From NCBI GenBank assembly GCA_035235625.1, contig CP141142.1:27662995-27726994 (forward strand): a stretch of DNA of 64,000 nucleotides. The letters are read 5' to 3'. Source of the stretch: Saururus chinensis. Its lineage: Eukaryota; Streptophyta; Magnoliopsida; Piperales; Saururaceae. The first letter of the stretch is position 1; each line of letters opens with the position of its first letter. A program made the translations under genes and the position numbers. The notes beneath the pieces are model-generated. The model made no database searches, had not been told where the DNA came from, and saw nothing but the letters and a program-made list of their open reading frames with translations. Shown in pieces: positions 1 to 64,000 of this stretch.

Positions 1-1402
1 AGAAATCATAACATGCTAAACCAAATAACATGTAATCCACTTCACACTTGAACATCATCATAGCTCTCAACATAATATTCATATTCTAACAGTAGCATTT
101 CCAAGTATAAATCACTCATCATGATCATAATAAATGGTATTTAAGAAGAAAAGTATGAAAATGAGTAAAATAACCAAAATGACCAAAATTGCCATGTTGG
201 TGTTCAAATGTAGGGCTGTTCGAACACCAGAACTACAGTTTTGGATTGTCTTCTTCTTTTCGAACTCAAAGCCAAAAATACACATATCCGACTTAAAACT
301 TCAAATCTCACTTCCAAACATCATTATAATGAAATCTAAGCTTAAAAAATGGTAAATCTTGTCAGTTATCAACTAAGACACAAAGAAATCATAAGAAAGA
401 TTAAACTTTACATAACCAACCATTAAAGCTCAACTTTATGCAAACCCATGTAAACCTTCACCAAACTTCAAATCCAAAAACATAAATCTATTTTGGAAGA
501 AAACCCTTACCTTTAGTGAGTTTTTTGGTCTAAAATCGACGCTCCAACCTCTTCAAATTCATACCCACATTATAGTTTTATTAATATATGTATAAATCCG
601 ATTAATAAAGCCTAAATCACTTGAAAACTTGTAGATCTAGGGCTTGTTTAGTTTCAAAACAAAAATCTCTCATTAGAGGTTTAAAATAGAGATTAAAATC
701 AGAAACTTTAGTGGTAAAAATCAAGATTTAACTTTGGAAGATATGAAATTTAGAAAGTTTAGGTAAAACCCTAGGTGATTAATGGAAAATCAGGGCTAAT
801 CCTTGCCTTAATCGAACTTTCCTCTTATAGAATGGGGATTAGGGCCTCTTAACTTCCATAATCCAACCCTTCCCAAATAGGAATGAGGTTGTGCCTTTCT
901 ATTTATTGTAAGTCAAGGGGTTTACCTAATAGGATTTTGGGGTACAAATATAATTTAACACCAAAAATGGGTAATTTGTTTATTTTGAGTCCAAAATGAA
1001 GTTTAAACATTTTAAAACACTTAATTACTAAAATAAGATATTTTTAGGGTCTTATAAGACCAATCATCCCAATTTACGAATGTGGGGCCCATGGTGGAAC
1101 CCATGCCTAACTTTTTGAAAAAATTGTCAAAAATTTCAGAAAAAATTGAATTAACTTATTTTAATATAAAAACCATCAAAATGAAGAAATTTATGATTAA
1201 AACCATAGTTAACCACCTTAAATCCCAAAACAAGTCAAAACTGACCAAATTTAACACTAAACCACAAAATATTAACAAAACATATTAAATAAACCGGTTT
1301 AGGGTTTAGAGATCTTATAGATATCCACCAACCCAATATATACAGATGGTGGATATTTACTGACTGTGTTAAGGAGGTGTGCTAGATAAAGTAGGGGGTG
1401 AC
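1..1402 (-). mobile_element. Partial LTR, probably Ty3/gypsy, running off the left edge
   Basis: Read on the - strand, the sequence ending at 1402 begins TGTCACCCCC, a common start for plant gypsy LTRs. The 1.4 kb behind it is AT-rich, non-coding and LTR-like, and the other end lies outside the window. No internal gag or pol is visible here. Neither a target-site duplication nor a second LTR can be seen, so the family call rests on the terminus and composition only. It looks like an old, broken copy. Confidence 0.4.
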
Positions 1403-2884
1403 AGTAATAGTCTTCATAGATGATTCTCCTATCTTTCTTTCCTTTTTTGATTCTCAATTATGGCTCAAAAGCTTCTTTTCCAATTTTCATTTTGTAGATG
1501 AGGCAACTGGCATCTAGTATTGCATCTCTTTTGCCATTGCCTTTGAAGTCATGGAGACAAACTAGAATAGATTTGGTATCCTTTGAATGACAATCTATAC
1601 TAAAAAAGCATGAGAATGAAGACTAATTGAAGTGGAAGAAGAGATGTAAAGAAAAAGATCTCTGTTTTCCCAACAAAAAAGAGCTATGCACAACTTCTAT
1701 AAATAAAGGTTTCTACTCAAGTTTTGTACTTTGCCGAATTGTGAAAACATGATATGCTTGAATTTTGGAAAATAGGACAAAATTTCTAGTGAACTATGTT
1801 TTGGAGACAAAACCATTTCAAAATTGAAAATGCTCCCAAACACGCGATAAGAAATTGGGAAGAAACTAAGTCACTTATAATGTGAAAAGAGTAGCATAAT
1901 AATGTATGCAATAATGGATTTAATGTATTAACCATTGTATTAAAAGTTCTTGTGTTTAATTATAGCTGTTGATCATGATGAGTATATTTCAATGTACTCA
2001 TGCATCCTAGTGGTGCAGGTTCTTGAAGGTGAATTTTGCAGTAGTCAGGTGCTAGTGTTGGATGAGAAGGTGAGCTCGACTCTAGTAAGGAATATGGTCC
2101 CTTTTGTAGTGTAGTGATGTAGGCACAGGTGATGCTATTTCATTTATAATATTTGTATGTTTATGACATGACTTGGCTTGTAAAAACGATTTTGGCTCAT
2201 GAAATAGTATTCATCATATACATTATATATGGTTTGCTAGTGAAAAATAGGAATCTCAGCATGGGTAGTAGCCTAATCTCTACTTTGTTTTGTGGTTGCA
2301 TCATTAAAACTATTTATTTGCTTCTTTTCACTTCTCTGAATTCCAAAAATAAATTTAAAGATCCCAGATTGTGATAGGTCCACCGTAATTTGTTAAATTA
2401 AATTTTGGTATAATATTTTCAAGTATTAGCGTGACTTTCTTAGTTTTCCACTTCTGCTAGAGTGCCCTAACACATATTTGCATCACTTCACTAACCAAAT
2501 TATTGTATCAAATTTAACAATAAAAAAATGGTACCAAACTATATTAAAATACCAATAGAAGGATAGTACAACTCTCTAAGAAGGATCAAAGAATTGCTGA
2601 AGTTTTTATATGCTTTGAGCACACTTTAAACACATAAATCTATTACAAGTATTTTTGTTTTTCTTTTATGAATTTGTTCAATTGTTCTTACATTCCTTTA
2701 AGCCTACCAGTTGCGATTGAAGTGAATAGATCCACCGATTGTTCTATGTTTGAAGATAACAAAATTCATCTTATTCTCAAAATATGTTAGGATAGCCAGA
2801 AAAGGCCTACCATCTTTTAAATTTGATTTCAAATTATTTTATTACGATTAAAGTTATATATGCTTTTGAGGTTCCCTTTAGGAT
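1403..2884. other. Intergenic DNA, no gene recognised
   Basis: AT-rich sequence with no open frame that resembles a known protein. The longest start-to-stop frame (2153-2374, 73 codons) is hydrophobic, isolated and without homology that I recognise. I see no terminal repeats that would define an element. Confidence 0.4.
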
Positions 2885-3034
2885 AATGATATTCTTACAA
2901 TAAAAACAACAACAAAAAACTTATAGGTGAGTTTTTGTTGGACTTAAGAAGCGGGCTCACACAAAGTTCACTTGGGCTCACTTATCCAATCCAATCTAAA
3001 CTCATGTATGAGTTTTTTATGTGAAAATATCATT
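2885..3034. mobile_element. Small inverted-repeat MITE, copy 1
   Basis: The segment starts AATGATATT and ends with its reverse complement AATATCATT. The imperfect inverted repeat continues inward (AAAAAACTTATAGGTGAG on the left, a matching CTCATGTATGAG region on the right). The core CAAAGTTCACTTGGGCTCAC recurs in reverse orientation in the 17764-17914 element, so the two are one family. There is no coding capacity. The family is probably Mutator-like, judged from the long target duplication around copy 2. Confidence 0.6.
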
Positions 3035-3464
3035 TTCCTTCTCTTTATATCATTTTTTTATAATATCGAAGGTGATATATATTATGAAGAGGTAAAATGG
3101 GGTATATGAATATTAAATACAACTATGGACAGTAGGACATGCTCACATTCATCAAAGTTACATGGAAATGCAGCTTTTATTTTTTTTGTATTTTGATGAT
3201 ATTATAACAAATGTATATGCACAATTTTCAATTATAAATTTTTATGTCTAATTATATTTTTCAATAAATATTATAATAATTTATTATTTTAAAATTTTCT
3301 ATGTATGCTAAGATGTTTGAAACTCGTATAAGAAAATCTTGGTTTTTGTTTCCTTGCGATGGCCAAGAAGGCGGGGCATGCCCCAACTCGAGAGGAAGAG
3401 TTTTTCATGCTCCCTCCTCGCCATGAGCCCAACGTAAGGAACATCAAGAGACCATTCTTTTTTA

Positions 3465-3545
3465 AGATTGACGGCGCACACACTAGCACACATTAGCAAT
3501 AGTGATACTGCCGCTAACATGTCTTAGCATGTGCACCGTCAATCT
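3465..3545. mobile_element. 81-bp inverted-repeat element
   Basis: The arms AGATTGACGGCGCAC and GTGCACCGTCAATCT bound an 81-bp segment. The two 26-base arms pair with a few mismatches, so the piece could be a tiny MITE or a structured hairpin. Flanking target duplication is not clear. No second copy was seen in the window. Confidence 0.45.
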
Positions 3546-3879
3546 AATGGATGAACGACCCGTAGGTATTCTGGCTTCATGGTGAATGAGGAGCATTAAG
3601 GGTCTATTTAGATTGGTGGAAAGGAAGGAGATATTTTAAAAATCCCTAAGTTTTTACTATTTGGTGCAACAGGGATGAGAAACTAGAGTGAAAACTAGGA
3701 GAAAGGTGGTGGAAAATTGGCCTCAAAACTTTCCACCTGTTAATCTATGGATTTTAGGGAAAAAATCTACATATAAAAGATGTCTTCAATAATCCTAGTG
3801 TCGACCTTGTCGCCGCCACTACCACCATTGCCACCACTGTCACAACCGCCACCACTGCTGCCACCTCTACCACCACTAT

Positions 3880-5085
3880 GAGAGTTTGATATCTATCCAT
3901 CGACCTAGCGGATCTCTAAATTGCTACTAAAACTAGTCATTTGACAAGTAATAATTAAGAGTTCTAGTCTCTATGTTTAGAAATTTTTTATAGAAAAAAT
4001 AATAAAAACCTTATGACTATGCACATTCATGATCAAGCTACCAAGCAATAAAATCATAAAGCATGCAAGATCATGCAAAGATTTTTTATGTGAAAACCCC
4101 ATCTACGGTAAAAAATCACAGTAGCCTCACAAAGCCAAATCAATACATTAGCAAATAAGAACTTACAAGTCTCAACAACAACCAACCAACATCTTGACTT
4201 ACACAAATGGAAACGACATTTCTTTGTTCACTTTTCTTTGTTACTGGCCTTTAATTTTCTCCCTCTATTGAATCCTTGAAGTTTTCCCTCTTCGTATTTC
4301 ATCTAGTTTTCTTCTACAAACTCAATCAAAGACTCCTTATCATTCCTTGATGAAGAACTTTGTTGCAACTTTTCAAGCTCTTGTGTATGTTGTGTTGTGA
4401 ATTTCTTCTCACTTTTGGCTAATTGAATTGATCTTCAAAGCATGTAGCCAAAGAAAGCTCTATCAAAACTCAATAGAGTAGGCTTCCATCCTCTTTTCCC
4501 ACATCTAAAACACGTCTTATATAGATAACTAAGTCGGTTTAGGTGTTAAGCCTTGAATATGAATAAAATTCAACTCAAAATGGCCTATTTTGGGAAACTA
4601 TAAGCTCCAACAATCAATCCTATAGTAACAGATTGATCACCCATCGTCTCGGCCTAATTTTTTAAATCCTACTATAGCAGCTGATCTAATCAATCACTAC
4701 AGTAATCGATTGATTGATGAACAATTTTGCTATAATACTACTACAATAATTTGCTACAATGTTACTACAGTATGCAATTCAAAATGATTCCAAATTAATC
4801 CCTTTTTTATCACAATTAATCTTAAATAAAAATTTTACATACTTAATGCAATATTTCACTCATTTTTTTTCTCTCAGTCTAATATGATAAGCCATTTATC
4901 ATAAGTGAATGTAATATGTGTGCATTATTTTACATGTGAAAACACTTCTTAGTCTTCTTGTTTGCTTCATCTTCATTATGTGATCTTGAATAGGAAATAT
5001 TCTATCCTATAATTCAAATTACACATTAATTTGGCATTGTTTTGTTTATCGAAATAAGCCAATACACTAAGTATGATCACATATA
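3880..5085 (-). mobile_element. Solo copia-type LTR (Maximus/SIRE-like) inside the Harbinger element
   Basis: This block separates the two CCA-rich arms of the surrounding element. It resembles 49330-50459: both carry GGTAAAAAATCAC after an AACCCCA stretch, and both end with a related GGCTAATTT / GGCTTATTT segment read on the - strand. No gag or pol accompanies it. Exact termini are uncertain because the target duplication is not evident. It is a fossil LTR, younger than the element it interrupts. Confidence 0.5.
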
Positions 5086-5095
5086 TTCTTATACA

Positions 5096-5305
5096 CAACC
5101 ACCATCACTGTCGACGCCACTACCATCCTCCTTATCACCACCACCGCTGTTGCCACCACTGTCATCGCCACCTCCACCCTGCCACTACCACCGTTGCCAC
5201 CACCACCATTGCCATAGCTACAGCCACCATCATCACTGTTGCCACCTTTGCTGCCACTATTACCCCCATCACCATGGCTACCTCTACCACCACTACCACC
5301 ATTAA
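5096..5305. repeat. CCA/CAC trinucleotide-rich tract
   Basis: Imperfect ACC/CCA repeats on the + strand. Open frames here read as His-, Pro- or Ser/Thr-rich on + and Gly-rich on -, as expected from the repeat, and are not taken as genes. It is the counterpart of 3805-3878 in the same Harbinger-type element. Confidence 0.7.
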
Positions 5306-5554
5306 TGAATTTAAGTTTCAATTTTCTATATCAACATTAGTACAAATAAAAATAATTTTTTTTTAGAAATCTCATAGTTTCTTTTTCACTTAGATTCACT
5401 TTCTTTTTTCTCTTTCCCTTTCTCTCGGGTTTCCACCAATCTAAATAGACCCTTAAAACTTTTCCGGTCGGATGACACAATAATAATGATCAGTACCACA
5501 ACATATTATAGGCGCATACCAATATTAGTAGTTATGAATATTATCATGAGAAAT

Positions 5555-6672
5555 TGATCAAAATGGCTCTATAATACACAAAATATCTCAAACTTTTAAG
5601 TAATACACATTATGGCCCTATGCACATGTAAACCTCCACATATGTAATATGAATTATCTAAAAAACCTCCACATATGTAATGTGAATTATCTAAAATGCC
5701 CCTTTTCTCATTTTCTTCCTTTTAACTTCACCAAGTCATTATTTCTCATTTTCACCAAGTCGGGCTTCAACTCCACCACCACCAGCTCCATTGCCTCTAC
5801 CATCAACTTCGTCATCTTAACTACTAGCTTTGTTTAATCCAATTTCGTCTTCACCTTCTCCACCACCATCACCTTTTCTTCCTCCCTCCTTTTGCGACCT
5901 CTTCCTCTTCTTTTTCCTTCTCTCCTCCCCCTCCTCTCTTTACTACCTCGGTCACCTCCTTCTTGTTGGAATCTAATAAGACCGGTTATATACTAGCTCA
6001 TGGAGTGATTACAAATTTGATTTTTTTTATTTATAAGCTTAAATCTTAAAAAAATAAACCCATAAATATGTTAAATTACTCAAAACCAAAAGTAAGTTTT
6101 ATTTGTACTTGATTATGAGCTTTTTCTAAAATTCATTCTTAGTTTTGAATAGTTTAATATGTTTATGAGTTTATTTTTTAAAATTTAAATTTGTAGAAAA
6201 AAAAATTAAAATTTTAATCACCCTATTAACTACTTTATAACTGGTCTTGTTACATTCTGATAAGGAAGAAGAAGAAGAGGAAGAGGAAGCGACTGATGAA
6301 AAAAAGGGGAGGAGAGGAAGAAAATGAAGAAGAAGAAAGAATAGAGAAGAAAAAGAAGTGGTAGAATAAATGAATAAGAGAAGGTGACGGTGGCTAAGGA
6401 AGTGAAGACGGAACAACATAAATGAAGTAGACGGTGGAGGCAATACAATTGGTTGCGGAGGAGATGTAACTTGTGGGAGAGGTGGTAGAGCCCGTGGTAA
6501 AAGGTGGTAAAACTAAAGCCATATCCGGTAGAAATGAGAAATTCTCAGTAATAGGGTGAAGTTAAAATGAAAAAAATAAAAAAATACGCGTTTTAGATAA
6601 TTTATGTTTAAAAAGGCCATTTCGTGTATATTGTACTTGAAAGTTTACGATCTTACTCGGCCATTGAAATCT
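5555..6672. mobile_element. Foldback element with ~500-bp inverted arms, copy 1
   Basis: The left arm (about 5555-6085) and right arm (about 6150-6672) are diverged reverse complements. Examples are AAGACCGGTTATA at left against TATAACTGGTCTTG at right, and a pyrimidine-rich left tract (5840-5970) against a purine-rich right tract (6255-6370). The centre holds TTGATTATGAGC. A relative lies at 57190-59075. No transposase is encoded. Long arms suggest a Mutator-like foldback element, but no clear target duplication was found. Its right end is about 150 bp from the SURF1 start codon. Confidence 0.65.
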
Positions 6673-6821
6673 ACTTCTATAAGGCCTCTATACTGAAATT
6701 AATTTTTTTAACCATGTTCCGCGCTCCGAACGAACGTCGAAAAGCCACAGAGACCTTCGTGCTCGGCCGTTAGTTCAGCTCGTGCGTCGTCTTTGTCCCT
6801 AGACTAGATGTCCGCAGCATC
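6673..6821 (+). promoter_or_regulatory. SURF1 proximal promoter / 5' leader with two upstream ATGs
   Basis: This CpG-rich 150-bp stretch lies between the foldback element and the SURF1 start. TATAAGG at 6678-6684 is a possible TATA box, which would put transcription start near 6710. Two upstream ATGs exist. One opens a 19-codon frame (6714-6773). The other opens at 6808 and runs out of frame across the SURF1 ATG to a stop at 6859-6861. Whether either lies in the mRNA depends on the true start site. Confidence 0.45.
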
Positions 6822-6861
6822 ATGGCTGTCACCATCACCAAAACTCTGCCCAAAGCCCTGA
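6808..6861 (+). promoter_or_regulatory. Overlapping upstream open reading frame
   Basis: An ATG 14 bases upstream of the SURF1 ATG, in another frame, gives 17 codons ending in TGA inside the SURF1 transit-peptide region. If the leader includes it, scanning ribosomes would meet it first, so leaky scanning would be needed to reach SURF1. The frame is seen directly; the effect is inferred. Confidence 0.4.
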
Positions 6862-6960
6862 AATCGAGGACCCTTTCTGTCCTAACGAGCAGATGCCCAA
6901 ATCGAGTGCCTCCTTATGGTAGAAACTTTTCCGCATTATCAACTTCATCTCGATCCCAAG
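6822..6960 (+). CDS. SURF1: SURF1 exon 1 (presequence)
   Basis: 139 bases encoding residues 1-46 plus one base of codon 47. It begins MAVTITKTLPKALKSR. The donor is AAG|GTTCGT. The encoded peptide is basic and hydroxylated, as expected for mitochondrial import. Confidence 0.9.
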
Positions 6961-9900
6961 GTTCGTTTCCCTCACTCCTTTTGATGCTTGGATCACTTTT
7001 TGTTTTGGCTTTCATTGGATCATTCTTATTGTTCATATTTATTTTGAATTGTTTTTCTAGGCTATTTAATTTGGTTGGGTTATTGAAATTTTTTATTTTG
7101 ATATGCCTGGTGTGGGTTGCTTTTCTGATACAGAGAAAGTGAGTAGCAGATGGTCAAAATGGTTCCTTTTTCTTCCTGGGGCCATCACCTTCGGTCTTGG
7201 TACTTGGCAAATTCTCAGAAGACAGGAAAAGGTTTGTCATTTTATTTCTTTTATTGGGTTTTCTGGGAGTTTCTTTCAGTATGCTCCATTTTTGCACGAA
7301 GAATTGAACTTATCTCTAAGATCAGCGTATATGCATATTTCTTGGCTATTTCAATGTTCTCTATATACTATTAACAATGGTTTTGCTGAGGTAGATGCAA
7401 ATGTTCAAAGCTTCCTTTATAAATATTAAAATGCATTATTTGGGATTTCAGGGTTCTTTATACTGTTTTTTAGTATCCCTCTAAGTGTTTACTGATTTCT
7501 GAATTAGGTTATACTAGCAAAATTGCATGTGCATATGCACGTGATACACCCCATAGTTAAGATGATTGAATATGTGAATGAGGTTCAGGCTGAAACCTCC
7601 GAAAAACAAAATATCCGTATCTTACAACCGTACCAGAATCACTTACAAGCCAATACAAATCACACATGCTCGGCTTCAACAGATACTACACCCGGAATCA
7701 CTCCTTATAAAATTTGATGAGCTATCAATTTTTCTTATTTGATGGAATTTCATTCTTGCTGTGATAAAGCCAACTTTCTATGATTTGAGATGAGTGCAAG
7801 GTTAGTATAGGATTAAAGATGCAAGTCATTATTTGTTTTAAGGGTAGTATGGCAATAAATAAAAATCTATCGCATCCCAAAATCCTGCTTCTCGCTTTTA
7901 ATAGTAGTATGATTCAATTAGTCCAGTTATTAGTATCCCAAATTTTTTGAAATTTCCATACAAACAGATACCTCTAAGCTTAATAGTATGAAATGCTAAC
8001 TATTTGTCCATATGTTCTAACTTTCGAAGTTTGTTCATGCTACAAAAATGCAAATGTTGATAATATTATTTTCTAAATTTTTGAATTTGATCCAATGCAG
8101 ACCCTTATCTTTGTCATTTCTTTTTTATCTGTCATTTGACTGTTTTTTTTTATAATTCTTATGAGTTTTCGTTGAACAGATACAAATGTTGGAATACAGA
8201 ATGAAGAGGTTGGAAATGGATCCTATTATCTGGAACGACAAAGATTCTTCTAGTATAGATTTTGATTCCTTGGAGTTCAGAAAGGTGTTGTGCAAAGGTT
8301 TTTTTGATGAAAGCAAGTCCATCTTTGTGGGTCCTAGATCTAGGAGCATTTCTGGTGTAACTGAGAATGGATACTTCATCATCACACCTTTTATGCCTGT
8401 TAAAAACGTGCCAGACAGGTATCAACCATTGGCGTAGATCTTCATGACATTCTATTGAGCATGCTACATAGTCAATTTTTGTGCGACAGGCCCTTCGCTT
8501 AGTTGTAATTTTTACATTGCTTCAATTTGATATTTAGTTAAAAGATAATATATATTGCTCATTTGCTTGCTTACCACTATTCTGTTCCACACTTCTAGTC
8601 ACCAATTTGTTAAGAAATTTTTTGTCAGTGTGCAGTCACCTATTCTTGTTAATAGAGGATGGGTACCACGTAGCTGGAGAGACAAATTTTTAGGAAATTT
8701 ACATTGTGATAACGTGGTTTTAAATGCAACACCAGTTGCTAACAATGAGAAAAAGCAAAGGCCATGGTGGCAATTCTGGTCAAAGAAATCTGAAGCCGCT
8801 CAGGTTACTTCCCCTCATTTTTTAAAATTTGTACGTGAACTTTTTTTAATCAGTTCAAAAATTCAATAAAATTTTCGTTGGAATCAGGACAAGGTACCTG
8901 ATATCATTCCTGTAGAAGTTAGTGGTGTGGTTCGTGAAAGCGAAAAGCCAAGCATCTTTGTTCCTGCAAATGATTCAACTTCTGGTCAGTGGTTTTATGT
9001 GGATGTTCCAGAGATTTCTCGAGCCTGTGGTCTTCCTGCAAACACTCTTTATATTGAAGATATCAATGAAAATGTTAGTGCAAGCCAGCTGTATCCTGTC
9101 CCAAAAGATGTCAATACGTTAATCCGCTACTCAGTTATGCCGCAGGACCATCTAAATTATACAATAACCTGGTATGCATTTATTTCTTGTTAAAATATGA
9201 TGTTTTGAGTGACATTGTGTTGTACCATTTGTTTTTTTCCTGAATGTTTTTCTCTGGTAATTGAGCCTCTGCTTAACTTGCTAATTTAAAGCAACATGAA
9301 ACTAAGTAGGTTGTTATATATATACACTTAATTGTAAATTAAATCCATTACTTTTGATAAGCTCCAGATCTTATCTTATTTGAGTTGTTTTGCTTACTGA
9401 CGTGACACTTCTTGATACTTTTATTTGTTTGGGCACTCTGCTTGTAATTTTTGCTTCTTTTGTGAATCTTGGAGTTTGTAAGGCTTGAATGTAAATAAGC
9501 TCAGCTAGCTAGTTTTCTTTTTGTGTAATTAAAATAATCATTGGAAGAACTATGAAGTATTGAACCCGTATCTTTTTGTGACCAGTATAAGAACAATTAG
9601 TGGAAAGATGAAGGAGTTTCCCATCATAATGTCTACATCAAGAGTTAGCCTTCATCATGTATCTTCTGCTTTAGTGATTGAGGAGCTAAGTAGACATATT
9701 AAAGATAGGGACCTGTGATGCATACTTGTTTTGGATGACAGTTTTAGTTGACGGGTGAAGGACTGTTAAATGCAAAGTGTGAAGTATGAAGGGAAGCCTT
9801 AGAATTAATTGAAGTCAACTTTAGAGAAGGTTGAGCAATGGGTGCCCTTTGTGATAGATGGATAAGAAGCACCAAGATGTGAGCAATTTGGCTAGTTAGC

Positions 9901-12900
9901 CTCAATTATCCATAAGGGAGGAAATATAGATAATGATGTAATGCATCATATAACTGCAGGATGGTCAAAGTTGAGAGCCAATACAGGTGTGTTGTGTGAT
10001 AAGTACACTTCAATTAGGGAAATGAAAATTCTAGAGGAAAACATGATGACCAACAATACTCTATTGAGCGGAGTGTTAGGCCCCAAAGAAAAGACATATG
10101 GATAAATTGAATGTAACTGAAATTAGGACACTAAGGTGGACGTGTGATATAACTTGAAGAGATCGAATTAGAATTGACTATTTAGAGAGAATGTAGGGGT
10201 TGTATCCTCAAGGGACAAGCTTTGAGAGATTAGGTTGCATTCTTATGAGCATATACAAGAAAGAACGGGTGATGTCACTGTAAGAAGTTAGAGGAATATA
10301 CAAGTTGAACATGCCACAAGTGGGAGAGGAAGACCTAAGAGGATTCTCAATGAAGTTAATAAGAAAAGATATGACTGTGCTATCTCTTACAAAAGAGCTA
10401 GTTAAAACAAGCAATGGTTGGGGTGCAAGATCTTGTGGGAGACCCCAAATTGTTGGGAAAAAGCATTGCCTGATTATGGTTATGGATTAAAATAATAATA
10501 GATGCATAATATTCTTGAACAGTCTAATTACACCAAGGTTCTATCTTGGCTAGATCTTGATGAGATCTTTGTCTTGTCGACTGGTGATGCAACTTCTTTA
10601 GGAAACAACTGCGTTCAAGATACTCCAAGATCCTTTTTATGTTCTTTCTTAGATGCTATTTGTTGTGAACTTTCCTTTAACTATGATTAGATTATCTATC
10701 TGTGTTGTTTTATATTATCTGATGCATGGGTTTGTTGAGCTGCAGTGTTCCATAGCATGTATGGGCTATACTAGTATCAGATAGGGGTGAGATGAGTGGG
10801 GATTGCAAATTAGTCTCAAAATATACTTCTACCGAATTTGGATCCATTTGGATATGTGAGTGCCCGGCACCTTATAAAGTCTCAACATCTTAATGAAAGG
10901 CTGAGATTGCATGATTTAAATATAGGTCATACTAGATGAAGGTAGCACAGGGAGAATTGAAAGAGGACTATAAAAAATGGTGTATATGGGCAGAGGACCA
11001 TAAAAATTGCTGTACCACAAAAGGATGGTTCTACCAGATGAAAGTGATACCAGGGAGAGTTGAAAGACGACTATTAAAAATGGTGTGTATTGAAGAGGAC
11101 CATAAAAAATTGTGTACCACAAAATTTGGGTTTAATTTGATGTGTGGGGTCCCTTGACGGTACCATGAAGAATGTCAGCTGTTGAAATAGGGACTGACAC
11201 TTAACATGATGCAATTGGTGAGTCCACACTTCATTGAGTTTGCAAAATTTACAGTTCAATGACCCTCGTGATTTGGCACAAATCTTCCTAGTCCCCTCTT
11301 TCCTTTCAACTGGGGCCTAGAATGTAGGGGAAGAGTTTTTGGTCCTCCTATTTGTTGTCCGCCGGGATATCATCCACCGGGTAGGAGCCGATCCTCCAGG
11401 AGGACCAAAAACTCTTACCAACATGGGCACCATTTTGCTTCTTGCACCGGTAGCCCACCAGATTGTACTGCTGCATAGTAGTATGCATATATATATATAT
11501 ATACACATTGCAAAGTGTCAAGTATTAGTATGTAATTTAGAGTAAAAACATATGATAAATGTGCATATAATGGTAAGTTTTGGAAATACTTTGATCTAGA
11601 AGATCACAAATGTCTACTGAGATCTTGATGAGATCACTTATTTTTTGGCAACTGATATCTCAATGCGTTCCAAGGTGGCCAACATGCATCTCCTAGTTTT
11701 CCTAAGTTGGCATCCCTAACTGTTAGACCAATGTTTTGTCATTCTCTTTAGATCTTCACTGCATTAATTTGGATCTTATGTTAGTTTGCTGACTAGCTTA
11801 TTAGGAGATTTTAGCTTAGCTCTCATTTATGACATTTAGAAGTTATCCAAGTGATATGGAATTTCTATGAAAGGGTTTATATAAGTCTGATATACAACAT
11901 ACAAGGAGTAGCAATCACACGATGTAGCTCCTTGTGGAGATAGGAGGCAAGGAGATAATACTAGGGAAAGCTGGATGAAAGGGCTTGGGGAAATAAATAG
12001 AAAGGGGAGAAGTATTGACAAAGAGGAAGGGCTTGAAAAAAAACCTATGAACTGTATTGTGTAACTTCCGAAAAATCACATAGTGGACTTGTGCTTTCGG
12101 CTGATGCCCTACATATATAGATTAGGCAAAGCCTGTTCCAACTATTATCAGAATTCCTATTTCTAGTAACTTAGCAAACTGTAATAGAACTAGGAAATTA
12201 AGTCATAATGCTAAGCCAACTCAAGATTGGCCCCCCTGTTGTGGGCCATAAGGGTCATATCATACACTTGACATTTGCTAATGTAAAACTTATAGATATA
12301 ACCTCTCGCACAATGGGACTTTTTATTGTCATGAATGTTTTTGTTGCTATAAATGTTGGAACATAAATCACGATTAAAAGACATATTGAGACAGAAAATA
12401 TGAAGAGATTTTGTGTAGTTTTTAAGTTAGATGAGAATGTGTAAAATTTGAAAATAGATTTAAGAAATGAGAAATTGAAGAAAAACTGGTAGAAATGGCT
12501 TGGGCATGTACTATAGAGATCATCTACGTGACCTGCAAAGAAATGTGATGACAAATTGGATGTTCCAGAATATGAGACAAAGGTTGAAGTAGACTTAGAA
12601 GAGTTAGTGATAAAATACGTGACAAATTGGTATTATTAAGGGAGCCAGGTCTGTGCTGCAATTTAAATGGCTGGGATCGCTTTTCGGTTTTGACCCACAG
12701 ATCCCTGCCTACACTTTTGGAACCTCTCTCACAACTGGAAGAGATTGAACCAACTCAATTAGGCTGGCCCCAATTCTATTTTTATTTTCTATGTTCAGTT
12801 TTTGCCTTCTTTTGCCCCTAAGTCATGCACAAGGAACATGGAGATGGAAATATGTCAATTTTTAACAGAATGAGCTCTGTGTTATGCAATTTGGATTTTA

Positions 12901-15900
12901 AGGGGAAGTCTCAGCATTTTTTTTTTTTGTTCGATGAAATGCACAAGTGTACTCAATCAGTTCATGCTTGAACCCAAGTAGCTATTGTTTCCATTCCGAA
13001 GCTGAGTCAAAATCAATCAATGAGTATATGATGATCTATTGGATGTCAAGTATATTAAAAAATAATTTGTTGTTGACTAAGCATTCTTAGTTCAGACTGT
13101 TTATTTCCAGCAACATCCCCTGTTTTTATCCTTCACCACATCAGATCAGTTGAAGTCACTCCACTAGGAAGTGGGCAATCTCACTGATGGAAATAATCTA
13201 CCAGAGTTGTCTCGTGAGAGTAGGCACTCAATTGGAGTCCATTTGATGAAGAATCTGAAACTGGCAATGATTTTTGATGGACCTATGATTTACTAAGGGC
13301 TTTCAGGAGCAAGGTATGATCGATGGCAAAGGGCTATATGGAGATTGCTTTCTTTGTAGTTTGACAAGCATAAGAGGGCATACCAGGCAACAAGAATGAG
13401 TCATAATTGTGAGAGGGCAAGATGAAAGCTTGTGGCCGACACACGTGACAGACTAGTTAAAATGATCAAAACTGCTGGAACACATGCGTATTCATAGGGC
13501 TAACAGAGAGGACTCCCAACGTAAACTATTCAAATATAAATTAGTAAGTACCACAGGCATTCAACTATGAAATAAAAGTTGAAGCATTTTGGCTTTTCTA
13601 GTGCTTGAACAGTGCAAGTAAAGGCGACCACCTTCAAATTGATGTTATGTTGATAGTTTCGTGGAACTTACGGGCCTTTGGACTTTGCATGAAAATTGGG
13701 GAATAAGGTTCTCTTCAGGCTCTTAAACCCTTTGAACCGGTTCAACTTGTTCATTGTTTTTTTATCGACACACTCTTTGTATTCATTTGAAATCATAAAT
13801 TTCTGATAATAAATACATTTTTGTGCATAAGAAATCTCCTAACAAGGTCCCATGGTCCCCAAATTAAATTTGCAAAAAATGAATCTCCACTATTCGAGGA
13901 GCATTTCTCCACTATGAGGGTTTGGTATCAAATGAAGGTGGAAGATTTTCTTGTTCCTTGGTGAAGATGAGCAAAGCTGCATAAGAGGTCTTTAACAACA
14001 TTTCTACTGCTCTATGCAGCATGGCTATTTCTTCTTGGATATTATCTCTTCTCATGTCCTTGATCCCGGTAGTGGGACTGTTGCAAATGATATGCAGAAA
14101 TGAAGGAATCTGACTGTAAACTCATGCAACCATCTGAATATCAAGTATCACTAGAGTTTTTAAGAATAAGGGTAAATTCAAAGGCAATCGAATAAATGAA
14201 GCAAGCTTCATGCTGTGTTCTTCAAGGACAAGTTATAGTAGACAACAGAAAGAGTGATAAAGTGAAGGGTAAGGGAGCTAAGAGCTACTAATCATATGGA
14301 GAAAATGATTGGACAAATCTCCAAGCGATTGCGTTAAGCATACAGGTGCAATCAGGGACAAAACGAACATGATAGAGGATGATAAACTGTTCTACTTCAT
14401 GCCGGGTTTGCAAACATGGGTACAAAATGATGTACGAAGAAGGGAAGTGGAGGACCTCATTGCAGTGGCAAATAACATGGCAGACTTCAAACAAAATTTT
14501 GTCTTGCAAGGGAAGAAGGGTGACAAATCATTCTCTAAGGAGGGTGGCAAGGACAAGGGCAATGAGTAATTAGGTAGGCCGAACAAAGGTGTAAGTTGTT
14601 TCATATGCAATGGGCCACAATGTGCTAAGGAGTGCCTAAAGAGAGAAAGGTTAAATGTTATTGTTGTTGCTGAAGACGCAAGGCTGAGTATGAAGACTTA
14701 GCTTGGTTGGCCCCTTTACAATGCATGGGTGCATTCAGGTGCTCCATTCCTCTTCAAAGGGGGTTGATGTGGGTCATTGAAAGGACTTGCACTTTGGGGA
14801 GTGGTTCTCCCAAGGACTTAGTTGATTGGAGCAGCCAAGAGGGTGCATTATTGGAGCAATTTGCAATCTATGTAAGCAGCAGGTGTTGTTAAGAAAGATT
14901 AAGGTTGATGTGGAGTCTTTGCCCAAGACATCTTTATACTTACCCATTGTGTGATGGGAAGAATTGGCTACTTGCTTGATGGGTTCAAACAAGGCGGATG
15001 CTTAAAATATTTAATTGGGGCACCTAAAAAGTACGAGGTTCGACGAGGGTGTGAAAGGCATCAAGTGGGGGAGGCTTGTTAGAACTTTAGACGCTGAATA
15101 GGCATGGGGGCCAAACAACTTTTTAGCCTTGGTGTGCAAACAAGCAAGGCATACACCCTTTGAGCCAAGGGTGCAAAGGTTTGGTAGAATGGAGCATTGG
15201 TGAACAGATTTTTAAGTCCTACTCGGAGTGGGACTCGATGGTGGGCTAGGTGCTATCAACATAGGGGGAGGTCCTATGCACGTTGAACTGATGTGGGAAG
15301 ACTCCTACTTAGAGTAGGATTTGAATGCAGGGTCAGATTTGTGGACAAATGTGGGCAGCTATGCCTATACGTATGAATAGCGGGCTTTTCACAAGACAGA
15401 TGGCTAATGTGCACGCTGAAGAAGGCTTGATTGGTTGCTAGTTCATTAGAAAGTGTCCTAGTACAACTAAGAGTATGCTCAGAGGCCTAGTGCAAGTGGG
15501 AAACCTTATCACAAAGTTGTATGCAAGTAACACTGGTTAAGATAACAAAATCCTATTAAAACAAGGACTTCATGTGAGAAGATGATGTAGCCAAGACTCC
15601 ATATAGTGTTTTGGGTGGGATTGTGTGTAAGTCTTCTAGTTGTAATGGGTAATGTTACTTGAGTGATGAATTGTAATAAGGACAAAAGAGTTTTAGTAGT
15701 ATTAGGCTTCCTTGACTCCTCTCGTCTATATAAGAGGTGGATGGGCTGATTGAGAAAGTGACCAATAAGGGAAAACACTTCTAAGGTGGGTTGTGAGTAT
15801 TGAGGGTGAGTTGGGCAGGCTTGACTTCACTAAGAGGTGTTGTCCTATGTAAGTGCATGTTGTTTCTTGGGTTTGGAAGTGAGCATGGGGTGTTGAATAA

Positions 15901-18900
15901 GAGGATTTGGGGCATAGCCTCTTTTTCTTATCTCTTTCTTGCGTGTGTTTGTTACGAAAAATCGGGTGAAAGTAAGGCGGTAAGGTTACTGGTTGCGGGG
16001 TTTGACCATGCCATCATGGGGTAGATTCCCATCCCGCCATCAAGTCCCACTTCAAGTAGGACCTAGAAATCTATACAAGACTACATGAAGGAGTTTATGT
16101 CGAAGGATAACAAGTTGTTCTACTTCATACCAGGTTTGCAAATATGGGCACAAAACGAGTTACAAAAAAGGATAATGGAGGACCTTCTTGCAACCATTGT
16201 AGTAGCAAACAACTTGGTAGACATCAAATAGAATTCCCTTAGGTAAGGGAAGAGGTGTGACAAGTGAGCTGTTAAGAAGGTCAGCAAGGGTAGAAATAGT
16301 GGCAAGGACAAGGGTAGCAAGCAGTTAGGTAAACTGAACTAACAGGGACAAACTTGAGGATGGGAATTTGCCCCGTGATGTCCTAATTGCATCGGGCAAC
16401 CAATAGCCTTACCGCATTGCTTTTACCCACCTTTTTGTAACCAACACGCATGGAAGAGATAGGTAAAAGAGGTTCTATACCCAAAACCTTTTATTAAGCA
16501 ACCTGTGCTTGAGATTACAATGAACAAGGCCCACTACTTACTCCCAAACTGAAAAAACAACTTGCACTTGCACGGGATAACACTTCTTGGCGAAGTCAAG
16601 GTTTGCCCAACTTACCCTCAACACTTATAACCCTCCTTAAAATTGTTTCCCTTTACTGACTGCCCTTTGAATCAGCTCATCTGCCAATTATATAGAGGAG
16701 AGAGTCCAGGGAAGCGTAGTACTACTAGAACTCTTTTATCTCTATTACAATTCGTTACCAAAGTGACCCTACCCATTACAAATAGGAAACCTACTCACAG
16801 TCTCACCTAGGACAGCTATCCTAAGTCCCAACCTAGCTAGACAATAGCATGCGCCATTCTTCAAGTCCTACTTCGTCCAGTAGCCTTCAGGTCTCTTACT
16901 CAAGCTTGAAGTCCTCAGCTCGCATGTTTCTGGTCTCAACAAAGTTTTGGTTGTATCCACCTCTTACATGGAGTCATTTTTTCACTAGGATTTGGTTGTC
17001 TTGAGCAGTCCTGCTTGTATACAACTCTGTCATTGGGTTTTCCCACTTGTACTAGGCCTTTGAGCGCACTCCTAGTCATGCTAGGATACTTTCTAACGAA
17101 CTAGCAACCAGCCAAGCCTTCTTCAGCATGCACATCAGCTGTCCGTTTTGCTTAAAACCAGTTGTTTGCGAGTCTTGGCATGGCTAGCCGCATGTACCGA
17201 CCAATCCGGCCCCACATCTAAATCCTACTCCAAGTAAGAGTCTTCCCTCATTAGTCCAAGGTGCATATCCCCCTATGCTGATAGTGCCTGGCCCCCATCG
17301 AGTCATACTCTGATTAGGACTTGGAATTTGTCTGCCAATGCTTTGCAATGTCAAAGCTTTGAAAGATGTCAATTTCTACTTCATGTCGAGCTTGCAAACA
17401 TGGGCATAAAACGAGTTATGGATAAGGGAAGTGGAAGACCTTCCTGCAACCAGCGCAGCAGTGGGCAACTTAGCAGACTTCAAAAAGAATTTTGTTGGAC
17501 AAGGGAAGAAGGGCAACAAGTCATCTGCTAAGGAGGGCAATAAGGGAAAAAACAATGGCAAAGACAAGGCAGCGAGCAGTTAGGCAGGCCAAACAAAGGC
17601 TTCAAAAAGAATTTTGCCAGACAAGGGAAGAAGGACAACAAGTCATCTGCTAAGGAGGGCAATAAGGGCGAAAACAATGGCAAAGACAAGGCAACGAGCA
17701 GTTAGGCAGGCCAAACAAAGGTTTTGAATGTTTTATATGCAATGAGTTGCACCATGCTAAGGAAAACGATATTTACAAAAGAAAACTTACACTAAATACT
17801 CACTTGGGTTTTAACGGGACAAAACAAGTGAGTCCAAGTGAACTTTATGTAAGGCTCACATGTTTTGTCCAATTAAAACCTAAGTATAAGTTTTTGGTGT
17901 GTGACTATCACTACCCTCATGCTTAAGGAGTGCCCAAAGAAAGAAACGTTGAATGATATTGTTGTTGTAGAAGAGAAGGCTGAGTTTAATACTGAAGACT
18001 TAGTCCGGTTGGCCCCTTTACAGCTCGTGGGGTGCATAAGATCTTCAATTGGGGCACATGGGAAGTACGGTCGACGAGGGTGTCGAAGGTTTCAAGTAGA
18101 GGAAGCTTGTTAGACTCGAGCTGCTGAATATGCTAAGGAGTCAGATTGCACGTAAGCCTTGCTGTGCGGACAACCAAGGCATACCGCCCTTTGGGGCAAG
18201 GGTTCAAAGCTTCGGCAGTGAAGAGCGATGGCAGATAGATTTTCAAGTCTTACTCGGAGTGGGACTTGATGGCAGGTTGGGTGCCATCAGCACAGGGGGA
18301 GACTAGACACCTATGCATGTTGGACTCAACTGCAACTTCCCCTCAATTACCTGCATCGAAGGACTCAACACTTAAATGCACCCATACGCTCTAAAGGGCC
18401 CAACCAGACTATGCCTTTTGTATTGAACTCAGCCTTGTCCTCTTCTGCAACAACAATTGCATTTACCTTTGATTTTTGACGACTACAATTGCCAAGTATT
18501 TGCATGCTGCACCAATGACACACCCCATGGCCACTACGACCAACCAAGTGTTTGCTTTGGCTAAAAACTCTACTCAAGTGTTCCATGTTTGTTGATGACG
18601 CTAACCATCTGTGTACTTGCGCATTGCACCTACAGCCTGCCCCTTGGCTACCTCGCGCAACCAAGTCTTTATTTTGTTTGGCTGAAGTCTCCCCTTCAGC
18701 CAGATTTATTGATGACTCCATCCATATAGGAACCTTGCTCACTGCCCCAACAACATGCTTCTTGGCTTCCTCATCCAGCCAAGTTTGGAATTGCTTTGGC
18801 CAAAGACTCCCATTCAGTCTGGTTTGTTGTTGATGATTCCGGCCATTTGTGAACCTGCACACTGCACCGGCAAAATGCCCCCTTGGTTGCCTTGCCCGGC

Positions 18901-20676
18901 CAAGTCTAAAATTTCTTGACCAAAAACTCCCCTTTGGCATGATCTTTTTGTTAACAACTCTAGTTGTCTATGAACCTGTGAACTGCACTAATAGAATGCA
19001 CTTGGCTGCCACCAAACAGCGAAGTATTTGGGAGGACCATCTCCCCTAGTGCAAGTTCATTCAAGGACCTGCACCCAACCATGTTGCTGAATTTGGATTT
19101 TTCTTCAGTATGGTGCACAATATCTCCTAGCGTCGCAGCACCTTCATCTGCCCACCTAGTCTGCCAAAGATCTCGCAAACACCTTCAACTTTCTCGCTCT
19201 GAACCCGTCCAAGAGCCCTCAAACTCCTTCAGCAATCCTGGCAGTGGAACCAACTACCACAGGGACAAACTCTAGGATGGGAATTTGCCCCGTGATTTTG
19301 TGGTCATATCGTGCAACTACTTCAATGCCTTGCTTTCACCCAACTTTTCGCTCACCAACGCATAAGAAAGAGATAGATAAAAAGGCTCCGCCCTAAAACT
19401 TTCGATTCAGCAATCGGTGCTTGCAATTACAACGAACTCTACCTTGCTCCCAAACAGAAGGAACACCCTTGCACTCACACCAAACTACACCCTACGAGGT
19501 CTGGCCTTGCCTAACTTGCCCACAACTTTCAGCTCTCCAAGAATTGATTTTAATGAAGCTCTGGGTGCCGCCTCAACTAGCCATTCGCCCCCTTATATAA
19601 GAAAGGGTGTAGGGAAGCTAGTACTACTAGAATTCCTTTGTCCATGTTACAATTCATCTTCCAAGTGACCCTGCCCATTACAACTAGGAAATTTGCACAC
19701 AATCCCACCTAAGACAACTATTCGGAGTCCCAACCCAGCTAGGAAACATGCGTTTTCCTTCAAGAGTCTTGCATTATCTAACAGCCTTCAGGCCTCCTAC
19801 TCTGACTCAAAGTCCTCAGCTCGAATGCCTCTTACCTCAACAAAGTCTTGTCTATGTCCATCTCTTGTATGGAGTCCTTGTTCTGTTTGGATTTGGTTAT
19901 CTTGAGGAGTCTTGTTTGCATTCAACTCTGTTACTAAGTTTCCCACTTGCACTAGGCCACATAGCACACTCCTGGTTGGGCTAGGACATTTGTCAATGAA
20001 TTTGCAACTAGCCAAGCCTTCTTCAGCGTTCTCACTAGCCATCCGTCTTGTGCAAAGCCCATTACGTGTTCATCTGGGCGTGGCTGCCTGCATGTGCTTA
20101 TGAATAGGCCTTGCATCTGTCTCCTACTCCAAAATAGAAGTCTTCTTGCATCTGTCTAATGTGTATAGGACTCCCCTTATGCTGATAGCGCCCAACTCGC
20201 CATTGTGTTCTACTCTAAGTAGGACATGGAAATCTGTCTGCCAGCATGCCAATGATGTTGATGTTTTGCATACTTGCCCCGAAGTGTGTATGTGTTGGCT
20301 GTCTGCACAATCAGGTTGAGAAGCTGTTATGTCTTCATTAGTTGTCTTGGGGTGCCATCGATTTATGTTATATGTTTCATTTTTAAGAGGTAATGCTTAA
20401 TTTATATGTTACTCCCACGAGCTGGATTAGTCACTCTTGTGGCTACGCAAGTGATTAAAATGGTTTAATTTGTTTTTAAATTTAAAATTGTATGTTCTTT
20501 GATGTCAGTTCATTTATCCAAACATTTGAAGTTACGCTTTGGCATGTATTGACTATAAGATTTGTTTCAGGTATTCCCTGTCTGCTGCCGTTACGTTTAT
20601 GGCTATGAAAAGGTTAAAAGCGAAGAACAGGTTTTCTGCCATAAATCAGAGAGTTGCGGAGCACCCAAATCCCTGA
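6822..20676 (+). CDS. SURF1: SURF1-like cytochrome c oxidase assembly protein, six exons
   Basis: Joined exons 6822-6960, 7134-7231, 8180-8418, 8629-8803, 8888-9171 and 20571-20676 give 1041 bases (346 residues plus stop), with GT-AG introns throughout. Plant SURF1 proteins are about 350 residues. SURF1 is an inner mitochondrial membrane protein that helps assemble the Cox1/heme a module of complex IV. Residues 1-46 are Ser/Thr/Arg-rich and lack acidic residues, like a mitochondrial presequence. TM1 lies at about 56-73 and includes the family hallmark FGLGTWQ; VNRGWVP is at 166-172; GVVRESEKP and FVPAN lie near 230-245; and TM2 is at about 308-326 (ITWYSLSAAVTFMAM), followed by a Lys/Arg-rich tail. 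Reading frame and motifs are intact, so I take it as functional. The oddity is the 11.4-kb last intron, which splits the TM2 tryptophan codon. Confidence 0.95.
7134..7231 (+). CDS. SURF1: SURF1 exon 2 (first membrane helix)
   Basis: 98 bases after acceptor TGATACAG, ending at donor AAAAG|GTTTGT in phase 0. It encodes residues 47-79, including WFLFLPGAITFGLGTWQIL, the first membrane helix and the conserved GTWQ motif. Confidence 0.93.
7232..8179 (+). other. SURF1 intron 2
   Basis: 948-base GT-AG intron with no recognisable element or RNA gene. A short palindrome GTGCATATGCAC occurs near 7527. Small open frames here match nothing I know and are not annotated. Confidence 0.7.
8180..8418 (+). 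CDS. SURF1: SURF1 exon 3
   Basis: 239 bases encoding residues 80-158 plus two bases of codon 159, starting IQMLEYRMKRLEMDP. It covers the start of the intermembrane-space domain, including SIFVGPRSRS and NGYFIITPF, both family-conserved stretches. The acceptor is TTGAACAG and the donor CAG|GTATCA. Confidence 0.93.
8629..8803 (+). CDS. SURF1: SURF1 exon 4 (NRGWVP motif)
   Basis: 175 bases. The acceptor TTTGTCAG|T was chosen because it keeps frame and gives DSVQSPILVNRGWVP, matching plant SURF1. A second AG a few bases downstream would lose frame. It ends GCTCAG|GTTACT in phase 0, covering residues 159-217. Confidence 0.92.
8888..9171 (+). CDS. SURF1: SURF1 exon 5
   Basis: 284 bases encoding residues 218-311 plus two bases of codon 312, from DKVPDIIPVEVSG to YTIT. 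It covers the rest of the intermembrane-space domain and the beginning of TM2. The donor ACCTG|GTATGC splits the tryptophan codon. Read-through into the intron would add a short tail (WYAFISC) and stop. Confidence 0.93.
10085..10510 (+). mobile_element. RTE-type LINE 3' fragment
   Basis: Translations carry the end-of-ORF signature of plant RTE LINEs. MDKLNVTEIRTLRW near 10100 is followed about 200 bases later, in another frame, by SGRGRPKRILNEVNKK, corresponding to the family's GRGRP-KxTW tail. Stops and frame changes interrupt it. It ends near an AATAATAATA tract (about 10490-10500), consistent with the simple-repeat tail of RTE elements. Only the 3' end is present, as is usual for 5'-truncated LINEs. 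Confidence 0.6.
10931..11134 (+). repeat. 102-bp tandem duplication
   Basis: Two adjacent copies, starting at 10931 (ACTAGATGAAGGTAGCACAG) and 11033 (ACCAGATGAAAGTGATACCA). Both contain AGAGGACCATAAAAA and GTACCACAAAA. They differ at roughly one base in seven. Function unknown. Confidence 0.75.
11332..11415. repeat. Perfect 18-bp inverted repeat (hairpin)
   Basis: Arms at 11332-11349 (AGAGTTTTTGGTCCTCCT) and 11398-11415 are exact reverse complements separated by 48 bases. In the SURF1 pre-mRNA this would form a stable hairpin. It may be a tiny MITE or the root of a larger foldback. Its perfection suggests it is recent or maintained. Confidence 0.7.
12460..12800 (+). mobile_element. Second RTE-like LINE 3' scrap
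   Basis: One + strand frame reads KWLGHVL followed by PAKKCDDK, resembling the RWFGHVxRRP...APVxxCD region near the end of plant RTE ORF2, with stops interrupting. Downstream sequence to about 12800 may be its 3' region. Upstream boundary not seen. Confidence 0.45.
12801..14289. other. Intronic DNA, mostly unassigned
   Basis: No gene or complete element recognised. The last few hundred bases (about 14050-14289) probably belong to the gypsy gag remnant that becomes recognisable from 14290. Confidence 0.35.
14290..15076 (+). mobile_element. Ty3/gypsy gag remnant with zinc knuckle
   Basis: The gag core is recognisable from DDKLFYFMPGLQTWVQNDV, then a basic spacer, then a CCHC-type knuckle region beginning CFICNG. 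The end of the internal region carries a purine-rich tract (AAGTGGGGGAGGCT) immediately before the LTR at 15077, the expected polypurine tract. No pol is present between them. It is a broken, non-autonomous relative; related pieces recur at 16050, 17354 and, inverted, 18331-19257. Confidence 0.7.
15077..16040 (+). mobile_element. Gypsy-family LTR, + orientation
   Basis: It begins TGTTAGAACTTTAG directly after the polypurine tract. Inside are TCCTACTCGGAGTGGGACT, a promoter-like TATATAAGAGG near 15728, and a terminal CCCATCCCGCC near 16040. Reverse-complement relatives lie at 16345-17353 and 19258-20330. About 960 bp, non-coding. Confidence 0.7.
16050..16335 (+). mobile_element. Gypsy gag fragment
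   Basis: It carries DNKLFYFIPGLQIWAQNEL, the same gag core as 14380-14440, followed by the basic spacer. It is a piece of the same family, old and broken. Confidence 0.6.
16345..17353 (-). mobile_element. Gypsy-family LTR, - orientation
   Basis: Reverse complement of the 15077-16040 LTR. The segment ATTACAAATAGGAAACC near 16780 and the TATA-region AATTATATAGAGGAG near 16690 match that LTR when inverted. It lies about 300 bases from the + copy, forming a long inverted repeat. Confidence 0.7.
17354..18107 (+). mobile_element. Gypsy gag fragment with duplicated spacer, holding a MITE
   Basis: The gag core (ELWIREVEDLPATS) is followed by a Lys/Gly-rich spacer that occurs twice in tandem (about 17480-17580 and 17600-17705). 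The knuckle region is interrupted by the 150-bp MITE at 17764-17914. It ends with the purine tract AGTAGAGGAAGCT just before an LTR start at 18108. Confidence 0.6.
17764..17914. mobile_element. Small inverted-repeat MITE, copy 2
   Basis: The termini AACGATATT... and ...GACTATCACTA, with long imperfect inverted arms (AAAACTTACAC, GGTTTTAACGGGACAAAACA), match the family of 2885-3034 in reverse orientation. The flanks CATGCTAAGGA (17753-17763) and CATGCTTAAGGA (17918-17929) look like an 11-bp target duplication with one later change, which fits a Mutator-type element. It sits inside gypsy gag, so it arrived later. Confidence 0.7.
18108..18330 (+). mobile_element. Gypsy-family LTR start, + orientation
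   Basis: It begins TGTTAGACTCGAGC and matches the first ~220 bases of the 15077 LTR, including TTACTCGGAGTGGGACTTGA. It then meets inverted internal sequence of the same family at about 18331. Confidence 0.65.
18331..19257 (-). mobile_element. Gypsy gag region with ~120-bp tandem repeats, - orientation
   Basis: On the - strand one long open frame (18365-18940) ends with AIVVAEEDKAEFNT, the same post-knuckle peptide seen on the + strand at 14660 and 17950. Upstream of it are about four diverged ~40-residue repeats, recognisable by the spaced VCRFTNG, VSKVPIW, RCNAQVHRW and WCSMQ segments. The repeats, rather than selection, may explain why this frame stays open. Virus-like fossil, not a host gene. 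Confidence 0.6.
19258..20330 (-). mobile_element. Gypsy-family LTR, - orientation (second inverted copy)
   Basis: Reverse-complement relative of 15077-16040. It opens GGATGGGAATTTGCCCCGTG, shared with 16357-16376, and includes CTTATATAAGAAAGG near 19591 as the TATA region. It ends close to the SURF1 acceptor at 20570; the right boundary is approximate. Confidence 0.65.
20571..20676 (+). CDS. SURF1: SURF1 exon 6 (second half of TM2 and tail)
   Basis: After acceptor TTTGTTTCAG, the first base completes the Trp codon, giving YSLSAAVTFMAMKRLKAKNR and then NQRVAEHPNP before TGA at 20674-20676. The match to the SURF1 C-terminus and the phase fix the join to exon 5 despite 11.4 kb between them. Confidence 0.92.
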
Positions 20677-20900
20677 TACATAGAGCGTTAAGAGAACTCT
20701 CATCTTCTAATCACATTTTGGCCATCAATTCAGCAGATTGTTAAGCGTCCTTATATGTCATTTACTATTTATGAAATACTTTTCTATAGAACCACCTTTA
20801 ATATTCTTAGCAAATTTGGTCTAATTTTAGTCATTCTTTTGTTGAGCTTTTTTTTTAAATAAATTTGTTAAGAGTGTTTTTTCGCGGTTCTGGAGCCTTG
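20677..20900 (+). promoter_or_regulatory. Probable SURF1 3' UTR
   Basis: AT-rich sequence after the stop. AATAAATTT near 20860 could serve as a near-upstream polyadenylation element, with T-rich sequence before it. The cleavage site cannot be fixed from sequence alone. Confidence 0.4.
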
Positions 20901-22540
20901 GCTAGGAGTTAGCAAATCATAGTTCGCATGCTTCCGAGTCGTCGTATATATGTAGACTCTCTCTCTTTCTGATAAAACTCTTAGGGTCGGTTAGGGGTTC
21001 TGTAAAAAATAAATTTCCGTGAATGTACTTTTTGCCCGGTAAAAGCTTTACTGAAAATGCTTTTCCTTTAATAAGTTGTTAGGGGTTAGCCTGAAAATCC
21101 CCTTAAAAAAAACACTGTTTTGCCCCTTTTAGGGGTAAGGGTATCAAAAGGGTTGTGTTAAATCAGGCGGGGTGGACCTCAATCCTAACTTTAAAAGGGT
21201 CAGATATTGACTGGACCTTCATAATTAAAAGGTTTGAATATGAAAATTTTAATTTTATTTAGGTCAAATTGGGTAGGGTTGGATTATGTGGGTAATAAAA
21301 TGTTACTTTAATAATTACATATGTTTTACATTTTCATCAAACATTAAGTGACTTGTGCTTTTTTTTTTAGGTATAGACAATATCTTAAGCTTTAAAATTG
21401 GCATTTGAAGAAGGTAATTCAACAACGAGAAAATAGATCTTCACAAGTTACAAATTAGGGTAGACCTCAGAAAATAACAAGTCTCCAAAACGGGTATACC
21501 AGGTTTAGACTGATTGGTCAGGGTAACCTTACCCTATCTTTATATTAATAGGGTCTATGTTTTTGTCCATAACCCTCACCCTTATATTGTAGGGTTTGGT
21601 AAATGGGTCTTGTCTAAGTTTTGATAGCCTAATTAGGGACTTCTAAAAATATGGTAAACAAATTTATTTCGAAGTTCTTGAAAAAGTGGTAAAAAATTAC
21701 CTAGGAAATCTACAAAAGAAGGAACAAGCAAGTGGAAAAGACTTTATTATGATAATATTACGAGATGACATCCATTAAGACCAATAAAATTTTGTAAGAA
21801 TCTCATTATTATGCGTTCAATGCATACGAAGGTGAATGTGGGGGCAGGCGGGTTTTAATCACCCGTTGACCCCTTATCTGATGCAAGCAGTCAAATTATG
21901 CTGCAGAGACATATTTTTCAATATGCAACCCAACATTCTATTTTATAAAATTAAACTAGTTCAAAATATTTGCCTAGGCATTAGGGGGTTGCAATTGACG
22001 CCTCCAAACTTCAAAAAAATTTCAAACTTGGTACTAAAAAGGCATGTTAAAATTATGTACAGTATGAAAGCGTAATATTCACCCGCTTCATAGCTTTAGA
22101 CCACTTTCAAATTTCCAAATATGTACACTACGAAAGAGAAAGATGAACTCTCCTAATCGAACATGGTTACATTCTTCCTGGTGAGGATGATTTCTACTCT
22201 AAAGTGAAGATGATACTTGAGGACAAACTTGAATGCAAAAAAGGTGTCAGGCTTGGGCACCGGTGTGGTGCTGGCCAAGGTTGTCCAACACTAAATCAAA
22301 GACAATATTCCATGAGGAGTTTCCTCCTTGTTGTCAGGTACATATAGTTAAATAATTTATCATTTATACAAGTGCTCCATGATCCTTGTACTTCACAAGA
22401 GCCCAAGAGTCGTGGTTTTTCTCCTTGTCCGTTGTCCACCAAGTCGTTCACCCTCAGGCATAGGAGATATCTTGTTGCGTTCACCTTGACTTCATGCACT
22501 AGACATACCCGATCGACATTTGATGAGATATGTTTTAATT
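20901..22540. other. Intergenic DNA, no gene recognised
   Basis: AT-rich. GGGT/GGTC-rich words between 21130 and 21610 recall subterminal sequence of hAT elements, but no paired termini were found. Open frames are short and unrecognised. Confidence 0.35.
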
Positions 22541-22544
22541 GTAC

Positions 22545-22915
22545 TTAAGTCAATTTTGTTAAGACATAGCTAATATGACTAATTTTTAGTGTCATTCCTT
22601 TTTCAAATTTGACACGAGATGACCAAGATTATTTTAGATTTTTAGTGCATTTCATTTAGCAAAAACAAAATATACCAAGGATGACTTTAATTTGCAGTTT
22701 TTTCTTTTTGCTAATTTGGACATAACATGACCGGGATTAATTTAAATTTAGAGTATTATTTCTTTAACTAATTTGTACATAACATAACTAGGATGATTTC
22801 AAATTTGCAATAACTTTTAGCCAATTTGAATATGACATGGCTAGGATGGCTTTAAATTTGGAGTGCCCTTTCTAAGTCAATTTAGATATTGCATGGCCAG
22901 AATGATTTTGAATTT
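22545..22915 (+). repeat. Degenerate ~60-bp minisatellite
   Basis: About six diverged units built around (A/G)CATG(A/G)C(T/C)AGGATGA followed by TTTAAATTTG. Landmarks lie near 22568, 22616, 22675, 22726, 22788, 22837 and 22892. Old array, non-coding. Confidence 0.6.
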
Positions 22916-23163
22916 TGCATACACAAGAATACTAAAACATTTTGCAAGGAGTTCATTAAATTTATTACATTAAAGAAATGCTTACCTTTAGTGAGAATTT
23001 CTTCATATGCTTTGTACTCCAAAGTTGAGATTTTCAATTTCTTCCATGAGAAGTTGTTTGTCTTAGGAGTGTGGTCATTCTATCAAAAGAAATTAAACGA
23101 ATTTGGAAGCATCCCTATGCAGGGTATTTCCTCATTTTCTTTGTTCAATTAATCTTTTTTTTT

Positions 23164-23190
23164 GGGCGGGGGGGGGGCGGGGGGGGGGGC
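23164..23190. repeat. G homopolymer-rich run
   Basis: 25 G in 27 bases, interrupted by two C. G-quadruplex prone, and also a likely place for sequencing or assembly error. Confidence 0.8.
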
Positions 23191-23822
23191 TGAACTTGCA
23201 AAAAGGTTTGCTCAATCAAAGTATTGAAGAGTGTGTAGAACTCCCTAAAAGATCACTTGTTTGCCCTTTTCTTTTTCTGTTATGCAAGTGCATCCTTTCG
23301 GTCCTACTATGATAATATACTTTTGAGTCTTTTCTGTTAATGTACTCATGTTCCCAACTCGCACTCCAATTTCCAAATGGCAAGAGGCTGAAGGGATTAA
23401 AGGACGCGCATGCAAACAGTTGAAGGACGATAATTCCTTCTAGAGCGATTCTCAATCGATGGTAGCTACGGTTCCCATTATAGTGCTCTTATAAATCACT
23501 ATCCTTAGAATGTTGGCATTAAGGAGGACTTTGTTGCCAGTGTTGGCAAAAGCTGGGACATGGACTAAGAAGAGCTGCCTTTAAGTTAGGGTGGCTTGTC
23601 TATCAACTCCAATAGCGTCATCACCACTTGTTGCTCGGTTGAAACCAAGACTGGTAGTATGACACATGAAGTTGACCAATTGAAGGGCTATGGTTTGCAT
23701 GTTATGGATGTCAATTTATTGAGCAAGTGATTTCCCAAACCATATTGCATTGGACTTGGAGTTGTCGTAAAGGTAAGAGCTCAAGCTGAATCATACGAAA
23801 TGATCAATCATACAAAATTAGG

Positions 23823-25264
23823 TAGGGGTGGCCATAATGCGGGTGGCCCGCAGGCTAGTTGGCTGGCCCAACCCACAGCCCGGTTCAACTGCTGAGGGGA
23901 ATTTAACCGTTTCTTCACCCTTTTCACTATTATTTAAGAGTCTCTTTCTCTTCTTCTCACCTCTCATACTCTCAAGTTTTAAGCTCTTAATCACTTTAAT
24001 TTTTATTTTTAATTAAAATTTAAAATTAAGCTCTCACACTCTCAAGTCTCAAGATTAAAGAATCAAGTTCTCAATTCTTAAGTTTTCTCCTCCTCCATCA
24101 AGTGAGCAACCGGCAACTCAACTAAACTATCAAACATCAAGGTAAATAAATTTGATTTAATAACTTAATTTTTAGTTTAATTTACCTCTTTTTTTCTTAG
24201 TATTTGTTGTTGTTTTAAAGAATATAGCATCCCAATCAATTTACAATGCCTCTTCTTCCTTAATCACCCACCTAAGTCCAACTGCCAATTTTTTCTAAAG
24301 GAGGAATTCCCGACATAAACAAAGTCGACTATGAAGGAATTCCACCAATGCCTTTGATGATTGGGGAGAAAAAAATCGTCAACCCTCCTTTGTGTGGAAC
24401 TATATGAAGAAAATTAGGGTAGACGACCCTAACAAATAACTCCTAAAAACCAAATGCAACTATTATAAAAATGTTTAAAGCATGGAAACCATGGGAGAAG
24501 GGGGTACAAGACATCTTCTTCGACATGTTAGATCATGCTCTAACAAGCATGGATGGAAGGACCCCAAACAAGCACAATTAAGTGTCATGAGCGCTTCTTC
24601 TACCTCTCTTAGTACTTTTATTTTTAATCAAGATACAAATATGAGGGAGCTTGTGAAGTATGTTGTGCACACTGAGCAACCCTTCTTCTTTGCTGATGAC
24701 TCCAAGTTTGAGACATGTGAGAGAAGCTCTCAACTTGGCCTTCAACAAAATCCCATGCAACACTATGAAGAGAGATATTTTTAAGCTACACGAGGAGTAC
24801 AAGGTAGAGCTTATAAAAACCCTACAAACAATTCTAGGTAATATTGTTTTGACTTTTGATATTTGGACTAGTATCTAAGATATTAGCTATGCATGTGTTA
24901 CTGCACATTTTATTGATAAATCATGGAGATTAAATAAGAGAATAATTTATTTTAACATTATAGAATTTTCTCATTCCACTTCAATTATTGAAAAATCATG
25001 GATGTATGTTTTAAATGAATATTTAATTAAAGATAAAATTATGTCTATTACTTTAGATAATGCTTCTAATAATAATTTAATGGTAGAACTTTTAGAATCT
25101 CATTGTGATCACATTAGTGCAGTATAATCATGTATATTTCATATTAGATGTGCATGTTACATAATTAATTTATTTGCCCAAGATGGTTTAAACCTCATAT
25201 TCAATTAATTAAACCTCATATTATTTGTTTAAGATGTGGTTGAACCTCATATTCAATTAATTAA
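23823..25264 (+). mobile_element. hAT DNA transposon, broken, with BED finger and transposase remnants
   Basis: It starts TAGGGGTGGCCATAATGC, a typical plant hAT terminus. A BED-type zinc finger follows (WNYMKK about 24400; GTRHLLRHVRSC about 24507-24542). Then comes transposase sequence: NMRELVKYVVHTEQPF, NLAFNKIPCNT, LTFDIWTS and, near 25140-25190, FHIRCACYIINLFAQDGLNL, the conserved hAT 'CxxHxxNL' area. The frame shifts between about 24735 and 24750, and stops occur upstream and downstream. No catalytic core or dimerisation domain follows; copia sequence begins instead. Inactive. Confidence 0.7.
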
Positions 25265-27758
25265 AAATACTTTGTTATATATCACCTCTACATAGATAAG
25301 GAATTTGAAATGAGTATGGAAGGTTTATTGACTTATTTTTTTGGTTTACAGGTACAACAAATTGATTCTAGAATTTTCAACTCACAATCAAAGTTTGCTA
25401 AAGAATTGGTGAAGAAATTTGGACTTCAAGATGCAAAAAATGTCAAGACACCTATGTCTCATTTTGTCAAGTTCAGTAAATATGTTTTAGGTAAATCTAA
25501 TAAGCAAACTTTGTATAAAAGTATGATTGATAGTCATTTGTACTTAACTTCTAGTTGCCATATATTTGCTGAAGTGTAGGAGTATGAACTAGATATTAAG
25601 TTGATCTTAAAGAATCCCACGTGATTGCTCTTAAGAGAATAATAAAATATGTGAGTAGTTCTACAGGATATGGTTTATGGTTTCTATTTAATACTACTTT
25701 TTAACTAGTAAGATATTCAATGCTGACTGGACAAAGAATGTAGATGATAGAAAGAGTACCTCTGGTATAAGTTTTTATATAGGAAATTGTTTAATCTCTT
25801 AAAATAGTAAAAAGTAAAATTGTGTTTCTCTATCAACTACAGAAGCTGAATATATAGATGTTGTTTGTGGTTGTCCTTAATTAATGTGGATGAAAAAATG
25901 TATTTTCATTATGGAATATGTCATGACAAAATGACTTTATATTGTGATAATCTAAGTTTGATTAAAATTTCATAAAATCCTATTCAACATTCTTGTATAA
26001 ACATATTGGTATTAGACATCATTTTGTTTAAAATTTGGTTGAGAATTAATTTGTTAACTTATAAATATTTTAATAGTTTTAATTTACTGATATTTTCACA
26101 AAACCTTTGGATTTCAATAGGTTTATTAACCTTAGAAAAGTCATCAGACTTGCTTGCCTAAAGTAATTTCACAAGACATTTTTGTCTCTTGTTTTGCATG
26201 AAAATTTTTTGGGATGTTAAACACACCTAACTATTTCTTTAAAAAAAATTTCAATTTAGTGTGATTTACTTGGTTTAGTACTTGGTTGATTTATTTTAAA
26301 AAAAAAGTTCAGACAAACAATAAAAAAATTGTGTTTGCAAGCATATAACCGACATATCATGTAAAATATACTTGAATTATGAAGTATTCCACATAGTAGG
26401 TCACATATGTAATGCATGAAAAATACAATCTTGAGCCAAAAGGACTAATTGAATATCAATTCAGTAGAGTTTTAATATTCATAATAATACTTTATGCATT
26501 GTTAATTTAGTAAAATATTTAGCACTCACTATAGGAATTTAATATTATCTATCGGGTTAAATATATAATATGGTTGATTTACTTCTCAACTCTAAAACTA
26601 CAAGGTAGTATAAGGTAGTTAAGAGGTTTAGATTTCTTTGAATGTTGGATGAAATTTGATATGTTTATATTTTATAATAAACACTTGATGTAAACATTGT
26701 CATAAATAGTTCTCATAAATATGATGGAGAGGTTGCCTACATGAAAAATCTTATGTTAGTGTGAAAGATACCATCCCTTTGACATTAGAAAAAGCTTAGA
26801 ATAGAATAATAAATAGAGCAAGGCCACGAGAACTAAGAAAAATCCATTGAATGCCCAATAATAGGAAAATGAAAAAGCCAAAACTTAAAAATAGACAAAA
26901 AGTCTAGAGAATGATAACAACATAAATTGAATTCTATATCAATGCTTGTATCTCTTTCTTATTTAATGTAAATTAATGATTAAACAGAATGCGAGTATGG
27001 GCCAAGTTTATTGACAAACTCATTTATCAAAGTAGTGGAAGAGAAAATTTATATCTTGATGATTGTTTTGAATAATTATGGTATAACCTTTGACTTGAAG
27101 TAAATTTTTTTTGCATCTTCTCTTATTATGAGGCTTTGAACTTGAAATTCTGATTCTTTGGTTAAGTAACTAGTGAGATTATGTTATGCTCTTGTGGGAT
27201 ATATATGGTGTGTTATTATGAAATTTGGATAATATTTTCACAATTGATACCACTACATGGTAAAAAACACACTTTGTTTTCAATAAAGTTTTTATCCAAT
27301 TCTACTAAAATTGTTTCTAGATGTGGTTTCAAATTGGTTTACAAGTTTGTTCTCTATGTTTTTTCTTCTTTACCATGATTTTCTTTTGTCTATTTGTGAA
27401 AAAAAGGAGAGAAATTTTGGTTAGAGAAAACCTTAAATCTTGAGGGTAGAAAACTAACAGAGAGTGTAGGAAAAGCTAAAAAAGAGCTTGAAAAGAAGAC
27501 CTTATGATTTATTGATAAATAAAGAGAATTTTTTTTATGTGGTTATTGAACAATATTATATGATATGTTCTAATTTGTAATGTGGAGGTTGATTACAAGT
27601 TAAAGACCACCACAATAAGATTTGAGAATTATAGATTAAAGGGGAGAGTCATTGTTAAATAATCTATCTAAATATTAATATGCACTATGGAGTTGTAATT
27701 TTTTATTTTTTAGATGATGGGTTGAGTGTTTTGTCCTAAAATAGACAAATGGGGAGAT
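25265..27758 (+). mobile_element. Ty1/copia internal region (RT end and RNase H), + strand
   Basis: Recognisable copia pol: SMEGLLTYFFGLQVQQID and SQSKFAKELVKKFGLQ of reverse transcriptase from 25310, then RNase H-type pieces to about 26160 (for example STTEAEY). A polypurine-like AAATGGGGAGATT (about 27748-27760) precedes the LTR at 27759. The 1.6 kb between RNase H and LTR is unassigned. Broken at many places. It belongs to the same family as the - strand copies at 28832-31759 and 42165-45508. Confidence 0.7.
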
Positions 27759-28831
27759 TATAAGGACATAAGTGTCCTTATGTTATGTATTGGTTTATTT
27801 ATGTGATCAAAATAATATCATTGATGTGTAATTTTAAGTTACTTTATATCTAAAAATGGGGTAAAAAGGAATACTTAAGTCCTTGTTTTTGTCAAGTAAA
27901 AACATCTACACACATCACATTCACCTATTTTAGGGTAAAAGATACGTGAAAGAAGGGTGAGGATTAGAGGTTTTTATATTGCAAAATAAAAAATCTAGTC
28001 AGAATGATCGATTGTTGATGAACTATTGAAAAATATCCGAAAACTATAAGAGCGATAGATCACTTCTGTGAATGATCGATCAACACCCAAAAACACTCTT
28101 TGTTAAATGAAGTTAATAGTTTATTGATTGATTTTTGGGTCAACAGATACATTGATGGAAGAGTCATGAGGTAAAGGATTGGACATGATGGAGAGAAGAC
28201 CTAAAAAACTTAGAGAACTTGTGTGGAGTTGCGCTCATGAGGTTTTGAGAAAGTTTTCTTCTAAAGTTTAAAAATCTCTACCTAAATTAAAAAGAGTGAT
28301 TAGAGGTGATAAGAGAACACAAAAACACAAGTGGGACAAGGTGTTTGCTAAATATTGTTGTTGAGAAGATCAAGGATTGGAAGATTCATTCCAAATGGAG
28401 GAGATGAAAAATCTACTTTGATAAAAGAGCAAAAAGAGGATAAAATCAAGCATGCCGATAAACAATCAAGTGGTTGATTCAGAATTAAAGAGTAGTGTGG
28501 AGAACCAGCCATTTGAAGAAAAATCAGTCTTTTGCCATTGTAATTGGTAATTGTGTAATCTTAGATTTACATAGTGCATAATTAATTTGGACAGTGTCTT
28601 GGGGTTTTTCTGTAATTGGGTTTCAATGTAAAAATTCTTGTGTATTTGTTTGATGACTTGGTTACCAAATTTTTGTTAGAACACATTGGAATTAGGCATG
28701 CTAATTTGGACAAAATATTTGATTATTTTCTTTAGAAAGGGGGAAGATAAATCTTGTAACTTAATTATGAGTTATAGGCACTTTATTTTTGTCCATTTAT
28801 CTATGCCACACACGTAGTTCACAAACCAACA
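27759..28831 (+). mobile_element. Copia LTR, + orientation (3' LTR of the preceding element)
   Basis: It runs from TAAGGACATAAGTGTCC to CACAAACCAACA, about 1.07 kb. Its reverse complement is recognisable at 31760-34060, 34200-34905 and 45509-46681, for example the TGTTGGTTTG start and the GTGTGTGGCA word of those - strand copies. Non-coding. Confidence 0.7.
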
Positions 28832-31759
28832 ATGTCTTGTCAACACCTACGTAGGTTAAACATAGTCAAGATGATGAGGGTTAATAAAACCTGTAGGTTG
28901 TTTGAAAGACTTCCTCTTCTACGTATTCATTTAGAAAAACACTTTTGACATCTATTTGATATACTTTGAATTTTAAATGATAATTCATAGCAAGAAGTAA
29001 TTTAATAGATTAACTTTAGCAGCATGAACAAAAGTTTCATCAAATCACTTCCTTCTACCTTTATAGCCTTGAGCAATAAATCTTGTTTTATTTCCTACCA
29101 CATTACCTTGTTCATTTGTCTTGTTATTATAAATCCACTTTGTACCTATGACATTGTATTATTTAAGTCTAGGAATAAGGAACCATATATCAATCTTAGT
29201 AAATTAATCTAGTTCCTCTTGCATTGTATTAATCTAATTTTTATGTTGAAGTGCTTCATTAATTTTCTTTGGTTCTATAAAAGATACATAACAAGAAATT
29301 TTTATTTGTTCTTCCAATTGATGTCTTGTTTTCACTCCTTCATTGATGTCACTAATCATATTTGTTTAAGGATGGTCTTTTTGAACCTAATTAGGTACTT
29401 GGCTAACTTGAACTTGTGGTTCTTGCTCTTCTTCATGAGCTTCAACATCATTTATATCATCATCATGAACATCCACATGTTCCTGTTCTTTTTTATCTCT
29501 ATCACTAAACACATTTGCGGAATCATCATAATCATAGCAATCATCAATTCTTTGCTTTCCTTTTCCATGTTAAATGTTTTGAGTTTTAATTTGTTTCATC
29601 ATTTATAACTACATTAAAGGACTCCGTGACAGTTTGAGTTCTTTTGTTAAAAATCATGTATCCCTATTTGTCAAAGAATATCTAAGGAAAATTTCATCAT
29701 CACTTTTACTATCAAATTTTTCTAGGGCTTCTCTATCTTTTAAGATCCGACTAGGGCTTCCAAAGACTAAAAAGTTTGATAATGGTTTTTTACCTCTCCA
29801 CAACTAATAAGGTGCCAAACAGGGCTTCTAAAGACTCTAAAAAGTTTGATAATGGTTTTTTACCTCTCCACAACTAATAAGGTGTTTAGACTGTACTAGG
29901 TCTCAAATAGACTATACTGAAGGTGTATGTTGCAGTGTTCATAGCTTCTGCCTACCAAATGCTTTTCATTTAGCTTTACCTAGTCATGTCTTGAATAGTC
30001 TTATTCTTTCTTTCAACTATTTCATTTTTTTGTGGAATTTTAGGGGCGGAGAACTAATGATGAATTTTATATTTGTCACAAAACTCTTTGGACCTAAAGT
30101 TAGTGAATTCACCACCTTTGTCACTTCTAATATTGTGAATGTGTAGGCCACTTGTTTTTTGTATGGTAAGGACAATTATTTTGAATGTGTCAAAAAAATC
30201 TAGCTTCTCTCTAAGAAAATCTACTTAAGTAAACCTTGATAAGTCATCCACCATCATGAGGATGGACTTTTTACCACCCAAACTAGTTGTTTTCATTGGT
30301 CTCATAATGTCCATGTGTATCAACTCTAATGGTATTTCAATTCTCACTTGTTTCAATTTTTTATGATGGGATTTTGACTATTTACCTTTCTGACAAGCAC
30401 CATATACAAAGTTTTCAGGAGTTATCATAACAAGGTCACCTATAATGATCTCTTCCTTTGTTATTTTTGTTAAATCTCTAAAATTCACATGTCATAACCT
30501 TTGATACCACAAGTCTTATCAACCAAGGACAAGTTTGTAAAATAAACAAGATCTAGTAAATAACAATTATTATAAGCTCTTAAACCTTTTACACAAATCA
30601 TTCTAGATTTGTCAATGATATAACAAGCCTTCTTTGAAAACTTCATTGTAAAACCAGAGTGACATATTTGACTAATGCTTAAGAGACTAGCTTTCAAACC
30701 ACTAACATACAAGGTATTAGCAAAATCAGGTAATCTAGAAACTTTCAATGTGCCTACCCATCTATTTTTATGGTACTTTCATATCAAAATGTAACTTTGA
30801 TATCATAGTTCTCTACCAAATTAATAAACATAGATTTGTTATTGGTCATGCGCTTTGAACATCAACTATCTGAGTACCACATGTTAGAATGTTCAGTTTT
30901 AATGGCGGTGTGCACTATATAACATTTTACTTCTTTTTTTACACAAATTGTTTTTGTTTTCACAAATTTTTGAAGATCTCTCAAGTTTTTATTATGTTTT
31001 GCATTCTTAAGAGTTTTTGCATTAACTTTTTGTTCTTTTTTGTGATTACCATTATGGGAAAACTTAAGAGAGTCTCTTAGTGAATCATGTGTGTCAGCCC
31101 TATGTCCAAGATTTTAAACTTTTGTCTTATGTTCCCTTAAGTTTCTCCCCATCAATGAGATTTATCTAAGCAAATCAATTTTAGCATTATCACTAACACT
31201 TTGTAGTATCTTAACTAATTTGTTCTTGTTTGGCTCAAATTTAGTCACAAGTTCATTCTTTAGCAATTGTTTTCCTACCAAAAGTTGAAAAGTTGAAGTA
31301 CTACCTTCATTATCATACAAATTTATAGCCTTAACAAATTTAGTGCTTCCTAGGAAACTTTGTATTCTTATGTTCCACATACCCTAAATCATTCTTGTCA
31401 CTTCCATATTGTCCACAAGAGAGAAGTTTATCAAGTTTTTCTTGCCATTGACATACTCTTTCAATTTTAAATTAGATGTTTTCATATATTCTTCAAAATT
31501 TTCAATTTTCTCAAGTAATTCAAGATTTTTTGTATTACATAAGTATTTGTTATGCACAAGTTGAGAATTCTCATGTTTCATAGCACAAAAGTTTGCTCTA
31601 TGCATTTTCAATTTATAAAAAATATGATTATTCTTGCCACAAAAAAAAATTGAAACAAATAAAGACAAGCTAAACATGTTTTAGAATTCCATGGCAATAG
31701 AAAGCACAATTCAATACTAGACAAATCTTAAAAATATTCAAATAACCTCAGCTACCACT
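28832..31759 (-). mobile_element. Ty1/copia internal region, - strand
   Basis: On the - strand, in order: a gag-like coiled region (31677-31162, with KMHRANFCAMKHENSQLV), gag-pre-integrase (30748-30485, with LYVSGLKASLLSISQICHSG), integrase (about 30400-29750, MMVDDLSRFT), and reverse transcriptase (about 29700-28832). Many breaks. Its primer-side border with the LTR at 31760 carries a TGGTAGCTGAGG word where copia primer sites lie. Confidence 0.75.
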
Positions 31760-34060
31760 TGTTGGTTTGCTAACTATGTGTGTGGCATAGACTGATAGAG
31801 AAACATAAAGTGTCTCTAACTTACAATTAATGTTATGCCCCAACTTTTTCGATTAACTTAAAAGTTGGAATTTCGTAAAATTTGTAAGCAAAGAGAGCCT
31901 AGATCAATTGTGTATAAATAAGAAACTCTTAAGAGTATTAAAGTACAAAAGTACAAAATTTCAAAAGTTAGGGCGATGCACACCATGAAATCATTTCAAC
32001 ATAAATATACAATGCATACAAAAATATTGTTAAACAAAATCCGGCGTATCGGCCCATTTTTCCACAGCAGGGGAATGATAAATCATATAACAAATTCATA
32101 ACTCAGAATTTAAAGTCAAACCATTTGCATAGCTTAAAACAAATACATTTCATTCACAGAATGTTGTCAATACTAAAACAATATACACCCGTGCTCCTGG
32201 GGCAATAGGATCTGAAGAAGAGGGGTTTTCCCATTATATTCTAACTCCTGAGCGTGCTAAAAGCCTCATTAGGTAGCATCTAAGAGTAATAAACTCCGAT
32301 AGTTCTTGGGTTGCATGCTCAAGAACTACCCATCAAATTCCAAATTTTTAAAATGAAAGGAATAATCAAATGATATTCAAATAATTAGTGATAAAAATAT
32401 GATTTAGAACCACCTACTCTCGTGAGGCCTTCGCTCTTTGTCTGCTTAAGTGCAGCAGGCGGAAATTCCTCTTGCACTTAGATAATCTCCTTGTCCAGCT
32501 TGGGTAGAACCTCCCCTAGCACTAAGATAATCTCCTTGTTTGGCTTGACCTTCCCTAGTGGTAGGACGATCTCTGCTTCTGGCCCGAGAGTGGTAGACAA
32601 GGCCTCTTCTTGCCCCTGGCCATTCACCCCTTTTAGAGATGCTAACTTGAAAAATGGATCCCCGCGATGTAGGGCATCCTTGAATTAGTTAGAATGAGTT
32701 TTTGAATGGAAGGAAAAGGGCAAGAAATGGCTTAGAAACTCATGTTAAATGCATAGAAATGGGAATAAAATAGAGAAAATGGTAGGAGAAAGGAGCTAGG
32801 GGCGACCCCTCTCCTTGTATAGATGAAAGTCCTCGTTGGATGCGCACCATGTGGCGCATATTCAATCATCAACCCATAGCCATACCGTGGGTTGTCTTGC
32901 CTCGATGCGGTAGGCCATGTCCTGCCACATTGTGGCAGGTGAGAGCTGGCGTTCTGGTGTCAGCTTGTAAAACTTCATAATTTGCTACCCTAATCGGATT
33001 CGTGTGTTCTTCATTCTGTGGGCTCGTATCGAGGAGCCCTTCGAAACAAGACCATAGAAGGGCATGTTTCCCCGTGAATGCAACCTAGGTCCAGACCATG
33101 GCACACTTAACGAGGCCATAGCCCATAACTCAAGTGTCAAAATTTTGCTTTCTTGGGCCTGCTACAATTATCTCTCTGAGCCCTATGAACGATCTATTAG
33201 GTTAAAAAAGGAGATTGAGGCTAAAATAATGTCAATTTGATACACAAAGCTTGTTGGACCAAAAACTTAAAATAAGTTCAAAGGTTTATTTTTAAAAAAA
33301 ATTCAGGGTGTTACAATTAAGTTACAAGATTTATCTTCCTTTTTTTTTTAATCATAGATTTTGTTCAAATTAATGTAATGGGAATTTGCAATTAAATCAG
33401 CAAGCAAACACATAAGAATTTTTATATGTAAACCTAACTAAGGGAAAACCACATGACTACAAAATTACCAATTACAAAGACAAAAAGACCCAATTTTCTT
33501 CAAACTACTGGTCCTCTACGCCAATCTTAAATTCTAAAGCAACCACTATTTGGTTGTTTATAGGTCATAGCTTGATCTTTTCCTCTTTGTGCTATTAAAT
33601 CAAAGTATATCTTTCATCTTGGAATAAATCTTCTATTCTCCTTGATCTTCTCAATAATAATCTTCAACAAACACCATACCTCATATGTGTTTTTGTGCTC
33701 TTATCTCACCTCTAATCATTTATTTTTAATTTAGGTAGAAACTTTCTCACTCTAGAAAATTAATTCTCTCAAAACTCTATTAGAGAAACTCTACACAAGC
33801 ACTCTAAGTTTTCTAGGTCTTCTCTCCTATCTTCATCACATCCCAATCCCTTTATATAGACTCCCATGTCTTAAAAGGAATATGACTCTAACTAGGAATC
33901 CAAATCAAATGAGAAAAGTTTAATTTAAGCAACTCTGCACTCAATCAAGTGATCATTCCACAGGGTGACTGATCGATTCCTATTCCTTTCCCTTATGACT
34001 CTTCCATCAATCGACCCTCATCGATAAACTCTCGGCTTTGTTTAACAAAAAGTGTTTTAT
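31760..34060 (-). mobile_element. Copia 5' LTR (- strand), holding a nested LTR
   Basis: It begins TGTTGGTTTGCTAACTATG in + coordinates and continues after the nested 31831-33315 insertion with the same LTR sequence seen at 45600-46500 (CAAGAATTTTTATATG, then CTTCTCAATAA). About 810 bp once the nested element is set aside. Confidence 0.65.
31831..33315 (-). mobile_element. Solo gypsy LTR with ATTAA target duplication
   Basis: Both ends are clean. ATTAA at 31826-31830 and again at 33316-33320 flank a 1485-bp TG...CA element inside the copia LTR. Read on the - strand it starts TGTAACACCCTGAATTT and ends TTGGGGCATAACA, typical of Tekay/Del-like gypsy LTRs. A TATA-like CTATACAAGGAGAGG lies near 32815 in that orientation. 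No internal region, hence a solo LTR. Confidence 0.75.
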
Positions 34061-34199
34061 GAATTACACATTGGGAGTAAGTGACTCAGAAGTGTAGTCA
34101 TGGTAATGGAATATTTATCTTCTTGTGCTTTTGTGCATGATTATATATGTTATGGTTTGTTTTTATTCTTATGTCTTACAATCAATGAAATGATGTTCA

Positions 34200-34905
34200 T
34201 GTTGGTTTGTTGGACAATGTGTGTGGCACAAATAAACTAAGAAAATAAAGTGCCTCTAACTCTCAATTACTTTACAAGATTTATTTTTCCCTTTAAACAA
34301 AATAAACCATTTTTTTTTCAATTTAACATTCCTAATTCCAATGTGTTTTAACGAGAAATTTGCAATCAAATTAGCAAATAATTCATACAAGAATTTTTAC
34401 ATTTTAACCCAACTAGGGAAAAAGGATAGGATACTCCACCTATATCATCTATGCACTATGTAAATTTTAGATTACATAATTATTGATTACATAGACAAAA
34501 GACTCATTTTTCTTCAACTGGTTGGTTCTTTGCACCACTCTTAAATTTTAAATCAACCACTCCTTGGTAGTTTATCGATCATAGCTTGATATTCTTCTCT
34601 TTTGTTCTTACTTGATCAAAATAGATCTTTCATTTCCCCCTTAGAATAAATCTTCTATTTACTTGATCTTCTCAATAACAAGTTTTAGGAAACACCATGT
34701 GTTTTGTGTATTAATCTCACCTCTAATCACTCTTTTTGATTTATGAAAAAAAATTTCTTATTCTAAAAGACAACTCTTTCAAAAGTCCATGAAAGAGACT
34801 CCACACAAGTTTTTCAGGTTTTCTTGGTATTTTTATCATGTTTCAACCCCTTCTTATAGATTCGCAAACCCTAAAGAAAAAAGTATATAATTTGGAATTG
34901 TAATC
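34200..34905 (-). mobile_element. Copia LTR fragment, - orientation
   Basis: It begins TGTTGGTTTGTTGGACAATG and follows the copia LTR family (GTGCCTCTAACTC, CAAGAATTTTTACAT, CTCACCTCTAATCACTC). It sits beside but separate from the 31760-34060 LTR. Confidence 0.6.
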
Positions 34906-36971
34906 TTGCAAAGTCGAATCCATAAGGATTGCCTTTGCATGACTATAACAATGATTACAAAATTGAAGGAGTAAAGAAAAATTAAGAGGGAGAGTAGAAA
35001 AGTATTGAGGTAATAAAAGTTTTTAGATGAAATTCAATAATATAAAACACTTAGGCATTAAGGATCATTGCAACATATAGTAATGTTCTTCATTTATTAT
35101 GTTATTTCAGTTAGAATCGAATGAATATTTTATTTAACCGGAACATATGAACATTTAAAGCAAAAACAATGATAGAGAATACTTTGGATGGATGAAGGAT
35201 TAAAAGAATTATTTCTTTAAGAATTTTATGTATCAAAACCACAAAAGATAAGGAAAGAGTGTCTTCAAGCATCTTGTGTATTACAATTACAACAAAATAA
35301 GAAGAAGAATATTAAATAGACATCACTTCAAATAACTAATATTTACTTGAAATCATTAATGAAACATGAATAGAACTCCATCATATTGTTGCTAATCATC
35401 TTTAATCACCTCTACAAAAGATGAGAAGAAAAATAAGAGAAGAGAGCTCCAACAAGGAGGGGATGATGATTCTCCCACATCCACAACTCTTTTTATATGA
35501 GTAGAAGGGGTTGCTTGAAAGGGGAAGGTACAATCATATCAATTGATTGCTTTTTGATTAATTGTTTGATTGGTTGCTTCTTTGGCAATGATTAGATTCT
35601 AAATAAATCAATAGTTTATTATGTAAATAAGAATTTTTTACTTTTTCTATAATTGTCCAATCAGCCTCGTCATCTTTCCTTATATATATATCAATCATAA
35701 TAACTAAAAAGATCCTCCATGTGCTGCCCTCTGGTTAATTGACTATTTGTCTATTTGTATGTTAGATTTGACCCATATATCTTTAGAATTATAAATTTCA
35801 ATAAGAAATAATGATTGTAGCTAGGAAAATCTTCTTTCTAATCACACTAAAATCATATAAATAGGAATTTTCTATAGAAAGATATGACTTAAATACTAAA
35901 GTCGTATCAATATGTCTAAATTAGCTCCTTACCAAATTTGGTTCTCTTGATGCAAATATAAAATTGAATGGGTCTACGTGGTTATAATAGACCATTACAT
36001 GCATGTTTAAACCATTAAGAACTCATTCTTAAACCACTGAATAGCTTTAGGTAGTTGATTTCACTTCCTCTTCTACTTAGATCTTGTCAAGGCTTATTTG
36101 GATATGTAAACACAATAGAGGTCCAACTCACCTATTCAAAATATAAATGCCCCAAATAAGTAATAAATTAACACAAAATAGAATTACAATTCAAGATTTG
36201 AAAATACTTAATTTAACATTATTTTAGTGCATCAAATCCCCCCCCCCCCCAACTAGCATATTGCTAGTCTCTAACAATCTATGCATTTGAAACAAGAAAT
36301 AATTAAAAACAAAATGTGAAAGCATGCCACTTTTATAACCCATCGTTACTATAATTAGTGGATGAGTTGTGTCTTGTGAGGGTTTGTAGTGAATATACTC
36401 ACAAAATTCAAAAATTCATGGGTTGCCTCTTATGACGAGCTAAGTTTTACACCTTTAGCCAAACGGAACATAGAAGAGAAGAAAAAAAATATGAGTGACA
36501 ATGTTATTAAGTTAAGTTGATGAAGTAAAGACTAAGATAATAACTATAAAGCAAAACCAAAGAACCCCTTCATCCCCACTTAGAAAACATCAAACTTTAC
36601 AATTAACTCTAAAATACTCAAGCACTAATTTTCATTGATTAAATTTTTAAAAAATATTCATGAAAGTCCAAACCATTAAATATCTATGTAGATAAACTTT
36701 TAAAACAATGTGTTAGTGAGCCAAGGTAAACTTTTGACAAGATAATTAGAGGATCAGTCTCCTAACATAAATAGCAAAAAGAACCAATTGCAAACTTAGA
36801 AACCTCTCTGAGATAAAAAGCGATTTGAATGTTTGCTTTAATTCCTCGTGGGCTTTATCTATGATATTCCAGTGTGTTTGTGTTTTTACAACAATGGCTT
36901 CGCCCTATTTTACAAAAGAAAACATCATTTTAAAACTTTATTTTTTTCCCTTTTTTTATATGATCTCCATC
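34906..36971. other. AT-rich intergenic DNA, no gene recognised
   Basis: It contains AAGTCGAATCCATAAGGATTG near 34911, a word that recurs in plant retroelement leaders, but no domain or paired terminus. A 13-base C run lies at 36238-36250. Nothing else supported. Confidence 0.35.
36238..36250. repeat. C homopolymer
   Basis: Thirteen consecutive C in AT-rich surroundings. Confidence 0.85.
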
Positions 36972-37689
36972 TGTAATGCCCGAGATTTTTCACCCATTTT
37001 CCTTAAAATTCACGGAATTTTTTTTTTTTGCAATATAACGTCTGTAAATCGGAGGAAAAATGACGAAACCAAAACCTGATAAAACAGTTTATAATTTAAA
37101 ACACTAAACATCCACATACGGTCAATCATTGTACGGCCAAAGCAAATATCATTAGGCGCTACTCGAAAACACACATACGAATAAATTTGCTATGATCATA
37201 GACTTTTAAATACAAATCACTTCCAGACATCCCTGAGTACAAGTCCCATAACAGTCCACCGACTGATCCAAATGAAAGTCCAGAATAAACATCATGATGT
37301 CTCGTCTCACCCAATACAGGAGATCGTGGCACAAATAACTCGCAAAGAGTCAAGCAGATACCTAAGTCAACGGGAATCAATCCACCGTTGAAACGAGCGT
37401 CCATCTCCAGGAGCTCTCCGCACAACCTGCAAAACCTCCCGTACAATGGGGCTAAAAATAGTAGGGTGAGGATTTTCATACTCAGTAGAAAAATACCCAG
37501 TAGGGGAAATCCCAAACGGTGAACTCCAAGTTCAGAAATCATGCGTCATGCAACACAAACATGAAGCAGTCAACACAATATAATCATAACATGCTCAAAC
37601 GCATACGATCATACCAAAGGCACCATCGTGCCACAGACATACCGAAGGCACCATCGTGCCAAAATCATACTGTCCAATCAACTTACACA

Positions 37690-38100
37690 AACACCCTTAT
37701 CCAGGGTCATACAAACTTACTCGTACCACTGTACGCATACTCATACAACATACACATACTTGTACGACCTTACTCGTACAATCATATGCTTACTCATACA
37801 GCTTACACATACATGTACGACCTTACTCGTACAATCAGACTCATACAACCTTACTCGTACAATCTGCACAAAATCATACTTACTGTCTTACTCAGAAACA
37901 TATTCTCACAATCGTACTCTTACTCTTACAGTCGTGCTCATACTCATACGCTTACAGTCCTGCTCATACACACTCTTACAGTCCTACTCATACACACTCT
38001 TATAGTCTTACTCATACTCATACACTTACAGTCCTGCTCATACACATACAGTCGTACTCACACTCGTACAGTCGTACTCATACACAATCGTACACATATC
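37690..38100 (+). repeat. CATAC/ACTCGTAC-rich short-period array
   Basis: Repeats of TACTCGTACAATC, CTTACTCATACA and CACTCTTACAGTC. All three + frames stay open over much of it and give Ser/Tyr/His/Thr-rich peptides, as expected from the repeat. Part of the giant LTR. Confidence 0.75.
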
Positions 38101-38331
38101 AACGACCACTAAAGCTCATTACAACTAATAGGCTCCAGCGTCGAAAAGGAAAAGAATGCCACTGGGGCAACACCTTAACCTCCAAGGAGTGACTAGACGC
38201 CATGGACTTTTCCGAAGGTAAGGCACACCAATGCTCATGGGGCACTGGATCAAATAGGTAAGAGTAGATCCATGATACTACTTACCTGAGCGCGCAAACA
38301 TAAACACCCACACATAAGGGGTCATACAGTT

Positions 38332-38465
38332 GCCCACCATAATGGGTCTTATAGTGCCATAGAATCGCCCACCATAATGGGTCTTATAGTGCCAGAGAAT
38401 TGCCCACCATAATGGGTCTTATAGTGCCAGAGAATCGCCCACCATAATGGGTCTTATAGTGCCAT
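38332..38465 (+). repeat. 35-bp tandem repeat, four copies
   Basis: Units start at 38332, 38367, 38402 and 38437, each GCCCACCATAATGGGTCTTA plus TAGTGCCAGAGAATC-like sequence. Nearly identical, so recently amplified. Each unit has a small CCCACCATAATGGG dyad. Confidence 0.9.
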
Positions 38466-38541
38466 TGCCACTCTTGGGCAAAAAACATACAGTGCCACTT
38501 GGGCAGAAACATACAGTGCCACTCTTGGGCAGAATCATACA

Positions 38542-38790
38542 ACGCTCTCAACAGAGCATCAAACGTCTGGGCTTACACAGCACACAGACCAAATCAGAAA
38601 CATACGTCGCTCTCAATAGAGCATCAGACGTCTGGGCTTCATACAGCACGCAGACAAAGTCAGAAACGTACATCACTCTCAACAGAGCATCAAACGTCTG
38701 GGCTTATACAGCACACAGACCAAATCAGAAACAACGTCGCTCTCAGCAGAGCATCAGACGTCCGATGCCCTATACAGCACACAGACAACA
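38542..38790 (+). repeat. ~65-bp tandem repeat, four copies
   Basis: Units near 38542, 38607, 38673 and 38737 share CTCTCAACAGAGCATC, ACGTCTGGGCTT and CAGCACACAGAC. Part of the giant LTR. Confidence 0.85.
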
Positions 38791-39531
38791 TCCCGCAGGA
38801 TAAACACCATGGCAAGACATGATAAATGCTCGGCCGACTCATTAGCGGCAAGCTCAAACACGGAACTTAATCCGTCGAACCCTCATGTCTCAAACTCACA
38901 ACGCTATCATTAGCTGTGCTTATAATTCAAGTTTGAATTAAGTACATTATGCGGTACAATTATGCCACACAACTCACAGTCCTCGACTGGTCAAACTGAA
39001 GCTGAGCCCGATCCGAAACCCAAGTTCATCAGGGCAGCAGACTTCACTTACCCGTCCACATCATGGACAAAACTCATCGTACACCAAACCCTTACAGTCT
39101 TACACTTCGCCATCCATCTTATGGCCAAAACCTCTTACACTGACATCCTCAAATAACGCTCCTCAAAGCCAACCCAGTTGTCGCCCTCTTACTTATATCT
39201 TCACTTATTATACTTACTTTTCACTTCATAATATGTACGTTATGCTTGTACAATTATAAACACTCTTATTGTCTGACAGTTACCCACCATACCATCCAAC
39301 CCGAACCGATCCATTCTAATCCTTGCCCGTCATACTCATATCCTCTACCATACGCTTACACAACTGTATCCAAATCCAGACAAAGCCTCTGTCACCTCTT
39401 ACTGTCCATCGCCCATACCTCTGCCCACATACACTTACACACATCCAAAGCATAGGCAAAATGCCATCATACATACGTATGTCTCACACATACGTATAAC
39501 ATACACATACGGTCATACATACATAACTTAC

Positions 39532-39790
39532 AAACATGCACGCTAGCCATCACTAGCACATGCATACACACGTCAAACATGCACGCTAGCCATCACTAGC
39601 ACATGCATCCATCAAACGTACACGCTAGTCATCACTAGCACATGCACACACATTCATACATACTTCAAACATGCACGCTAGCCATCACTAGCTCATGCAT
39701 ACATCAACATATACGCTAGTCATCACTAGCACATGCATAATTCATACGTAGCATACTGACATATTTGCTAGCCATTGCCAGCGCATACAT
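39532..39790 (+). repeat. ~40-50-bp minisatellite, six copies
   Basis: Units built on CATGCACGCTAGCCATCACT plus AGCACATGCAT, near 39532, 39574, 39613, 39666, 39713 and 39765, with spacer length varying. Confidence 0.8.
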
Positions 39791-39999
39791 AATCCACATC
39801 CATAAAACGTGCATACATCTCATGCATATCAATCATACCATACAATCATGCTTACACGCACATCATGCAATCGGATCGTTACTTACATCCAAGCATGGAA
39901 TCATACAATCCTAGCATGTTGCTACTCATTCAAAGCATGCTTCATGAAATTACGAGTTCAAAGCTCCCCTACCTCGTAATCATGACGTTCGATGGCGAG

Positions 40000-41830
40000 C
40001 ACACGACGGTGGCGGCGTCGGCGGCGGAGTTGGTGGTCAAAACCGTTGTCTGGCTGAGAGAGCTGCTATCCCGAGGATTTTAGGATGCGCCGGAACTATC
40101 ACGGCCAAACAGAGTGTTAGAAATCAATGCGGTAAAACCCGCGATCCACGGCGGCACACTAGGCCGGCCGGGAGAAATATCGTGCCAACATAAGTGGCGG
40201 TGCGACCAGATGTCGAGGGTGTACACTCTAAAGATTGGCCGGTGGCTAAAACGTGCTTAGCCGGCCACAAAGACGTCGAAATCGGCCGTGGACAGCACCC
40301 AACGGCGACGATTTTGGTCAACAAAGGCCCACATATGGGCGGAGAGGGTGGGGCAACGCTCGAGAATCAAAGGAGAGGTGGAGGATGGCTCTAGTGATCA
40401 ACTCCACTCGGTGGCAAAGCCAACCGATGATTAGGTGGCACGAATGCGGCGCCTAAACCCAGAAGTACACGCGTGGCTACATGCGCACGCGGCCCAAAGG
40501 GCAGGGGAGAGGGCTGAACGGAGACGACCCAAGGCCCACAAAAGCCAACAAGGCTAAGGCCCTTAGCTGTGGCCAATCTAAGCGGCAACATCGCCGATCG
40601 CCACCCACAACCAATACTCATGGTGCGGCGGCTGTGCATCTCGCACGGTAGAGAGCAGGGGGAGGGTTCAACGTCGAGCAAAGGCTATGAGGCCGTCACT
40701 GGCCAAGGCCTGAGCAGGTGAACTCGTCCACCTTCGGTCACAGTAAGACATACAAATTCTTGCCCGAGGCCGTTCGGTACCAACGGCATAAAATGGGCAA
40801 GAAGGGTCAACGGCACACCTGCCGGTAAGGCGGAACTAGCTACAGCTACGGGCCGCAAGGCTGAACAAGGCCCAGAGGGGTGGCCCATTGGCATCATCGG
40901 GCTGGGGCGGAGCCGAACTAAGGTCCACCAAATCAAATCCGGCGTCCGACTGATAACGTCAGTCACAACGTCCAAAACGGACGTAGACCAAAAATAGGGG
41001 ACGACCGGGGAAAACCCATAAGGGCGGAGCGGCCATGGGGTCGGAGGCTAATCGGTCCAGGTGGGTGGGGCCGTCCCTGGGCCATCGCCAGGCCGGGGCG
41101 GAGCCCACGGTGGTCATGTCACCCTCACCCACCAACGATGGCGGTGCCAGCCCAACGGAACTAATCGGACGGGGTGGAGCATAGGACGGCAGAGGGGATG
41201 GAACTGGGCTGGGTAGGGTGGTCCGCTGCCTTCGCCGGAGCAAGGCGAGGCTGGGGGAAGGCCAAATCGGCCACAAAACACCGCCGGCAGCCACTGTTTG
41301 CCCAAATAGTCCGTCGGCGGAACAGTGCAGAGAGGGGGAAAAGAGATGGGGCGGCGGTGCCGAGGCTCACCGGGCCGGGAGGGGTGTCCACCCGCCGTCG
41401 CCGGGCCAGGGCGGAGCCGTGGCCGGCCGGTCGGGCCGTACCGGCCCGTGGCGGCGGTGGAACGGCGTGAAACAGTGGGGGCGGAAAATAGGGCAGCAGA
41501 GAGAAAGGGAGCGGGACGGCGAAGCTGAGGCCGTCCGGGGCCGGGGGGAGTGTCCTCCCGCCGTCGCCGGCCCATGGCGGAGCCGTGGGCGGCCGGCCGG
41601 CCCTCGCCGGCCCACGGCGGCGGCGGAATCGCACAAAACAGAGAAAGGGGGCTCACCGGGGGAGGAGGCAGCGTGGCCGTGGGGGCCGGGACGGTGGCTC
41701 CCCTGCCGTCGCACGGCCGAGGCGGAGCTAGTGCGGCGGCCCACTGGCCCACCGGCGGCCGGTGGCCGGCGGGGACAGAGAAGCAGACGGGAAGGGGGGG
41801 GGCGGCCACTGTTCATCGCCCAGGTTCTGG
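40000..41830. repeat. GC-rich block with ~165-bp repeats in the giant LTR
   Basis: Very CpG-rich in an otherwise AT-rich window. Units recur at about 41394, 41561 and 41707 (CCGTCGCCGG..GGCGGAGC). Open frames of over 200 codons occur on both strands and read as Pro/Arg/Gly-rich peptides. They are by-products of base composition and repeat structure, not supported as genes. Possibly the LTR promoter/leader region. Confidence 0.65.
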
Positions 41831-42164
41831 ATCAGGCGATGCCGACCCGATCCACATTTTCCTTTTTACTTTTTTTTCTTTTTTCTTTTTCCAAACGTAT
41901 CCCCAACGCGCGTTAACCCACTGGTTACTCGTCGAACCTCCAAAATTTGCGCCATAAGCGCACAACGAGGCCCGTGGCCCACACCTAAGCCCCACACCCG
42001 ACTCTACGGGTATAAATACAGAGAAAAGACACAAATACACATACGCTGAAACGTCACATTTTCCTGCCAAAAATGACCAGAAAAATGACAGAAAAATCCC
42101 AGAAAATTGTAGAAAAATCAGGGACCTTACACCATCACTTTTTTTTTGCTCCCTTTCTTTTTTT

Positions 42165-45100
42165 CTTTTTCTTTTTTTTATAAGCAAACCTTTTTGAAGT
42201 ATCCAGTGTAATTCACTAGTTGCTTTCCATAATGATAATAATCCACTAATTTTTGTACAAGGTTTGTTCAATAGATTTATGTGAAGCATCTTTACTTAAA
42301 TTAACAAAAGGAGGCACAAGTTTCTTGGCATGTTTTGCATCTTGACGTCCAAATTTCTTCACAAGATCTTTAGCAAACTTGGATTGTGAGATAAAGATTT
42401 CATAATTAGTTTATTGTACTTGCAAACCAAGAAAATAAGTTAGAAAACTTCCATATTTCAAATTTTTTGCCCATCTCTTTTACAAAACCTTTAGCAAGCC
42501 TATCATTTTTGGAACTAATCATCCACATAGATTTGTGTTACTACAACATGATTTCCATACTTCATTACAAACAATGTCTTGTCAATAACTCCACTTGTGT
42601 AATTTTACTCTATCAGATATTTTTTGTCAACCTATCATACCATTCTTGGAGCTTGTTTCAATCTATACAAAGCTTTCTTTAATTTGTACACAATCAGGAT
42701 GATGAGGGTTAATAACCTTTAGTTGTTCGACATAGACTTCCTCTTTCAAGTATTCATTCAGAAAAGAGTTTTTGATATCTATTTGATAACCTTTAAATTT
42801 AAATGACGTCATAACAAGAAGCAATGTAATAGATTAAGTCTAGCAACAGGAGCAAAATTTTAATCAAAATCACTGCTTTCTACTTGTATAAAGCCTTGAA
42901 CAAGCAATCTTGCTTCGTTTCTTACCACATTACCTTGTTCATCTATTTTGTTCTTGTAAATCAACTTTGTACATATGACATTACATTGCTTAGATCTAGG
43001 GACAAAAAATCGTACATCATTCCTTGTAAATTGTCCTAGTTCCTCTTGTATTGCATTTATCCAATTCTCATACAGAAGAGCTTCATCAATCTTCTTTGGT
43101 TAAATAAAAGATACATAACAAGAAACTTTTATTCGTTCTTCAAATTGATGTCTTGTTCTCACTTCTTCATTGATGTCACTAATCACATTGGTTTTAGAAT
43201 GATCTTTTGAAGCCCAATTAGGTACTTGACCAATTTAAACTTATGGTTCTTTCTCTTCTTATTGAATTTCAATTTCATAAATATGATCCTCATGAACTTC
43301 CACTCACTTTTGTTCTTTACCATCTGCATTACTAAACACATTAGTTAAAACATCAAAATCATACCAATCATCAACTTTTTGTTGTCCGTTCCAATGTTGA
43401 CTATTTTGTGTTTCAAAATTTTGAAAATAAGTCACAACCACATTAAAAGACTCCTAACAATTTGAGTTCTTTTGTTGCAAACCTGGTATGCCCTACTTGT
43501 CAAAGAATATCCAAGAAAAATTCTATTATCACTTTTTTTATCAAATTTTTCTAAAGCTTCCATATCTTTTAAGATATAACAAGGACTTCCAAAAAATCTA
43601 AAGTATTTGATAGTGGGTTTTACACCTCTCCACAACTCATAAGGGGTTTACATTGTGCCAGGTTTTAAGAAGACTCTATTGAGGGTGTAAGCAGCAGTGC
43701 TTACAACTTTTGCCCAAAAATGTTTAAGCAAATTCTTCTCATTTAGCATAACCCTAGCCATTTCTTGAATAATCTTATTCTTTCTTTTATCCCATTTTAT
43801 TGAATAGTTTTATAGGCTGAGAACTCATGATGAATTCTTTATTTATCACAAAATTCTTTAAAAGTAAAGTTAGTAAATTCACTAACTCTGTCACTCGTAA
43901 TGTTTTGGATTTTTAGACCACTTTTGTTTTGTATGATAAGATGAATTGTTTTGGATTTTTCAATAACATCATACATCTTTCTTAGAAAATCTACCCAAGT
44001 GAATCTTGATAGGTCATCCATCATCACTAAGATGTACTTTTTACTACCTTAACTAGCTATTTACATTGGTCCTATAAGGTCCATGTGTATCAACTCTAAT
44101 GGTCTTTTAGTTCTCATATGTTTCAACTTTTTATGATGAGATTTTGATTATTTACCCATTTGATAAGCACCACATACAAAGTTTACAAGGGTTTACAAAA
44201 TAGGAGTGCATCTAATGGTCCCTTCCTTTGTTACTTTTATTAAATCACTAAAATTCACATTCTCTAATCTTTGATGCTATAAGTAAGTATTATCAAGCAA
44301 AGACAAGTTTACAAAATAAACAAGATGAAGCAAATAACAATTATCTTGTGCTCTTAAGCCTTTCACACAAGTCATCCTAGTTTGTTGATGACATAACAAG
44401 CTTTCTTTGTAAATTTGACAACAAAACTGGAGTTACAATTTTGACTAATGCTCAAAAGATTAGCTTTCAAACCCATCACATAAAAAACATTGTCAAAATC
44501 AGGCAATCCAACAACTTTCAAAGTAACTATCTCATATATTTTTAGGGTACTTCCTTTTTCAAAGTAACTTTATCATCATATTTCTCTACCACATTAGTAA
44601 ACTTAAATTTGTCATTAGTCATGTGTTCTGAACATCCACTATCTAGGTACCATATGTTAGAATGTGGAGTTTTTATGGCAGTGTGTACTGCAAGACATTT
44701 CACATCCTCTTTATTCACCTAAATTGTTTTAGTTTTCACAAATTCTTAAATTTCACTCAGATTTTTATCATGTTTAAAGTTCTCAAGAGTTTTTGTATTC
44801 AACTTTTGTTCTTTCTTTGAACAACATTATGAGCAAACTTAAGAGGAAAACTTAGCGAATTATGTGTATAATCTCTATGTCCAAGATTTTGAACTTTTGC
44901 ACTAAGTTTCCTTATGCTTCTCCCTATCCATGAGATTTTTTAAAGCAAGTCAATTTTAACATTGTTTCTCACAAATTGTTGCTTCCTCAATAATTTTTTC
45001 TTGTTTAACTCAATTTTAGTTACTAGATCAATCTTAATCAATTGTGTTCCAACCAAAAGTTTAGAATTTAAAGTACTAGCATCATGATCATTCAAATCTT

Positions 45101-45508
45101 TAGCCTTAACAAATTTAGTATTTCTTAGAGAATTTGTTTTCTTTTGTCCCATATACCCTAAACCACTTTTGTGACATCCAAATTGATCAAATGAGAGAAT
45201 TTTATCAAGTTTTTCTTTACATTGGACAAACTCTTTCAATTTAGAATTTGAAGTTTTCAATTCTTTTTCCAAGAATTTAATTTTCACAAGTAACTCAATA
45301 TTTTTTATCTTATATAAAGATATGTCATGCATAATTTGAGAATTCTCATGTTCCATAGAACAAAATTTTGCTCTAAACATCTTTAATTCATCAATAACAA
45401 GATAATTCCTAGCCACAACAAAATTTGACCGAAATAAAGATAAGCTAAGCATGTTTTTCAATTCCATGACAACCGAAATCAAAGTTTAAAATATCCCCAG
45501 CTACCACT
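42165..45508 (-). mobile_element. Ty1/copia internal region, - strand, second relative
   Basis: In - strand order: gag-like (45482-44940, KNMLSLSLFRSNFVVARN...), gag-pre-integrase (about 44650-44150), integrase (44027-43839, MMMDDLSRFTWVDFLRKM; 43635-43432, FFGSPCYILKDME), and reverse transcriptase (about 43350-42300, ending with a SQSKFAKDLVKKFG-like peptide). Same family as 28832-31759. Broken at many places; its 5' LTR is 45509-46681. Confidence 0.75.
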
Positions 45509-46681
45509 TGTTGATTTGTGGGACTATATGTGTGGCATAAACAAAACAAAAAAATAAAGTGCCTCTAACTCCTAATTAAGTTACAATATTTATTTCCCCC
45601 TTTAAACAAAATAAACCTAGAATTTGTTCAATTTAACATCCCTAATTCCAATGTGTTTTAACGAGAAATTTGTAATAAAAAAATTAGCAAATAAAACACA
45701 CAAGAATTTTTATATGGAAACCCATCTAGGAAAAACCAGAGGACACTTCTTCTATATCAACTATGCACTATGTAAACTTAAGATTACAGAATTACCGATT
45801 ATATAAACAAAACTTTTTTTTCTTCAAACTAGCTCGTTCTTCACACCAGTCTTGAATTCTAAATCAAGTACTCCTTGTTTGTTTATCGTTCATAGCTTAA
45901 TCTCCTTCTTTTTGGTACTCTCTTTTATCTTTCATCTCCCCTTTGAATGAATCTTCTATTCACTTGATTTTCTCAGTAACACGCTTCAGCAAACACTATG
46001 TGTTTTGTGCTCTAATCTCACTTCTAATCACTCTTTTTTATTTATGGTAAAAAATTTTTTAATCTAGAAGACAACTCTCTCAAAACTCCATTAAAGAGAC
46101 TCCACACAAGCACTATAAGTTTTCTAGGTCTTCTCTCTTCCTTTATCATGTTTCAATCCCTTTGTGTAGATTCATAGACCCTAAATGTAATAGGTCTATA
46201 ATTTAGAATTATAACCAAACTATAAAATCTTAAATTTGGCAACTAATCGCTCTAACGATTGATCATTTCAACAAGGCGATCAATCACTCTCTATATTTTT
46301 CTTCACAACTCTTCAGATGATCGATTGCTTCAATAGGTAGATTGATCGTAACTCTTGGCTTTATTTTACATAGTGATTTTAGGTGCCAATTGTTCACTTT
46401 GAAGAATAGTTCAATCATTCTGTCAATTTTCCATTTCTCGTTATTTAAATCTCCAATCTTCATCATGCTTTCACCTAAGGTTTCTTTAACACTAAAGTGT
46501 GTCAATGTGATGTGAGCATGTACTTTCACCTGACAAAAATACGTATTTGAGTTTTCTTTTCATTCCACCTTCATAAATCCATCATTAAATTATGAACTTG
46601 ACTCAAAATACACATTTTATGACATTGTTCTAACCACGACAATAAGTCAATACATGACATAATGACACTTATGTTTTTACA
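45509..46681 (-). mobile_element. Copia 5' LTR, - orientation, best-preserved copy
   Basis: From TGTTGATTTGTGGGAC (left) to CTTATGTTTTTACA (right), 1173 bp with TG...CA ends. A primer-site-like word (AGTGGTAGCTGGGG on the - strand) directly adjoins the left end. It is the reference copy for the LTR family in this window. Confidence 0.7.
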
Positions 46682-48113
46682 TATCATGATATAGTTATAT
46701 AATGTTATTAAATTACAATTGTTTTGTTAATACTTGGTTTTTGTTTAGCTATCTAACTGGTTATATTCATATATTCATCATCTGTGTGATGCAGGTTCCT
46801 TGTAGGATTAAAACTATTTTAGGACTTTAGATGCATGGTAAGGATCATGTTGTTAGGTCACTTAACATGTTTACTGTTTTCTTACTTTAAGGTAGATAAT
46901 TTAAGGCACGTGAATACCAATTTGTTTGTATCTGTGCATGTCAAGATATTTAGACATATGCTTGGGCAAGACCCTGTACAATTTAAGATATGATTTGACC
47001 TAGATTACTATTGTACTTTGATTAACATTTGTATTTTCAAAAAATGATTGGCTCATACCCCAAGATAACTTGTCAAATGTTTGACAAAGAGTTTAAAATT
47101 TTTGTTTTTGCTATTTTATTCATAAAAGTTATTTTAAAAATCTTAGGCTTAACATTAAGTCTGCTAGGGTTCTAGAGTTATAGTAAGAAATAAGTTGATA
47201 TCATATTGACTTAAAATAAGTAATTATGTTATAGACCAATCGATTGTTCAATATGACGATTTATCATTCCCTATTTTGTTCACAACCCTAGTGGATCCTA
47301 TCAATAATTCCCTCTTCTTGACCCGATGAATTTGATTCCAATCAATCTTTCAATTCAGTCTTATGTTATCCCAACACTTAAATAATGTATTTTTATGAAA
47401 ATCCTAAGTGTTTGTGCATGTATATGTGAAGTTTACCTTTCTTGTCTTCAAAGCTCATTCACCATGTTTAAGTCTTCTACCTTGAATATTTACAACACTT
47501 ATGCTCGGATTTTTCAAATCAATTAATTCCAAATCTGACTTGATACACCACTAACCTAGTCGGACTCCTAAAACTTAAAAACAAACATAAAATAGACATA
47601 GTTTTCATCATCCAAATAAAGTCAATTATAAGGCATATGCCTCATATGTTCTAACATGCTCCACCTTTGGCTATTTCATTGATTTTCACATGTACAAAAA
47701 TCTTTACTTGACTCTTTTAGACTTATTAAGACTATCTTGATTTTATCTTTAAAAGCCTTCAACTTGTGCTTAAGTTGCACACTTAAACAAAAAATATTTG
47801 TAAAAAGCTACTCAATAAGTGTTAACTAAGCAAAATCACATGATTTTCCATAATTAGTTCTCCCCCTTTTGTGAGAAATAGTCAAAACGTGAACCAGAAG
47901 TATAGAAAACAAATATTAAATAACGAGAACTCAAGTAAATAATCAGAATGACATAAAAAATATATACAATAACATCTATATGTCTAAAAAATATCAGTTT
48001 CAAGATACATAGGATAATCCAGTAAAATATATACGATGAACTAAAACAAAGCCTGATAACAATAACAAAAATACATGAAAACAATCACCATGTCCTCATC
48101 AGATGAAGGAACA
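46682..48113 (-). mobile_element. 3' end of a Maximus/SIRE-like copia element, - strand
   Basis: An LTR ends at 47656; on the - strand it starts TGTTAGAACATATGAGG, preceded by the purine tract AAAGGTGGAGCA. A second purine tract (AAAAGGGGGAGAACT) lies near 47865, as in SIRE-type elements. LTR sequence extends left toward 46700. No coding domain seen. Related to the LTRs at 3880-5085 and 49330-50459. Confidence 0.55.
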
Positions 48114-48393
48114 AGTTGTGTGCCAAAATAAGGGTGTGATGCCCCACCTATGGGTCCATTTGGTGGCTTAGTAGTAGGTTCATTAGTTTTTGCTTATTAA
48201 TTAGATTGTCTTTAGTTGATTATGAGTAATGGGCTTTAGGTTTATTGTCAGTAGGCCCATTAGGAGATCTATGTATTGTAGGGGCTATGCCCTAATCTTG
48301 ATTAATGAAGAATTAATCATAGTTTTAGTCCTTTATTTTGCCTCATTTTCCTCTTTTGTTAGGTTGCCAAGCCAATGTGGCTGACATACCACA
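48114..48393 (+). repeat. 5' LTR of the short element
   Basis: 280 bp ending CATACCACA; aligned by eye with 51351-51631 along its whole length with scattered substitutions. Confidence 0.75.
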
Positions 48394-48397
48394 TAAT

Positions 48398-48410
48398 TGG
48401 TATTAAAGCC
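48398..48410 (+). other. Primer-binding site, tRNA-Met(i)-like
   Basis: TGGTATTAAAGCC differs from the canonical plant primer site TGGTATCAGAGCC at two positions and lies 4 bases inside the LTR. Confidence 0.7.
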
Positions 48411-49329
48411 TTGTGGCCTGTGCTACTACACATCCTCAGCTGCCTAACTCCTGGCCACCATGGCCATGACCCCAAGGACAGTTAGGGAGGAGATTGGTTA
48501 GCTTCTAGCTGACCACCTCTCCTCCAGGCCACAACATAGTGTCACTAGCTAACCAGTTGGGGACAACCGGTAGGCTTTCGATGCAAATGTGCTCGATGAG
48601 CATGTTCTAGTCCTTCCCTTCTGTGGAAGCCTCCAAAGGCATGAGCTTTCCCAACCAACCACCAGTGTTTGACCATTCATTGCCTAGATTTCCACTCTTG
48701 TTGGGCCTCCGCCTCCAGTCACCAACAAGAAATCATTGGTGCTTTATCAGTATCAATTCCTCCCAGTACCCCTGTTGCACTATCAGTTGTAGAATAGTCT
48801 AGGATTCAACCTTGTACCCCATTTTCTTTCTAGGAAATACCAAGCTTTGAGCTACATAGTTTGATCCACCCCAACCATTCCACTACTATGCAATTCCACT
48901 AGCAGTTATGCAAACGTCATTGGTTCGGACGCCCATCTATAAATGGAGTTGCGGAGGGGATTGTCAGTGTAATTGCTTCATATAGCAGTGGTCTCATTCT
49001 AAACCTTGGACAGAGCTGCCGCTTGTGCAAATTGAGCTACCACCGCTGACACCACAATGGGTCATTTTCCACTTCCTCGGTCTTGCTATGCATCAGCCAT
49101 TCAATGCCCCATGGATCAATGATGGAGATCCTGGAGGTGATGATCACGAAGCCCTCTATCCGACTGTTGCAGACGTATGTCACATTCTAGTGGTATGACA
49201 ATAACTGATTTTCTCGATCATCGCCTTGCCATTGTCATGAGGCAACTTTAACCCCACAGTGGCATTCCCAATTGAAAGTTAAATATCCATCTAATCAACC
49301 TAGTGGATCACCACATTGCCCCTAGATTA

Positions 49330-50459
49330 ATTCTTAGAAAGATAAAGACTACGAGATATGACCTCATTCAACAGGTATTTCAATTAAGTAATGGAAATGA
49401 TAAAACTAAATCTATATTTTTTATGATTAATCCACCAACAATCAAACCATATATCATGCAAAGCAAATAAGCACACACACAATTTCTATGTGGAAAACCC
49501 CAACTAGGGTAAAAAATCACGATCACCATTATTGACCTAAATTCAATGCCCTAGATAGCAAGACACTACATAGGCACAAGCAAACCACCAACCTTTGTTG
49601 TTGACTCAAACCTAAAAACCCCTTTTGCTTAAATCTCCAACAAAACTCCTCTAGTTGGTGGCCTTCAAGCCTTCTCCTCAAGCTTTGAATTTTTTCTTCT
49701 ACTTGCTTTGTCTTTGTTCTCTTCTAGCCTCCAAAACAAGCTCTTCTTGTTCTTTGACTTTAGCCTTGATTGTCTTTGACTCTTCTTTGAAGATTTCTGC
49801 AAGTCCTCTTTGTTTTTGGTGTGTGTAAGACTCTTCTCTTTGTTGTGTGTCTCAAGGAATCATCAAAAACATAAGTGTGAAGCTCCAAGATGTTCTCCTC
49901 TTGGAATACTATGGACAAGGATCTCTCCTTTATTCTCTATGAATTTTTAGTTTTTCCTCTCTTCACTTTTGTGGTTACCTAGCCTTTAAATAGTTCATTA
50001 AGCCGGTTTAGGTGTTTGACTCCAATTAGGACTAAATTCTCTTTTGGAATAATTAAACTAGGTAAGTAACTCACACAACAATTAGTCATTTGACACAAGC
50101 CAATTTGGGTAGCGATTAATTGATTGGCTCAATATAAATTGCAACGATCCTTCTATGGTACATTAAAATTCCCATTTTGCCTTAATTCCATATAAAACTC
50201 CCAAATTCATGTAATTCACTCATTCTCAGCTAATCTAAGTGAATTGTGTATGTGAGTGTATGCAAATTTACCACTTAACTTCAACACTCTGCTTAGTCTT
50301 CAACATTGATCGATAAGAACATGTCTTCTCCTATTTTTCAAGTCAATCAATTCCAAATTCGACTTGACCACAATTAAATCTAGTCAGATTCCTATGATGA
50401 AAAATATACATAAAGTTTCAACATTGTTTTGATCATTGAAATTAGCCTATCAGAATACA
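49330..50459 (-). mobile_element. Copia-type solo LTR nested in the short element
   Basis: The right end reads TGTATTCTGATAGGCTAATT on the - strand, a typical Maximus/SIRE-like LTR start. Sequence resembles 3880-5085 (GGTAAAAAATCAC) and 47490-47640 (TTCCAAATTCGACTTGA). No internal region. The left boundary is approximate because no target duplication is evident. Confidence 0.55.
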
Positions 50460-51350
50460 TACAACTACCTCGCCTTCATCTTGAATACTGAACTACCTCG
50501 AGCCACAACATGGGAAGGCGATGCTAGGGTTTGCTCATTTGGAGCTCTACGCAGATGATGGGAAATCAATGTGTTTCTAAGCCAAAGCCACCCACTTTCA
50601 TTTCACCATAGAGCCCATGCAGGTCTAAGTCAGATTCTTCCACCCTCTTTGCATAGCAACACCTAGAGGTTTTTCTCTAACGGATCTGGTTTGGTCTGCT
50701 TCCTATCTTTGTTTGCACTCCCTCATATACTCCCTCCAAGCCACATATTGCAACAAAAATGGATTTCTTAGGTTCAGCATCCGGATGTTGTGAGCCATAG
50801 CCCATGTATTGTTGATCACCAAAGGCCTAGTGTAGTTCAAGGTTGTTTCTGCACTATGACCTCATGTGTCGATTCCTATCCTCAACACCAGTTTGACCTT
50901 GTTGCTGATGATGTCTGATGACTTGTGTGGTCCATGTCAGTCATCCTATTGTTCCTTTAGTGATGGATTGCTCATTGGGGACCTTCGCAAATAGTCCAAT
51001 GTTGTCCTGTGACTAACAAGGTGTGCCTCTTCCCTTGCTCTGCCGCCACCATCATCTGTAGTCGTCCTTGCCAATAGTAGGATACCTTGCCCTCGAATCC
51101 CATGTTTGTTGCGTTCACTGTCTCACAAGGCTTTCTTCCCAACCACCATCCATCGACTTTATTTCTTGCATGTTTCTTCTAGCTTCTTCACATGTTTTTT
51201 CTAGCACTGGTCACATTACCATGCATCCTCACTACTATCTCTTCCACAATTCCAGACTAGTTGTTCACAATGGATCTATGGCAGGCCCAATGCTAGGAGA
51301 TTTTGGGTCACTTCAAGGGTGAGATGATGTGCAAGCGAAATGTGGTGGAA

Positions 51351-51631
51351 TGTTATATCCCAAAATAAAGGTGTGATGCCCCCACCTATGGGCTACAATT
51401 GGTGGATTAGTAGTAGGTCCATTAGTATTTGCTTATTAATTAGATTGTCTTTAGTTGATTATGAATAATGGTCTTTAGGTTAATTGTTAGGAGGCCTATT
51501 TGGAGATCTATATATTGAAGGGGCTATGGACCAATCTCAATTAGTGAAGAATTAATCATAGTTTTAGTCTTTGTCTTTTCTCCTTTTCCTCTTTTTTTTG
51601 GCTACCAAGCCAATGTGATTAACGGACTACA
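51351..51631 (+). repeat. 3' LTR of the short element
   Basis: It begins TGTTATATCCCAAAATAAAG and ends GGACTACA. Direct repeat of 48114-48393. Confidence 0.75.
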
Positions 51632-54600
51632 TTAGAACATAGTCTGGTAATCTATGAACCATGTAATGTGTGCAATTATGATGCTGGTAAAGTTCTCTTG
51701 AATCTCCATAAGTTCTCCATATGTAACTTGTCTGTGGGGATCCTCAAAATCATAATCCTCTGGTGAACATCTGTGACAACATTGTGGTCTCTCCTATGTA
51801 TCCTGATCCTCTCCATCCTAAAATATATCTCCACTATGAGACCTCATGCGATGAAATATTTCAGACTTAGAAAACTCAGCCCTAGGAATTTGCATGCCCT
51901 GAGTAGAAAATCATGGAGAGGATGTGTGGAAACACCAACATCTCATGTATATGGGGGTCATCGAATATGATGGAATGATGTGTCTAGGCTCCTCCCTCTG
52001 TCTCTACCCTGTAGATAACAAGTAATCATGCTATCGTCTGGAATCTCAAAAACCTCGTACAATTGGTATCTAATGGGGGCACTATCTAAACCCAACACAT
52101 CATCCACAATGTCAGGTGCGACTTCCATTCAAGTCATTAGAACTCACCAACCCAGAGTATAGAAATCATTGATAAAACTAACAGATCATATACATGTAGA
52201 CTTGGGTTGGTGTCATAGAAATCATTGATAGATACTCTCTCCACTAAGGATTTCTAGCTATACAACAAATATACTCCGTATGCATCTTAAAAATTATGGG
52301 CCACTCAAATCTAATGGATCTAATCCGTTGTTGCTCTCCTTGTGTATCATATGACGATGAACAAGATGTGCTCGCCTGAGAACCACAAGCTCTCCCCTAG
52401 CCATCTAAAATTCACTAATTTTCTAAGGATAAGGATACTTTTGGCAATAAAATAAATAATTAAAGCATCTAGAAAATTTTCAGATTTTTGTAAAAATTTT
52501 GCCATAAATTTGAATTTATGAAATTGTCCATGGCAGAAATTTTTGTCACATAATTGCATCAAATTTTAGTATGTTTAGATATGAACATCCTAAACAAGTT
52601 TTACAACTACAACAATTATAAATTTACCCTAGAATTGCATGAATTTTAAATTTTCACAAAATACAAGTTTTAAAAAATTCAACTTGAAAAATCACTGGCA
52701 ACTCAATGTTTTATTAATAGAATGTGTGTGCAAATCAACGGGAATATAATTTGAAGCATAACAAAGAATCCTAATAGTTCAAAATTTATTGAAATCCACT
52801 TGAAAAGCCCTGAGAAACCATAAATTTGGGAATAGGGCACAAACCTTAAAATCTGGGGATTCAGTGAAATCTCATGGAAAACATGTTGAATCAATCAAAA
52901 TATGCTCAAAATCACCTTTAGCATGAAAAAGTGGAACCTCCACTTGAGTGTAGAGGCCAATGTGGCTAAAATGAGGTGTGAAATATTTTCAAATGTGCTG
53001 GCACAGCCATTCAGCTTCGAACTACCCACCAAGTGATTGATTGCTTGATAGTTGCAATAAATAGGTTTTGAGCAAATTTTGAAAAAATTCCAGAAATTTC
53101 TAGGGAAAAAACAACTAATGACAACTAAATTACTCAAATAGGAGCAGTATAACTCAAATTAAAAATAAAACAAACACACAAAATAATGATGTTGAGCTCA
53201 TTGTAAAATTTGTCAATTATACTTATGCAACCAAGGACTTATAATTTAATGTTCTTCTCCCATGATTAGTCAACTCTTTAATTTTTGAATTTAAAAATTT
53301 TCTTCTTCGTTTTAACATTTTAATTCTCCTTATTCAATTTTTGAAAAAAACATTAATTAAACTCTTATCTCTTCCAATTATAAAAGTTTAATGACCATTC
53401 TTATTCGAAGAATACAAATTCATCTAGACTTTGGCAAAGTGAAAGTTTTCATTTTTTGACTCGCATAGCCAGATTCTATTTAAATCAAATTTTCTAGAAA
53501 GAAATAAAAATTTTCAAAACTATTTGGCCATGCCTTTTTCAAATAATGACTTTTTTCATTTTCAATGGCATTGGCTTTTTATAATTCCACTCAACTTGCA
53601 CCATACATTTTTTTTATTTTTATATGTCATTTTTCCTTATGTCAATCGGATGGAAACTTTCACAATAGCTTAAGACATCCTAAATAGCCTTTCTCCATCA
53701 AATTAATGAGGACAACTTTTTTCAAAAAACATAAAATTTACATGAGTAATTACTATGAATTTCAACCTTTAAAAATCTAAATAGAAGTCTAGCAAGTACC
53801 TCTAATTTAGATGACTTAAAGACTCTACTAGAATATGAACTCCTAAGTGTTCAAGTGCTCCTTAGTATTTAAGTGTCAAAGACTTTTCAATTGAATTTTA
53901 CACTTGAAATTGATTTGACTTGTTTATGATATGTACAAGATTTTCAAAAATAGATAATTGCAGCATCAAGTTCAAGAAAACAAAAATGATCTTTACTCCC
54001 CTTGGTGCATTCCTCTCTAAGTTAAAGAATATAGAGCACTCATCATATTGTTTTTAGCTTAATTGTGAATCAACAATTTTTAGACCTTGAGTTGAACATT
54101 CAAAAACCACAAAATAAAATTTTGAAATCAAATCACTAACTGATTTTTTTATTATCTATTGAGCCTTTTTTATATTCTTAATCAAAACCTATGAAAGAAA
54201 ACAATCATGTAAAATAAAACAAAGAAATCAAACAAAAAAAAACATGAAATATGTCCCAAATGATCAAAAGAATCAAAACATGGAAAAACAATCACAATCT
54301 CTATTTTGTGAGTCCCCCCCCCCCACCCCACCCCACCCCCCCAACCTTGCCTAGCCATCCAATTTATACACAAGCTAAGGGGCCTTGCTTATATTTCCTA
54401 ATTGATCCTTCAAATATTGAAGTTCAGTCATAATTTACATCTTTCTAATTTTTTATCAAAGACGATGTACAACCTAGACCTCACCATCCTAAGGGTCTTA
54501 CTTTCTCTTTCTTCTAAGGGTCTTCTTGAGAAAGTGGTTATTGGGGCACTCATGTCTAGTGTGGTTATTTTTATGACAGACGTCACAAATTAGTATAACA

Positions 54601-54834
54601 TTAGAAATAATCTTTAAGGGCTTCCTTCCTATAGACTTTTGTGGGTAAGCACAACCTTGGGTGTGTGGACACTCTCCTCAACCCTCACAAAGATTGTATG
54701 CTTGACACTTTATGTGTGTTTTTGTAGTTCAAAACCTAAGACTCTCTTATCTCTTTGACCAGTACTAATCAAACTGTCAAGACATTTTCTCCTACTTTTG
54801 AAGCCTCTAATTTCTCCTTGGTGGACTTGAGTTC
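51632..54834. other. AT-rich DNA, no gene or element recognised
   Basis: The long A/T-rich stretch 52560-54300 looks like old retroelement non-coding sequence but has no landmark domain. A C-rich run with CCCCA repeats lies at 54314-54342. No open frame of interest. Confidence 0.35.
54314..54342. repeat. C-rich run with CCCCA repeats
   Basis: C runs separated by single A. On the other strand it has four G runs, so it could form a G-quadruplex. Confidence 0.8.
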
Positions 54835-57000
54835 TGTAAGTACCGTATTTTTTTTTTAAAAAAAATAGAACCCAGTCCGGGTCTGAGTTACTCAGACCCA
54901 GACCATTTTCTTATGAATTTACGGGGGAGAGAGATCCTCACACTCCCCCAGCCCTAGTTACAGTAGGAGAAGGGAGAAGATCCCCTCTCCCACTTGATTG
55001 ATCCTCCCCCTCTCTTCTTGTGTTTCTCCTCCTCTCTCAACCCATCTCTCCCTCATCTCTCTTCTCTCCCTTCCCTCCTTGCACACAACTTGCCCCATCT
55101 TGCCCTTTTCTCTCTCAAATCGGTGGGCAGCAGTGTTGGGAGGTTATCGGCGGGCTGAGGTAGTCGGCGACGATTTTGGAGGCAAGGGTTGGGTGGCTAG
55201 AGGGCTTGGTTGCAGGGGATAGACAAAAAGGCAAGTTTTTTGGGTGAAATTTTGTATTTCTCTCCCTGATTTGGGTTAACCCTTTTCCCCAAATTCAAAA
55301 TTACTATTCACAACAGATTTTTGGGGGAGAAAAATACCCAAAACCAAGTCCCCTCCTTATACCTTAGAGAGGAGCATTAGCTTTTAGATGTTAGGTGTTG
55401 GTATAGGCCAAGGTGAGGACCCTCACATATAACATGGGTTGTTTCCATAGCATGAATCATTATGTTTGCCTTGAGGTGATATATACATGTGAAATTAATT
55501 TGAGTATGCATGCTTTGTTAAAAATTATTTAACACATGTTCTATTGAGAATTATTTTATTTCATGTCCCACTCAATTTGTTTAGTGTACATCTTACTCAA
55601 AATTCCCTTATTTATGTTTCCATGGTTGTGTGATTATTCATATATGCAAAAACATTAATTTGTTAATGTAGAGGATCTAGTGCTTTCATTTAATTACTCA
55701 TGATTCTTGTTTTAGTAATACACCATGTGAACTTTATACATTTTGGGTTCTGGTCTTTCTTTTGGGGATGCGTTGAGGGTGATAGATTCTATTGACAGTT
55801 TAAGGTTTTGCTCATGCTCCAATTATGTCCAGCAATAGGTGTGGTTGGGTGGGAATTTTGATGAAGGTTTCCTTCTCAATTTATCTCGTCAGTGGTGGGT
55901 TGATTTGGATAAATGCTACTAATTATTTGTTATCCTTCCCATGTTTTATTTCCTAGTTCCAGTGGTTATTCTTGCATACTATATTTCCAACATTATGTGA
56001 TAAGTGCATATGGGTCAACTTGTGAGTTGTGAGGAAATGATTGAATGCAAAATAAATTTTCTTAAGTTACATACATGCTATTATAGGTTTATTGTGAAAT
56101 TTTCTTTATGATTGTGATTTGTATGACTCCACTATTGGTGTTGTATTGTATTTTTTTTATTCCCTTGTTGGACATAGGAACATATGGGGAAAATTTTATT
56201 TAAGTGGGTTGATATTGTGAGTATGTTTCTGAGTGATCCCAAGTACTTTCTTTCGCATAAGATCAACTTCTTCTCAAGTATTAAGAGACAAGAAAATTGA
56301 TAAATTGAACAAGCTTTACTTCAATACTTGATATGTGGTTGATTTCAATAGTTCTATGCTCAAATATCATTTCTCTACCATATTTATATGTATGAGATTT
56401 TGCTGAGATTATGGAACCTGATGAGGTTAAAAAGTGAAGGAAATTGATAGCATATACATGAATTGGATCAGGTGTATTCATTTGAATCTTTTATTGACTA
56501 GTTATGTGGTGATATTATGATGAGTTTTCTAGTTGTAAGTGACATATTGTTTGATCTCTTTAAGGGCATGTGAGAGGAACTTTATGAATAAATGGTAGAT
56601 CAAGGATTAAGAACCAACCTAAGAGTGAGAAGTTGACAAGGGGAGTTAAGGTCAAGGTGTAGTGCCTTAACTTCAGGAGCAAAATAATAATTTTATCCAG
56701 GTGCCACGTAGGGATGAGGGTGGACCCCAGCCTTTGGCAGTTTCCTCCCGGTTTTCCCGGGTCATACTGAGTGCACACAGATGACCACCCACGGTGCCTT
56801 TGCACCGACGCAATTCATAGATCACATAACTAATTTTCTAGGTGATATAGAGAATGGGCTGTGTTTGTGAACTACAAAATATGATGCATACGGTGATTAT
56901 GTAAGCATATGACATGATGGATGATCATGTAAATGTTAAGTTAAATGGTGATGTATATATGATGACTATGTGTACACAAATGACTCATGAATCCTTATAA
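54835..57000 (+). mobile_element. Tekay/Del-like gypsy LTR piece
   Basis: It begins TGTAAGTACCGTATTTTTT and has the layout of these LTRs: a palindrome (54879-54899), a pyrimidine-rich leader (about 54970-55110), then GC-richer sequence (55120-55220), then AT-rich sequence. GGTGCCACGTAGGGATGAGG near 56700 also recurs in such LTRs. No matching right terminus or target duplication found, so the right limit is a guess. Confidence 0.4.
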
Positions 57001-57887
57001 TGGCCCTTCATAGATTCTGAGGCGCATTAATTTCTCATTTCTCTACAAAGGCATTTGAAGTAAGATGTCATTTTTTTCACCTTCAAAGGTTTTGTTAAAT
57101 GACAGCTTCAAAATATAAGGTAAAATGTCATTTCATTTCCCCACAAAGGTGCAATAAATGCTCTCTTTTCCCCCACAAAGGAAATTTTTTACCAAAATTG
57201 CCCTTAGGATATAACATTACACAAAATGTTTTATATTTTCACATAAAACATAGAATCACCCAATGCACATATAAACCTCCCCACATGTTCTTAATTATAT
57301 AAAATATTTCCTTTGATTGTCTTCTTTATAATTTCACCAACCCACTACTTTTCATTTCCAGTAACTCTGGCTTCGACTCTACCGCCTCCGCCACTTACTC
57401 CACCACTTATGTTATCGATTCCACAACCTCTTCCACTAACTTCGCCATCTTTGCTATGGACTCTGCTTGATCCAACTTCATCTTCACCTCCTTCTCCACC
57501 GTTGCCTTCTCTCCTCCCCTCGTTTGCCACTTCCTCTTTTTTTTCCCCTCTCCTCTCCTCCCCCTCCCCCTCCTTCTCCCTTCATCCCTCCTCTCCTCTT
57601 CTCCTCCTCTCTCTCCTTCTCTTCTTCCCCTCCTCTCTATCCTTCTCTTCTTCCCCAACTCTCTATCCTCCTCCCCTTTTACTTCTTTGTTGCCTCTTCT
57701 TCCTCCCTCCTGGAATCTAACAAGACTAGTCACAAACTAGTTGGTGGAGTTATTAAGAATTTATTTATTTTTCTACAAGCTTAAATCATAAAAAATGGAC
57801 CCATAACCATGTTAAACTACATAAAATTAGAAGTGGGTTTTATTTTTACTTGATTATGAGCTTTTTCTACTGTTATGCAAAACGTCA

Positions 57888-58342
57888 TATTGACAGTTGA
57901 CAATCAACAAGCAGATTTATTATAATAAAAGGAATATAAAAACATAATGAGTTACAATATCTCTGTAAGTTTTTATAATGAACTACATTAACAAACTAAT
58001 TAGATAAAATGAAAACTAAAGTAAATTTTAAGCATACGAATGTCGATATCGACAGTCGAATATCTAAGTTGTCAATTTTCACACATTAGTAAAAGGTTGC
58101 CAGTACGGGAGAAGAAGGTGGTCTCCATTATTAGATTTTATAATAATTGATAGTCAGAACATTAGATAGTTGAGAGTCAATAGTCGCATGTTTAAAATTT
58201 ACTTTAGTTTTTATTTCATTTATTTAGTTTATTCAAATAGCTCATTGTAAATACTTAGGGAGATATTATCACTCATAATGTTATTTTATATCTCTTTTAT
58301 TACAATAAATTTGATCGTCGACTATTGATTGTCAATTGTTAA
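57888..58342. mobile_element. MITE with ~200-bp arms nested in the foldback element
   Basis: Inverted arms: TTGACAGTTGACAATCAAC at left against a TTGATTGTCAATTGTTAA end at right, continuing through TTTATTATAATAAAAG / CTTTTATTACAATAAA and the CTAAAGTAAATTTTAAGCAT region. About 455 bp, non-coding. It lies where the first foldback copy has only a short spacer. Confidence 0.6.
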
Positions 58343-58539
58343 CCACAAGTACAAAGTTAATCTTAGCATTAGAAAAAGCTCAATATTAAGTAAAAATAAA
58401 ACTCATTCATGGTTTTGAGTAGTTTAACATATTTATAGGTTTATTTTTTTAAATTTGAGCTTATAAAGAAAAAAAATAAATTCCTAATAGCTCTGTTGGC
58501 TAGTTTGTGATCGCTTTTGTTAAATTTTGGGAGGGAAGA

Positions 58540-58790
58540 AAAAGAGACAACCGAGGAGGAAAATTGGAGGGGGAGGGGGAGGGGAGGAGGAGGAGGAGGA
58601 GGAGGAGGAGAGGAGGAAAAGGAAGGGGAGGAGGAGAGGAGGGATGGAGGAGGAGGAGAGGAGGAAAAGGAAGGGGAGGAGGAGAGGAGGGATGGAGGAG
58701 GAAGAGGAAGGGGAGGAGAGGAGGAAAAGGAGGAAGAGGAGGAGGAGGAGGTGGTGGTAGAAGAGGGGAAGTGGAGAAGACAATAGTGGA
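58540..58790 (+). repeat. GGA-rich polypurine tract
   Basis: Nearly pure purine, with a ~65-bp internal duplication (AGGAAAAGGAAGGGGAGGAG twice). All frames read Glu/Gly/Arg-rich on + and Pro/Ser/Leu-rich on -. No gene is inferred. Confidence 0.8.
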
Positions 58791-59103
58791 GGAAGATGTG
58801 TAGACAAAGTTGGATAAAGCGGAGTTGGTGATGAAGACAATAAAATTGGCGGTGGAAGTAACATAATCAATGGTGGAGGTGGTAGATTTGGTGATACTAG
58901 TGTCAAAGTTGAAGCTAAATGTAATGGAAATGAGAAATAAAATAGTGAATTGGTAAAGTGATAAAAAGGAAAATTAAAAGATGGTATTTTAGTCCATTTA
59001 TATTACATATAAGAAGGTTTCTATATACATAAAGTTACTTTATGTATTACATAATAATTGAAGGCCTTTTATATATACATTTTTTTTCTTTCCCCGCTAA
59101 GGC

Positions 59104-59340
59104 CCATCGAATCTGATGAGATTTATGGACAGCCGCCGGGTTGACCATAAAAGAACCCGGCTCATAAAAACCAGGCCGAGTGAGTATAATTTGGAGGGAA
59201 CAAGTGCGGCGGTATGCCCTAGGACTCCGTCACGGTGGTTTACGCCTAACAACGACGGTGACGACGACTGCGTCGGCGACGGCGACGGCAACTGCGGGTA
59301 GAACGGCTCGTCATAACGCTTTCTCTCCTGGTATGAGGCA
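59104..59340 (+). other. CpG-rich patch, possible host first exon
   Basis: In sharp contrast to its surroundings, this stretch is CpG-rich with GACGG/GGCGAC repeats. One frame from 59116 encodes 61 residues (MRFMDSRRVDHKRTR...). Another from 59180 is Thr/Ala/Arg-rich and reaches a plausible splice donor TCCTG|GTATGAGG at 59330, like an organelle-targeting first exon. No downstream exon was recognised, and the family is unknown. Confidence 0.25.
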
Positions 59341-59900
59341 CACGTCTCTTGTCAACACCCTGATTAATTGTTCATTACAGTGTTTTCTTATTGGGAATGA
59401 ACTGCAATGATGTTATTCGAAATACCCTGCGAGATATTCTGTGTTTGGGTCTTTCCATGATTTAATAGGTTTTTTGCAACTTTTTTTTTGTTTTGCATCG
59501 TTTGGGCAAGACAAACATGGGAAATAGTAAGATAAAATTAGGTTGGAATTTAGGGACGTTGACTTTGTTTCACAATCGTTGATTATTTCTGCTGTGTGCT
59601 TCAAATTCTCCTTTTTGTTCATTATCTATTGCAAAGACTTGTTTTTATTTTGCTGGACTCAAATTTATGTTTTGACTATCACTTCTCCGAAGAATTTTCA
59701 ATTCCCTCTGATTATATGAATTTAAGTTGAGTAGAAGTGATTATTTGGATACTTATATGTAAGGGAGGGGTACAACATTTAGATCATTCTAATGTTTGGG
59801 AAGATTGTGGTTCTTGGGTTCATACGGCTGTAATGGTCAATGGGAAGTCTGAGCTATGACAAGAAGATGAGAGTATGCCTGATCTTGTGTAGCACAACTA
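59341..59900. other. Intergenic or LINE 3' UTR sequence
   Basis: No gene recognised. A T run (59479-59489) on the + strand could be the poly(A) tail of the - strand LINE that follows, in which case 59490-59900 is its 3' UTR. Confidence 0.35.
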
Positions 59901-61480
59901 CCCTTTAGGAAGTTAAAGGAATCAGAAATTCACGCTCTATCTTGTGAGTACCAACCCTTGAATCTCTGGCAAACTTGTGCGCAGCTTCATTACCGACTCT
60001 CCTCAAATGGCTAAAAGAGTAGCTAGAGCATTTCTCCATAAAGTTGTAGGCTTCTTTAACAAAGCGGACCACCCAGGAGAACTCTAGCTTCCTATCCTTG
60101 AATCCTTCAATATAGATGTACAGTCTCCTTTGAACATGATATTATTGATTCCCAGCTCCACAACCAGTATTATAGCTTGGACAAGTAACAATGCTTGGAC
60201 ATCCTGAGCATCTCCTGGTTGAGACACTTTTGAACTTTTGCAAGCAACAACACTGCCCCTGATGTCGTTATACAAATTCCCAACCCTGTACAATTCAGGG
60301 AGCTGAATATTGCACCATTAACATTTGCCTTCAGAAAACCTGGAAGATGCAGCTTCCAACGACAACTGGGGTATAGCTTATCTTCTTCTGCATCCATATT
60401 CTTACTAAGTCTGAATAGGTTTCTGCGCTCCTCTGCCTATCTAGCTAGTGGTATGGTGCTTTTCCTCAATCTGACTTCGTTTCTGTGTGACCAGAAGCAC
60501 CAGGTAGTTGTGGCCACCATCTCCAACTCTGCACCATCGCACTTGGAGACAAGATAATGGATTACATCAAGGGTGTTAACGAAATGATGGATCTGCAAAA
60601 CAGAAAACTAGTATGCCTGAGTCCAAACCTCCTGCTCCTATTCACATTTTTATAATATGTGAACTGTGTCTTCCAACTCCCTTCCACTGAGAAAACACTC
60701 CCCATCAAGGTGGATACCTTTTTTATCAGATTGACTTTGGTAGGAAGGATGCCTTTAGCGAGCTGCCAAGTGAAATTTTTTAATTTTGCAGGAATGTCTA
60801 GAGCCCAAATTCTTTTCCAACTTTTCCTCTCCCTTTCCCTATGTAATCGCCCTCCATACCTTTCTTCAAAGTGTTGCTCCATCAGCATATGGTGAGCACT
60901 CTTGATGGAGAACGTCAGAGCTGTTACAAAACCAGATCACAATGTCTTCCGGGAGGATTGGGCATAAGTTCAGGATGGTGGCTTGATCCATAGACAGAAA
61001 GACTTCTGCTACCGGCTGGGCATTCCAACACATGGAAGCTGAACTGAACCAGCCCTAGACTCAGCGTCAGATCCAGATTGTCTCCTTATGATGTATATAT
61101 GAGCTCTTGAACTCTGGCAGCCTCCTGAAGAAACCACCTTATAAGTGATGGGAGAAGGCATACATTTATCTTCTCATTCCCCACCCTCCATCTAATATCC
61201 TTTTCCAAGACCTCTCTCTCTCTCTCTGCCAAGATGATCCTCCATGCATAGAAGGAGTTACTTTTTTTTCTTTTCCTTCAAAAAACAATACTCCTTAAAA
61301 TATTCGGATTTGAAAACCTTGGCATAGAGAGCTGAGGGTTTTTAATTAGTCTCCCTCCTTGCTTTCCCAAAAAAACAAGGTTGAAGGCTTTTAGGTCCCG
61401 AAATCCTAGCCCTCCTTCCACTTTGGAATGCTCAATTTCTCCCATTTTATCCTACTAACTTTTTCTCTTAATCTTTTTTA
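59900..61480 (-). mobile_element. L1-type plant LINE, 3' half of ORF2
   Basis: In - strand order: the end of the reverse transcriptase region (about 61440-61340, KVEGGLGFRDLKAFNLVFLG), the zf-RVT domain (60888-60562, RIWALDIPAKLKNFTWQLAK), then an RNase H-like domain (60397-59903). The last has FLKANVNGAIF, AQDVQALLLVQAIILVVELG and the C-terminal GNEAAHKFARDSR. Frames change between the blocks, so it is inactive. The 5' part is absent, as is usual for LINEs. Confidence 0.8.
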
Positions 61481-61959
61481 CCCCACCAAAATCTTGTAAT
61501 GTTTGGTTTTATGAGTAAATTACACTTAACCCACAACTTGTATTGCCAAAATGCACATAATATTTTTTGTTTTAAAATCTATGTATCCCTTATTTGTTAA
61601 ATTTTATTGATACAAAAAGGACAGTTAAAACAGAATTATTACCGTTGTTAAGGTAATATGCAGGGGTTCATACATTTCTACCAGCAAAAAATTTATGCAG
61701 CCCCTTGATTCTCCAACATAAGGGAAAGAGGGGGGGGGGGGAGCTGGAATAGAGAGGAAGAGACTACCAAAACTTACACAAAACTTACATTATTTCTGAA
61801 TTGGCAATTATTTGCTAGTACAATGTGTAAGACCCATATAAATATGCATAAACTAGCCTACTTCAGATAGAAATTACTTAACTATGAAATCAAATAAACT
61901 TAGCAACTGACCTTTAATTTCCATAAGTGCTCAATTAAACTTAACTAAATTAGGAAAGC
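61481..61959. other. Non-coding spacer
   Basis: AT-rich, with a G run (61730-61741). GAGTAAATTACACTTAACCC at 61513 resembles the end of plant MITEs, but no partner end was found. Confidence 0.35.
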
Positions 61960-64000
61960 AATAAATATATGAAACTACGTTGCTACTCTTGAAGAGGAAG
62001 TCGATGGATAGATGGGGCCCCCATTGGTGGCCCATATGGTTCTTCATAACATTCCACCATTGCTTGTCCTTGTCCTCTTGGCTGCAGGATGATGTATAAC
62101 TTCTCTGGTGGTTGAGCAGCAATACGCTGTTTCTCACCGTCAAGGGTAAAAGTAAGCTACATCTGATCAAAATTGTGATCCACCTTACCTAGGGTATGCA
62201 ATTAATCAATGCCGAGAACTGCAACTGCTACCTTCAAAGGAAGAAAGTAGAAATCCTCACTAATAGTGATACCCCGAGCAAATAATGCTGCACCTAGGCA
62301 AAAGCCCATGCAACACAGTTTGGCGTCATCACCAAATTGAATGGAGAGGAATATGAAATGTTCAGCCTTAACTTTTGTGCAACCATCTTGTTGAGTAAGA
62401 AGTGAGTGCTCTCTCTGTCAACCAACACAATTGTAATAGAATCCCTTGGAGCATTTGCCATTCATTTCAGCTTGAGATAGCTTTTATAATTGGAATTGTG
62501 GTAGTGGACGATGTGGTATGTGTAGGAGAGCCTAAAGAGGATGGCAGTGTTAGAAGTCAAAGGAGATGTCTCTGATTATTTCTTTTTCCTCACAAGTTCG
62601 GGTGACATGAATATCTTAAATTAAAGTATGAAGATTGAGTGTCCAACTCATTGGTGATGTCGTCTCGCGGCCTACTGATAAATGTTCCGACCAATGCATC
62701 TTCATGCAAATGGAAAATCTGATTGGCTAGCTTCTCAAATTCATCCACAAAGTCTTGGACGGTAGTCTTTAGTGTACCTGAGAAAGTAACTTGTTGAATT
62801 TTAGATATGTAGAAGGCCCAAAGCAAACAAGCAATGCATGTTGCATATCATCTCATGTGGCATGAGTGTTGTGACGAAGATAATGGTCGAGCTATTGTAA
62901 TGTGCGACCCTCTATGTGGAACAAAGTCATAAATCTTTTTAGACTGAGGAATACGGGGAATCAAAAGAAACGTTAGCCATGCGAGACTCAGTCGTCCAAT
63001 TCGTCACCTTTGAATATTGGAAAGGTGAGTTTAGAGGTTCTTGCTTGGACATGCCCCTTGGCTGCATCATCATGGGGTTGCTCATCAAATGTGCGGCCAT
63101 GTCCCCAATGGTGATAATCATCATGCTCATGATAAATATAGTCATTGTGGAAGAGATTGTCCACACCATGTAGGCCATCCTCTTCATTTCAAGATCACAG
63201 GGTTGCAATTGCTATTAGGGAACCGGGGGTAGCCCAGATTGAGGAACAACAATGGGCTATTGTTACTCATGGTGGAGGGCGGCCCAAGGCCTGAACGATA
63301 ACAAGGGATTGCTGGGCTTGAGACAGGGGTGCCAATGAAGGCCCAGAAGTAGCTTGAGAACCCATTGGACCTGCAGGACCTGTCTGACCTGTGAAGAAGC
63401 CCGTGCGCAGGTCAGAAGTTGGTGGAAAGACTTGTGGGTAATAGGTGTGCAGACCCGAAACTTGTGGGTTTGATAATTTATGGTTGTGGGTCCCATTGGC
63501 ACCCATATAAGGGCATCCTATGTGAAATGGGAGCCCTAGTCCTGTTTGGACAATAGGGTGAGAGAAGGAGGTACTAGGCGGAAGAAACAGGAGGCTGGTG
63601 CCTGGCAGTGTGCTAAGCTGGCCAGGTGCTAAAGAGTGGTTGGTGTTGGCCCCTAGGGTGGAGGAAAGTTTAATTTTGGTGGCGGTGCGATGACCAGGCC
63701 TGGGACCAGAGTGGTTGCTGATGATGCTGTGAGCTGTCCAGAAATTGGAGGGGAACTGGATGGAAGAGACTGCCCATATGGTGGTGGATAGGCTGAAGCT
63801 TGACCAGACGATGGAGGAAGGCCAAGTAGATGGCCTAAATCTGCTGTGCCCAAAAGCGGTGGAGGTTGGCCAGATGTGACAATGACTGAGAAGAACTTTT
63901 TGCCATGGTGGAAGGCAATTCCTTTGGCCTCATGGCTGAAAAGCACTGCACTGGTGAGGTGAAAGGCATGGCAACATTTCGCCCATGGTTTGAAAAGTGG
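61960..64000 (-). mobile_element. Ty3/gypsy gag-protease region, - strand, running off the right edge
   Basis: From the window edge on the - strand: a Pro/Gly/Ser-rich gag N-terminal part (63946-63263), a gag core (62826-62590, with VDEFEKLANQIFHLHEDALV), then a protease-like region (about 62480-62150; VLGID near 62210). Reverse transcriptase is not reached. Broken by several interruptions; no LTR is seen, so age cannot be judged. Confidence 0.6.

Follow-up and report, generated by a model that had tools for sequence, protein, structure and literature searches.

Does the presence of LTR copies in opposite orientations within a single intron make that intron a source of hairpin RNA and of small interfering RNAs, or is it the trace of transposons that settled there and decayed? 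This question is raised by a 64,000-nucleotide stretch of the Saururus chinensis genome (positions 27662995–27726994 of contig CP141142.1; hereafter the window), which was analyzed together with the genome of 516 Mb in 11 contigs. A preliminary description of the window had placed three LTR copies, A (+), B (−) and C (−), inside the last intron of SURF1, and had proposed that the A and B copies would fold into a stem approaching 1 kb, from which siRNAs against the whole transposon family could be produced.

The LTR and gag cluster in the last intron of SURF1

SURF1 lies on the + strand of the window. A genome search with PF02104 yielded three candidates, all scored, of which two were matches, both located in the window (8183–8398 and 8633–9181). 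Joining the exon ending at 9171 to the exon starting at 20571 kept the frame, and the spliced C-terminus (8888–9171 plus 20571 onward) matched the SURF1 domain PF02104 with E=5.3e-12. The uninterrupted frame and the match across the junction identify 9172–20570 as the last intron, 11.4 kb long and with a repeat content of more than 6 kb. All three LTR copies were confirmed to lie inside it, in the orientations described. Besides them, the cluster contains a truncated fourth LTR (D), three gag fragments on the + strand, a gag/internal piece on the − strand and a MITE-like palindrome, arranged 5′ to 3′ as follows.

9172–20570, +: last intron of SURF1, 11,399 nt, GT...AG; exon join keeps the frame and matches PF02104
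14333–14741, +: gag fragment 1, C-terminal half with zinc knuckle, carrying a stop and deletions; tblastn with the open gag of locus L042, E=2e-39; repeats D5, D11 and D13
15062–15078, +: purine-rich PPT-like tract directly 5′ of LTR A; the motif also precedes the LTR start in other copies such as L014 and L049
15079–16040, +: LTR A, left hairpin arm
16028–16074, −: short inverted segment from the 5′ region of an LTR, attached to the end of A; 83% to 18235–18281, inverted
16070–16342, +: gag fragment 2, in the hairpin loop; tblastn with the L042 gag, E=5e-27
16343–17353, −: LTR B, right hairpin arm, 5′-truncated
17365–18037, +: gag fragment 3, containing a 122-bp tandem duplication and the MITE-like element; tblastn with the L042 gag, E=7e-23; repeats D2 and D11
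17759–17915, +: MITE-like palindromic element inside gag fragment 3; 73 genome matches, in many places on both strands
18110–18326, +: LTR D, truncated fourth LTR with PPT-like motif and TGTTAG start; 73% to 14996–15289; absent from the preliminary description
18369–19251, −: part of the C copy, comprising internal sequence and the end of gag
19252–20330, −: LTR C, second antisense copy; not paired with A among the 25 commonest pair classes of the whole-region fold

LTR A starts with TGTTAG at 15079, which corrects the previous start of 15077; at the 5′ end of the LTR, about 115 nt are missing from B and about 35 nt from C. One part of the MITE-like element resembles positions 2912–2983 of the window. 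On the minus strand, 18365–18967 forms an open frame of 200 codons from stop to stop, in which an internally repeated pattern is apparent by eye and for which no Pfam match above the cut-off was found. Seven ORFs from the repeat cluster likewise gave nothing above the curated Pfam cut-off, and no Rfam match at gathering score was obtained anywhere in the window.

Comparison of copy ends revealed a purine-rich tract followed by TGTTAGAC at the LTR start, and a conserved LTR end. Some copies of the family carry a PBS-like stretch beginning TGGTTCC, reminiscent of a putative tRNA-Asp site. The gag ORF of L042, located elsewhere in the genome, encodes 247 amino acids with matches to Retrotrans_gag (8.7e-16) and Ty3_capsid (1.9e-11), and the three gag fragments of the window match it with the E-values listed above, in keeping with a Ty3-type Gag. 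As this gag, from a related subfamily, is still open over 247 codons (L042:1413–2153), decay has gone less far in some relatives than in the copies of the window. A PPT-like motif was found 183–571 nt 3′ of gag in 10 of 13 gag-bearing loci, which include two overlapping pairs and correspond after merging to 9 of 11 distinct loci. The order gag, PPT, LTR occurs in the window, where gag fragment 1 is followed by LTR A within about 0.4 kb, and also in L014 and L049; in L072 the LTR precedes gag. Since gag is followed directly by the PPT-like tract and the LTR, the layout resembles that of TR-GAG elements, non-autonomous LTR retrotransposons that are taken here as defined in the available text of PMC9784723, with which the family shares a Gag-only coding content and the lack of room for pol. 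Unlike those elements, no copy in the window is whole, and a single element with two LTRs around one gag was seen neither in the window nor in the other genome stretches examined. Judged from these sequences, the family appears to be an old and divergent one, with a Ty3-type gag and a TR-GAG-like layout.

The preliminary description had called for an alignment of the LTRs as a measure of arm identity. Over BLAST-aligned columns, identity was 76.2% for A/B (524/688; K2P 0.30), 71.8% for A/C (346/482; K2P 0.37) and 73.2% for B/C (709/968; K2P 0.34), and a looser global alignment in which gaps opened freely gave 81.3, 77.7 and 78.4%, respectively. The likeness of A and B, aligned by BLAST in two blocks (E=2e-74 and 2e-61), is far beyond chance. 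That B and C are the LTR pair of one element is not supported, their identity being judged not above that of B with copies elsewhere (best 72%). Other copies of the family are old too, with a median pairwise identity of 0.72. Among at least 61 other places scored, at least four neighbouring pairs lay within 5 kb, all of them direct, and none had an inverted neighbour within 10 kb, the nearest inverted pair being 35 kb apart; places were merged by hand and each search considered the best 40 candidates, so that the counts are lower bounds. The inverted arrangement is therefore uncommon in the family, as far as seen.

Predicted fold and small-RNA targeting potential

For the RNA of 15077–17353, the minimum-free-energy structure was predicted at −1154 kcal/mol with 716 inter-arm pairs, G·U allowed, versus −644 to −689 kcal/mol for eight dinucleotide shuffles of the same stretch. 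When 14290–20572 was folded whole, pairing of A with B dominated (719 pairs) and no A–C class appeared among the 25 commonest pair classes, so A–C was discarded as the main stem. The strong folding that had been proposed is thus borne out by computation, but not a continuous stem approaching 1 kb: the longest unbroken A–B helix in the predicted fold, G·U counted, has 28 bp (15476–15503 with 17039–17066), and where small interruptions are tolerated the largest blocks comprise 249 and 241 pairs. Arm identity too low for pairing had been named in advance as an outcome that would undo the proposal. This did not prove to be the case, given the pairs retained in the whole-cluster fold and the number of 21-nt windows of arm A with at most four unpaired bases (589 of 944), a degree of pairing that, in this model and by the standards applied to miRNAs, would suffice for Dicer-like processing. 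Ten artificial head-to-head pairs made from other copies with the same spacer folded comparably (−0.40 to −0.53 kcal/mol per nt, versus −0.507 for A–B), indicating that the A–B hairpin is possible but not special. Exon circularisation or skipping through the A–B stem is not expected, because the two arms share one intron and thus enclose no exon.

Other inverted repeats were noticed in the window. A tighter one at 57764–58475 has arms at 57764–58046 and 58177–58475 (72–78%, about 130 nt apart) and related copies at 6022–6209. Several mutually inverted repeats of 62–112 nt involve 28190–28832 with 31759–34730 and 45596–46560.

The capacity of the arms to target related copies was assessed with 21-mers. 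No exact 21-mer was common to A and B, and one was common to A and C. Exact matches in 36 other copies of the family were found for 19 of the 944 21-mers of A (in 9 copies), 8 of the 989 of B (in 3) and 32 of the 1053 of C (in 14). When up to two mismatches were allowed, 295, 281 and 360 21-mers of A, B and C, respectively, had matches, and each arm reached 35 of the 36 copies. Judged by these matches, exact targeting of the family would be poor and loose targeting is conceivable. The suggestion of siRNAs against the whole family accordingly has weak support at best. The hairpin would probably yield few small RNAs, if any; their origin would be the blocks with better pairing, and their action mainly in cis.

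Strand bias and competing explanations for the cluster

Sense and antisense folds of the A–B stretch were compared. The antisense RNA was predicted to fold at −1025.5 kcal/mol with 660 inter-arm pairs, 49 of them G·U, and the sense RNA has 86 G·U pairs, so that the sense hairpin is 12.5% more stable (sense/antisense energy ratio 1.125; 1.132 for A–C). None of 22 control draws (21 distinct pairs; mean 0.971) reached 1.125. Among 42 further ordered control pairs (mean 0.992), one did so in the same direction and three in either direction, giving pooled frequencies of 1/64 and 3/64. When each arm was combined with 12 other copies, mean ratios were 1.026 for A, 1.075 for B and 1.073 for C, with 2 of the 36 combinations exceeding 1.125. 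These per-arm shifts roughly add up to the A–B ratio, so co-evolution of the arms is not needed, and selection for pairing beyond composition was set aside on the same ground. Transitions that keep pairing as G·U amounted to 73/122 for A/B and 64/92 for A/C (pairwise counts, no consensus), versus a null mean of 0.500 (s.d. 0.061) in 1091 ordered pairs of other copies, of which 5.1% reached 0.60, 1.0% reached 0.65 and 0.2% reached 0.70. Among 39 copies ranked by this asymmetry, C came 1st and B 3rd, and A was 25th from the negative end, so that B and C are the only arms to stand out. Nine segments could be compared with a null: six had the predicted sign (gag fragment 1, A, B, D, the C internal piece and C) and three did not (gag fragments 2 and 3 and the MITE-like element), and two short segments without a null were negative also. 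As the segment tests were mixed, strand asymmetry is for now not accepted as an established fact.

How, then, should the cluster be understood? That the A–B hairpin is a working siRNA source, with SURF1 pre-mRNA being diced and the family silenced elsewhere, seems highly improbable. The fold persists in the whole-cluster context, A reaches nearly all copies with up to two mismatches, and rice hairpins from two juxtaposed inverted transposons have been described (PMC3086885, available text); against this, the arms have no exact 21-mer in common, exact matches elsewhere are scarce for A and B, head-to-head pairs of other copies fold equally well and, the copies being fragments of an old family, little may be left to silence. 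The sense bias suggests another history, in which transcription-linked, strand-biased C-to-T change shaped the intron. A sense-strand C-to-T change would turn a G–C pair into G·U in the sense transcript and into an A·C mismatch in the antisense one; the arms would then decay through G·U rather than A·C in SURF1-sense RNA, and the sense hairpin would outlive its antisense counterpart. The energy ratios, with a single control in 64 reaching 1.125 in the same direction, the excess of G·U-keeping transitions over the null, the ranks of C and B and the shift exerted by each arm alone are all consistent with this history. We nevertheless consider it unlikely, since A alone is unremarkable, three of nine segments have the wrong sign and a further two, for which there was no null, were negative, a fraction of 0.60 is reached by 5.1% of null pairs and a ratio of 1.125 in either direction by three control draws, and B and C may have subfamily composition in common. 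The wider proposal that strand-biased mutation in transcribed introns keeps inverted-repeat hairpins selectively in sense RNA, so that old inverted transposons would stay foldable and Dicer-visible after DNA identity drops, is held to be more doubtful still; if the bias held in other genes, it would explain, in general and testable terms, why inverted repeats in introns, though old, stay foldable in the RNA that is made. The idea of sense-strand G·U retention was not found in the titles and abstract openings of the listed papers on wobble pairing, mutation bias and inverted repeats, and no claim is made that it is unpublished.

The transposon DNA, rather than the RNA fold, may be what matters: the intron chromatin would be silenced, and full-length SURF1 mRNA would need a reader of the IBM2/EDM2 type to avoid premature polyadenylation. 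In Arabidopsis and rice, long introns that carry transposons are known to show such dependence (PMC4417168 and PMC7145194, in the text available). The length and repeat load of the SURF1 intron fit this explanation, but no exact AATAAA occurs on the SURF1-sense strand of 14290–20330; plant polyadenylation signals are degenerate. We hold the chromatin explanation as possible, on a tentative footing, and it is compatible with the one that we prefer, namely that the intron is probably a graveyard of old transposons, with an RNA that is able to fold and is most likely removed and degraded together with the intron. Non-autonomous, TR-GAG-like Ty3 fragments would have gathered in the intron through separate insertions followed by rearrangement; the anatomy, truncations and divergence are directly visible in the cluster, and the order of events is likely rather than certain. 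The head-to-head placement of A and B allows unspliced RNA to form the imperfect stem computed above; this stem would most likely be spliced out and degraded, and the intron DNA treated as that of any intronic transposon. In favour of the graveyard are the 24–28% divergence of the copies, the old copies elsewhere, the truncated LTRs and gag fragments, a fold no better than that of the ten artificial pairs, and the lack of an exact A/B 21-mer and of an Rfam match in the window. Against it stand the strong absolute fold relative to shuffles and the many well-paired A windows, both predicted, together with the unusual stability bias towards SURF1-sense RNA and an inverted arrangement uncommon in the family.

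Comparison with known hairpin and intron systems

The SURF1 intron is a candidate member of kinds already known. That juxtaposed inverted transposons, with introns among the places named, can become small-RNA hairpins is already published (PMC3086885, available text). As in the rice TE-MIR hairpins of that work, two cognate transposons stand head to head and provide one arm each; unlike them, the arms here are LTRs of about 0.8 kb with 72–76% identity, and the locus is known from its sequence. According to the available part of PMC12825306, young hairpins are substrates of the Dicers that make siRNAs, with DCL1 taking over as mismatches accumulate, and Arabidopsis IR71 is a well-studied long inverted repeat whose dsRNA spans some 3 kb and has been shown to yield DCL products. 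The SURF1 intron shares with IR71 a long intramolecular fold-back RNA, predicted here and dominating the cluster fold, but not a long perfect or near-perfect duplex, given the 76.2% identity of the arms, predicted helices of at most 28 bp including G·U, and the absence of a common 21-mer. The 28-bp helix of the predicted fold does fall within the proto-miRNA standard given in the same source, which asks for a stem of 25 bp or more and allows up to 10 mismatches. Maize genes and transposons commonly contain structured regions to which small RNAs match (PMC10760457, available text). With G·U counted, a strong stem is predicted even for LTRs of no more than about 76% identity, so hairpin candidates are poorly filtered by DNA identity alone. 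Finally, in the available text of PMC7145194 and PMC4417168, intronic transposons need IBM2-type factors for full-length transcripts; SURF1 resembles such genes in that it is otherwise intact and carries transposons within one long intron, a likeness judged here on transposon content alone, and in this company it represents one more transposon-laden plant intron.
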